The notes under the pieces were generated by a model. That model worked only from the letters and a program-made list of their open reading frames with translations, was not told the origin of the DNA and searched no databases. This document shows, piece by piece, positions 1 to 42,826 of a DNA stretch of 42,826 bases (within the stretch, counting starts at the first letter, position 1; each line of letters begins with the position of its first letter). Origin of the DNA: Bacteroidaceae bacterium (GTDB taxonomy: Bacteria > Bacteroidota > Bacteroidia > Bacteroidales > Bacteroidaceae); contig JAFUHF010000009.1 of assembly GCA_017468985.1 (NCBI GenBank), positions 1 to 42,826 of the forward strand, written 5' to 3'. A program made the translations under genes and the position numbers.

Positions 1-143
1 AGACATGGTATACGGCCACCATTGACGGACAAAGCATCAACATAAAGCTTACAGGCGATAAAAAATTTGTGGTCATCAATGCAGTAGACAATCCTATCCT
101 CAAAATAGACCTGCGCCACCACCCCGTCATCATCGCAAAATAA
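1..143 (+). CDS. 3' end of an unidentified gene (partial)
   Basis: Frame 3 is open from the window edge to the TAA at 141-143 and gives about 46 residues ending in HHPVIIAK. The other two forward frames meet stops within the first 45 bases. The peptide alternates hydrophobic and polar residues (for example INIKL, KFVVINA, ILKIDL), as expected for the last strands of a beta-sandwich domain, such as the C-terminal accessory domain of a glycoside hydrolase. The family cannot be named from this piece. The next gene has its own promoter at 311-342, so this tail probably ends a separate transcription unit. Confidence 0.6.
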   Translation, partial: TWYTATIDGQSINIKLTGDKKFVVINAVDNPILKIDLRHHPVIIAK

Positions 144-189
144 CCTTTGTCCCTGCGTCATTTCTCCCAACACAGGAAACAGAGTTCCT

Positions 190-252
190 CTCGGATAAGT
201 GAACTTGGAAAAACTGCGTCTTTACACTTTGTTCTTCTCTCGCTTAATCGGA
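190..252 (+). repeat. Diverged copy of a promoter-proximal repeat
   Basis: This intergenic stretch aligns by eye with the two copies at about 19638-19710 and 19723-19795. Shared blocks are CTCGGA at the left end, an A-rich stretch leading into GCGTCTTT (CTTCGTCTTT in the other copies), and a CTCGCTTAATCG end (CTCACTAAATCG at serS). Here the element is not followed at once by a -7 box; the promoter lies about 60 bases further on. It contains no open reading frame of note. Confidence 0.4.
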
Positions 253-310
253 GATCGAAGAAATGAGCAAAGCGAATAACTCTGCCAGAAATAAAAACAA
301 ATAAATTTGT

Positions 311-342
311 TTTGTATTGCTCTCAACTTTCCGTAACTTTGC
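311..342 (+). promoter_or_regulatory. Bacteroidetes promoter of the haem-c propeller lipoprotein gene
   Basis: TTTG at 311-314 and TAACTTTGC at 334-342 are separated by 19 bases, matching the -33/-7 pattern of Bacteroidetes primary sigma promoters. Transcription would start near 349. This excludes the upstream in-frame TTG at 317 and points to the ATG at 371 as the gene start. Confidence 0.7.
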
Positions 343-370
343 CAAAAGTTCTAAAGTTACAATAAAACAT

Positions 371-1807
371 ATGACCCTATTCACAAAGCTTGCGGCCTGC
401 GGCCTGCTGACTCTGCTCATGGGCTGCAGCTATGGCGACGCGCGCGACAAGGCCACTGAAAAGGCCCCCATCTTTCCAGACTATACGGACGTTACCGTGC
501 CGGCCAACATAGCTCCACTGAATTTTAGCATCAGCGGAGCCAAACATCTGAAAGCTACCCTAACCGGCACCAACGGCGAAGAACTTAAGCTCAAGGGGAG
601 CGACTACATTGACATTCCGCTGAAAAAATGGCACGAACTTACAGCACACAACCAAGGCAAGAGCATCAGCGTGAGCCTGCAAGCCTGGACCGAAGACCAT
701 CCAGAGGGGGTAAGCTACCCGGCTTTCCAGATCCACATTGACGCAGAACCCATTGACGACTATGCCGTTTACCGCCTCATTCCGCCCGGCTACGAAGAAT
801 GGAACAAAATGGGCATCTATCAGCGCAACCTCACCGACTTTACCCAAACCTGCATTGTGGAAAACCGACAGAACAACAAAGGCTGCGTAAATTGCCACAA
901 CTTTGCATGGTATAACCCCGAACGCATGATGTTTCACGCTAGAGGAAAGGGTGGTGGCACCATTGTGACCGACGGAGGGACCATTCAGAAAATAGACCTT
1001 CCCAGCCTTGGGCCCCATAAGGGTGGCACGTATCCCATGTGGCATCCTTCGGGTAACTACATCATCTTTTCTTCAAACAAGACGCGCCAGTCGTTCTACA
1101 CGCACTGTTACGACAAGATTGAAGTATACGACCTGGAGTCGGATCTGATACTCTACGATGCCAAACGCCAAACGGTGACCACCGACGAAAGGTTTACCGA
1201 CTCCATCAACTGGGAAACCTTTCCGGCCTTCTCGCCCGACGGGAAGTATCTCTACTTCTGCACGGCAAAGGCCAAAGCCATGCCCATGGAGACGGGCCAG
1301 CTCAAGTATTCGCTCGTAAGGGTGCCGTTCGACGAGGAAACGGGCCAGCTGGGCGAACCGATAGACACCATCTACAGCGCCGACCGACAGGGAGGGAGCG
1401 TTTCGGTGCCCAGAATTTCGCCCGACGGACGCTATGTGCTCTTCACCTGGGCGTCGTGTGCCACGTTCCACATTCAGCACAAGGAAGCCGACCTGCACCT
1501 CATCGATCTGGCTACGAATGAAGAGATCGTTCCCGACAACGTAAACAGCGACGAAACGGACAGCTACCACGCCTGGAGCAGTAACGGAAGATGGGTGCTC
1601 TTTGCCTCCCGACGCCTCGACGGTCGCTATACGCGCCTGTTTATAGCCCCCTTCAAAGACGGACAGTTTGGCAAGCCCTTCCTGTTGCCGCAGCGCGACC
1701 CCAAGCAGAACGAATTGCTGCTGTTCTCCTACAACGTGCCCGAACTGGCCAAGGGAAAGGTCAACCTGCCAAGCGACCAGCTGGCCGAAATGTTCAACGT
1801 AGACTAA
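371..1807 (+). CDS. Lipoprotein with CxxCH haem-c motif and PD40/TolB-like propeller (copy 1)
   Basis: This 478-residue protein starts at ATG 371; an upstream TTG at 317 lies inside the promoter. The N-terminus is a lipoprotein signal, with lipobox LMGC and lipidation Cys19, so it should sit in the periplasm or on a membrane face. A single c-type haem motif CVNCH occupies residues 172-176, followed shortly by MMFHARG, whose Met or His could be the distal ligand. The remainder carries repeated beta-propeller blades of the PD40/TolB type, seen as WHPSGNYIIFSS, FSPDGKYLYF, ISPDGRYVLF and WSSNGRWVLFASRR. It ends with an LPQRDP...SYNVPE block shared with the paralogue at 13068-14603. The pairing of one haem with a propeller suggests an electron-transfer or sensing role tied to the downstream membrane protein. 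That role is inferred; the family has no function I know of. Confidence 0.85.
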   Translation: MTLFTKLAACGLLTLLMGCSYGDARDKATEKAPIFPDYTDVTVPANIAPLNFSISGAKHLKATLTGTNGEELKLKGSDYIDIPLKKWHELTAHNQGKSISVSLQAWTEDHPEGVSYPAFQIHIDAEPIDDYAVYRLIPPGYEEWNKMGIYQRNLTDFTQTCIVENRQNNKGCVNCHNFAWYNPERMMFHARGKGGGTIVTDGGTIQKIDLPSLGPHKGGTYPMWHPSGNYIIFSSNKTRQSFYTHCYDKIEVYDLESDLILYDAKRQTVTTDERFTDSINWETFPAFSPDGKYLYFCTAKAKAMPMETGQLKYSLVRVPFDEETGQLGEPIDTIYSADRQGGSVSVPRISPDGRYVLFTWASCATFHIQHKEADLHLIDLATNEEIVPDNVNSDETDSYHAWSSNGRWVLFASRRLDGRYTRLFIAPFKDGQFGKPFLLPQRDPKQNELLLFSYNVPELAKGKVNLPSDQLAEMFNVD

Positions 1808-1822
1808 CCACATTTGACTGCA

Positions 1823-3559
1823 ATGCTTAAACGAAACATACTGACCTGTGTGATTTTCTTCGTTGCCATCACGGCAACCTTCACCATCGTTATGCCCGAA
1901 TCGCTGCGCCAGATGGAAGCAGCCGACTTCTTCGTTTGGGACAAGGACTTCTTCCTCGGAAAACTCTCGGAAGCCCCAGGCTTTTCGTCATGGCTGAACA
2001 ACTGCTTGCAGCAGTACTTCGGCATTCCCCTCGTGGGCATGATGATTGAAGCCCTGATCCTGACGCTTTGCGGCCTGATGTGCGGTCTGCTGCCCTGGGC
2101 GCTTGGACGCAAGGGCTACAGCGAATGGGGCATTCTGTTTCCCCTCGTGCTGATGATTGTCATTCCGTTCAACATGGAGGTTTACCTCGAAGCACTCTTC
2201 TTCTTCACAGCATTGGTGGCCGGTTTCCGCATACACCACCAGTGGGTTACGGCTGCAGGACTGATAGTGCTCGCGGTAGTGGGATTCTTCCTGATGAGCA
2301 CCACGCTGCTCATGCTCGCCATTGTGCTGATTGCCGTAGCCTACATGCTGCGCAGGCGCAGCATTGCCGTGGGAGTGGCCGCCGCAGTGGCCCTGGCCGT
2401 GGTGGTAGGCATGGTGAAATGGTCGAACACCCACTTAGGCTTCATTCCCTTCAATCAGCGCTACTTCTACGCACCGGTGCGCATAGGCAATGTGTGGCTC
2501 TACCTGCTGCTATACGTGTGCATCATTGCCCTGATGCTCCTTCCGCGCAAGGAGGGAGGAAAATGGCTCGGACGCCTGGCCTTCACCCTGAGCCTTGCAG
2601 CCATTGCCGCAGGAGCGGCCTATGGCGTGAGCAATCAGAACATGAGGTTTACGGAACGTTTCTATAAACTGCAAAACTTAGCTGAAAACAAGGAGTGGCG
2701 AGAGCTGCTGGACAAAATACCCTACGGCGAGATGCAGGAAAACAAGATGAACCTGTGCTACTCACTGCTGGCAGAATCGGCCACGGGAACGCTCACGAAC
2801 AATATCTTCTACTACCCCATCATGAACCCCGAAGACTACTTGTTCCGGCACGAAACGAAGAAATACAGCTGCATGTTCAACCGGCTGTTTTATGATAACC
2901 TCGGACTCTACGACGAAGCCTTCCGCATGGCCTTTGAATACGCCGTGATGACGCCCGAAGGCATGTGCTTCGGATCCATGCGACAGATGATCCACTATGC
3001 CATCCTGTCGGGAGACTGGAAAGTGGCAGAGAAATATCTTGAAATTCTGGACCACACCAGCTGCAACAAGGGCTTTGTGGAACAAGAGCGCCAACTGATG
3101 GCCAACAGCAAGCCCCTTCCACAACGCGATATCATGAGAGACACTTACGTAAACCTCTATCCCATCAATTCTGAGATGATTCGCCAGCTGGACTATAATC
3201 CCAACAATCAGAAAGCACTGGACTACCTGCTGCTCGGCCTGCTTTTGCAAAAAGAGGTGCAGAAGTTTGCCATTATCATTGAGGGTATCGAATATTACCA
3301 AGGTAAACAACTGCCAAGAGCCTATGCCGAAGCCATGGCCATGCTGTCGTCGGACCCCAACTACAAGTATCTGCACGACAAATTCAAATATTCTAACGAA
3401 TTAGACAAGCAGTTTCTGGAGTTTCTGAAAAAGAAACAGGCTGGAGCTACAGCGCAGCAGATGGCCTCCTATATGGGCTCCTACTGGTTCTACTTCTTCT
3501 ACATCCAGCAGCACACCGGCCCCACTCCCCCTGCGGCAGCCAGCAAAATAGTGAACTGA
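1823..3559 (+). CDS. DUF6057-like polytopic membrane protein (copy 1)
   Basis: This 578-residue protein starts at ATG 1823, 15 bases after the lipoprotein gene; an in-frame TTG at 1814 is less likely. The first 270 residues contain about eight hydrophobic segments (roughly 5-23, 68-95, 103-137, 142-198, 223-240, 251-267). The last 300 residues are soluble, probably helical and TPR-like. Its paralogue at 14616-16229 has the same layout: an N-terminal WDKDFF/AFDKLL region, the membrane block, the helical tail, and an aromatic C-terminal motif (SYWFYFF here, FYPFYYFF there). I assign it to the DUF6057 group from memory of Bacteroidales gene neighbourhoods. No catalytic motif is visible. Coupling to the haem-c lipoprotein in both loci suggests that the two proteins form a membrane complex. 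Confidence 0.75.
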   Translation: MLKRNILTCVIFFVAITATFTIVMPESLRQMEAADFFVWDKDFFLGKLSEAPGFSSWLNNCLQQYFGIPLVGMMIEALILTLCGLMCGLLPWALGRKGYSEWGILFPLVLMIVIPFNMEVYLEALFFFTALVAGFRIHHQWVTAAGLIVLAVVGFFLMSTTLLMLAIVLIAVAYMLRRRSIAVGVAAAVALAVVVGMVKWSNTHLGFIPFNQRYFYAPVRIGNVWLYLLLYVCIIALMLLPRKEGGKWLGRLAFTLSLAAIAAGAAYGVSNQNMRFTERFYKLQNLAENKEWRELLDKIPYGEMQENKMNLCYSLLAESATGTLTNNIFYYPIMNPEDYLFRHETKKYSCMFNRLFYDNLGLYDEAFRMAFEYAVMTPEGMCFGSMRQMIHYAILSGDWKVAEKYLEILDHTSCNKGFVEQERQLMANSKPLPQRDIMRDTYVNLYPINSEMIRQLDYNPNNQKALDYLLLGLLLQKEVQKFAIIIEGIEYYQGKQLPRAYAEAMAMLSSDPNYKYLHDKFKYSNELDKQFLEFLKKKQAGATAQQMASYMGSYWFYFFYIQQHTGPTPPAAASKIVN

Positions 3560-3592
3560 CAGCGGCACTGCTCCAGAGCCTTTAGAATAAGT

Positions 3593-3633
3593 GCGTCCAC
3601 CCTTCCCCCCATCATCGGAAAGGTGGACGCTTT
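3593..3633 (+). terminator. Rho-independent terminator after the DUF6057 gene
   Basis: GCGTCCACCCTTCC at 3593-3606 pairs with GGAAAGGTGGACGC at 3617-3630 with one mismatch, and TTTG follows. It lies 33 bases after the stop codon and closes the two-gene haem-c/DUF6057 unit. The next 170 bases up to the PadR promoter are AT-rich and contain no supported gene. Confidence 0.7.
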
Positions 3634-3802
3634 GCAATTATTGCAGTTCCATTTCCTTATCCCCATTTATCCTGCTCACCCCATCCCATCTCCAAAAATC
3701 CCATAAAACCCATACACTCCAACCAGACATACACAAAACATCCTACAGAAACGAATAAGTCCCACTCTAAAAACATAAAAAACGTTAACAAGTAGAATTT
3801 TA

Positions 3803-3846
3803 TAGTACCTTGTATTGCATAGTACCTTAGAAATGCCTACTTTTGC
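3803..3846 (+). promoter_or_regulatory. padR-type promoter with a direct-repeat operator candidate
   Basis: TTG at 3815-3817 and TACTTTTGC at 3838-3846 are 20 bases apart and form a Bacteroidetes promoter for the PadR/PspC genes. The nonamer TAGTACCTT occurs twice, at 3803-3811 and 3820-3828, bracketing the -33 element with a 17-base period. Placement over the promoter suggests an operator for autoregulation by the PadR protein encoded just downstream. The promoter is well supported; the operator role is inferred. Confidence 0.6.
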
Positions 3847-3921
3847 ATCATCAAACGGTAGCAGCCCCATAACAAGGGCACTATTCAAATGAAATAATGT
3901 AGAACAACAAAAAGAAAAAGA

Positions 3922-4281
3922 ATGAATGTAGAAAACGCAAAGTCACAGATGCGCAAGGGGATGCTGGAATACTGCATCCTATTGCTGCTGCGCGGCGAAC
4001 CTTCCTATGCCAACGACATCATACAGCGGCTGAAAGTGGCGCAGCTGATTGTGGTGGAAGGTACGCTCTATCCGCTGCTGACGCGCCTGAAGAAAGACGG
4101 GCTGCTCAGCTATGAATGGAAGGAATCTCAGCAGGGGCCTCCCAGAAAATACTACGCACTCACAAGCGACGGAGAAAAATGGCTGAACGGGCTCGACAAC
4201 GCATGGAACGAGCTGGCCACCACCGTAGCACTACTCAAAAAAGACATACACACAGAAATCACTAATCCAGAAAATGCATAA
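3922..4281 (+). CDS. PadR family transcriptional regulator
   Basis: This 119-residue protein has a PadR-type winged helix: KGMLEYCILLLLRGEPSYANDI is the first helix and turn, VVEGTLYPLLTRLKKDGLL is the recognition helix region, and GPPRKYYALTSDG is the wing. The typical C-terminal dimerisation part is short, as in PadR-s1 proteins. Its 3' end overlaps the next gene by 8 bases, so the two are translationally coupled. In Bacteroidetes and Firmicutes, PadR regulators are often paired with PspC-domain membrane proteins, and the regulator is expected to respond to envelope or drug stress. A nine-base direct repeat in its own promoter is a candidate binding site. Confidence 0.9.
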   Translation: MNVENAKSQMRKGMLEYCILLLLRGEPSYANDIIQRLKVAQLIVVEGTLYPLLTRLKKDGLLSYEWKESQQGPPRKYYALTSDGEKWLNGLDNAWNELATTVALLKKDIHTEITNPENA

Positions 4282-5908
4282 AACCATGAAGAAAAATATT
4301 ACCATCAATCTGTTTGGCTCCCTCTATGCCATAGACGAAGACGCATACGAACTGCTGAAACAATATGAGGACAGTCTGCGCGCCTATTTCAGCACGCAGG
4401 AAGGCGGTGACGAGATAGCCGACGACTTAGAGCGACGCGTGGCCGAACTGTTTGAAGAACTGAAAGCCAACGGCACGGAGGCCATCAGCATTGAGAACGT
4501 GCAAGAAATCATTAGCCGCATAGGAAAACCCGAGCAGCTCAACGAAGAGGAAGGCGCCGGTGAAGAAAAGACCGAAAAGCAAAAAACGGCACAGACCACC
4601 ACGGGAGCCACAACCTCTCAGAAGAAGAAAAAGAAGCTCTTCCGCGACCCCACGGACAAAATGCTGGGCGGAGTGATGTCGGGACTGGCCAATTATCTGG
4701 GCGGCAACGTGCTGGTATGGCGTATATTGATCACATTGCTCTGCATCTTTACGTCGTTTACCTTCCTTATTATATATATCGCCATGTGGATCATCATTCC
4801 CGAAGCCACCACTCCGGAAGATTTTCTGAGAATGGAGGGAAAGGACGTCACGCCCGACAACATTGCCCAATCGGTGCTGGACATGCAACAAAATGAGAGT
4901 CAACCACAGCCGCAGCCCACGGGGTTCAGCAGTTTCATCAACTTTCTGCTCACCATACTGAAGGTAGTGATCTTCTGCATCGGCATTGTGTTTACCTTCG
5001 TGTGTCTGATCATGCTCATTGCTTTCATCGTGGTCTGCATTGCTGCAATAGTGGGCTTCGTCACTGAGGGAATAGGATTTCTCCGCATCTTCAACTTTGA
5101 TACCGACATACTGAGCCAAGCGCCCTACTACACTTCCTACTTCTTCTGGGGCCTGCTCATCAGCGGCATCGTGTTTTTCGGCATTCCCGTTTACTGCTGC
5201 ATTCATCACTTCATGCAAATGCGCCAGAAAACGGAGCCCATGAGCGCCATGCAGCGTACTTTGTGGATCGTTACGTGGTTTGTTACCCTGGCCATAGGCA
5301 TTGCCTCCGCCGTACTGTTGGGCACCACCATTGAAAAGGTAGAAAACAACCGGCTCCACTCATGGAGAGCCGACAACGAGATTGTTTACGAAGAGCGTCA
5401 AAGCGCATGGGACAATTATTATGAAAGTATTCCGAAAGACTCCACCACAGCCCATTTAACCTACATCCGCGAAGAACATGATGTGCGGAGCTTCAGTGAC
5501 GAGCACTTGGCCCCCAGCCTGCAACCGGGCATTTACACCCTGAAGGTGAAAGCCCTGGCCGACATGAAAGGCGCTTACATCTACGTAAACGTTGATGGAG
5601 AGTCTACCTACGCACTCGTAAGCTACGGCACTCCGGGAAAAGTGCAGAAGGTAGAAAAGGCAGAAGCAAAAATGAATGTAGGCATTGCCCATGCGCACAT
5701 CCAGGGCACCACAACCTACGAGCATCTTCAGCAGCTGCCTGAATGCAGCATTGATTCCGTCGTGATCAGGAAGCCCGTCGATGTACATTATGGCATTTCC
5801 ACAAAGAAGAACCAGATATTCAAAACGTTTCATGGTCAACACCTGATGTACATCAACAACTTCAAGCTGGAACGCATTGGCGACCTGAAGATATCAGACA
5901 ATCAATAG
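4274..5908 (+). CDS. PspC domain-containing membrane protein
   Basis: This is a 544-residue protein. The ATG at 4274 overlaps the padR stop; an alternative ATG at 4286 gives MKKNITINLFG and is equally possible. Residues 1-115 are an acidic, helical cytoplasmic region with a Lys-run at its end. A PspC domain follows at about 122-176 (LFRDPTDKMLGGVMSGLANYLG and a hydrophobic helix ending in IIIPEA). Further membrane segments lie near residues 222-265, 286-310 and 333-357. The C-terminal 180 residues are probably extracytoplasmic and beta-rich. PspC proteins take part in envelope stress responses. The partner PadR regulator probably controls it. The long C-terminal domain has no function I recognise. 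Confidence 0.85.
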   Translation: MHKTMKKNITINLFGSLYAIDEDAYELLKQYEDSLRAYFSTQEGGDEIADDLERRVAELFEELKANGTEAISIENVQEIISRIGKPEQLNEEEGAGEEKTEKQKTAQTTTGATTSQKKKKKLFRDPTDKMLGGVMSGLANYLGGNVLVWRILITLLCIFTSFTFLIIYIAMWIIIPEATTPEDFLRMEGKDVTPDNIAQSVLDMQQNESQPQPQPTGFSSFINFLLTILKVVIFCIGIVFTFVCLIMLIAFIVVCIAAIVGFVTEGIGFLRIFNFDTDILSQAPYYTSYFFWGLLISGIVFFGIPVYCCIHHFMQMRQKTEPMSAMQRTLWIVTWFVTLAIGIASAVLLGTTIEKVENNRLHSWRADNEIVYEERQSAWDNYYESIPKDSTTAHLTYIREEHDVRSFSDEHLAPSLQPGIYTLKVKALADMKGAYIYVNVDGESTYALVSYGTPGKVQKVEKAEAKMNVGIAHAHIQGTTTYEHLQQLPECSIDSVVIRKPVDVHYGISTKKNQIFKTFHGQHLMYINNFKLERIGDLKISDNQ

Positions 5909-5920
5909 AAACCGTTTATT

Positions 5921-5955
5921 CGTCGGAGCATTTTGTCCAGAAAAGTGTTCCGACG
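5921..5955 (+). other. Hairpin between the pspC-type gene and the outer-membrane barrel gene
   Basis: CGTCGGAGCA at 5921-5930 pairs with TGTTCCGACG at 5946-5955 (one G-U pair) around a 15-base loop. No T-run follows, so it is not a classical terminator. I found no -7 box between it and the barrel gene, so the barrel is probably read through from the padR promoter and this hairpin may adjust transcript stability or readthrough. Confidence 0.4.
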
Positions 5956-5992
5956 ATGTTACATTTACCCATTTCATGCGTTTATTTTATAA

Positions 5993-8935
5993 ATGCAAAA
6001 CATCAGTATGCAAAAAATGAACATCAAAAACAAGATTCTGGCCATCTTGGCCGTATTCATAGCCATCACCAGCACAACCACGAAACTGAAAGCTCAGGAG
6101 GTAGAAAAGAACCAGCGCATAGCCTATGGCTACGTCGTAAACCGCATAGACAAACGCCCCATCATCGGTGCAAAGCTCTATCTACTCAATGCTGACAGCA
6201 CCGTAGCCGACTCGTCGTCAACGAGCCGTGACATGAACGTAGGCGGCGACCGTGGCATATACCATTTCTTCATAACGAAGAAGGGAGGCACCTACACCGT
6301 GCGCGTCGTTGCCGATGGTTATGAGGAGCTGACCACACAGATTGAGGTGCCGGCATTCAAAGGCCGCACGCTAGTACACAAACTGCCTGACATCCCACTG
6401 ATAAAGAAGCGCGATGACCAGAAGCTGGGCGCGGCCACCGTTAGAGCTACACAGATAAAGTTCTATCACCGCGGCGACACCGTAATCTACAACGCCGACG
6501 CCTTTAATCTGGCCGAAGGCTCCATGCTCGACGCCCTGATAAAGCAGATACCAGGTGCGGAGCTCAAAGACGACGGCCAGATATTGGTGAACGGGGAGCG
6601 CGTAGAGAGCCTGATGCTCAATGGCGAGGATTTCTTCAAGGGAAACAATCAGGTGATGCTTGAGAACCTTCCGGCCTATACGGTGAAGGACCTCCAAATT
6701 TATAAGAAGCGCAGCGAACTGGCCGACTTCATAGGACAGGATCTGGGAAAGAAGGAACTCGTCATCAACGTCCGACTGAAGAAGGAGTACAACGAGAGCT
6801 GGATTGCCAATGTCGAAGTGGGCGCAGGCTCCAAGGAAAGGTATATGGCACGCCTCTTCGCCATGCGCAACACGGACGACACAAACGTCACGCTCTTTGG
6901 CAACATGAACAACCTGAATGACTCGCGCAAGCCCGGCCAGGAAGGGTCGTGGACGCCGGAGACGATGCCCAACGGAATGAAGTCTACGAAACTGACAGGC
7001 CTCAACTACAGCGCAAGGGAAGCAAGCGGAAAGTATCGCCACAACGGCAGTACGCAGATAGTGCATACGGACAACGATACCCGTTCGAACGTATCGGGCG
7101 AGAACTTCCTCACCACGGGCAACACTTTCAACCGCAGTGAGAGTGCCAACCGCTCGCGTCAGACCGAATTCTCAACCAACAACACCCTGCGTTTCCGTAG
7201 CAAGACTATTGCTGAGCATAAAGTTTATTCCGACATTCGACTCAACAACTGGAAGAACGGGACTGATGCAGCTCAGGCCACCTTCGACAGCAATCCCTTC
7301 GGCTACGGCACAGCCCTGATTGACAGCATCCGTCGCCCCATGGCCGGGAGCCTGTTACGTTCGATGGCATTGAACCGCTATCTCAACACGTCGCTCAACA
7401 AAGGCAACAACTACTGGATAAATCTCCATCCGCAGATATACCTAAAGAGTGTGGGCACGGACCTTTTAATAATCGACGGAAATGTAAACATGCAGGGGCG
7501 CACTGAGGACCAGTTTGCCAACCGCCTCTACGACTATCCCATGACCGGCCAGCAGAGCGACTTCCGCCGGCAGTGGATGGACATGAGCAGACACAGCCAG
7601 CGTTACAAGGGTACAGTTGCCTATGGCTTTGTATTCCCAACGGGTCTTTTCGTCATACCAACCGTGGGTATAGAACACACGCGTCAACGCGACAAGAACC
7701 CACTCTACCGTCTCGACCGACTGGACGGATGGGGAGCAGAGAACGAGCGGTCCATCGACGAATTGCCTTCAATGACGGACTTCCGCATGCAGACCATCGA
7801 CATGCAGAACAGCTCGTGGAGCCACGACATGAAGACCAACAAGTTCGGCTCCGTTCAATTTCAGTGGAACACGATACGCGAATCGGAGAAACATTATAGT
7901 AGTATCAGCCTGGAGCTACCCGTAAATTTCGTACACGAACGCTTAGACCTGCGCCGCGCCAGCTACGACGGCAGCCACAGCCGCAACTACACGCAATTCC
8001 AGCCAGAACTGTGGCTCTACCACATGTGGGATAAAGAAAAGAACCGTATTTCTCTGTACTATAACATAACATCTACGGAAGCGTCAATGGCAAGTATGAT
8101 AGACATCCCTAACACCAACGATCCACTAAACATCTACCACGGAAACCCTGACCTAAAGGACGCACAGCAGCATCTCGTTGAGCTGCATTACGAAGCCAGT
8201 CGGCCAGGCAAGGAGCGCAAGTGGAGTGCCGACGTCGACTACTCCATATCCCACAACGCTCAGGCCTACGGCTACACTTACGACAGCTCGACGGGCATAC
8301 GCAACTACCGCCCCGACAACGTAAACGGCAACTACAGAATAGGCACGTATGCATCGTTCAGCACGGCTCTTGACAAGAAGAAGCATTGGAGCCTGTCGAA
8401 CACAGCCAACTACGAGTTCCGTCAGAGCGTGGACCTCTTGGCAATGCAACGCAGCACCGTCCACACCACGTGGATTCACGATGACCTCAGCCTGAAATAT
8501 CGTCTTGGCAAGCACACCATCGGTGCTCTGGGCTATGGTTCATGGACAGCAGCCCACTCAGCTCGCGAAGGCTTCATCAGCCAGAGCGCATGGGACTATC
8601 ACTATGGACTCACCGCCACCGTAGAACTGCCGCTAAATACACAGTTGTCTACCGACCTGATGATGTACAGTCGGCGCGGCTACGACAATCCGGCGTCAAA
8701 CACCAACGACCTCGTATGGAACGCTCGCCTCTCGAAACGCTTCGCGAAGCAGAACATCACGCTCATGGTCGACGGTTTCGACATCCTTGGCAATCTATCG
8801 AACATCACGCAGACCATGAACGCACAAGGCCGTTACGAGACCTACCTCAACTCCCTGCCTCGATACGTCATGGTCCACCTACTCTACCGTCTCAACGTGA
8901 AGCCCAAGAAGGAGCGCACTGACACTAAGAAATAG
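5993..8935 (+). CDS. TonB-receptor-like outer-membrane beta-barrel protein (copy 1)
   Basis: This protein is 980 residues long from ATG 5993; in-frame ATGs at 6008 and 6017 are possible, and the last gives a compact signal peptide cleaved after KLKA. Residues about 40-135 resemble a carboxypeptidase-regulatory-like domain. Residues 150-245 resemble a TonB-receptor plug (GDTVIYNADAF, GSMLDALIKQIPG, NGEDFFKGN, LENLPAYTV). The rest is an outer-membrane beta-barrel of the OMP_b-brl_3 type. No SusD-like partner lies nearby, so it is not a standard polysaccharide utilisation pair. It is paralogous to the barrel at 28994-31987, with which the plug is strongly conserved. The 84-base gap after the PspC gene suggests co-regulation by PadR. 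Ligand unknown. Confidence 0.85.
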   Translation: MQNISMQKMNIKNKILAILAVFIAITSTTTKLKAQEVEKNQRIAYGYVVNRIDKRPIIGAKLYLLNADSTVADSSSTSRDMNVGGDRGIYHFFITKKGGTYTVRVVADGYEELTTQIEVPAFKGRTLVHKLPDIPLIKKRDDQKLGAATVRATQIKFYHRGDTVIYNADAFNLAEGSMLDALIKQIPGAELKDDGQILVNGERVESLMLNGEDFFKGNNQVMLENLPAYTVKDLQIYKKRSELADFIGQDLGKKELVINVRLKKEYNESWIANVEVGAGSKERYMARLFAMRNTDDTNVTLFGNMNNLNDSRKPGQEGSWTPETMPNGMKSTKLTGLNYSAREASGKYRHNGSTQIVHTDNDTRSNVSGENFLTTGNTFNRSESANRSRQTEFSTNNTLRFRSKTIAEHKVYSDIRLNNWKNGTDAAQATFDSNPFGYGTALIDSIRRPMAGSLLRSMALNRYLNTSLNKGNNYWINLHPQIYLKSVGTDLLIIDGNVNMQGRTEDQFANRLYDYPMTGQQSDFRRQWMDMSRHSQRYKGTVAYGFVFPTGLFVIPTVGIEHTRQRDKNPLYRLDRLDGWGAENERSIDELPSMTDFRMQTIDMQNSSWSHDMKTNKFGSVQFQWNTIRESEKHYSSISLELPVNFVHERLDLRRASYDGSHSRNYTQFQPELWLYHMWDKEKNRISLYYNITSTEASMASMIDIPNTNDPLNIYHGNPDLKDAQQHLVELHYEASRPGKERKWSADVDYSISHNAQAYGYTYDSSTGIRNYRPDNVNGNYRIGTYASFSTALDKKKHWSLSNTANYEFRQSVDLLAMQRSTVHTTWIHDDLSLKYRLGKHTIGALGYGSWTAAHSAREGFISQSAWDYHYGLTATVELPLNTQLSTDLMMYSRRGYDNPASNTNDLVWNARLSKRFAKQNITLMVDGFDILGNLSNITQTMNAQGRYETYLNSLPRYVMVHLLYRLNVKPKKERTDTKK

Positions 8936-8967
8936 AAACTAAGATTAATTAATGTATGTATGAAGCA

Positions 8968-9000
8968 AAAGCTGGCTGCTGCGAAGCATCCAGCTTTTTT
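8968..9000 (+). terminator. Rho-independent terminator of the barrel gene
   Basis: AAAGCTGG at 8968-8975 pairs with CCAGCTTT at 8990-8997 and is followed by a run of T on the plus strand. It lies 32 bases after the stop codon of the outer-membrane barrel gene. Confidence 0.8.
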
Positions 9001-9064
9001 GGGGCATCAGCGGAAGGTAGACATGAATCTATCCCCATTCTTCGTCGCGTAAAAGTAAAGAAAA

Positions 9065-9092
9065 CCGTCCCGAAGAAATCACTTCGGGACGG
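9065..9092 (-). terminator. Rho-independent terminator after tsf
   Basis: CCGTCCCGAAG at 9065-9075 and CTTCGGGACGG at 9082-9092 form a perfect 11-bp stem with a six-base loop. Read on the minus strand it is followed by TTTTCTTTACTTTT. It ends the rplM-rpsI-rpsB-tsf cluster 30 bases past the tsf stop. Confidence 0.85.
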
Positions 9093-9121
9093 AGACCTAT
9101 ATTGTCTAACAACCAAAATTG

Positions 9122-10120
9122 TTATTCAGAACGAAGCGTGAAACGCTTGAAGTCTACCACCTTCAGGTCCTTGTCTTGCTTCTGCAACCACTGAGAAACG
9201 GTTACCTTATCAGAGCCATCGGCGAACTGGAACTCTTGGTCAACAAGACAGCTTTCCTTGAAGAACTTAGCCAAACGACCCTGAGCAATGTTCTGGATCA
9301 TTTGCTCTGGCAAGTTTGCAGCCTTCTGTTCAGCTGTTTCTTTTTTAATCTGGCGTGCGCGGTCAGCCTCTTCCTGAGTGAGCCATCCCTTAGCCATATT
9401 CGACTCAATATGGTCTTCACTGTCTACCAGATTGGCATTGATGCCAGCCTTCTTCAAAGCAGCAACTACGGCCTTTTCTACTTGTTCTTCTTTCGTCTTC
9501 TGAACGGCAACGTCATATTCCTGCTTCTTGATGTTCTCAGGTACGGAAGCCTCATCGAGAGCCACAGGACGCATAGCGGCCACCTGCATGGCAACCTTGT
9601 ATGCTGCATCCGTATTCTCCTTATTAAGCTGCACCATCGTAGCCAGTCCGTGTCTGTTCATGTGGTCATAAACAGCTACGTTCTCACCTTCGATGTACAT
9701 GTATCCGTCGAGTTCCATCTTTTCACCGGTAATACCGCTACGGTCTACCACAGCCTGAGCCACACTTACGCCCCCAAGTTCAAGGTTCTTCACCTCGTCA
9801 AGCGTTTTGCACTTGTTGGCAACGGCCAGATCAAGAATATCCTTCGTAAGCTTAATGAAGTCAGCATTATTGGCAACGAAGTCGGTCTCACACTTCAGGG
9901 CAATAATGGCACTGAAGCCGTTCTCACTCTTTGTGAGCACGCAACCTTCGGAAGCCTCGCGGTCGGAACGCTTGGCGGCAACGGCCTGTCCTTTTTCGCG
10001 AATGATCTCGATAGCTCTGTCAATATTGTTTTCAGCCTCTTCAAGGGCTTTCTTGCAATCAGCCAAACCAGCGCCTGTCATTTTGCGGAGCTTGGTGATG
10101 TCTGCTATTGTAACTGCCAT
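9122..10120 (-). CDS. tsf: Elongation factor Ts
   Basis: EF-Ts, the guanine nucleotide exchange factor that recycles EF-Tu, is 332 residues here, longer than the E. coli protein (about 283) as is usual in Bacteroidales. The N-terminal UBA-like module is clear (ITKLRKMTGAGLADCKKALEE). The EF-Tu contact motif TDFVANN and the C-terminal core region with NLPEQMIQNIAQGRL follow. It lies 38 bases downstream of rpsB and is transcribed with it, the common bacterial order. A perfect terminator follows. A 338-residue open frame on the opposite strand is a shadow of this gene. Confidence 0.97.
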   Translation of the reverse strand: MAVTIADITKLRKMTGAGLADCKKALEEAENNIDRAIEIIREKGQAVAAKRSDREASEGCVLTKSENGFSAIIALKCETDFVANNADFIKLTKDILDLAVANKCKTLDEVKNLELGGVSVAQAVVDRSGITGEKMELDGYMYIEGENVAVYDHMNRHGLATMVQLNKENTDAAYKVAMQVAAMRPVALDEASVPENIKKQEYDVAVQKTKEEQVEKAVVAALKKAGINANLVDSEDHIESNMAKGWLTQEEADRARQIKKETAEQKAANLPEQMIQNIAQGRLAKFFKESCLVDQEFQFADGSDKVTVSQWLQKQDKDLKVVDFKRFTLRSE

Positions 10121-10158
10121 TTTCTAAAATTCTAAATGTTAGTTTTATTCCATCAAAA

Positions 10159-11037
10159 TTATTCAGCAGCAGGAGCTTCTTCGGTTGTAGTTGCCGGAGC
10201 CTCTTCAGCTGCGGTAGCCTCGGGTTCTGCTGCAGGAGCGGCCTCTTCGTTCTTTTCAATACGGGCTCGCTGGCTGCGACGACGACGTGGCTTTTCTTCT
10301 TCCATTTCGTCAGCCTGTGCCTCAGCTGCCTCAGCGTCAGCACGCTCTACCTTGCGCTCTTCCAGACCTTCAACGATAGCACCGCAACATGCATCCAGAA
10401 TGACTTCAATGCTCTTGGTAGCATCGTCATTTGCCGGAATCACGAAATCAACGCCACGGGGATCAGAGTTGGTGTCCACAATACCGAATACGGGAATACC
10501 CAGACGGTTGGCCTCGTGTACAGCAATCTTTTCCTTCAGCACGTCAATAACGAATATGGCAGAAGGCAGACGCGTGAGGTCAGCAATGGAACCAAGGTTC
10601 TTCTCTAACTTTGCACGCTGGCGTGAAATCTGAAGAATCTCTCTCTTTGAAAGGTTCGAGAATGTACCATCGCTGGTCAACTTATCAATATTGGCCATTT
10701 TCTTCACTGCCTTACGAATGGTCGTGAAGTTGGTAAGCATACCGCCCGGCCAACGTTCTGTTACGTAAGGCATGTTGATTGAAGTAGCTTTCTGAGCAAC
10801 TACTTCCTTAGCTTGTTTTTTAGTAGCAACAAACAGGATTCGCTTTCCTGATTTAGCAATCTGCTTCAGCGCTTCGGCAGCTTCGTCAATCTTCACTACC
10901 GTCTTGTGCAGATCCAGAATATGAATACCATTGCGCTCCATGAAAATGTATGGAGCCATTGCCGGATTCCATTTTCTCTTTAAGTGGCCAAAATGGCATC
11001 CAGCTTCAAGTAACTGATCAAAATTTGTTCTTGACAT
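10159..11037 (-). CDS. rpsB: 30S ribosomal protein S2
   Basis: S2 family protein of 292 residues, with the hallmarks LLEAGCHFGH, KWNPAMAPYIF, ERWPGGMLTNF and GIPVFGIVDTNSDP. The conserved S2 core ends near residue 228. The remaining 60 or so residues are a low-complexity extension rich in Ala and Glu with one RRRRS basic patch, longer than in E. coli S2 (241 residues). It lies between rpsI and tsf. I found no -7 box in the 138-base gap upstream, only a small GTTTAG/CTAAAC hairpin at 11138-11152, so transcription probably continues from the rplM promoter. Confidence 0.97.
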   Translation of the reverse strand: MSRTNFDQLLEAGCHFGHLKRKWNPAMAPYIFMERNGIHILDLHKTVVKIDEAAEALKQIAKSGKRILFVATKKQAKEVVAQKATSINMPYVTERWPGGMLTNFTTIRKAVKKMANIDKLTSDGTFSNLSKREILQISRQRAKLEKNLGSIADLTRLPSAIFVIDVLKEKIAVHEANRLGIPVFGIVDTNSDPRGVDFVIPANDDATKSIEVILDACCGAIVEGLEERKVERADAEAAEAQADEMEEEKPRRRRSQRARIEKNEEAAPAAEPEATAAEEAPATTTEEAPAAE

Positions 11038-11175
11038 TTTGTTCTAATTAATTCGTTTACTTTCTTTTTTGTTTTCTTTGAACCAACCTTCGGGTAGTCG
11101 TATACCTTAATATAATATAATGTATAGAATCTCGAAAGTTTAGATACTAAACGTAAATCTTCCAGTTGCAGAAAA

Positions 11176-11562
11176 TTAACGTTTACTGAACTGGAATCTG
11201 CGACGAGCCTTGGGCTGTCCTGGCTTCTTACGCTCTACCTCGCGGCTGTCACGTGTTACGAAGCCCTGTGCGCGCAGTGCGCTCTTGTCTTCCTCGTTGA
11301 TCTTCACCAATGCACGGGCAATGGCCAGACGTGCAGCCTGAGACTGTCCGGTGAAACCACCGCCGAAAATGTTCAGCTTGATGTCGTACTTCTCAGCTAC
11401 ACCCAGCAGATTCAGTGGCTGACGTACCACATACTGCAGCATGGGAGAGGGAAAATAGTCGTTGATATCTCTCTTGTTGATGATGATTTTACCATTGCCT
11501 TCGGTAACATAGACACGTGCAACAGCACTTTTGCGTCTGCCTACTGCATTTACAACTTCCAT
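11176..11562 (-). CDS. rpsI: 30S ribosomal protein S9
   Basis: S9 of 128 residues, with NAVGRRKSAVARVYV at the N-terminus and the basic tail KKPGQPKARRRFQFSKR that reaches the ribosomal P site. It sits 9 bases downstream of rplM, the universal L13-S9 gene pair, and should be co-transcribed and controlled from the same leader. Confidence 0.98.
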   Translation of the reverse strand: MEVVNAVGRRKSAVARVYVTEGNGKIIINKRDINDYFPSPMLQYVVRQPLNLLGVAEKYDIKLNIFGGGFTGQSQAARLAIARALVKINEEDKSALRAQGFVTRDSREVERKKPGQPKARRRFQFSKR

Positions 11563-11571
11563 GTGTCTTGA

Positions 11572-12033
11572 TTATTTATACTGATTAATATCAATTGATT
11601 TTGGACTCTGAGCTTGTTGCTTGTGTTCAGCACCTGCATAGATGTAGAGATTGTCAAGCAGCTTTGCACCCAACTTGTTCTTGGGAAGCATACCCTTCAC
11701 TACTCTTCTGAGCAAACGATCGGCACCATTGGGCTTTGCCATGATGGATGCAGGAGTGGATTCGCGTTGACCGCCAGGATAACCTGTATAACGATAGTAA
11801 ATGCGATCGGTCCACTTGTTGCCCGTCAACTTCACCTTGTCTGCGTTGATGATAATCACGTTATCACCACAGTCCACGTGGGGCGTAAACGTTGGTTTGT
11901 ACTTACCACGCAGCAACTTTGCTACCTTAGAGCAAAGACGACCCAACACCTGATCGGTAGCGTCTACCACCACCCATTCCTTCTGTGCTGTTTCCGCATT
12001 AACGGAAATGGTCTTGTAACTTAATGTGTTCAC
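11572..12033 (-). CDS. rplM: 50S ribosomal protein L13
   Basis: L13 of 153 residues, recognised by WVVVDATDQVLGRLCSKVAKLLRGKYKP, the GDNVIIINADKVKLTGNKW stretch and MLPKNKLG. It is the first gene of the rplM-rpsI-rpsB-tsf cluster. Upstream are a consensus promoter (12161-12191) and about 130 bases of leader containing two hairpins, a setting typical of autogenous control of ribosomal protein operons. Confidence 0.98.
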   Translation of the reverse strand: MNTLSYKTISVNAETAQKEWVVVDATDQVLGRLCSKVAKLLRGKYKPTFTPHVDCGDNVIIINADKVKLTGNKWTDRIYYRYTGYPGGQRESTPASIMAKPNGADRLLRRVVKGMLPKNKLGAKLLDNLYIYAGAEHKQQAQSPKSIDINQYK

Positions 12034-12087
12034 TTTAAACTAATTTTTTGTTACTACTAATTGTTTGTTTTGTGTTTCGTTCAAGAA

Positions 12088-12142
12088 GGATTTGGCCAAA
12101 AATCCTGCTCTCGCTTCCACACGTTGGCCTGTTTTCAGGCCC
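12088..12142 (-). promoter_or_regulatory. Structured 5' leader of rplM (candidate L13 ribosomal leader)
   Basis: In the minus-strand transcript a GGCCTG-AAAA-CAGGCC hairpin (12126-12141) is followed by a GGATTT-loop-AAATCC hairpin (12088-12105), both between the rplM promoter and its start codon. Neither has a T-run, so they are not terminators. A leader class for L13 in Bacteroidia has been described; I recall this from general knowledge and have not checked it against a covariance model. The likely role is binding of L13 to its own mRNA. Confidence 0.5.
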
Positions 12143-12160
12143 GTTGATAATAATCGGCGT

Positions 12161-12191
12161 GCAAAGATACTTATTTTAAGTAATATAACAA
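12161..12191 (-). promoter_or_regulatory. Promoter of the rplM-rpsI-rpsB-tsf cluster
   Basis: On the minus strand TTG (12191-12189) is followed after 19 bases by TATCTTTGC (12169-12161), an excellent Bacteroidetes -33/-7 pair. The predicted start near 12154 leaves a leader of about 120 bases before the L13 start codon. Confidence 0.75.
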
Positions 12192-12239
12192 TGATTGGTA
12201 CATTTATTTTTAGCTCTTATGCACCAACGCAACGTTTTT

Positions 12240-12269
12240 ATGCCCATCAGTTGTTCATAAAGGGGGCAT
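12240..12269. other. Weak inverted repeat downstream of nudC
   Basis: ATGCCC at 12240-12245 and GGGCAT at 12264-12269 can pair around an 18-base loop. It lies just past the nudC stop on the minus strand, but T-rich sequence flanks it mainly on the plus-strand side, so its role as the operon terminator is doubtful. Confidence 0.25.
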
Positions 12270-12296
12270 TTTGTCATTTTCTGACGCATTTTTCGG

Positions 12297-13058
12297 TCAT
12301 TTTTCTCCCAGCCAATCATCTATGAGCATACGTGCCATGCTCAGCTTCTCGGGAATGGCAGGCATCTTGTCACGGTGGAACCACCCTCCCTTGCGCAGTT
12401 CTTCCCGTTGCAGCTGCAGCGTACCGCTTTTCCATTGTGCCGTAAAGCCTAACATCAAACCCCGAGGATATGGCCACGGCTGACTTCCGAAATAACGCAA
12501 TTTGGTAATTTCCATACCGGTTTCCTCTTTTACTTCTCTCCTTACGCATTCCTCCAGACTTTCTCCCGTTTCCACGAAACCGGCTATCAGCCCGTAATAA
12601 TCACGCTTAAACGTATTCGACTGCACCAGCAATATTTCGTCGCCACGCGTAATTCTCACAATGATGGCAGGCGACAAAGTGGGCCAAATCTCGCGACCAC
12701 AATGTTCGCACTGCTTGCTGATGGGGGTGGTGTAACGAAGAGGGTGTCCACAATGTCCACAATAGAGGGTGGACAAATGCCAATGCAGCAGCTCAGCAGC
12801 TTTTCCGGCCCACTGGTAAGCCTCGGCATCCAGGCATTGAAAGCTTGCCCTCAGCCCCATACGGTCATATCCTGAAGGAACTACTGTAAGATCTGCCACT
12901 TCCAGAGCCTTTGCCCTGTCACTGTTTATCAGCGGCAGTTCAATGACTTCTTTTTCATTACCGAATGGCAGCATCTCCTGTTGAGGCAACTTCCACCGGC
13001 CGTCTGACGTGCGTTGCAGGTAGATGTCGCCCTTTGTAAAAAGGAACCAATAGGTCAT
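12297..13058 (-). CDS. nudC: NudC-type NAD+ diphosphatase (Nudix hydrolase)
   Basis: This 253-residue protein has the NudC layout: an N-terminal domain, a zinc ribbon with two cysteine pairs (CGHCGHPL and CEHCGREI), and a Nudix box at about residues 158-180 (GFVETGESLEECVRREVKEETG). The SQPWPYPRGLMLGF motif after the box is diagnostic for NADH pyrophosphatases of this type. The family hydrolyses NAD(H) to NMN(H) and AMP and removes NAD caps from RNA. It is the last gene of the CotH/DUF6057/haem-c lipoprotein operon, only 9 bases behind the lipoprotein gene. That placement looks opportunistic unless it proves conserved. Confidence 0.93.
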   Translation of the reverse strand: MTYWFLFTKGDIYLQRTSDGRWKLPQQEMLPFGNEKEVIELPLINSDRAKALEVADLTVVPSGYDRMGLRASFQCLDAEAYQWAGKAAELLHWHLSTLYCGHCGHPLRYTTPISKQCEHCGREIWPTLSPAIIVRITRGDEILLVQSNTFKRDYYGLIAGFVETGESLEECVRREVKEETGMEITKLRYFGSQPWPYPRGLMLGFTAQWKSGTLQLQREELRKGGWFHRDKMPAIPEKLSMARMLIDDWLGEK

Positions 13059-13067
13059 CTCTGTTTC

Positions 13068-14603
13068 TTATTGATATTGTGGCCTTATTTCTTTGTAACT
13101 CACCTGCAAGCCGTTCTGCTCATAAATGGCCTGACGGAACTGTTCAAACGAATAGGGCACTTCATTCTTTGAAAATTCCGGCACATTATAGCTCTTGAAA
13201 AGCAACTGATTGTGCTCTGGGTCACGCTGTGGCAACATGAAAGCCTTGTGAGCCTTTCCCGTGTGGTCAAAGTAAGCAATGTAGGCACGCGTAAACGAAC
13301 CGTCATCGCGCCTGCTGCTGAAAGCTATCCATCGGCCGTTACTGCTCCATGAATGATAGGCATCCACATCATTGCTGTTGGCCGCTGTAAGCGGATATAC
13401 ATCTCCCGTCTGCGTATCTTTCACATAGAGGTCTGCACTTTTATGCCAGATGTGGAACTGACCATAATCCCCCATGGTGAACAACACGTAGCGTCCGTCG
13501 GGGCTCACACGTGGAACGGAAGCACTCTTTCCCAGTTCTGAACAAGCAAACTCTACCTCCGGCTCCCCAAAGGTTTCTGTGGCCTCGTCGAAAGGAATAC
13601 TCATCAGATCATACTTCACGTTCATGTAGTTAAACACTACTTCGCGTGAACGAAGCGAGTCGGGAATGTCGCGAAACGAGGGCATATGGGTCACGCAGTA
13701 ATATATGCGATCGCCCTGCGGATTCCAGCAGGGAAACGTCTCCAGGTCATAGGGTGTTCGAATGATGTTGCACAGCTCGTGGGTATCGGCATTATAGAAA
13801 ATGAGATCCGAACTATTGTCAACTACTTCTATCTTCTCCTTATTCAATAAATGGAAGGTCTGCCCCGTCTTGTTTGACGAGAACACCACCCAGTTCTTCC
13901 GAGCATGCCACGAGGGATAAACGGCAAGACTCAGTATGGAGTCATTCTTCATGTTGATTTTCTCCACTTTTCCGTCCTTGGCAATGAGTGTGCCTCCCAT
14001 GTTGCCTCTCACATGAAAAAGCATGGTCGAAGCATCATGGTTTTTATAGTTGTGACAGTTCACGCAATGATTCTCTCCGTCATGAAACTTTCTGTTGTTT
14101 TCGTAAATGGTTTTCTGGTCGTAGGTGGTCAGGTTGCGCTGATAGAGTCCAAGCTGACGATAAAGTTCATAGCCGGGTTCTATCAGTCTGTACGACAAAT
14201 AAGCATCCACGGGCTCCTCTGCCACAGTCAGCCGATATGCAGGAAAGGCCTTCCACTTCCCTTCTTGACGAACATAGGCCTTCACCTCTATGTCTTTTCC
14301 CCTGGCAGCATTCATCAGGCTTCTCCACTCCACACTGTCCATCATCACCTTGCCGTCTTTGCCAGCACCTGTCAGCAATGAAGCGTCACCACACTTCATT
14401 GCCACCACGTATGCTTCACCCTGATTGCGAAACATGAAATTCATCGGTGCTATGTTGGGAGGAATAACGACATCCGTATAGTCTGGGAATAAGGCCAGCT
14501 GCTCCGTTGCAGCCTCCACATTAGTGGGAACTTCGTAATGTGCCTTCCGGCATGAAGCCAGCAGCACAGTTACTATGGTCAATGATAGGATGAATGATTT
14601 CAT
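13068..14603 (-). CDS. Lipoprotein with CxxCH haem-c motif and PD40/TolB-like propeller (copy 2)
   Basis: This 511-residue lipoprotein has a lipobox LASC with lipidation Cys18. It is clearly paralogous to the protein at 371-1807: FPDYTDVVIPPNIAPMNF matches FPDYTDVTVPANIAPLNF, and the RDPEHNQLLFKSYNVPE block matches near the C-terminus. The haem motif CVNCH is at residues 180-184, followed by MLFHVRG as in copy 1, which strengthens the case for a real haem site. Propeller blades are seen in YPSWHARKNWVVFSSNKTG, VSPDGRYVLFTMGDYG and WSSNGRWIAFSSRRDDG. It is third in a minus-strand operon after CotH and DUF6057 genes, 12 bases behind the latter. The proposed role is a haem-bearing partner of the DUF6057 protein, by inference. 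Confidence 0.85.
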   Translation of the reverse strand: MKSFILSLTIVTVLLASCRKAHYEVPTNVEAATEQLALFPDYTDVVIPPNIAPMNFMFRNQGEAYVVAMKCGDASLLTGAGKDGKVMMDSVEWRSLMNAARGKDIEVKAYVRQEGKWKAFPAYRLTVAEEPVDAYLSYRLIEPGYELYRQLGLYQRNLTTYDQKTIYENNRKFHDGENHCVNCHNYKNHDASTMLFHVRGNMGGTLIAKDGKVEKINMKNDSILSLAVYPSWHARKNWVVFSSNKTGQTFHLLNKEKIEVVDNSSDLIFYNADTHELCNIIRTPYDLETFPCWNPQGDRIYYCVTHMPSFRDIPDSLRSREVVFNYMNVKYDLMSIPFDEATETFGEPEVEFACSELGKSASVPRVSPDGRYVLFTMGDYGQFHIWHKSADLYVKDTQTGDVYPLTAANSNDVDAYHSWSSNGRWIAFSSRRDDGSFTRAYIAYFDHTGKAHKAFMLPQRDPEHNQLLFKSYNVPEFSKNEVPYSFEQFRQAIYEQNGLQVSYKEIRPQYQ

Positions 14604-14615
14604 AGGGTTTCGTGA

Positions 14616-16229
14616 TCAATTTACGCCAGCTGATTCTTTTTTTGGAGCTATATAATTATCGTCCGGTATGTTCTGGAAAAAATAATAGAATGGATAAAAT
14701 CCCCCATAATGCGGAGCCAAGTCATAATATACTTTCTTCCTGTCTTGCCCCTTATACTTCACGGCTTCCTGCAGAAATCCGTTGATGGTCTGCTTCACAT
14801 AGGGAGCGATCTGAAACTGACCAGACACATCTTTCTCTTTCATGGAGTAGAACACGATGGCTTCCTCAAATGTCTTCGCCAGAGGCTGACCGCGCAAGGG
14901 CTGCGTGCGCATATAGAAGCTGCCCAGGTCTTTGGCATAGAGGCATGCTGCCAAAGAATTGACCAGCGCACGATAGCTCCTGCCTGAAGTGAGCATTACA
15001 TTATAGCCAATAAACAAAGGCGTCTTGTACCATTGCTCAAACGTATCTTCCGTTGGCATAAGCTCCTTTACCTTACTGAGGTTCACATCCGATGTCACTA
15101 AATCCAGATTGTCCACGTAGGGTGCATATCTTTTCACAAAGCTTTGCTCAAAGGGCATTTTGGATATCATGTGCAGATATTTGTCGGCCAATGCAGGTTC
15201 TTCATTCAGCAAGGCACACAGAAACATTCTTTTCAGAAGGAACACACGCGGTCCGTCTATCACGGCACGCTCCATGCATTCGTGATAGGCCGTATTGACC
15301 AACCCTGCATAGAAATCGCCATCAGCAGTATAGTATTCGGTTGACAGGTCCACCTTTCCTGAGCGGTTGTGCAGGTGCAGGTTGGGGTACTGATAGTGTA
15401 TGTCGAAGAGCTTTGTAGCAATCTGGTCTGTTTGCGACAAGGCGATAGCATAGAAACAGCAAACAGCACGATTGGGCTGTTTCACCTTCGAGGCCACGTC
15501 TATCATTTTCTCCCACTCTTCTTGCTCCATCAGGCGATTCATCTTGGCTGTGGCCCGAGTATTCTCATGGAAGGGGATAGTATAAACCATCAGACCCACA
15601 AAGAGCAACAGCTCTGCGGCAATTACCACTGCATTCTGCCGCACCGCTCCTTTGCCTTCGTCTTTCTGCTCACTGAGCACTTTTTTTTTCGAAAAGAGGT
15701 ATTTAAATATTGCGGCCAGCCCCAACAGCACGAAGACCATCACGGGATAAGCCAGCACCAATCCGGGTTCTTCGTTAAAGTAGAGGTTCAATCCCTTACT
15801 CACCAACCATCCTAAATAGGAAAACACCAATACCACGGGTATCAGCTGCGCATAGCCTTTTAGCGATAGCGCTTTGATCATCAACCAAGCCGACACAGCC
15901 AAAAGAGCCGCCAGCAAGAAGCCGCCAAAAAGCGGATAGTGGAAAAAGAGCAACAGCAGGCGACCGGTCAGAATCACATAGCCATCGTTCATGTCAAGCA
16001 CATACTTCATCAGTAGCTTGTCGAAGGCAAAATAGCTATTCTGCTCCGCCATGTAGAACATGTCGGCATAGACCAAGCCTACAAAAAGCCAGACCAATGC
16101 CAGCAGGAGCCAAATGAACGACACTTTGCCCATCAACCGCATCAGCTGGTTGCCAATGGAATTTTTCTTCTGCTCTGCAGCTTTTGTCATGGAACGCTTG
16201 CCCTTGGATTTTTGCATTGACGGTTTCAT
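14616..16229 (-). CDS. DUF6057-like polytopic membrane protein (copy 2)
   Basis: This 537-residue protein starts directly after the CotH stop (TAA then ATG), although internal ATGs such as 16190 are possible. A basic N-terminal tail (KSKGKRS) precedes about six hydrophobic segments in residues 38-225. The first loop (AEQNSYFAFDKLLMKYV) corresponds to the same loop of copy 1. The soluble C-terminal half has short helical repeats, such as EEWEKMIDVASKVKQPNRAV, resembling TPR units. The tail FYPFYYFFQNIPDD matches the aromatic end of copy 1. No enzymatic motif is evident. Genetic linkage to the haem-c lipoprotein in both copies argues for a two-component membrane assembly. Confidence 0.75.
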   Translation of the reverse strand: MKPSMQKSKGKRSMTKAAEQKKNSIGNQLMRLMGKVSFIWLLLALVWLFVGLVYADMFYMAEQNSYFAFDKLLMKYVLDMNDGYVILTGRLLLLFFHYPLFGGFLLAALLAVSAWLMIKALSLKGYAQLIPVVLVFSYLGWLVSKGLNLYFNEEPGLVLAYPVMVFVLLGLAAIFKYLFSKKKVLSEQKDEGKGAVRQNAVVIAAELLLFVGLMVYTIPFHENTRATAKMNRLMEQEEWEKMIDVASKVKQPNRAVCCFYAIALSQTDQIATKLFDIHYQYPNLHLHNRSGKVDLSTEYYTADGDFYAGLVNTAYHECMERAVIDGPRVFLLKRMFLCALLNEEPALADKYLHMISKMPFEQSFVKRYAPYVDNLDLVTSDVNLSKVKELMPTEDTFEQWYKTPLFIGYNVMLTSGRSYRALVNSLAACLYAKDLGSFYMRTQPLRGQPLAKTFEEAIVFYSMKEKDVSGQFQIAPYVKQTINGFLQEAVKYKGQDRKKVYYDLAPHYGGFYPFYYFFQNIPDDNYIAPKKESAGVN

Positions 16230-19187
16230 TTATCTTACCACTACCTTCTTATTGTTAACTACATAAACTCCCGGCGTGAAATGTTCCAATCGCGTTACGC
16301 CTTCGGCCTGCATTTTGTCATAAAGCAGGATGCCTTGCAGGGAGTATACCTTCAGGTGCTGTGGGGCCGTAAGGTGAACCACAATGCACCCTTTGCCTCC
16401 TGTCACGCCTACATAGCTGTTTTCCACCCTCTCTACTCCGTCGGGTACCACATAGCCGTACTGCTGATCCAATGCCTGCAGGCGATCCGTGAGCCACTGG
16501 TCAAGATAGGTGATTTCATTGTCAAAGTTCATGGTGATATCATCAGAACCCTGCCAGCGATCTATCTCACGCTGATCGGCACCGCTATCTTTAAATAAAT
16601 TACGGTAGTCCTTGAAACGGTTCAAGAGGCTGTAGTGACTGAAATGTGTTTTTCTCAACTCTGCATAGCGCGAAGCCAATCGGTTGTTCCACAATCGGTA
16701 ATTATACTCTTTCAAGCGCTTGAAGAGAGTATATTCACCATGCTCATAAGCCCAAAGGAAACTGATGAAGTCCTGCTTGGCATTGCTCACGAGATTAGTC
16801 CGTCCGTCCCACCGGCGACCAAACACACCGTCAAGGTCCCATGGGGCTACGCCCAACTTGTTAAACCGCGTGGCGTCGTAGTTGTAGAGATACATGTTCT
16901 TTCCATGATTGTCGGTGGCAAGCATCAGCTCTATGAATAGATAATAATCCATAAATACCGGAATATCGAAATAGTCACCCACATGGGCTATGAAGTTCGT
17001 CTTATTCTCTGAAGCCACTACGTTTACAGCCCTGTAAAGAGGTCCCCAGTCAATGGGTTCACCGTCGTCTAAGTCAGGATATTTCAACTCCCACGATTCC
17101 CAGGTGTCACGCAGGTTGTTGTAGCTATCAGCAAGTTTCATGGGATACGTGCGCTGGTTGGACTCATGACCAAGGAAGGTTTCATAGGTCCACTCTGATG
17201 ACTTATAGAGCAATCCGCGAATAGTGTCAGACTGCCCTGCACCGTCTGCCGTCTTGAACTTCTTCAACTTGAGCTGCTTGCGATCCACCTTCTCGGTCAT
17301 GCAGTAGAGGCCGGCATACTGACCATTGAGCAGCACCTCTACGAATTTTCCACGTGTGGCATTGATGGCCTTCTTTTCGTACTCTTTCTGATAAGGTGCC
17401 GTAGAGAAGTCGTTCCAAAGGTCTGTGGCCACTCGGTTACGCATTCTGCCACCATCTACAGCCATTGCGTCAAGAATCCAATTGTTGTCATTTCTCAGTC
17501 CGAGGAGCGTACGGTCAATAGAGTTGCCGGCAGCATCCTTGAGCTTTATGGCATAGGCTTTTTTCTGCTTGCTGCGCGCCGTAGCTCCACGATAGCGAAA
17601 ATTGGCATGATAGAGTGAATCTACGGGAGCAATCGTACCTGGATCGTTCACACGAAGATAGCCTGCGTGGTAAGTCGAACTGAAATTATTTCCCATGATT
17701 TCCACGATGGGCAGGAACGTAAAGGTGAGACGTCCCTTACCCTGTACCTTGCCATTATATAATAAGGAGATGACATGCTCATTGCCTCCACCAATATTTT
17801 TAAAGGTATATACGCCACCATTCTTCACCTCTTTACCGTCGATCTGCAAGGTATAGTCGTCACGGGTTGCCGCAACATAGCGTATCTCAGCAGGCATGCG
17901 CTTGTCAGCGCGGAACCTTTCGGGAACCGACATCATGTAACGCTTATAGAGCTTGTCGTAGACCACAGTCTTATTGTTAATAAAGAAGCTGTCCATCACA
18001 GAGGTTAAATCCTGATCACCATTAGTGGTACCGGCATCGGGCACAAAAACGCCCTGAGTAGCCAGCAGCTGCTGATGGCGCACATCTGATGAATAAAACA
18101 TGAAAGTGGAACCGGCATCCAGCGAATAGTAGCAGAGCCCCGTCTGATAATAGTCGTTCCAGTAGGTTCGGCCCTTCCATACATAGCTATTGTCAGCACT
18201 ATTGGCCTCGCAGCTCTCCACCGAAATGCCATAGCCTGCATTGCCTGAAGTAGTATGTTCCAAGCTCCAGGTATTGTCGCTCGCAGCGGTTTCGCCAGCC
18301 AAGCACTTAATGGCATCAGGTCCATCGGCCCCGATGTAGCCGCTTACATAGTAGCCAGCGTCAGTATAGATATTTACGCCGTCGGAACCCTCGATGAAGT
18401 AGAATCGGGTGATTTGCTCCTCGCTCTGATCCAGGCTATGGCCAGTTTCGTTAAAATGCACATACTTTCCCGATCTCACGTTTTTGATATAATAGTAAAT
18501 GGGATCGCTCTTGTCTACAGTGTAGACCACAGGCTGGCGCAATCCGTAATTCTCCCAATAGTAGCCATCAAGCGTGGTGCCTGAGAGGGAGGCATTTCGC
18601 TCTTGAGGAGTGTAAAGGTCGCCATTCTCGTCGTAGAAATAAAACTGCTGGTTATCTGTCTGCGCCTCACCAAAGGTGCCCACCACATAGGATGACCGGA
18701 CGTTGAAGTATTTCTGGTCCACATCCATCACGCAGGCTATCTGATAGTTTCCACTACCGGTTGAAATCACGGTCCATAATGAGGAATCGCCCCTCACTTC
18801 GTCCGTAATACAAACATATCGGTTATAACTGCCAGAGTAGATGCCATCATACGTAATGAAGCCTCCCGTAGAGGCATTGCGAATGGTGAACTGTCCGGGT
18901 GAAACCTCATGGAAGTACCAGAATTGGTCCTCATAGGAATCGGATGTAGTTATATAGTAAAGGGCTGTTTGTGTGTTGTGTATTGTGCCCAGAGCCAAGC
19001 CACCGCGACCATACTGCCGACATACGATTCTGTATTTCACGTTAGGATTGAAGGTCAGTACGGCATGGGCCGTGGGAAGAAAGCCCCACATCATCACCAT
19101 GGCCAGCACCATCCATCTGATCCAACATAAAGCCAGAGCTTCGGGTCTCGCGTTCGGTTTCATATCTTGAGTGATTACCTTCATCAT
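16230..19187 (-). CDS. Secreted CotH-kinase domain protein with T9SS-type sorting domain
   Basis: This 985-residue protein has a signal peptide ending TAHA. The N-terminal 370 residues show repeated RICIN/lectin-like blocks (YRIVCRQYGRGG, YYYIKNVRSGKYVHF). The CotH kinase domain spans about 500-870, with RGKFVEVLLNGQYAGLYCMTEKVDR around residues 610-636 and the metal-site motif PWDLDGVFGRRWDGR near 782-796. The last 50 residues (LKVYSLQGILLYDK, FTPGVYVVNNKKVVVR) look like a type A T9SS sorting signal. Characterised CotH proteins phosphorylate secreted proteins. Here the product is probably exported and displayed at the surface. It is first in the operon with DUF6057, haem-c lipoprotein and nudC. 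ATG 19187 is used; a second Met at 19163 is possible. Confidence 0.88.
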   Translation of the reverse strand: MMKVITQDMKPNARPEALALCWIRWMVLAMVMMWGFLPTAHAVLTFNPNVKYRIVCRQYGRGGLALGTIHNTQTALYYITTSDSYEDQFWYFHEVSPGQFTIRNASTGGFITYDGIYSGSYNRYVCITDEVRGDSSLWTVISTGSGNYQIACVMDVDQKYFNVRSSYVVGTFGEAQTDNQQFYFYDENGDLYTPQERNASLSGTTLDGYYWENYGLRQPVVYTVDKSDPIYYYIKNVRSGKYVHFNETGHSLDQSEEQITRFYFIEGSDGVNIYTDAGYYVSGYIGADGPDAIKCLAGETAASDNTWSLEHTTSGNAGYGISVESCEANSADNSYVWKGRTYWNDYYQTGLCYYSLDAGSTFMFYSSDVRHQQLLATQGVFVPDAGTTNGDQDLTSVMDSFFINNKTVVYDKLYKRYMMSVPERFRADKRMPAEIRYVAATRDDYTLQIDGKEVKNGGVYTFKNIGGGNEHVISLLYNGKVQGKGRLTFTFLPIVEIMGNNFSSTYHAGYLRVNDPGTIAPVDSLYHANFRYRGATARSKQKKAYAIKLKDAAGNSIDRTLLGLRNDNNWILDAMAVDGGRMRNRVATDLWNDFSTAPYQKEYEKKAINATRGKFVEVLLNGQYAGLYCMTEKVDRKQLKLKKFKTADGAGQSDTIRGLLYKSSEWTYETFLGHESNQRTYPMKLADSYNNLRDTWESWELKYPDLDDGEPIDWGPLYRAVNVVASENKTNFIAHVGDYFDIPVFMDYYLFIELMLATDNHGKNMYLYNYDATRFNKLGVAPWDLDGVFGRRWDGRTNLVSNAKQDFISFLWAYEHGEYTLFKRLKEYNYRLWNNRLASRYAELRKTHFSHYSLLNRFKDYRNLFKDSGADQREIDRWQGSDDITMNFDNEITYLDQWLTDRLQALDQQYGYVVPDGVERVENSYVGVTGGKGCIVVHLTAPQHLKVYSLQGILLYDKMQAEGVTRLEHFTPGVYVVNNKKVVVR

Positions 19188-19214
19188 TTAAAAGCATATT
19201 TGATGATAAAACGC

Positions 19215-19223
19215 GCAAATATA
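19215..19223 (-). promoter_or_regulatory. -7 box of the CotH operon promoter
   Basis: TATATTTGC on the minus strand (19223-19215) fits the Bacteroidetes -7 consensus and lies 28 bases upstream of the CotH start. The -33 element is poor (a TTT-rich stretch), so activation by an extra factor is possible. The tandem repeat array begins about 50 bases further upstream. Confidence 0.5.
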
Positions 19224-19274
19224 CAGAAAAAGAACGAAACGTAAAGTATCATCTAAAAGTTTAACACAATTGGC

Positions 19275-19618
19275 TACGTGGAATTTTTCAAGATCGGCCG
19301 TGGGAATCCCAATTTCCACGTTCCAAAATCAAGATTCGGTCACGGACATGCCAATTTACACGTGTAAAAATCATGATTCCGTCGCGGACATGTCAATTTG
19401 CACGTGTAAAAATCAAGATTCGGTCACGGAACCCCAAATTAGCACGTGTAAAAATCATGATTCCGTCGCAGACATGCCAATTTACACATGTAAAAATCAA
19501 GATTCCGTCGCGGACATGCCAATTTACACGTGTAAAAATCAAGATTCGGTCACGGAACCCCAAATTAGCACGTGTAAAAATCAAGATTCGGTCACAGACA
19601 TGCCAATTTACACGTGTA
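19275..19618. repeat. Tandem array of eight 42-bp units with CACGTG palindromes
   Basis: Eight units of exactly 42 bp run from 19275 to 19610, ending with a partial unit CACGTGTA. Most units begin CACGTGTAAAAATCA; the first two are diverged. Units at 19401 and 19527 are identical, and the triplets 19359-19484 and 19485-19610 correspond unit by unit, so the array grew by a 126-bp duplication. At junctions such as 19355-19368 and 19523-19536 the perfect palindrome TTTACACGTGTAAA forms. Because 42 is divisible by 3, long open frames appear on both strands, but none has coding character. The array sits between the divergent CotH and serS promoters. Confidence 0.95.
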
Positions 19619-19637
19619 TGGGAATGTCATACTTATG

Positions 19638-19710
19638 TCCGGAGGAGTAAACCTGAAAATACTTCGTCTTTCCTTTTCCCTTGTCACTCGTTTACTCGTA
19701 ACTTTTCATA
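19638..19710 (+). repeat. Promoter-proximal repeat, copy with degraded -7 box
   Basis: The block AAACCTGAAAATACTTCG followed by TCTTT and ending CTCGTAACTTTTC is repeated about 80 bases later at 19723-19795, where it ends in a functional TAACTTTGC box. Here the -7 box reads TAACTTTTC, one base off. It looks like a tandem duplication of the serS promoter region in which the upstream copy has decayed. Confidence 0.6.
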
Positions 19711-19722
19711 AGTTACTCACGC

Positions 19723-19795
19723 TCGGAGAAGCAAACCTGAAAATACTTCGTCTTTTCGTTTTGCTCATCGCTCACTAAATCGTAACTTTGCACAT
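19723..19795 (+). repeat. Promoter-proximal repeat, copy carrying the serS promoter
   Basis: This copy shares AAACCTGAAAATACTTCG and TCTTTTCGTTTTGCTC with the copy at 19638-19710 and, more weakly, with 190-252. It contains the -33 and -7 elements of the serS promoter. Finding related copies before two unrelated genes suggests a dispersed repeat family that carries promoter sequence. Confidence 0.6.
19760..19791 (+). promoter_or_regulatory. serS promoter
   Basis: TTTG at 19760-19763 and TAACTTTGC at 19783-19791 are 19 bases apart, a consensus Bacteroidetes promoter. It shows that the in-frame TTG at 19788 cannot be the start and supports ATG 19827. Confidence 0.75.
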
Positions 19796-19826
19796 CATAT
19801 TCAACTATAGCAGTTACAAGAAGATT

Positions 19827-21101
19827 ATGCTGACCATTAATCAGATTACTGACGACAAAAACGCCGCCATCAAAGCATTGGAGAAGAAACATTTTCCAGA
19901 TGCAGCCAAGAGTATAGAAAACGTGGTGCTCCTCAACGAAAAACGTAAGGCAGCTCAAACTGAATCAGACAAAGTATTAGCCCAACAGAATGCGCTGGCA
20001 AAGACCATAGGCCAACTGATGAAAGAAGGCCGCAAGGCAGAAGCTGAAGATGCCAAACAGCAGGTTGCTGCCCTGAAGGAACAAAGCAAGCAACTACAAG
20101 ACGAAAAGGAACAGGCCGAACGTGAACTGAAAGCATTGCTCTATACCATTCCCAACCTGCCCTATGACGAAGTGCCCGAAGGCACCGGAGCTGAAGACAA
20201 CGTGGTGGTGAAAACAGGCGGTTTGGAAACCGCACTGCCAGAGAATCCACTGCCACATTGGGAACTGGCCAAGAAGTATAACCTAATTGACTTCGACCTG
20301 GGCGTAAAGATCAGCGGTACAGGATTTCCGGTATACATTGACAAGGGAGCACGCCTGCAAAGAGCACTGATCAACTTCTTCTTAGACGAGGCGCGCAAGG
20401 CCGGATATACAGAAGTGATGCCTCCTACCGTAGTAAATGCTGCCTCGGGCTACGGCACCGGACAGCTGCCCGACAAGGAGGGACAAATGTACCACTGCGA
20501 AGTGGACGACCTCTACCTCATTCCTACCGCTGAAGTGCCCATCACGAACATTTACCGTGATGTGATACTTGACGAGAAGGATCTGCCCATCAGGAATTGC
20601 GCCTATACGGAATGCTTCCGCAGGGAAGCCGGATCGTATGGCAAGGATGTACGCGGATTAAACAGGCTCCACGAATTCTCGAAGATTGAGATCGTAAGAA
20701 TAGACACTCCGGAGCATTCGCGCGAAAGTCATGAAGAAATGCTCACCCACGTAGAAGGACTGCTGAAAAAATTGGAATTGCCCTACCGCATTCTCCGCCT
20801 ATGTGGAGGCGACATGAGCTTCACGAGTGCCATTTGCTACGACTTTGAGGTATATTCCGAAGCCCAAAAGCGCTGGTTGGAGGTGAGCTCTGTTTCGAAC
20901 TTCGATACTTACCAAGCTAACCGCATGCATTGCCGCTACCGCAAGGACGGAAAGAAGATCACACTCTGCCATACCCTCAACGGTTCGGCCCTTGCCCTGC
21001 CGCGCATCATGGCAGCATTGCTCGAAAACTTCCAGACACCGGAAGGCATCAGGATACCGAAAGCCCTCGTGCCCTACACTGGCTTTGAATACATCAACTG
21101 A
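19827..21101 (+). CDS. serS: Seryl-tRNA synthetase
   Basis: This class II aminoacyl-tRNA synthetase of 424 residues charges tRNA-Ser with serine. The N-terminal coiled-coil arm that grips the long variable arm of the tRNA is visible at about residues 30-105 (LNEKRKAAQTESDKVLAQQ and following Glu/Lys-rich heptads). The catalytic core has the TAEVPITN substrate motif, motif 2 as CFRREAGSYGKDVRGLNRLHEF, and motif 3 as LNGSALALPRIMAALLEN. The length matches the family. ATG 19827 is chosen because the longer frame would begin inside the -7 box. The gene is monocistronic, with its own promoter and terminator. Confidence 0.97.
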   Translation: MLTINQITDDKNAAIKALEKKHFPDAAKSIENVVLLNEKRKAAQTESDKVLAQQNALAKTIGQLMKEGRKAEAEDAKQQVAALKEQSKQLQDEKEQAERELKALLYTIPNLPYDEVPEGTGAEDNVVVKTGGLETALPENPLPHWELAKKYNLIDFDLGVKISGTGFPVYIDKGARLQRALINFFLDEARKAGYTEVMPPTVVNAASGYGTGQLPDKEGQMYHCEVDDLYLIPTAEVPITNIYRDVILDEKDLPIRNCAYTECFRREAGSYGKDVRGLNRLHEFSKIEIVRIDTPEHSRESHEEMLTHVEGLLKKLELPYRILRLCGGDMSFTSAICYDFEVYSEAQKRWLEVSSVSNFDTYQANRMHCRYRKDGKKITLCHTLNGSALALPRIMAALLENFQTPEGIRIPKALVPYTGFEYIN

Positions 21102-21163
21102 ACGTTTGGTGAAGTGAGCGCACACGCAGCAAGAGCAAATACAAAGGAATAATATCGGAAGCA

Positions 21164-21195
21164 AAAGGGAAGCCATTGACTTCCCTTTACTTTCT
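21164..21195 (+). terminator. serS terminator
   Basis: AAAGGGAAG at 21164-21172 pairs with CTTCCCTTT at 21180-21188 around a seven-base loop, followed by the T-rich ACTTTCTT. It lies 62 bases past the serS stop. Confidence 0.75.
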
Positions 21196-21211
21196 TCCAT
21201 TCGTCCACCCA

Positions 21212-21220
21212 TAACTTTGC
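21212..21220 (+). promoter_or_regulatory. -7 box of the tamL promoter
   Basis: TAACTTTGC matches the Bacteroidetes -7 consensus. The -33 element is weak. Transcription would begin near 21227, leaving a leader of about 58 bases to the TTG start at 21285, with a two-codon ATG-AAG-TAA frame at 21247. Confidence 0.5.
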
Positions 21221-21284
21221 GCCAATGTTCCCCCACCTCACTCCCATGAAGTAAACGCCCATTCCCATCGCATTAAACAACAGA

Positions 21285-23597
21285 TTGCACTCACTTAGAA
21301 TACCACTTGCCCCAAAGATTGCTTTCGCCATCGCTGCACTGCTGATGCTGGGAAGCTGCTCGTCGGAGAAGTTTATCTCTGAAGGGAAACGCGTTTTGAG
21401 CGATGTGGACCTAAAGTCGGCAGAAAGCAGCGTTGACGCCTCAGCCCTAAGGGGCTACGTCAGGCAAGAAGCCAATGCCAAATGGTTCAACTTGGTGAAA
21501 GTGCCGTTGGGACTCTACTGCGTTTCAGGCCGCGACAGCACGAAGGGCATCAACAAGTTCTTCCGCCGCATAGGCGAAGCCCCCGTCATCTATGATTCCA
21601 CCCTGACGCAACTGTCAGAAAACAATCTCAGCATGGCCCTCATCAACAAGGGCTACCTGAAAGCACAAACCCAGACACTGCTCAAGGAAAAGGGAGAGAA
21701 ACACATCAAAGTGAAATACCTGCTCCGTCCAGGAACGCTCTACAGAATCAGAACCATCGACTACCAGATTGACCACCCTGAACTCGAAGAACTGATACAG
21801 AAGCACGAAAACAAAAGCCTGCTCAAGATCAAGATGCCCTGCGACGCCAACATTCTGGACGAAGAGCGCGACCGCATCATATCCCTCCTCCACCGCAACG
21901 GTTACTATAACGTGCTGAAAAACCACATCAGTTACGACATAGACTCCACCCGTGGCCCCGAAAGTCTGGATCTGAAACTGAAGCTGGAAGGACGCACCAT
22001 TTCGAAAGACACAGCCGGAGTCTATACCCAGTTCAGGGTGAGAGACGTCATAGTAGACGTAAACCTTGAAAACGAACTGACAGCCCGACTCGACACCATG
22101 ACCTACCGCGGCATACAGTTGCGTTACTACGGAAAACGTCAGATCAGGCCCAACGTGATCTATTCACAGATCAAACTCATGCCGGGCGACATCTACAACG
22201 AAGACCACATACAATCCACCTACCGCAACTTCAGCAATCTGCAAGCCCTGCGTTACTCCGTCATCAGAATGGAGCCGGCCGACAGCGGACGATTAGACTG
22301 TCACATCACCATACAGAGCAACAAGGTAAACGCCCTTTCGAGCGAAGTAGAGGGGACCAACACTTCAGGCGACATGGGCGTGGCAGCCTCTGTGAGTTTT
22401 ACGAACCGCAACCTCTTTAGAGGCTCTGAAGTTTGGACCACAAAGCTGCGCGGTGCCTTTGAAGCCATTACCGGACTGGAAGGCTACAGCGACGAAGACT
22501 ATCTGGAATTCTCTGCCGAGACTCATCTCAGCTTTCCGCGCATCATCGTGCCATTTCTGCCGGAAAAGTCGCGACAGAAACTCAACGGACACTCTGACTT
22601 CGCCATACAATACAACTCACAGAACCGACCAGAGTTTCACCGCAGAGTGTTGACCGGATCGTGGGGATACCGATGGCAAAATGCACAGAACAGAATACAA
22701 CAGAAGGTAGACGTACTGAGCCTTAACTATGTGTTCATGCCTTGGATATCCAACACCTTCAGACATGACTATCTGGATAGCATCAGCAGCAGGTCGGCCA
22801 TCGTGAGATACAGCTACGAAAACCTCTTCATTGCCAACAGCGGATACAGTTTCACCTACAATTCGGCCGGAGCAGCAGCCAACGGCAGCATATACCAGAA
22901 GAATGCCTATCAGATAAGATTGGGCGTAGAGTCAGCAGGCAATCTGCTCTATCTCATAGCCCACTCCGCTCATGCACGCAAGAATGAATACGGAAACTAT
23001 ACGCTCTTCAACGTGGCATTCGCACAGTACGTGAAGTTCGACTTTGACTACGCCCGAAGTTTCCTGATAGACGGGCGCAACTCCATCGCCATCCATGGCT
23101 CCTTCGGCATAGCACAGCCCTATGGCAATGCCTCCATCGTGCCTTTCGAGAAGCGTTACTTCGCCGGAGGCCCCAACAGTCTGCGAGGATGGTCGGTGAG
23201 AGAGCTGGGACCTGGCAAATATGTAGGAAAGGACGGTAAGGTGGACTTTATCAACCAGACCGGAAACATGAAACTTCTGTTCAGCACGGAATGGCGATCT
23301 TACTTATTCTGGAAATTCCACGGAGCCCTCTTTATAGATGCCGGAAACGTTTGGAATACGCGCAACTATGACGCCCAACCAGGTGGACAGTTTCATTTTC
23401 ACAACTTCTATAAAGAGATTGCAGCCTCATACGGTTTGGGCTTACGCTTAAACTTGGACTATTTCATCCTGCGTTTGGACTGGGGAATGAAGGCCATTAA
23501 TCCTGCTTACGAATCAGCAAGGCAGCACTACCCCATACTTCATCCACATTTTGGGAGAGACCTTACGTTCCACTTTGCAGTCGGCCTGCCATTCTGA
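21285..23597 (+). CDS. tamL: TamA-like lipoprotein of the Omp85/BamA superfamily
   Basis: This 770-residue outer-membrane protein has a lipoprotein signal (LGSC, Cys25 counting from TTG), POTRA-like repeats over about 35-370 (LSENNLSMALINKGYLKAQ, RIISLLHRNGYYNV, DIYNEDHIQSTYRNFSNLQALRY) and an Omp85 barrel to the end. The barrel contains the RYFAGGPNSLRGWSVRELGPG motif of loop 6, and the last residue is Phe. This matches the Bacteroidetes TamL group, where the TamA-like protein is lipid-anchored. The start is unusual: no ATG lies between the upstream in-frame stop at 21252 and the lipobox region, so TTG 21285 is the best start. Its 3' end overlaps the convergent gene by 35 bases. Confidence 0.88.
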   Translation: MHSLRIPLAPKIAFAIAALLMLGSCSSEKFISEGKRVLSDVDLKSAESSVDASALRGYVRQEANAKWFNLVKVPLGLYCVSGRDSTKGINKFFRRIGEAPVIYDSTLTQLSENNLSMALINKGYLKAQTQTLLKEKGEKHIKVKYLLRPGTLYRIRTIDYQIDHPELEELIQKHENKSLLKIKMPCDANILDEERDRIISLLHRNGYYNVLKNHISYDIDSTRGPESLDLKLKLEGRTISKDTAGVYTQFRVRDVIVDVNLENELTARLDTMTYRGIQLRYYGKRQIRPNVIYSQIKLMPGDIYNEDHIQSTYRNFSNLQALRYSVIRMEPADSGRLDCHITIQSNKVNALSSEVEGTNTSGDMGVAASVSFTNRNLFRGSEVWTTKLRGAFEAITGLEGYSDEDYLEFSAETHLSFPRIIVPFLPEKSRQKLNGHSDFAIQYNSQNRPEFHRRVLTGSWGYRWQNAQNRIQQKVDVLSLNYVFMPWISNTFRHDYLDSISSRSAIVRYSYENLFIANSGYSFTYNSAGAAANGSIYQKNAYQIRLGVESAGNLLYLIAHSAHARKNEYGNYTLFNVAFAQYVKFDFDYARSFLIDGRNSIAIHGSFGIAQPYGNASIVPFEKRYFAGGPNSLRGWSVRELGPGKYVGKDGKVDFINQTGNMKLLFSTEWRSYLFWKFHGALFIDAGNVWNTRNYDAQPGGQFHFHNFYKEIAASYGLGLRLNLDYFILRLDWGMKAINPAYESARQHYPILHPHFGRDLTFHFAVGLPF

Positions 23598-24024
23598 CAT
23601 TCCATCCATTTTTCATCTGTTTGAGACTGAGAAAAACCTCCTTATGGGAAACATCTCGGCCCCTAACGCCAATGGTATCAGCCACAAAGGCATGCTCCAC
23701 CGTACAATGGGCCGAAAGAATGGAATCACCCTCACCTACAGATTCCAAATGGTCTACCGTCACAACAGGCAAGGATGTAAGCTGCTGGATCTGTTCAACA
23801 TCATCACGGGTAAGATTGGAAGCATAGAGCAAAATCCAATAATGGGAATCGTCAGTGGAAAGCTCAAGGGCTTTGTCAAAATCGAAGGAATAAAATGCCT
23901 CAAGGAAGCGTTGCGCACAAAGTTCTGCCTGCTTGCGACGGTCGGAAGCAGAGGAAGAACACGCTGCAAGAAGCAACGAGAGCACAAAACCATGCAGCAA
24001 CCATGTCAACTTTCCTCTATACAT
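23563..24024 (-). CDS. Small lipoprotein, possibly NTF2-like (DUF4878-type)
   Basis: This 153-residue lipoprotein starts at 24024: MYRGK, hydrophobic stretch, then LAAC with lipidation Cys22. A longer in-frame start at 24165 is unlikely because a -7 box lies between them at 24048-24056. After the signal, the sequence has a helix (RRKQAELCAQRFLEAFYSFDFDKALEL), then beta strands ending in a KQMKNGWNVRMAG motif. This helix-plus-sheet pattern resembles NTF2-like or DUF4878 lipoproteins of Bacteroidales, which often end in a 'NGWKV'-like strand. Function is unknown. It converges on tamL with a 35-base overlap. Confidence 0.75.
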   Translation of the reverse strand: MYRGKLTWLLHGFVLSLLLAACSSSASDRRKQAELCAQRFLEAFYSFDFDKALELSTDDSHYWILLYASNLTRDDVEQIQQLTSLPVVTVDHLESVGEGDSILSAHCTVEHAFVADTIGVRGRDVSHKEVFLSLKQMKNGWNVRMAGRLQSGT

Positions 24025-24047
24025 TCCGAAAAGATGCAAATCTTGGT

Positions 24048-24056
24048 GCAAAAGTA
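24048..24056 (-). promoter_or_regulatory. -7 box of the small lipoprotein gene
   Basis: TACTTTTGC on the minus strand is 23 bases upstream of the ATG at 24024. The -33 region is weak. The site supports the shorter reading of the lipoprotein gene. Confidence 0.5.
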
Positions 24057-24205
24057 AATCTTTTATTCCGAATAGCACACCATAAAAGGCCTTTTGTGGC
24101 ACAACAGATGAGAAACCACGGCAAACAATCACACTAAACAGAAAGAAAAAATAAATAGAGTGCAAAAAAATTCGTTCTTTATTTCTTGCATTGCCCTAAT
24201 TGACG

Positions 24206-24214
24206 TACCTTTGC
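24206..24214 (+). promoter_or_regulatory. -7 box of the gdhA promoter
   Basis: TACCTTTGC fits the -7 consensus and lies 34 bases upstream of the gdhA ATG. A TTG at 24186-24188 gives a slightly short spacing of 17 bases to the box. Confidence 0.6.
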
Positions 24215-24248
24215 GGACGAAATTTATATCTTATAACTATTTATAAAT

Positions 24249-25583
24249 ATGGTTGTATCAAACATTTTATCAGAATTGCAGGAAAAACATCCCGGCGAAC
24301 AGGAGTTTCTGCAAGCAGTAAAAGAAGTACTGCTGTCGGTAGAGCCTATCTACAATACTCATCCCGAATTTGAGCGTGCTAAGATCATTGAGCGCATGGT
24401 GGAACCCGACAGAATCCTTACCTTTCGCGTAACCTGGGAAGACGATCGCGGAGAATTACATGTAAACCGCGGTTACCGTGTGCAGTTCAACAATGCCATA
24501 GGTCCCTACAAGGGTGGCATCCGCTTCCATGCTTCCGTCAACCTGTCTATCCTGAAGTTCCTGGGTTTTGAACAGACCTTCAAGAATGCACTGACCACAC
24601 TTCCGATGGGTGGAGCCAAGGGCGGCTCTGACTTTTCTCCTCGCGGAAAGAGCGAAGCCGAAATACGCCGCTTCTGTCAGGCCTTCATGCTGGAGTTATG
24701 GCGCAATCTCGGTCCTGATCAGGATGTACCGGCCGGTGACATTGGCGTAGGCGGAAGAGAAGTGGGCTACATGTACGGCATGTACAAGAAACTCCAAAGA
24801 GAGCATACCGGATCTTTTACGGGAAAGGGACTGCAATTCGGCGGTTCACTGCTGCGCCCCGAAGCTACGGGATTTGGCGCCCTGTATTTTGTAAATCAGA
24901 TGCTTCAAGATCAGAATATGGACATTTCCGGAAAAACCGTGGCCATCTCGGGCTTTGGCAACGTAGCATGGGGAGCTGCCCTGAAAGCTACACAAATGGG
25001 AGCAAAGGTGATGACCATATCCGGTCCAGACGGTTACGTGTTTGATCCTGATGGCATCAGTGGAGAAAAGATTGACTACATGCTGGAGCTCCGTAACAGC
25101 GGCAACGATATCGTAGCTCCTTATGCAGAGGTCTATCCCAAAGCAGAATTCCATGCCGGCAAGAAGCCGTGGGAATGCCCCGTTGACATTGCCTTGACAT
25201 GTGCTACGCAAAACGAGTTGAACGAACAGGATGCCCGTATGTTGATTGACAATAAGGTGAAGTGCGTTGCCGAAGTATCCAACATGGGATGCACGGCCGA
25301 AGCTGCAGATCTCTTCATTGAGAACCGCATGCTCTTCGCGCCTGGTAAGGCTGTGAATGCCGGTGGCGTGGCCACGTCGGGACTCGAAATGAGTCAGAAT
25401 GCCATGCACCTGTCATGGAGCAGCGATGAGGTGGATCAGCGTTTGCACCACATCATGAGCAGCATTCACGAGCAGTGTCTGGCTTACGGCAAGGAAGGCA
25501 ACTACATAAACTACGTGAAAGGTGCCAACATTGCGGGCTTCATGAAAGTGGCCCAGGCCATGCTCGCACAAGGTCCGCTGTAG
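24249..25583 (+). CDS. gdhA: NADP-type glutamate dehydrogenase
   Basis: A hexameric class I glutamate dehydrogenase of 444 residues that aminates 2-oxoglutarate with ammonia. The substrate-binding region NNAIGPYKGGIRFH and the catalytic region LPMGGAKGGSDFSP (Lys124 in GGAKGG) are intact. The Rossmann nucleotide motif appears as VAISGFGNVAWGAA, where GFGNVA is typical of the NADP-dependent bacterial enzymes. Length is standard for the family. It faces asnA across a shared terminator, so two ammonia-assimilating enzymes lie side by side on opposite strands. The coenzyme assignment rests on family resemblance only. Confidence 0.95.
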   Translation: MVVSNILSELQEKHPGEQEFLQAVKEVLLSVEPIYNTHPEFERAKIIERMVEPDRILTFRVTWEDDRGELHVNRGYRVQFNNAIGPYKGGIRFHASVNLSILKFLGFEQTFKNALTTLPMGGAKGGSDFSPRGKSEAEIRRFCQAFMLELWRNLGPDQDVPAGDIGVGGREVGYMYGMYKKLQREHTGSFTGKGLQFGGSLLRPEATGFGALYFVNQMLQDQNMDISGKTVAISGFGNVAWGAALKATQMGAKVMTISGPDGYVFDPDGISGEKIDYMLELRNSGNDIVAPYAEVYPKAEFHAGKKPWECPVDIALTCATQNELNEQDARMLIDNKVKCVAEVSNMGCTAEAADLFIENRMLFAPGKAVNAGGVATSGLEMSQNAMHLSWSSDEVDQRLHHIMSSIHEQCLAYGKEGNYINYVKGANIAGFMKVAQAMLAQGPL

Positions 25584-25608
25584 CAGAGATTCCTCCAAAA
25601 AGAAATTT

Positions 25609-25639
25609 GCGCCATCTGTTCATCATGAATAGATGGCGC
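25609..25639. terminator. Bidirectional terminator between gdhA and asnA
   Basis: GCGCCATCT at 25609-25617 pairs perfectly with AGATGGCGC at 25631-25639 around a 13-base loop. It is followed by TTTCATATTTT on the plus strand and preceded by AAATTT, which becomes a short U-run for the minus strand. It can serve both convergent genes. Confidence 0.75.
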
Positions 25640-25675
25640 TTTCATATTTTAAATTAACATTAAACCAATGCTTAT

Positions 25676-26713
25676 CTATATGAGCCTGATGCCCATCGAG
25701 GCACACTCTTGTCTCATTTCCTCTGGCCAAATGCTGGCCTGAACCTCGCCGATATGAGCCTTATGCAGGAAGAGCATGCATAGACGCGATTGTCCTATAC
25801 CACCCCCGATGCTGAGAGGCAACTCTCCACCAATGAGTTTTTTGTGGAAATAGAGTTCCAGACGATCTTCATTGCCCGACTCTCTAAGCTGGCAGAGTAA
25901 GGCTTCCTTGTCCACACGAATGCCCATTGAACTCAATTCCATAGGCTGGCCTATAATGTCATCCCATACGAGCAGGTCGCCATTCAGCCCAGGCAGACCA
26001 TTTTCGCCAATGGTAGAATAGTCGTCGTAGTCGGGAGCACGCAGATCGTGCGGACTACCGTCACCTAAGTTGCAACCAATACCAATAATAAACACGCTGC
26101 CCTTTGCCTTGGTAATAAGAGCCTCGCGCTCTTTAGGCGTATGGTTTGGATAGAGTCTGCGCAACTCCTCAGCATGGATAAAGAATATATCGTCCTTCAG
26201 ACAGGGTTCTATCTGGGTGTAACGTTCGCATACGGTAAACTCTGTACGCAGCATGGCAGAATAAATGCGCTTTACAATCTTTTTGAGGAAAGCCAGATTA
26301 CGTTCCTCTGGCAGTATGACTCGCTCCCAGTCCCACTGATCCACATAGAGCGAATGGAGATTGTCAAGTTCTTCATCTGCACGAATGGCATTCATGTCGG
26401 TATAGATGCCAAAACCAGGGCGGATATTCTGTTCCGCCAAGGTAAGCCGCTTCCATTTGGCCAAAGAATGTACCACTTCTGCTCTTACGTCACCCATATC
26501 CTTAATGGGAAAGTTTACAGCACGTTCCTTTCCGCTCAAGTCGTCGTTAATACCCGTTCCCTTCAGCACAAAGAGAGGCCCCGTGGTGCGATGCAGGCGC
26601 AAACCTGTAGCCAAATTATCCTGAAAGAAGTCTTTAATCAGTTTTATGGCCAGTTCATTCTGCTGCACGCTCAGCAGAGGCTTATAATCTGAAACCTTAA
26701 TCAATTTACTCAT
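25676..26713 (-). CDS. asnA: Aspartate-ammonia ligase (asparagine synthetase A)
   Basis: AsnA makes asparagine from aspartate, ammonia and ATP, releasing AMP. The protein has 345 residues and a class II aminoacyl-tRNA-synthetase-like fold. Family motifs include the N-terminal TTGPLFVLKGTGINDDLSG, HSLAKWKR, DQWDWE and IGCNLGDGSPHDLRAPDYDDY, and the C-terminal SIGGGIGQSRLCMLFL. The start at 26713 (MSKLIKVSDYKPLLS) is preferred; the longer frame to 26806 crosses a clear promoter at 26736-26766. The enzyme uses free ammonia, which fits the neighbouring gdhA. Confidence 0.95.
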   Translation of the reverse strand: MSKLIKVSDYKPLLSVQQNELAIKLIKDFFQDNLATGLRLHRTTGPLFVLKGTGINDDLSGKERAVNFPIKDMGDVRAEVVHSLAKWKRLTLAEQNIRPGFGIYTDMNAIRADEELDNLHSLYVDQWDWERVILPEERNLAFLKKIVKRIYSAMLRTEFTVCERYTQIEPCLKDDIFFIHAEELRRLYPNHTPKEREALITKAKGSVFIIGIGCNLGDGSPHDLRAPDYDDYSTIGENGLPGLNGDLLVWDDIIGQPMELSSMGIRVDKEALLCQLRESGNEDRLELYFHKKLIGGELPLSIGGGIGQSRLCMLFLHKAHIGEVQASIWPEEMRQECASMGIRLI

Positions 26714-26735
26714 CTGATTATTTAAATATTGTAAT

Positions 26736-26766
26736 GCAAAAATACAAAAAACTTTCAAGTTGCAAA
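26736..26766 (-). promoter_or_regulatory. asnA promoter
   Basis: On the minus strand TTTG (26766-26763) is followed after 18 bases by TATTTTTGC (26744-26736). The start codon is 22 bases beyond. This decides for ATG 26713 over the upstream start. Confidence 0.7.
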
Positions 26767-26839
26767 ATATTCCGATTAAAAATTTACATTTTGGATACAA
26801 TGACACATAAAATCACATACAAAACAAACATAACAAAAA

Positions 26840-26861
26840 CCGGACGAATAAATTCGTCCGG
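26840..26861 (-). terminator. spt terminator
   Basis: CCGGACGAAT at 26840-26849 and ATTCGTCCGG at 26852-26861 form a near-perfect hairpin followed, on the minus strand, by TTTTTGTTATG. It lies 33 bases past the spt stop codon. Confidence 0.85.
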
Positions 26862-26893
26862 CCCACTATACATATGAATAAATTACAATCTTT

Positions 26894-28081
26894 TTACTTG
26901 ATGATCTCCAATTGGCGGAACACCTTTACCAGTTTGTCCACCCCTTCGTCCACATGTTCCTTGGTATGCGTAGCCATTAGCGCAAAGCGCACCAACGTAT
27001 CCTGAGGAGCACAAGCAGGAGGAATCACGGGATTGATAAAAACACCTTCTTCAAAGGCCAACTTCGTCACCTCAAAAGTCTTGTCGGTATCGCGCACATA
27101 GAGCGGAATGATGGGGGACTCCGTTTCGCCAATCTCGAAACCCTCTTCGCGGAAGCGCTTCAAGGCGTAGTTCGTTACATCCCAAAGATGCTGAATGCGT
27201 TCGGGTTCACGCTGAATGATGTGGAGAGCTTCCAAAGCTGCAGCTGTGGCTGCCGGAGTGTTGCTGGCACTGAAGATGTAGGTGCGCGTGGTGTGGCGCA
27301 GCCAATTGATGATGCTCTTGTCAGCAGCAATGAATCCGCCAATAGAAGCTAATGACTTACTGAAGGTACCCATGATGAGATCCACCTCGTCGCTCAGACC
27401 GAAGTGATCGCAAACACCTCGTCCCTGACGGCCAAACACGCCCAGTCCGTGGGCTTCGTCCACCATGACGGAGGCATTATACTTATGCTTCAGGCGAATA
27501 ATCTCGGGCAAGTTAGCCAAATCGCCTTCCATGGAAAATACACCATCCACCACTATCAGCTTTACGGCATCCTCGCGACAACTCTGGAGCTTCTTTTCCA
27601 AATCCTCCATATCGTTGTGCTTATACTTCAGTGAAGTGGAGAACGACAAACGACGACCATCTACTATCGAAGCATGATCACGGTCGTCGCAAATAATATA
27701 GTCATCTCTTCCTGTAATGCAGGCTATTACTCCTGAATTAACGCTGAAACCTGTAGAGAAGCAAAGTGCCTCATCCTTCCCCACAAATGCAGCCAGCTCT
27801 TTTTCTAACTGTACGTGCAAGTCCAACGTTCCATTCAAGAAACGAGAACCAGCACAACCTGATCCGTATTTATGCAGAGCCTTGCATGCGGCATCAATGA
27901 TTCTGTCATCATAGGTAAGCCCGGTATAAGCATTGGAGCCAAACATCAGAACTTTCTTTCCGTCCATCTCTACCACTGGTCCTTGCTTTCCGTTGATTTC
28001 GCGGAAGTAGGGATAGACACCAGCTTTCATATACTCCTGTGGACGAGTAAAGCTCTGTAATCTGTCTTGTAATAAACCCAT
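26894..28081 (-). CDS. spt: Serine palmitoyltransferase (alpha-oxoamine synthase family)
   Basis: A PLP enzyme of 395 residues that condenses serine with a long-chain acyl-CoA, the first step of sphingolipid synthesis typical of Bacteroidales. Key motifs are KYGSGCAGSRFLNGT, DHASIVDGRRLS, DEAHGLGVFGRQGRG, and GTFSKSLASIGG with the PLP lysine at residue 242. The overall sequence, beginning MGLLQDRLQ and running through MKAGVYPYFREI, matches what I recall of Bacteroides Spt closely enough to prefer it over glycine C-acetyltransferase (Kbl) or BioF. The gene is monocistronic, with its own promoter and a strong terminator. Product membranes would contain dihydroceramides. Confidence 0.9.
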   Translation of the reverse strand: MGLLQDRLQSFTRPQEYMKAGVYPYFREINGKQGPVVEMDGKKVLMFGSNAYTGLTYDDRIIDAACKALHKYGSGCAGSRFLNGTLDLHVQLEKELAAFVGKDEALCFSTGFSVNSGVIACITGRDDYIICDDRDHASIVDGRRLSFSTSLKYKHNDMEDLEKKLQSCREDAVKLIVVDGVFSMEGDLANLPEIIRLKHKYNASVMVDEAHGLGVFGRQGRGVCDHFGLSDEVDLIMGTFSKSLASIGGFIAADKSIINWLRHTTRTYIFSASNTPAATAAALEALHIIQREPERIQHLWDVTNYALKRFREEGFEIGETESPIIPLYVRDTDKTFEVTKLAFEEGVFINPVIPPACAPQDTLVRFALMATHTKEHVDEGVDKLVKVFRQLEIIK

Positions 28082-28130
28082 TTTATATTATTACTTTCGT
28101 ATATTGAACCTATTCTGAAAAATTCAGGCT

Positions 28131-28139
28131 GCAAAGATA
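28131..28139 (-). promoter_or_regulatory. -7 box of the spt promoter
   Basis: TATCTTTGC on the minus strand lies 49 bases upstream of the spt start. The -33 region (GTTAAG/ATTATTG) is imperfect. The rest of the 355-base gap to the BlaI-type gene is AT-rich; apart from the divergent promoter at 28365-28396, I see no gene in it. Confidence 0.6.
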
Positions 28140-28364
28140 CGACAATTTCTCAATAATCTTAACCTACATACCAAACAATTGCTAAAAAAAGTGCGAATAT
28201 TTTCACATATTGCATTATCTGGCATCAAGAACTTCTTCTTTGACATTTTTCGGTCTGATTCCAATACATTTTTGTTCAGGCTCTCAGAAAGGAGGACATA
28301 TACCTTATTATATAATATGACGTTCATTGTCACATAGCATTCTTTATAAAACTAAAAAAAATAG

Positions 28365-28396
28365 TTGACAGATTGATATTTTATCGTTAACTTTGC
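28365..28396 (+). promoter_or_regulatory. Promoter of the BlaI-type regulator module
   Basis: TTG at 28365-28367 and TAACTTTGC at 28388-28396 are 20 bases apart, a good Bacteroidetes promoter. The start codon of the BlaI-type gene follows 40 bases later. If the repressor is autoregulatory, its site should overlap this segment; no clear long dyad was found by eye. Confidence 0.65.
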
Positions 28397-28436
28397 AGCA
28401 CAAAAAAGAGAGTACTTTGATTCCATACACTTCACC

Positions 28437-28799
28437 ATGAAGAAACTGACCAAACGCGAAGAAGAAATCATGAACCACTACTGGGAACACGGAGCCATGT
28501 TCATAAAGGAACTGCAAGAACTCTACGATGAGCCCAAACCCCATGTCAACACGCTTTCCACCATGGTGCGCACACTGGAGCAGGAAGGCTACATTGGCCA
28601 TGAAGCCTTCGGGGGAACATTTCGTTATTTTCCCAAGGTGAGTCGCGAGGAACACAAGAAGCAGGGGCTTTCGGGCTATATCCGAAACTACTTCAACAAC
28701 TCCTATCGCGACGTAGTGAGCCAATTCGTGAAGGATGAAAAGATCAGCATTGAAGAGCTGAAAGAAATCATCCAGCTCATTGAGAAAGAACAATCGTAA
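28437..28799 (+). CDS. BlaI/MecI/CopY family transcriptional repressor
   Basis: This 120-residue protein has the BlaI winged helix (LTKREEEIMNHYWEHGAMFIKELQELY, then the recognition region PHVNTLSTMVRTLEQEGYIGHEAFGGTFRYFP) and a C-terminal dimerisation helix region. Family members repress a target operon and are inactivated when a BlaR1/MecR1-type M56 metalloprotease cleaves them. In this locus the following gene encodes only a single membrane helix and no protease, so the usual release mechanism is absent from the locus. The gene is 10 bases from the next start and heads a three-gene unit with the outer-membrane barrel. Confidence 0.92.
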   Translation: MKKLTKREEEIMNHYWEHGAMFIKELQELYDEPKPHVNTLSTMVRTLEQEGYIGHEAFGGTFRYFPKVSREEHKKQGLSGYIRNYFNNSYRDVVSQFVKDEKISIEELKEIIQLIEKEQS

Positions 28800-28809
28800 A
28801 CCAAAACTC

Positions 28810-28989
28810 ATGCTACAGCATTTATTAATATACGAGCTGAAGTTTGCCATTCTGCTCATTATATTCCATCTGTTCTTCACCGGCTCCGTAACCTATATAT
28901 CTGCAAAAAACAGAACGACATCACATACTTCACCCCATCCACAGAATCAGCAGTATGAGCTCAACGATAAACTATTATCATTAACGTAA
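28810..28989 (+). CDS. 59-residue single-pass membrane protein, possible BlaR1/M56 remnant
   Basis: ATG 28810 opens a short frame, MLQHLLIYELKFAILLIIFHLFF and so on, ending at TAA 28987-28989. One hydrophobic helix (about residues 5-25) is followed by a polar tail rich in Thr, Ser, His and Gln. The start resembles the first helix of Bacteroidetes BlaR1-like M56 proteins, which normally follow a blaI gene at this position and continue for several hundred residues with an HEXXH motif. None of that is present, and the other frames carry no further M56 residues. The gene is tightly packed, 10 bases after the repressor and 4 bases before the barrel gene. It may be a decayed sensor or a small functional membrane protein. 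Confidence 0.55.
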   Translation: MLQHLLIYELKFAILLIIFHLFFTGSVTYISAKNRTTSHTSPHPQNQQYELNDKLLSLT

Positions 28990-28993
28990 AGAA

Positions 28994-31987
28994 ATGAATT
29001 CCCAGCGCCACTTCCTCTCATCAGCCCTCCTACATTGTGCTGAAGCCCTGATGATCCTCATTATGCTTGGCATGACCACCCTTCCCATACATGCCGAAAA
29101 AGCCGACAGTATCAGTATCCACGGTAACGTAAAAGACGACTTCACAATGCAAAGCTTAGAAGGCGCCATTATCACCTTCATGTTTCCCGACAGTACCATA
29201 GCAAAGGTTGACTCCACAGGCAAATCCATTCATCAGTCAATGGGAGGCCTTACCGTTTTTGGCAGAGGCGGTTACTATAGCTCCAAACTGCCATCCACAG
29301 GAACCTACATTGCCAAGGTGGAAATGAAAGGCTACGAAACCGGATACTTCAACATCCACATTCCGGTCAAGAAGTACATGAAGAAGGTACGCAGCTGGGA
29401 CGCAGACTTTCAAATCAAAAAGAAGCAGAAAATAAAAACCGTCAACCTGAGCGAAGCCCGTGTCAAGGCCACACGAATCAAAATGGTAATGAAAGGTGAC
29501 ACGCTGGTCTACAATGCCGATGCATTTCAAGTGAGTGACGGTTCCATGCTCGACAAACTCATTGCCGCCATGCCTGGATTCAAGGTTGAAAAGGATGGCA
29601 ACATCACCCACAATGGACAACACGTAGAAGAACTGCTCGTCAACGGTAAGGAATTCTTCAAGGGCAATCCCAAGATAGCTCTCGAAAACCTCCCTGCCTA
29701 CACGGTAGACAACGTGAAAGTATACCGCAAAACACCACCCGATGCAGAGATGCTCCGCGACACCATGGAGATCAACCGGCTGAAACGTCTGGTGGTTGAC
29801 ATCAGGCTGAAACGACAGTACAGCCAAGGCTGGTTCGTCAACAGCGAACTGGCCGGTGGCACGCACGACCGTTACTTGGGCCGCATCTTCGGTCTGCGCT
29901 ATACTGATCACTCCAAACTCTTCCTGTTTGGAAACATGAACAACCTGAGTGACGAACAGCGGCCCGACGCCGATGGTATTCTCAAAAAGGAGCACCTGCC
30001 AAGTGGCATTACAAAGGTGAAGATGGGCGGTCTTAACCTGAACTTGAGCGACAAGAAGACCAATGCCGAATACAATGGTTCCTTCACCGCCAAGCACGAG
30101 CGCACTACTGACGAACAAATATCTTCCTCTGTAAACTATTACGAAGGCGGCGACACCCATGATCGCTATCGCAGTCTAAATCAGGACAAACACATAAACC
30201 TAAAGTTCGATAATTCATTTTATTATCCCGTCAGCAATCGCTTTTCCATGGGTTTCAGACCTGACGCCAATTATCAACGCACGGAATCATCCGGCTTTAG
30301 TCGCAGTGCCACCTTCAATCAGATGCCAAGCGAATCGTCGCACAGTGCCAGCATTGACAGCCTCTTCTCTCCATCAGGAAGCCCTCTGCTCAACCAGATG
30401 CTCATCAACAGAATGAGCCAAGAAAATGCAGGCACGTATAAGAATTTCTCAACCAACGCCTATGGATGGCTCTACCTTCGCACCCCATTGCTTGACAATA
30501 CCCTACAGGTCAACTACGGTCTGAACTACCAGAACAATGAAAATACGGCCTACTCGCGCTCCGACCTGCGACAGCAACTCAGTGGCGAACGCGACTTCCG
30601 CCATCAGCAGGTACTCACTCCCTCACGCCACTACGATTTCAATGTTCACAGCACCTACAGTTGGAACTTCAGCCGACTGAAGCACACTCATTTCTATATA
30701 GGCTACTCCATCAACCAGCAGTTCGATCGTGGTCATAGAGACCTCTACCGCTTCGACCGTCTGCCCATGTATTCCACCGACAGCATGGCACTCAACGCCT
30801 TACCCTCCACACGCGATGAAATGCTTACCGCCTTCGACTGGCAGAATTCCTTCCACACCGTAACGCGTAGCCATGCCCACGAAATACAGTTCAAGATAAA
30901 CCAGAAAATATCGAAGAAAACAGGTGACCTTACTCTCACCTTGCCACTCAACATGGTCACCCACACCATCAGCGACCAACGCAACCATAATCAGGAACAC
31001 AAGAGCCGATACCTGCGTTCTGTCATGCCCGACCTTTCGCTCAATGCCTTCGATATAGGTAACAATGGTAAAACACACTATCACATCATCAATTACAGTC
31101 TGCGCTGTCAGGTGCCCGACATGAACAACCTCCTCGACATCACAGACGACAGCAATCCGCTCATCATCCGCAGAGGTAATCCTCTGCTAAAGAACTCTAC
31201 CGTTCACAACCTTACAGCCTACCTCGTTAACGGCAACACCAAGCACCAGAAAACCTTTCAGTTGAGTGGTAACTGGACCTTAAGAAAGAATGCCGTTGCT
31301 CAAGCGTGCACTTACAATCGGTTAACGGGCGTCTCCACCTACCTGCCGCGCAACATCAACGGAAACTGGTATGCATCCATACAGATCATGAAGCAGCAAA
31401 CCGTAGATTCCCTCGACCGCGTTCTGCTGAAGAACACATTCAGCATAGACCTCTCCAACAGCTCCGACTACATCTCTGAACGGAGCGGAGAAGTGACCGA
31501 GCCCTATCGCAGCAGTATCCGCCAAACCAACGTTAGCGAAGAACTGAGTGCCATGTATACCATCAAGCAAACCACGCTGCGTCTCTATGGAGACATCAAT
31601 TGGCAACGCCTCAGCAGCCACCGTGAAGACTTCAACAAGACGAATGCCTTTCAGTTCAGTTACGGACTGCAAACCGACCTGCCACTGCTTTGGGACGTTT
31701 CGCTTTCGAGCAACATCGCCATGCACAGCCGCAGAGGCTACAGCGACAAGCACCTGAACGACGACAACCTAATCTGGAATGCCAGTCTCACGCGCAGTTT
31801 CCTTAAGGGAAAACGGCTCACCGCCAAGCTGGAGGGCGTAGATCTGCTCCATCAGCTCGACAATGTACGCTCCTACATGAATGCACAAGGCAGGACGGAA
31901 ACCTGGTACAACACCATCCCCAGTTACCTCATGTTCCACCTTTACTACAAGCTTCACATCCAGCCCAAGAAAAAGGAAGAACAATAA
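28994..31987 (+). CDS. TonB-receptor-like outer-membrane beta-barrel protein (copy 2)
   Basis: This 997-residue protein has a signal peptide ending LPIHA, a carboxypeptidase-regulatory-like domain (SIHGNVKDDFTMQSLEGAII and onwards), a plug-like region around residues 165-250 (GDTLVYNADAF, GSMLDKLIAAMPG, NGKEFFKGN, LENLPAYTV) and a long beta-barrel with tandem aromatic strands. It is a clear paralogue of 5993-8935: the plug blocks align almost residue for residue, and both end in a basic KPKKE/QPKKKE tail. No SusD partner is present. Only 4 bases separate it from the single-helix gene, so it is translated from the BlaI-controlled transcript. Its ligand or role is unknown. Confidence 0.85.
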   Translation: MNSQRHFLSSALLHCAEALMILIMLGMTTLPIHAEKADSISIHGNVKDDFTMQSLEGAIITFMFPDSTIAKVDSTGKSIHQSMGGLTVFGRGGYYSSKLPSTGTYIAKVEMKGYETGYFNIHIPVKKYMKKVRSWDADFQIKKKQKIKTVNLSEARVKATRIKMVMKGDTLVYNADAFQVSDGSMLDKLIAAMPGFKVEKDGNITHNGQHVEELLVNGKEFFKGNPKIALENLPAYTVDNVKVYRKTPPDAEMLRDTMEINRLKRLVVDIRLKRQYSQGWFVNSELAGGTHDRYLGRIFGLRYTDHSKLFLFGNMNNLSDEQRPDADGILKKEHLPSGITKVKMGGLNLNLSDKKTNAEYNGSFTAKHERTTDEQISSSVNYYEGGDTHDRYRSLNQDKHINLKFDNSFYYPVSNRFSMGFRPDANYQRTESSGFSRSATFNQMPSESSHSASIDSLFSPSGSPLLNQMLINRMSQENAGTYKNFSTNAYGWLYLRTPLLDNTLQVNYGLNYQNNENTAYSRSDLRQQLSGERDFRHQQVLTPSRHYDFNVHSTYSWNFSRLKHTHFYIGYSINQQFDRGHRDLYRFDRLPMYSTDSMALNALPSTRDEMLTAFDWQNSFHTVTRSHAHEIQFKINQKISKKTGDLTLTLPLNMVTHTISDQRNHNQEHKSRYLRSVMPDLSLNAFDIGNNGKTHYHIINYSLRCQVPDMNNLLDITDDSNPLIIRRGNPLLKNSTVHNLTAYLVNGNTKHQKTFQLSGNWTLRKNAVAQACTYNRLTGVSTYLPRNINGNWYASIQIMKQQTVDSLDRVLLKNTFSIDLSNSSDYISERSGEVTEPYRSSIRQTNVSEELSAMYTIKQTTLRLYGDINWQRLSSHREDFNKTNAFQFSYGLQTDLPLLWDVSLSSNIAMHSRRGYSDKHLNDDNLIWNASLTRSFLKGKRLTAKLEGVDLLHQLDNVRSYMNAQGRTETWYNTIPSYLMFHLYYKLHIQPKKKEEQ

Positions 31988-32025
31988 AGATTCTCCATAA
32001 ATGCATCTATATTGCAGGAAATAAG

Positions 32026-32033
32026 TAATTTTG
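32026..32033 (+). promoter_or_regulatory. Possible -7 box before the DUF362 gene
   Basis: TAATTTTG matches TAnnTTTG and lies 26 bases upstream of ATG 32060, but the -33 element is poor. It argues against the in-frame TTG at 32012 as the start. Confidence 0.4.
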
Positions 32034-32059
32034 TCTGCGAAAAATATCATTTATCCATC

Positions 32060-33061
32060 ATGACAAACAAATTAAAGACAAGCACCCTCATGCTGGCTGG
32101 AGCCTTAGCATGTGGCAGCTGCAGCAACAAGCCGGCTCCAGGCACTCCTGCCAATGAGGAAGAAAAATCTATCGTTTATCTCACGCGCGAGATTTCTCCC
32201 GAAGCATTGGTAAACATCTATCACGCTCTGGGCCGCACCGCCGAAGGCCGCGTTGCCGTAAAGATCTCCACCGGCGAAAGCGGTAACCCCAACTATCTGA
32301 AACCCGAACTCATCGGCCAGCTCGTAAATGAGGTGGGTGGCACCATCGTAGAATGTAACACTGCTTACGAAGGACGCCGCAACTCCACCGAAGCTCATTG
32401 GGAAACCATCAAGGAACATGGATTCCTGCCCACATTCAAGGTAGACCTTATGGACGAAGAAGGGGAATTCAAGATTCCCGTGGCCGATAGTACTCACCTG
32501 AACTACGACATTGTAGGTTCTCACCTCCAGGACTACGACTTCATGATCAACCTCGCCCACTTCAAAGGTCATCCGATGGGCGGCCTCGGCGGCGTGCTGA
32601 AGAATGCCAGCATTGGCGTAGCCTCAGCTAACGGCAAGGCCTATATCCACAGCGCCGGACGGCAGGAAGTGGTAGAAGGATTATGGAACAACGTTGACGA
32701 TCAGGACGGATTCCTTGAATCCATGGCCGCAGCAGCTCAGGCCGTTCACAACTACTTTGGAAACGGAGAACGCATTCTCTACATTTCTGTAATGAATAAC
32801 ATGACCGTAGACTGCGACTGCGTAGCCACCCCAGAACCCGTCAAGTTGAAAGACTACGGCATTCTGGCCAGCCTTGATCCCGTGGCACTCGACCAGGCCT
32901 GCGTTGACATCATTTTCAACATGGAAGCATCTGAAGACAACGACAATGAACCCCTGAAAGAACGCATCAATCAGCAGCACGGCACCCACACTATTGACCA
33001 TGCTGCAGCCATTGGGCTTGGTAGACAGACCTACCAACTCATTAACATTGACGAAAAGTAG
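32060..33061 (+). CDS. DUF362 domain lipoprotein
   Basis: This 333-residue protein starts at ATG 32060. A lipoprotein-like signal (LAGALACGSC, probable lipid Cys18) precedes a DUF362 domain with the family hallmarks KISTGESGNPNYLKPELIG, ECNTAYEGRR, NLAHFKGHPMGGLGG, DCDC and DYGILASLDPVALDQACVD. DUF362 proteins are thought to be iron-sulfur related and many carry an added 4Fe-4S ferredoxin domain; this one has none, and its cysteines are few (the DCDC pair and two singletons). A membrane-anchored extracytoplasmic location is unusual for the family as I know it. It is a single-gene unit closed by the terminator at 33086. Confidence 0.85.
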   Translation: MTNKLKTSTLMLAGALACGSCSNKPAPGTPANEEEKSIVYLTREISPEALVNIYHALGRTAEGRVAVKISTGESGNPNYLKPELIGQLVNEVGGTIVECNTAYEGRRNSTEAHWETIKEHGFLPTFKVDLMDEEGEFKIPVADSTHLNYDIVGSHLQDYDFMINLAHFKGHPMGGLGGVLKNASIGVASANGKAYIHSAGRQEVVEGLWNNVDDQDGFLESMAAAAQAVHNYFGNGERILYISVMNNMTVDCDCVATPEPVKLKDYGILASLDPVALDQACVDIIFNMEASEDNDNEPLKERINQQHGTHTIDHAAAIGLGRQTYQLINIDEK

Positions 33062-33085
33062 TCCCTTACTTACACTATTCATTCT

Positions 33086-33133
33086 GAATGCATCCAGAGT
33101 GGCATGACGCCTTCCGGATGCATTCTGCTTTCT
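33086..33133 (+). terminator. Terminator-like hairpin after the DUF362 gene
   Basis: GAATGCATCC at 33086-33095 pairs perfectly with GGATGCATTC at 33116-33125, followed by TGCTTTCTTT. The 20-base loop contains a smaller dyad. The rest of the gap to 33279 has no supported gene. Confidence 0.65.
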
Positions 33134-33278
33134 TTGCAAAGAGTTGTAATGAATCACTCGCTTTTTTCTTGAATTCAGAGTGTAGGTACCACTGAGGAAC
33201 CCGTGGTCCCCGACCATCCTAAAATGTAAAGCTGTATGTAATGAACGGACACCGAAAAGCAAGATAAGCCACAGAATG

Positions 33279-33311
33279 TTTGCCTTAATGACAAACTTGC
33301 ATTATCTTTGC
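33279..33311 (+). promoter_or_regulatory. Promoter of the glycosyltransferase-radC-lpxH operon
   Basis: TTTG at 33279-33282 and TATCTTTGC at 33303-33311 are 20 bases apart. No further convincing promoter was seen before the end of the window, and all later intergenic gaps are below 40 bases. Confidence 0.7.
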
Positions 33312-33339
33312 ACCAAAGAACAGTAAAAGCCTTGCAGGA

Positions 33340-34389
33340 ATGAAGTATTCCATCATTATTCCCGTATACAACCGCACCGACGAGCTTAACGAACTGCTGC
33401 AAAGTCTGGAATCTCAGGAACAGAAGGATTTCGAAGTGGTGGTGGTTGACGATGGTTCTACCCACGACTGCCAATCCGTAGCCAATTCTCATGCTGATAA
33501 GCTCAATCTTCGCTATTTCTGGAAAGAGAACGGAGGTCCAGGTCCAGCGCGCAACTTTGGAGCCCAGCAGGCACAAGGCGAAACACTTCTGATTCTGGAT
33601 TCCGACTGCGTATTGCCTCCCCACTATCTGACAGCTGTTAGCGCTGGGCTATCCAACACTGGTACCCAATTTTTCGGCGGCCCCGACAAGGCTCATCCCA
33701 GTTTCACACCCACACAGAAGGCCATCAGCTATGCCATGACGTCCTTTTTCACAACCGGAGGCCTGCGCGGACAAAGGAATTCTCCCTGCAAGTTCTATCC
33801 ACGTAGTTTCAATATGGGCATAGAGCGCAACTTGTTCCACAAGCTGAACGGCTTCAGCCCCATGCGCTTCGGAGAAGACATAGACCTCAGTCTCAGAGCA
33901 GAAGAAGCCGGTTACGCTGGCATGTTGTTTCCTGAAGCATGGGTCTGGCACAAACGGAGAACCAATCTCAAGAAGTTCTTCAAGCAAGTGTTCTGCTCCG
34001 GCATGGCACGCATCAATCTATGGAAGCGTCATCCCCATTCCCTAAAAATAGTTCATCTGCTCCCCACCATGTTTACGTTAGGATTGGCTTTACTCCTGCT
34101 GCTTTTGTGCGTGGGAGTTCTGATATGCGGTTTCTCTGCAAATCAAGCGATGGCGTCCATAGGCCAAGCCCTTTGCTTAGCAGCTTTACTGCCTCCCTTG
34201 CTGTTTTCCCTACTCATCTTTTTCGATGCCGGATTTCGTAGCAAGAGTCTCAAAGTAGGCCTGTTGGCCGTAGCTGCAAGCTTCGTACAGCTCACAGGAT
34301 ATGGCACAGGTTTTCTCCATGCTGCATGGTTGCGTATGGTCAGGGGTAAAGGCGAAGTAGAAGCCTTCAAGCACAACTTCTACAAATAG
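33340..34389 (+). CDS. Glycosyltransferase family 2, membrane-associated
   Basis: This 349-residue protein has a GT-A fold of family 2: SIIIPVYNRTDELNELL, the VVDDGS nucleotide-sugar motif near residue 38, the DSD metal motif near 86-88, and GEDIDLSLRAEEAG near 177 with the catalytic ED pair. Three hydrophobic segments at about 240-265, 278-300 and 306-331 anchor it to the inner membrane. Such enzymes add a sugar to a lipid carrier or surface glycan; donor and acceptor cannot be told from sequence. It is first in a probable operon that also encodes LpxH, so an envelope or lipid A-related role is reasonable but unproven. Confidence 0.88.
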   Translation: MKYSIIIPVYNRTDELNELLQSLESQEQKDFEVVVVDDGSTHDCQSVANSHADKLNLRYFWKENGGPGPARNFGAQQAQGETLLILDSDCVLPPHYLTAVSAGLSNTGTQFFGGPDKAHPSFTPTQKAISYAMTSFFTTGGLRGQRNSPCKFYPRSFNMGIERNLFHKLNGFSPMRFGEDIDLSLRAEEAGYAGMLFPEAWVWHKRRTNLKKFFKQVFCSGMARINLWKRHPHSLKIVHLLPTMFTLGLALLLLLLCVGVLICGFSANQAMASIGQALCLAALLPPLLFSLLIFFDAGFRSKSLKVGLLAVAASFVQLTGYGTGFLHAAWLRMVRGKGEVEAFKHNFYK

Positions 34390-34427
34390 CACCAATCCTC
34401 CAATAAGTTCATAATGCCACCTACACC

Positions 34428-35126
34428 GTGAAAGAAGAAAAGAATCCGTCGATCACCCAATGGCGCGAGGATGAACGCCCACGCGAACGACTGCTGGCCT
34501 TAGGCCCCAGCGCGTTGACCAATGCAGAACTGCTGGCTATACTGATCCATACCGGTTCTGAAACGAGCAATGCCGTGGAACTCATGGCCAAGGTACTCCA
34601 TGCTTGCGGCAACAGTTTGGACACCCTGGGTGAGATCTCCTACGAAAAGCTTACTTCCTTCAAAGGCATTGGACAGGCTAAGGCCGTAAGCATCATGGCC
34701 GCCTGCGAGCTGGGCAGACGCAGAATGAAGAAGGACAATACGGGTAAGATCTCATTAGAAAATTCCGGCATGATCTACGAACGGGTACTGAAGCCTCTGT
34801 TTTGGGACCTTACCGAGGAGGAGTGCCACGTAGTGCTCCTTACAACCAGTTTAACGCTCATCAGTACGGAATTGGTGGGCAAGGGCGGACTCACGGCCGT
34901 TAACACGGACATCCGCAAAATCTTGCGCATGGCATTAGAAAAGAATGCCACAGCATTGGTCCTGGCCCACAACCATCCCTCAGGCAGGCTCGTACCCAGC
35001 AAAGAAGATGACAGGCTCACGCAGTCACTCCTCAAGGCCTGCGACATCATGGACATCAAAATGCTGGATCATCTCATCGTACATGGAGAAGATTATTACA
35101 GCTACGCCGAAGACGGCAGATTATAA
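34428..35126 (+). CDS. radC: RadC family JAB-domain protein
   Basis: This 232-residue protein has the UPF0758/RadC layout: an N-terminal helix-hairpin-helix part (DERPRERLLALGPSALTNAELLAILI, FKGIGQAKA) and a JAB/MPN metalloprotease-like domain with the zinc motif AHNHPSGRLVPSKEDD near residues 180-195. The historical link to DNA repair is doubtful, and the true activity is unknown. The start is GTG 34428; the nearby ATG at 34414 is in another frame and stops within six codons. It lies 38 bases after the glycosyltransferase gene. Confidence 0.92.
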   Translation: MKEEKNPSITQWREDERPRERLLALGPSALTNAELLAILIHTGSETSNAVELMAKVLHACGNSLDTLGEISYEKLTSFKGIGQAKAVSIMAACELGRRRMKKDNTGKISLENSGMIYERVLKPLFWDLTEEECHVVLLTTSLTLISTELVGKGGLTAVNTDIRKILRMALEKNATALVLAHNHPSGRLVPSKEDDRLTQSLLKACDIMDIKMLDHLIVHGEDYYSYAEDGRL

Positions 35127-35148
35127 GAACAATAAAGAACATCAATAC

Positions 35149-35472
35149 ATGGAACAAATCAGCAAACTTGAAATAGAAGAAAAAATCATCGAAGCCCTGA
35201 AAACGGTCTACGACCCCGAAATACCCGTCAACATCTATGAACTCGGACTGATCTACAAGATCGACTATCATGAAGAGGACGGAACACTCGACGTAGACAT
35301 GACACTCACCGCCCCCGGGTGTCCATTGGCAGACTACATAGTGGAAGACGTTCGACAGAAGCTCGAATCCGTAAAAGGCGTTACCTCGGCAACGGTAAAT
35401 CTGGTGTTCGAACCCGAATGGGACCAAAGCATGATGAGCGAAGAGGCTAAGGCCGACTTAGGCATGCTATGA
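35149..35472 (+). CDS. DUF59 (MIP18/SufT-like) iron-sulfur assembly factor
   Basis: This 107-residue protein carries the full DUF59 signature: IIEALKTVYDPEIPVNIYELGLIY, then a beta-hairpin and the conserved cysteine in TLTAPGCPLADYI, ending in VNLVFEPEWDQSMMSEEAK. Members help load iron-sulfur clusters (SufT, MIP18) or act in related roles. The start is ATG 35149, 22 bases after radC. No suf genes are in the window, so the partner cannot be named. Confidence 0.92.
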   Translation: MEQISKLEIEEKIIEALKTVYDPEIPVNIYELGLIYKIDYHEEDGTLDVDMTLTAPGCPLADYIVEDVRQKLESVKGVTSATVNLVFEPEWDQSMMSEEAKADLGML

Positions 35473-35500
35473 ACCCATTCCTCTCTGTCATAGACAAACG

Positions 35501-36256
35501 ATGAACAATAAGGTCTACTTCTTTTCTGATGCCCATCTGGGCTCCATCGCCATCAAGGGAGGTCGTGAGCGTGAACTAAAGGTGGTACGCTTCTTGGACC
35601 GCATCAAGAGTGATGCTGTAGCCATCTACATCATGGGCGATCTGTTCGACTTTTGGCACGAATATCGCTACACGGTTCCCAAGGGCTACACCCGACTTCT
35701 GGGTAAGCTCAGCGAGCTTACCGATTCAGGTATCGAGGTACACTTCTTCACAGGCAATCACGATCTCTGGTGCGGCGATTATCTGGAAAAAGAATGTGGG
35801 CTGCACATTCACCACGAAGCTCAGCAGCTTTCCATCATGGGACACTCCTTCTACATGGGTCACGGCGACGGATTAGACAAAACCGACCGGCATTACCTAT
35901 TGCTCCGTAGCCTTCTTCACAGTCATCTATGTCAGAAACTCTTTGCTTCCGTTCATCCGCGCTGGGGCATCTGGTTAGGACAGACTTGGGCAGGACATAG
36001 CCGCAAGAAGCACGAAGGTTTGGAGGGCTATTTCGACGGACCTGACAAGGATGGCATGGTGGACTACGTTCGTCAGTACCTCAAAGCCCACCCTGACATA
36101 GAATATTTCATCTTCGGCCACCGTCATGTTGACGTGGACCTAATGCTTACGGATACCACGAGATTTGTTATCCTTGGCGACTGGATTGAGAAGTTTACCT
36201 ATGCTGCATTCGATGGAGAACAATTGTCTATCCATCATTTTGCCGCACAATTGTAA
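35501..36256 (+). CDS. lpxH: UDP-2,3-diacylglucosamine diphosphatase
   Basis: LpxH of 251 residues cleaves UDP-2,3-diacylglucosamine to lipid X and UMP in lipid A synthesis. The calcineurin-type metallophosphatase ligands are all present: SDAHLG (10-14), GDLFDFWHE (near 46-54), GNHDLWCGD (near 84), MGHGDGLD and the C-terminal HRHVDVD (near 206). The length is in the usual range. Its position behind the GT2, radC and DUF59 genes makes this an envelope-flavoured housekeeping operon. Confidence 0.93.
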   Translation: MNNKVYFFSDAHLGSIAIKGGRERELKVVRFLDRIKSDAVAIYIMGDLFDFWHEYRYTVPKGYTRLLGKLSELTDSGIEVHFFTGNHDLWCGDYLEKECGLHIHHEAQQLSIMGHSFYMGHGDGLDKTDRHYLLLRSLLHSHLCQKLFASVHPRWGIWLGQTWAGHSRKKHEGLEGYFDGPDKDGMVDYVRQYLKAHPDIEYFIFGHRHVDVDLMLTDTTRFVILGDWIEKFTYAAFDGEQLSIHHFAAQL

Positions 36257-36279
36257 CCCCCAACTTATTCTTCCCCATC

Positions 36280-39200
36280 ATGAACATGCGTCACAAGTTC
36301 ATCATCCCCCTTCTGTTCATTATGTTTTCATTCGGAAATAACGCAACAGCTCAAACCTATGCTTCGCTATGGAAGGAAGTGGAAACTGCTCAGCAAAAAG
36401 ACCTTCCCCAACAAGCACTTAAAAGCATTGACCAGCTCATTCGTCAGGCCATCGCCAAAGAAGATGGCGGATGGCTGCTCAAAGGTCTGCTCTACCGCAG
36501 GCAACTGTCATACGACATTTCCCCCGACAGTGCCGCCGTCATCATACCTCGATTGGAACACCTTCTGGAACAACAACCGTCAGCGGAGATGACATCGTTG
36601 CTGCATCTCACGCTGGGCGTTCTCTATAAAAACGAAAATGCCACACTCTATGAAGACGCCCCGAAGCAAGCCGTAGCCCACTTCAGGCAATCCATGGAGT
36701 CGCCCCCCCTGCTGGCCAAGGCCCAAGCCGAAAAGTACATACCATTCGTCGTTAAAGGCTCTGACAGCAAGCTCTATGGCCATGACCTACTCAGCATCGT
36801 AGCTACACAAGCCGCCGATGAACTTTGCTCCATGAATGCAGAACCACTGCAAACACATGACCTTGGGCTCCAGTTGCTGCAAGAGGCCATTGACACCTAT
36901 CAGCAACAAGGCAACCACGAAGCCGTGCTAATGATGAAACTCAAGCAAACAGAACTCAGCCAAACATGGGGCGAGAAAAGAAAAGCCGCCTATCAGCAGC
37001 TCATTCAGGAATATGGAGATCTTCCCCTCATCACCGACGCTTACCTCCACTTGGCAGAAGAAATGGGTAATGCAGGAAAGGAGGCCTATCTCACACTGAT
37101 GGAAGGCATCGACCGCCATCCAAAGGGAAAGCGCACCAATTTACTGAGAAACAGAATAAAGTCTATCACTCAGCCTCGTCTATCACTTTCATTGGAACGG
37201 AAGCAGGCCTACACGGGACAAGAAGTCTCTATGAACATTCAAGCCCTCAATGTGACAAAAGCCCACCTGCGCTTCTATCGTTCCAGCCTCACAGCCGAAT
37301 CGGAGACCCTGCGCAACCTGAATCAAGAGAAATTGAAGGATTTGGCCAAGCAGACAGCCTTGGACATTCCCCTGCAAATTGCCAAGGGCGAACCTTATGA
37401 AGAAATTAAAACAACAGCTAAACTGAATGCCCCACAGAAGGGCATATACATCGTTGCCTTAGAGGGAGAACATGTGAAATCATCCTATGAGCTTTTCTAC
37501 GTATCAGATCTTCACATTATGCAACTTCCCCTTCAGGGACAAAGCAGCCGCGTGGTAGTCAGTGAAGCCCAGAGCGGTAAACCCGTTGCCGGAACCAAAG
37601 TCACGGTAAGGACTAACGACAGAAACCGCAGAATCATACAAGCCCTGATTACCGACGAAAAAGGTGAGGCCATACTCAAGGAAGAACCTTCGGCCAACAA
37701 GATTCTGTTCGCCGTAAAAGACAATGACGCCTATTGCCTGCCGCTGCAAGTTCATCGCCTCTACGGCAACGGCACTGAGCGCACCACCCTCATCAAGACT
37801 CTGTCACTATATACCGACCGTGCCATCTATCGCCCTGGTCAAAAGGTGAAAGTAGGTGGATTCAATTACTCCAAACAGGAGGACCAACTTTCAGTGATCG
37901 CTGGCGACAGCATTTCGCTTCGTCTGCTGGATGCCAACCGAAAGGAAATAGGAAAGCTACAGGTGGTCACCGATGCTTTTGGTACGATTGGAGCCGAGTT
38001 TGACTTACCATCCTCGTGCCTTAACGGACAATTCTGCATTCAGGGAAATAATGGTTCCGTATACTTCAGAGTAGAACAATACAAACGCCCCACCTTTACC
38101 GTTACCTTCGACGCTCCGGCCATGGCCTATCAGGCTGGAGACACGGTACGCCTCACAGGAACCGTAAAGACCTATGCCGGTTTCCCACTGCAAAACACCA
38201 GAGTGGCCATCAACGTCAGCCGACGCTATTCACCCTGGTGCTACACCTTCTATGGGCAACCCAAACAAATGGCAAGCGACACGCTAAACACCGATGCCGA
38301 TGGAAAGTTTTCGATTCCTGTCTACCTTGACATTCAGGATCAGGAGGCCGAACAACTCAATAAATCCCAATTTCCACGATTCTACATTTTCGAAACAGAA
38401 GCCGTAGCTACTTCCGAAAACGGGGAGAGTGAAACGGGGAGTTACAGACTCTTTGCCGGCAACAAGCCCTCATTCCTTTCCACCACACTGCCTTCACGTC
38501 TATGCAAGGAAAATGCTTCATCCTTCCAGGTCAACCAACTGAACGCTGGAGGTCAACCCTTGGATGGACAAGCCTACTACGAAATAGCCCTAGGCAGCGA
38601 AGTCAAGGCTTCCGGCCAATGGCCGTTTAATCAGCAGATGTCTCCCAGCATTTTCGACCCATTACCCTCCAATGAATACACCCTTCGAATATGGACCAAT
38701 GCCGAGAAGCGTAACAGTGCCGAATTGGAACATCGCTTTGCTCTCTTTTCGCTGAGTGACACAAAACCCGTAGGCAATGAGCCTCTGCAGATATACCAAA
38801 CATCCGACCAATTCAGTGCAGGACAAGTACAAATGCTGATGGCCACTCCGGTTCAAGATGCCTATATCCACTACGATCTGTTCTCACAAACCGAGCATTT
38901 GGAAAACCGCATCATCCCCATGTCCGACTCTGCCTTGACTAAAGTTTATAGCTATAAAGAAGACTATGGCAATGGCCTGCAAGTCGTTATCGCATTCGTG
39001 AAAGAAGGACAGATGCATACGCAATCTGTAACCATTAGGAAGCCCATTCCCAATAAGCAACTGTCACTACGCTGGAAAGTGTTCCGTGATCGGTTACACC
39101 CAGGACAGAACGAAACGTGGACCCTGCAAGTGCTCCGCGAAGGCAAACCGACCGAAGCATCGCTCATGGCCACGCTCTACGACGCCTCCTTGGATAAGTT

Positions 39201-41865
39201 CCAGACGCTTCACTGGCCCATGTCGCTCTACTTCAACCGCACCCTGCCCCATCATTACTGGAACGGCATTCCGCTCTACCAGTTGGGATTCAGCTTTGCT
39301 GAAGAAACGACATACCTGAAAGAACCCGAATGGCAATTCAGCCACTTCGATATTCCTTTGAGCCAAGGGCGGTTTGACTTTGTCTATCGCAGTACGGGAA
39401 AAATCCGGATGAACAAACTCATGGCTGCCGCAGCAACTCAGGCCATGGTAACAGAGTCAGTACAAGATGTTGACGCCGCTCCTGTAGCCCTCAATGCTTT
39501 GGAGGAGAAGTCCGCCGGATCATCGCCGATAGTAAACGGCCGTATGGCCAGCGTCGCCGAAGTGCGTTCCAATTTTGCCGAAACGGCATTCTTCCAACCG
39601 GCACTGACCACAGACGAGCAGGGAGAAGTAAACCTTACCTTCACTCTTCCCCAAAGCCTGACGCAATGGAATTTCAAGGCCTTGGCACACTCTAAACTCG
39701 TAGACTACGGATTTCTTGACACCACAGTGGTAGCCACCAAGGACCTCATGATTCAGCCCAACATTCCGCGTTTCCTCCGTGTGGGCGATCAGACATCATT
39801 AGCCGCCTCAGTGCGTAACGCCACAGACCAAATCCTGACTTGCACCGTTACCATGGAAGTTCGGTCAGCTCAAGACGATAAAATACTGATTTCTCAGCAA
39901 CAACTCATCACTATTCAAGCCCTTGGCGAAACCACCGTAACCTTCCCCATCACGGCCACCGAAGGCCACTCCCTGCTCATCTGCCGCATGGTGGCCGATG
40001 CCGGTCAGTTCAGCGATGGTGAACAGCACTACATCCCCATACTCAGCGACCGTCAGGAAATCACACAAAGCATTCCGCTCAGCCTCACACAAAAAGGAAG
40101 ATCGGTGGTTGCCTTACAATCATTGTTCAATGAAGCTGACGAAACAGCTACCCATCGCAGGATCACTATTGAGTACTCCGGGAATCCTGCATGGATGGCC
40201 ATCGAAGCCTTGCCTTCTCTGGCAAAGCCGGTCAACAACAATGCCATTTCTATGGCTACAGCATACTATGCACTCTCACTGGCCTCACTCGAAGCCAAAG
40301 CCCATCCGTCCATTGCCCGATTGGCTCAGGAATGGAAGAAAGCCGGCGAGCCCGACAGTCTGTTCCTCTTCTTGGAACGCAACGAGGACCTGAAACAGAT
40401 CATACTGAGCGAAACGCCTTGGGTATCATCCGCTGATCGCAACCGCGAACGCCTGATGAATCTTGCTAATCTCTTCGACGAAACGTCACTTGCCTACCGC
40501 ACCCATAGCTATTTAGACAAACTCTTAGAACTACAGAATGCCGATGGCTCATGGAGTTGGTTTAAAGGCATGTCTGGCAGTTTCTGGATTACTACCGACA
40601 TCTGCGAAACGCTGGCACGATTGGCCAAGATCTATCCAGAAGCCCTCAGTGGCAAGGCCGAGCAGCACCTCCAGTCCGGCATCAGGTATTTAGATGCCCA
40701 GGTGACCAAGGATGTGGCCGAGATGAAAAAGCTTCAGGCCAAACAAAAAGCAGAACTTCACCTCGGCATGAGCCATCTGCGCTATCTCTACATCTGCACG
40801 CTCATGGCCCACAAGATGCAAGATGAGCATTTGTTCCTGATAAAGCTATTGGAACAGGGTGCCCCGTCCTATGCCATGTACGAAAAGTCATTGGCCGCCA
40901 TCATCCTTTCCAAAGCCGGCAGAGAGAAAGCCGCCAGACTCACGTTACAAAGCCTGTTGGAACATACCGTAACCCAAACAGACATGGGCCGTTACTTCGA
41001 CACACAACGCGCCGCCATGTCATGGCAAGACTATCGGATCCCCACACAGGTGGCCACACTCGATGCGCTCTATGAGCTGACCCCGAACGATACGCTTACC
41101 ATTCAGGAAATGACCCGATGGCTCCTGCAGGCCAAGCGCACCCAGAGTTGGGACACACCGAGCCATTCCGTAGACGCCCTCTATCATCTGTTTCTCCATC
41201 AGCGCAGCCTAAACCCTGCCGGAGGCATTGGGCTACCTAAATTCACGCTCTCGCTTACCCCTAAAGGACATATCGATCTGTCTCCTGAGGCAGAAGATGT
41301 TCGCCTGGCCGCCACGTTAGGCTACTATCGTCACACCCTTCAGGAAGAAGAACTGAAAGGGCAGCCCCAATCGCTCACCATCAGTAAGGTGAATGACCCC
41401 ATGTCGTTTGGTGCCGTCTATGCCCAATACCTCATCCCTACATCGGCCGTAAAAGCTGAGGCCGCAGGCCTCTCGCTAACGTGCAACTACAGCGTAAGGC
41501 GCGGACAGGAATGGAAGCCCATAGATCAGGAAGCACTACAGGTGGGCGACCTCATTCGCATCCGTTACGAAATCAACAGCGACCGTGATTACGATTTCGT
41601 TTGTCTTAAGGAAGGCCGTCCGGCCTGTCTGGAACCATGCCAGCCCCTTTCGGGATATGACTGGCGCATGGGCTGCTATCGCGATGTGGGCGATGCATCC
41701 ACGTGCTATTTCTTCCACCAGGTTTACAAGGGCAAGCACGTTTTGGAATCAGAGCTACGCATTGACCGTTCAGGTCTTTTCACATCGGCTGTTCCCACCA
41801 TTCAGTGCGTCTACAGTCCTGAATTCTTTGGTCATGCGCAGGGCATTACGCTGAAAGTGAAATAA
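36280..41865 (+). CDS. Large alpha-2-macroglobulin-like protein without thioester motif
   Basis: This 1861-residue exported protein has a signal peptide ending NATA-Q. Residues 25-290 look helical and repeat-like. From about 300 onward come macroglobulin domains; MG2 is recognisable in SLYTDRAIYRPGQKVKVGG near residue 508, and a fibronectin-like unit follows near 605. The A2M core is marked by AFFQPALTTDEQGEVNLTFTLP near 1103 and IQPNIPRFLRVGDQ near 1160. The complement-like helical domain spans about 1300-1600 (NADGSWSWFKG near 1419). Where thioester members have CxEQ, this one reads KPVNNNAIS near 1315, so it cannot form the covalent trap. Bacterial A2M proteins are thought to protect the periplasm from proteases. 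It lies 23 bases after lpxH. Confidence 0.9.
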   Translation: MNMRHKFIIPLLFIMFSFGNNATAQTYASLWKEVETAQQKDLPQQALKSIDQLIRQAIAKEDGGWLLKGLLYRRQLSYDISPDSAAVIIPRLEHLLEQQPSAEMTSLLHLTLGVLYKNENATLYEDAPKQAVAHFRQSMESPPLLAKAQAEKYIPFVVKGSDSKLYGHDLLSIVATQAADELCSMNAEPLQTHDLGLQLLQEAIDTYQQQGNHEAVLMMKLKQTELSQTWGEKRKAAYQQLIQEYGDLPLITDAYLHLAEEMGNAGKEAYLTLMEGIDRHPKGKRTNLLRNRIKSITQPRLSLSLERKQAYTGQEVSMNIQALNVTKAHLRFYRSSLTAESETLRNLNQEKLKDLAKQTALDIPLQIAKGEPYEEIKTTAKLNAPQKGIYIVALEGEHVKSSYELFYVSDLHIMQLPLQGQSSRVVVSEAQSGKPVAGTKVTVRTNDRNRRIIQALITDEKGEAILKEEPSANKILFAVKDNDAYCLPLQVHRLYGNGTERTTLIKTLSLYTDRAIYRPGQKVKVGGFNYSKQEDQLSVIAGDSISLRLLDANRKEIGKLQVVTDAFGTIGAEFDLPSSCLNGQFCIQGNNGSVYFRVEQYKRPTFTVTFDAPAMAYQAGDTVRLTGTVKTYAGFPLQNTRVAINVSRRYSPWCYTFYGQPKQMASDTLNTDADGKFSIPVYLDIQDQEAEQLNKSQFPRFYIFETEAVATSENGESETGSYRLFAGNKPSFLSTTLPSRLCKENASSFQVNQLNAGGQPLDGQAYYEIALGSEVKASGQWPFNQQMSPSIFDPLPSNEYTLRIWTNAEKRNSAELEHRFALFSLSDTKPVGNEPLQIYQTSDQFSAGQVQMLMATPVQDAYIHYDLFSQTEHLENRIIPMSDSALTKVYSYKEDYGNGLQVVIAFVKEGQMHTQSVTIRKPIPNKQLSLRWKVFRDRLHPGQNETWTLQVLREGKPTEASLMATLYDASLDKFQTLHWPMSLYFNRTLPHHYWNGIPLYQLGFSFAEETTYLKEPEWQFSHFDIPLSQGRFDFVYRSTGKIRMNKLMAAAATQAMVTESVQDVDAAPVALNALEEKSAGSSPIVNGRMASVAEVRSNFAETAFFQPALTTDEQGEVNLTFTLPQSLTQWNFKALAHSKLVDYGFLDTTVVATKDLMIQPNIPRFLRVGDQTSLAASVRNATDQILTCTVTMEVRSAQDDKILISQQQLITIQALGETTVTFPITATEGHSLLICRMVADAGQFSDGEQHYIPILSDRQEITQSIPLSLTQKGRSVVALQSLFNEADETATHRRITIEYSGNPAWMAIEALPSLAKPVNNNAISMATAYYALSLASLEAKAHPSIARLAQEWKKAGEPDSLFLFLERNEDLKQIILSETPWVSSADRNRERLMNLANLFDETSLAYRTHSYLDKLLELQNADGSWSWFKGMSGSFWITTDICETLARLAKIYPEALSGKAEQHLQSGIRYLDAQVTKDVAEMKKLQAKQKAELHLGMSHLRYLYICTLMAHKMQDEHLFLIKLLEQGAPSYAMYEKSLAAIILSKAGREKAARLTLQSLLEHTVTQTDMGRYFDTQRAAMSWQDYRIPTQVATLDALYELTPNDTLTIQEMTRWLLQAKRTQSWDTPSHSVDALYHLFLHQRSLNPAGGIGLPKFTLSLTPKGHIDLSPEAEDVRLAATLGYYRHTLQEEELKGQPQSLTISKVNDPMSFGAVYAQYLIPTSAVKAEAAGLSLTCNYSVRRGQEWKPIDQEALQVGDLIRIRYEINSDRDYDFVCLKEGRPACLEPCQPLSGYDWRMGCYRDVGDASTCYFFHQVYKGKHVLESELRIDRSGLFTSAVPTIQCVYSPEFFGHAQGITLKVK

Positions 41866-41879
41866 GCTTCATCCTTCCC

Positions 41880-42826
41880 ATGTATGTCTACCACCTGCCT
41901 CACGCTCGCCTCTTGCTCATTGGCATAGCCCTTTTGCTTGCCGTAAATCTGCACGCACAGCGTTTGCTAAAACAGCAAAAACTCTCCCGTTGGGATCTCC
42001 CAGCCGCAAACTACAGCGGCCTTGCAACATGGGGAGAGAACCGCTATGCCATGATTGACGACAAGAGTACCGCCATCGGTTTTCTGCCCTTGCAAATCAT
42101 TCAAAACGAGCGTACGGGGAAAATACGACATATTCAAGCAGGACCCTTTCGCGGAAACACACCAGCGAAGGGGATGTCCGTTCATCCCGACCTTGAAGAC
42201 ATTGCATTTGTGCCCGAATGGCAAACGTTCTTCATCGCTAGCGAAGCCACCCAACAAATATGGGAATGCGACACTATGGGACAGTTCACGGGAAGGCAGC
42301 TCCATATTCCCGAGTATTTCTCCACTGTAAAGCAAAATGGCGGTTTTGAGTCCATCACATACGATTCCTCCGCACATCGTTTTTGGACAACCACAGAGAA
42401 TCCTCTGCCTGAGGATTCCTCCTTCCACCGCATTCTCTGCTTCGGTGATGATCTGGCACCACAATTCCACTTGCGCTACCTCTGCTCTCCTCCCCAGCTC
42501 AAAAAAGGGAAATTCTACGCCCACGGCATTTCCTCTCTATTGGCCCTCCCCGATGGCCGCCTACTGGTAATGGAACGAGAGCTCAGCGTACCTGCACGCT
42601 ACATAGGTGCCAAGACGCTAATCCACGTTTTCGTTGTTCAGCCCAACGTCCATTCCGAATCTTCCTACATTGAGAAAAAGGAAATGTTTCATTTCACCAC
42701 TCATCTAAAGGCAGGCAGTACCAATTTCGGGAATTATGAGGGCATGGCCTTAGGATGCAGGTTGACAAATGGGAAACAGACCTTGTTGCTCATTTCTGAT
42801 TCACAAGCAGGGGCTGGCAACAAAAT
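41880..42826 (+). CDS. Esterase-like / phytase-family secreted protein (5' part, cut by window end)
   Basis: ATG 41880 opens a frame that stays open to the window end, giving 315 residues. A signal peptide ends LHAQ. The mature part matches esterase-like proteins of the phytase family (PF13449): NYSGLATWGENRYAMIDDKS, SVHPDLEDIAFVPEW, GGFESITYDSSAHRFW, and NYEGMALG near the end. These motifs correspond to propeller blades with acidic metal-site residues. The gene begins 14 bases after the A2M gene, so the two are probably co-transcribed. Enzymatic activity and substrate are unknown; the C-terminal part is not in view. Confidence 0.8.
   Translation, partial: MYVYHLPHARLLLIGIALLLAVNLHAQRLLKQQKLSRWDLPAANYSGLATWGENRYAMIDDKSTAIGFLPLQIIQNERTGKIRHIQAGPFRGNTPAKGMSVHPDLEDIAFVPEWQTFFIASEATQQIWECDTMGQFTGRQLHIPEYFSTVKQNGGFESITYDSSAHRFWTTTENPLPEDSSFHRILCFGDDLAPQFHLRYLCSPPQLKKGKFYAHGISSLLALPDGRLLVMERELSVPARYIGAKTLIHVFVVQPNVHSESSYIEKKEMFHFTTHLKAGSTNFGNYEGMALGCRLTNGKQTLLLISDSQAGAGNK

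What the first reader, a model, noticed from the sequence alone, without database searches (positions are those of the whole stretch)
12297..19223. Operon pairing a surface-exported CotH kinase with a DUF6057 membrane protein and a haem-c propeller lipoprotein
Four tightly spaced genes (gaps of 0-12 bases) encode a CotH-kinase protein with a T9SS-like sorting tail, a polytopic DUF6057 protein, a lipoprotein carrying one CVNCH haem-c motif plus a PD40 propeller, and NudC. Seen in the sequence: motifs and spacing. Known: CotH proteins phosphorylate secreted proteins; a lone CxxCH usually binds one c-type haem. Inferred: a membrane complex with a redox or haem-sensing lipoprotein that serves an extracellular kinase. 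I know of no described function for this combination.
Basis: partly seen in the sequence, partly recalled or inferred. Interest (0 to 1): 0.75.

Follow-up and report, generated by a model that had tools for sequence, protein, structure and literature searches.

The report
Conserved haem lipoprotein–membrane protein pair
Two neighbouring genes, one for a probably haem-carrying propeller lipoprotein and one for a membrane protein of unknown function (DUF6057), travel together through gut bacteria of the Bacteroidota, while the kinase gene beside them here is a partner in only some lineages.

Summary
The four genes are at the stated coordinates, on the minus strand, with gaps of 0, 12 and 9 bases. 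The strongly conserved unit is only the middle two. DUF6057 and the CxNCH/PD40 lipoprotein are same-strand neighbours in 78 of 80 named loci and 88 of 93 genes from one GTDB family (4 genes are in both sets), and in two genomes that share only the phylum. A second such pair lies in the same window (317-3559) and a third on another contig. CxxCH is present in 191 of 191 distinct full-length lipoprotein genes, with Asn at the third place in 190.
CotH is not a general partner: it is the next gene upstream in 2 of 93 (3 with L192) and 3 of 80. Yet the four best relatives of this CotH in 19 genomes of the genus all sit beside the pair. In sister lineages an M60-type peptidase often holds that place. 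NudC follows in 10 of 20 genus loci.
Best reading: an envelope complex of a mono-haem c propeller lipoprotein with a polytopic membrane protein; CotH is a lineage-specific partner.

The parts
14616..16229 (-). DUF6057 protein (537 aa): polytopic N-terminal half, soluble C-terminal half that looks TPR-like by eye; first conserved partner
   Evidence: PF19529 1.3e-49; five hydrophobic segments within residues 29-222 by hydropathy
13068..14603 (-). Lipoprotein (511 aa): lipobox C18, N-terminal region, single C180-V-N-C183-H184 haem-c motif, PD40 propeller; second conserved partner
   Evidence: CxxCH in 191 of 191 distinct full-length genes
16230..19187 (-). CotH-family protein (985 aa): hydrophobic N-terminal segment, ricin-type lectin domain, CotH domain 531-906 with D759NHGKN and P782WDLD, T9SS-like C-terminal tail (by eye); lineage-specific partner
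   Evidence: next gene upstream of DUF6057 in 4 same-genus loci and in L048, L062, L072; L192 about 0.9 kb upstream
12297..13058 (-). NudC-type NAD(+) diphosphatase (253 aa); genus-level neighbour
   Evidence: NF001299 1.3e-68; downstream of the lipoprotein in 10 of 20 same-genus loci, 2 of 93 in the family sample
317..1807 (+). Second haem-propeller lipoprotein (496 aa from TTG at 317; the script starts it at the ATG at 371), CVNCH, 40% identical to the 13068 protein
1814..3559 (+). Second DUF6057 protein (581 aa), downstream of its lipoprotein (reversed order)
   Evidence: PF19529 1.5e-63

Best explanation
The conserved unit is a two-gene envelope module. The DUF6057 protein spans a membrane, most likely the inner one, and offers a helical-repeat (probably TPR-like) domain. 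The lipoprotein carries one covalently bound haem c, attached by the CcsBA system, next to a beta-propeller. The two proteins act as one complex. The haem motif is invariant and no second His or Met is fully invariant, so I think a ligand-binding or redox-sensing haem is more likely than a plain electron carrier. Genomes keep several such pairs, in differing neighbourhoods. In this lineage one pair has a secreted CotH kinase as a neighbour; in sister lineages the same pair often has an M60-type peptidase there. Shown: pair linkage, motif conservation, CotH/M60 alternation, CcsBA-like gene in the genome. Inferred: haem attachment, complex formation, ligand sensing, any control of the secreted neighbour.
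For: DUF6057 is adjacent on the same strand in 78 of 80 named loci, 77 upstream and 1 downstream; the other 2 lie near contig edges. It is adjacent on the same strand in 88 of 93 genes of 38 genomes, and in 3 more on the other strand. DUF-to-lipoprotein gap: median 5 bases, 70 of 78 at most 50. The pair occurs in two genomes related only at phylum level, with DUF E=3e-48 and 5.1e-54. CxxCH is in 191 of 191 distinct full-length lipoprotein genes, C-x-N-C-H in 190, exactly one motif each; H184 is invariant, H197 185 and H387 187 of 191 (212 ORF rows). Own genome: 760-aa CcsBA-like protein (PF01578 1.9e-34, ResB 4.7e-21) beside a di-haem oxidoreductase ORF. Distant relative L126 joins lipoprotein, CANCH, propeller and TPRs in one chain. 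Six full-length CotH relatives beside the pair share DNHGKN...WDLD with the window's.
Against: G040, rated 99% complete, has four lipoprotein matches but no CcsBA-like hit; it has 140 contigs, so a gap is possible. G070 and G076 also lack one, and several genus members have only shortened or weak matches. The link between lipoprotein and PF01578 across 61 genomes is weak (34 of 38 against 16 of 23, Fisher p=0.08). No Pfam cytochrome domain matched in 27 members. TPR likeness of DUF6057 is by eye and E=0.2 in the PDB search. Short DUF6057 relatives (363-387 aa) have no lipoprotein beside them in the four stretches read. L188 is a lipoprotein without DUF6057 next door. H197 or H387 could be a second axial ligand in most members.
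Confidence: 0.6

Rival explanations
1. The haem lipoprotein-DUF6057 complex is a dedicated helper (secretion, maturation or redox control) of large T9SS-exported proteins, and CotH and M60 are alternative clients.
For: In 34 P0002-like loci with a readable upstream gene, 19 have an M60-type peptidase and 3 a CotH there. All 19 M60-type proteins and 2 of the 3 CotHs match my tail pattern; both kinds have ricin-type N-termini (the M60 one below Pfam's cut-off). The four best P0004 relatives in 19 genomes all lie by the pair.
Against: 12 of those 34 have other genes there. In the P0005-like loci no gene next upstream matches the tail pattern. CotH is next upstream in 2 of 93 (3 with L192) in the family survey. 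Six of seven CotH genes of the own genome are not near a pair. The related loci share ancestry, so the 19 are not independent. The tails match no curated sorting model in P0004.
Confidence: 0.2
2. The lipoprotein is an ordinary electron-transfer cytochrome c linking an inner-membrane redox step to the periplasm; DUF6057 is only an anchor.
For: Mono-haem motif; CcsBA-like gene and a di-haem oxidoreductase ORF in the genome. H197, 13 residues after the motif His, is in 185 of 191 genes and could be the sixth ligand.
Against: The two window DUF6057 proteins matched no redox-enzyme family in Pfam or NCBIfam. Several paralogues per genome in differing neighbourhoods do not fit one respiratory chain.
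Confidence: 0.2
3. The CxNCH does not bind haem; it holds another metal or a structural thiol pair, and the protein is a plain propeller scaffold.
For: G040 (99% complete) keeps the motif (L149, L152) without a detected CcsBA-like gene. Association with PF01578 is weak. No cytochrome domain model matched.
Against: CxxCH including the His is invariant in 191 of 191 genes. The own genome has a CcsBA-like gene, and 16 of 19 genomes of the genus have at least a partial match.
Confidence: 0.12
4. Plain gene adjacency: CotH and NudC are passengers with no functional tie to the pair (this can hold together with the best explanation of the pair).
For: CotH 2 of 93 (3 with L192), NudC 2 of 93 in the family sample; NudC in none of the 80 named loci.
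Against: Full-length P0004-type CotH keeps its place by the pair at 41-58% identity in several lineages; NudC keeps its place in 10 of 20 genus loci.
Confidence: 0.4

Closest known systems
Mono-haem c-type cytochromes matured by CcsBA (system II)
   Same: One CxxCH in an exported lipoprotein; CcsBA-like gene in the genome
   Different: No Pfam cytochrome-c domain matched in 27 members scanned at E<=0.1; the motif stands before a PD40 propeller; Asn at the third place in 190 of 191
Hydrazine synthase alpha subunit (PMC12607021, PMC12758564: passages seen)
   Same: A c-type haem in a large extracytoplasmic protein; a propeller domain in the alpha subunit is recalled only, the passages seen place a propeller in the beta subunit
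   Different: No PDB sequence match at E<=1; one haem here, two in the alpha subunit; the Tyr four places after the motif His, a haem ligand there, is Asn in P0002
TolB and other PD40 propeller proteins
   Same: PD40 repeats; after 2ojh (2.6e-04) the best PDB profile hits are TolB (from 1.4e-03)
   Different: Lipoprotein with a haem motif, no TolB equivalence (TIGR02800 34.8 bits against cut-off 343.15), partner DUF6057 (that TolB works with Pal is recalled)
CotH spore-coat kinases (PMC7821199: passages seen)
   Same: CotH domain with two conserved Asp motifs, D759 and D784 (25 apart); Asp228 and Asp251 (23 apart) are needed for activity in B. subtilis CotH
   Different: Large multidomain protein with ricin-type domain and T9SS-like tail
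PD40-TPR haem lipoproteins such as L126 (no named family found in Pfam or NCBIfam for the whole)
   Same: Lipoprotein, CANCH, propeller, related by sequence (profile E=1.4e-48)
   Different: TPR in the same chain; no DUF6057 hit in the 1.5-kb flanks held

Membership tests
c-type cytochrome | CxxCH haem-attachment motif in an exported protein | tested here: met
   CxxCH in 191 of 191 distinct full-length genes; Cys at the lipobox place in 190 of 191
c-type cytochrome | Haem c attachment machinery in the genome | tested here: met
   760-aa CcsBA-like protein, PF01578 and ResB over cut-off, TIGR03144 157.5 bits but below its cut-off of 187.6. No match in G040, G070, G076 of 19 genus genomes
c-type cytochrome | Covalent haem present | not testable with these tools
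   Needs purified protein
c-type cytochrome | Recognised cytochrome c domain (not required of every haem c protein) | tested here: not met
   No Pfam cytochrome domain in any of 27 members at E<=0.1; fold prediction switched off
DUF6057 (PF19529) | Profile match over the gathering score | tested here: met
   170 and 216.1 bits against 29.8
CotH kinase (PF08757) | CotH domain over cut-off | tested here: met
   155.8 bits against 23.8
CotH kinase (PF08757) | Two catalytic/metal Asp positions | tested here: inconclusive
   D759NHGKN and P782WDLD seen; equation with B. subtilis D228/D251 is by spacing only
T9SS cargo | Sorting-tail model match (PF18962; TIGR04183 recalled) | tested here: not met
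   None at E<=1 for P0004; likeness by eye only
T9SS cargo | T9SS in the organism | tested here: inconclusive
   SprA_N in 16 of 19 genus genomes, not in this incomplete assembly
Hydrazine synthase alpha | Sequence match to the solved complex | tested here: not met
   Not among PDB matches at E<=1
NudC NAD(+) diphosphatase | Equivalog model over cut-off | tested here: met
   231.3 against 158 bits

The most novel reading that the evidence does not exclude
The DUF6057-haem propeller pair is an unrecognised class of envelope haem or redox sensors of the Bacteroidota, multiplied into several copies per genome, and individual copies have recruited their own exported effector (here a CotH protein kinase, in sister lineages an M60-type peptidase), so that secreted phosphorylation would be gated by a haem signal.
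Probability: 0.15. Interest if true: 0.85.

Novelty: new variant of a known kind. Interest (0 to 1): 0.5.

Why it matters
Some Bacteroidota genomes carry up to seven matches (fragments included) to a lipoprotein with an invariant haem motif whose membrane partner has no assigned function and is named in no paper of the library searched. If the haem is real, this is a widespread envelope haem system, and the tight two-gene linkage makes it directly testable by deletion and haem staining. The CotH neighbour would give an exported bacterial kinase a candidate regulator.

Tried and rejected
Rejected: CotH-DUF6057-lipoprotein-NudC as a generally conserved four-gene operon (outer genes in 2 of 93 each, CotH 3 with L192). 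Rejected as shown: hydrazine synthase membership. Led nowhere: PDB profile of DUF6057 (best E=0.2); PF01578 co-occurrence (p=0.08). Paper searches with no hit: DUF6057, PD40 + cytochrome c + Bacteroides, CotH + Bacteroid + type IX secretion, WD40-like + c-type cytochrome + Bacteroidetes + lipoprotein. 'CotH kinase' + Bacteroidetes gave two papers, seen as listing only; CotH + protein kinase + spore coat gave 36, eight listed, one seen in passages; hydrazine synthase + beta-propeller + heme gave three, two seen in passages. My CotH motif pattern was wrongly written and matched nothing; it was rewritten, where it matched the seven full-length pair-linked CotHs (the window's included) and not the shorter pair-linked one, L138.

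Corrections: the notebook entry overstated same-strand (30 of 30) and upstream (78 of 80) counts, and that gives 363-388 aa; right are 29 of 30, 77 of 80 and 363-387. The 212 'distinct' full-length lipoproteins held the same gene twice in places (cut and whole); collapses them to 191 genes.

Rows dropped: of 97 lipoprotein genes (98 rows, two of them one gene), 4 were not fetched for (G006:C3, G006:C173, G019:C146, G024:C23); G006:C3 was seen beside DUF6057 (L024). Neighbour ORFs under 100 aa or 110 aa were ignored unless they matched a model. Second pairs within L060, L064, L073 and L114 are not counted in the 80.

Full report
What is there. The minus strand of 12297-19187 holds four ORFs: CotH (16230-19187), DUF6057 (14616-16229), a lipoprotein with one CVNCH and PD40 repeats (13068-14603) and NudC (12297-13058), with gaps of 0, 12 and 9 bases. 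The assembly (G000) has 2.17 Mb in 87 contigs and is 78.65% complete. A second lipoprotein-DUF6057 pair lies at 317-3559 on the plus strand in the reverse order; the two lipoproteins are 40% identical and both have CVNCH. A third pair lies on contig C3.

The conserved unit. Of the 30 best DUF6057 loci fetched from 61 genomes of the same GTDB family, 30 have the lipoprotein next door, 29 on the same strand (L028 is tail to tail). DUF6057 is adjacent on the same strand in 78, upstream in 77 and downstream in L068; L055 and L112 have under 1 kb of contig upstream. In the family sample 38 of 61 genomes have the lipoprotein. Of 97 genes I examined 93: DUF6057 is directly upstream in 78 and downstream in 10 on the same strand, next door on the other strand in 3 (L197, L229, L233), absent next door in L188, and one gene (L230) is cut by a contig end. 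Four genes are in both surveys. The median DUF-to-lipoprotein gap is 5 bases, 70 of 78 at most 50. The profile finds 30 of 247 genomes of the order (some are weak, propeller-only matches) and 5 of 295 of the class (one weak). In a phylum sample of 247 searched with the distant relative L126, two genomes listed as same phylum only (G395, G425) also carry the adjacent same-strand pair.

The haem motif. In 191 distinct full-length lipoprotein genes there is exactly one CxxCH each; 190 read C-x-N-C-H, the exception being L227 with Ser (212 ORF rows). C180, C183 and H184 are invariant. No other His is: H197 185 and H387 187 of 191; both are replaced in one gene, L175. From this I infer, without proof, that the distal site may be open or variable. 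The own genome has a CcsBA-like gene beside a di-haem oxidoreductase ORF. Against: G040, rated 99% complete, has four lipoprotein matches and no CcsBA-like hit; G070 and G076 also lack one; several other genus members have only shortened or weak matches. Across 61 genomes PF01578 is over its cut-off in 34 of 38 lipoprotein-positive and 16 of 23 negative genomes, p=0.08.

DUF6057. Hydropathy gives five segments in the window's protein, and 3 to 10 across 90 relatives, most often 7. The soluble half looks like helical repeats by eye; the only database support is weak (E=0.2 to a NatA auxiliary subunit, a TPR protein by recall). Distant lipoprotein relatives (L126, L242, L243, L247) carry the haem motif and match the propeller profile; TPRs are confirmed by Pfam in L126 and seen by eye in the other three. 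This hints that propeller and repeat domain work together, but TPRs are promiscuous. Short DUF6057 relatives (363-387 aa in four stretches) have no lipoprotein beside them; in three they follow a glgB-like ORF (L159 scanned, two by eye).

CotH and NudC. In the family survey CotH is the next gene upstream of the pair in 2 of 93, or 3 if an opposite 113-aa ORF in L192 is ignored, and NudC the next downstream in 2 of 93. In the named loci CotH is the next gene upstream in L048, L062 and L072 (gaps 150, 32, 578), 3 of 80, and no NudC match was found. In the genus, 20 P0002-like loci of 17 genomes were read: DUF6057 is upstream in 18, the other 2 being cut by contig ends; CotH is upstream in 4 of those 18 (L138's is shorter); NudC is downstream in 10 of 20 (L147 not readable). 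The reverse test, a genome-wide search with this CotH in 19 genomes, ranks first four genes (G000, G012, G076, G069) that all sit beside the pair; the next, in G012 and G000, do not. Full-length P0004-type CotHs by the pair (L139, L147, L192, L062, L072, L048) are 41-58% identical to it and have DNHGKN and WDLD; these loci were fetched around the pair, so this part is circular.

M60 alternation. Among 40 P0002-like named loci, 34 have a readable gene upstream of DUF6057: 19 M60-type peptidases, 3 CotH, 12 others; the rest are 5 edge cases and L068, whose order is reversed. The Pfam M60 match was run on one member, L073; the others are by clustering. On a quick tree (SH-aLRT only) the CotH loci fall in one part (support 88) with Alloprevotella rava and the own genus, the M60 loci in the other parts; the least number of changes is 4 for CotH and 10 or 11 for M60, edge loci counted as 'other'. 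Other neighbours differ: an S9-type peptidase after the lipoprotein (cluster of 9, by eye; Pfam on L078), a small DUF4369 lipoprotein before DUF6057 (cluster of 7; one scanned), fasciclin-like and SusC-like (by eye) genes.

Mechanism. I commit to an envelope complex of a mono-haem c propeller lipoprotein with a polytopic DUF6057 partner, with lineage-specific secreted neighbours. Linkage and motif are shown; haem, complex and function are inferred. CotH biology was seen as passages of PMC7821199, hydrazine synthase as passages of PMC12758564 and PMC12607021. DUF6057 is in no paper of the library.

Verdict.

Noticed in passing
window 317-3559: Second haem-propeller lipoprotein + DUF6057 pair in the same window, in reversed order and on the other strand.
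   Followed up: yes
L126:640-3048, L242, L243, L247: Distant relatives outside the order: C(A/G)NCH, propeller and TPR-like tail in one chain (TPR confirmed by Pfam for L126 only).
   Followed up: partly
L159:4103-5194, L160:4549-5706, L161:4605-5768, L162:4630-5784: Short DUF6057 relatives without a lipoprotein; in L159, L160 and L162 right behind a glgB-like ORF (L159 scanned, the others by eye).
   Followed up: partly
L227:3821-4384 and six more of that cluster: Small DUF4369-type lipoprotein (one member scanned) directly upstream of DUF6057 in seven pairs.
   Followed up: no
L078, L079, L080, L086, L108; cluster 4: DPP4-like S9 peptidase directly after the lipoprotein in several lineages (Pfam on L078 only).
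   Followed up: no
window 19270-19650; also L158:5223-5624: Short tandem-repeat-like stretches (repeated CKNQDSV / MDRSNLPLQICKTK when translated) beside unrelated genes.
   Followed up: no
window 28994-31987: 997-aa ORF without any Pfam match at E<=0.1.
   Followed up: no
window 36280-41865: Bacterial alpha-2-macroglobulin-like protein (1861 aa).
   Followed up: no
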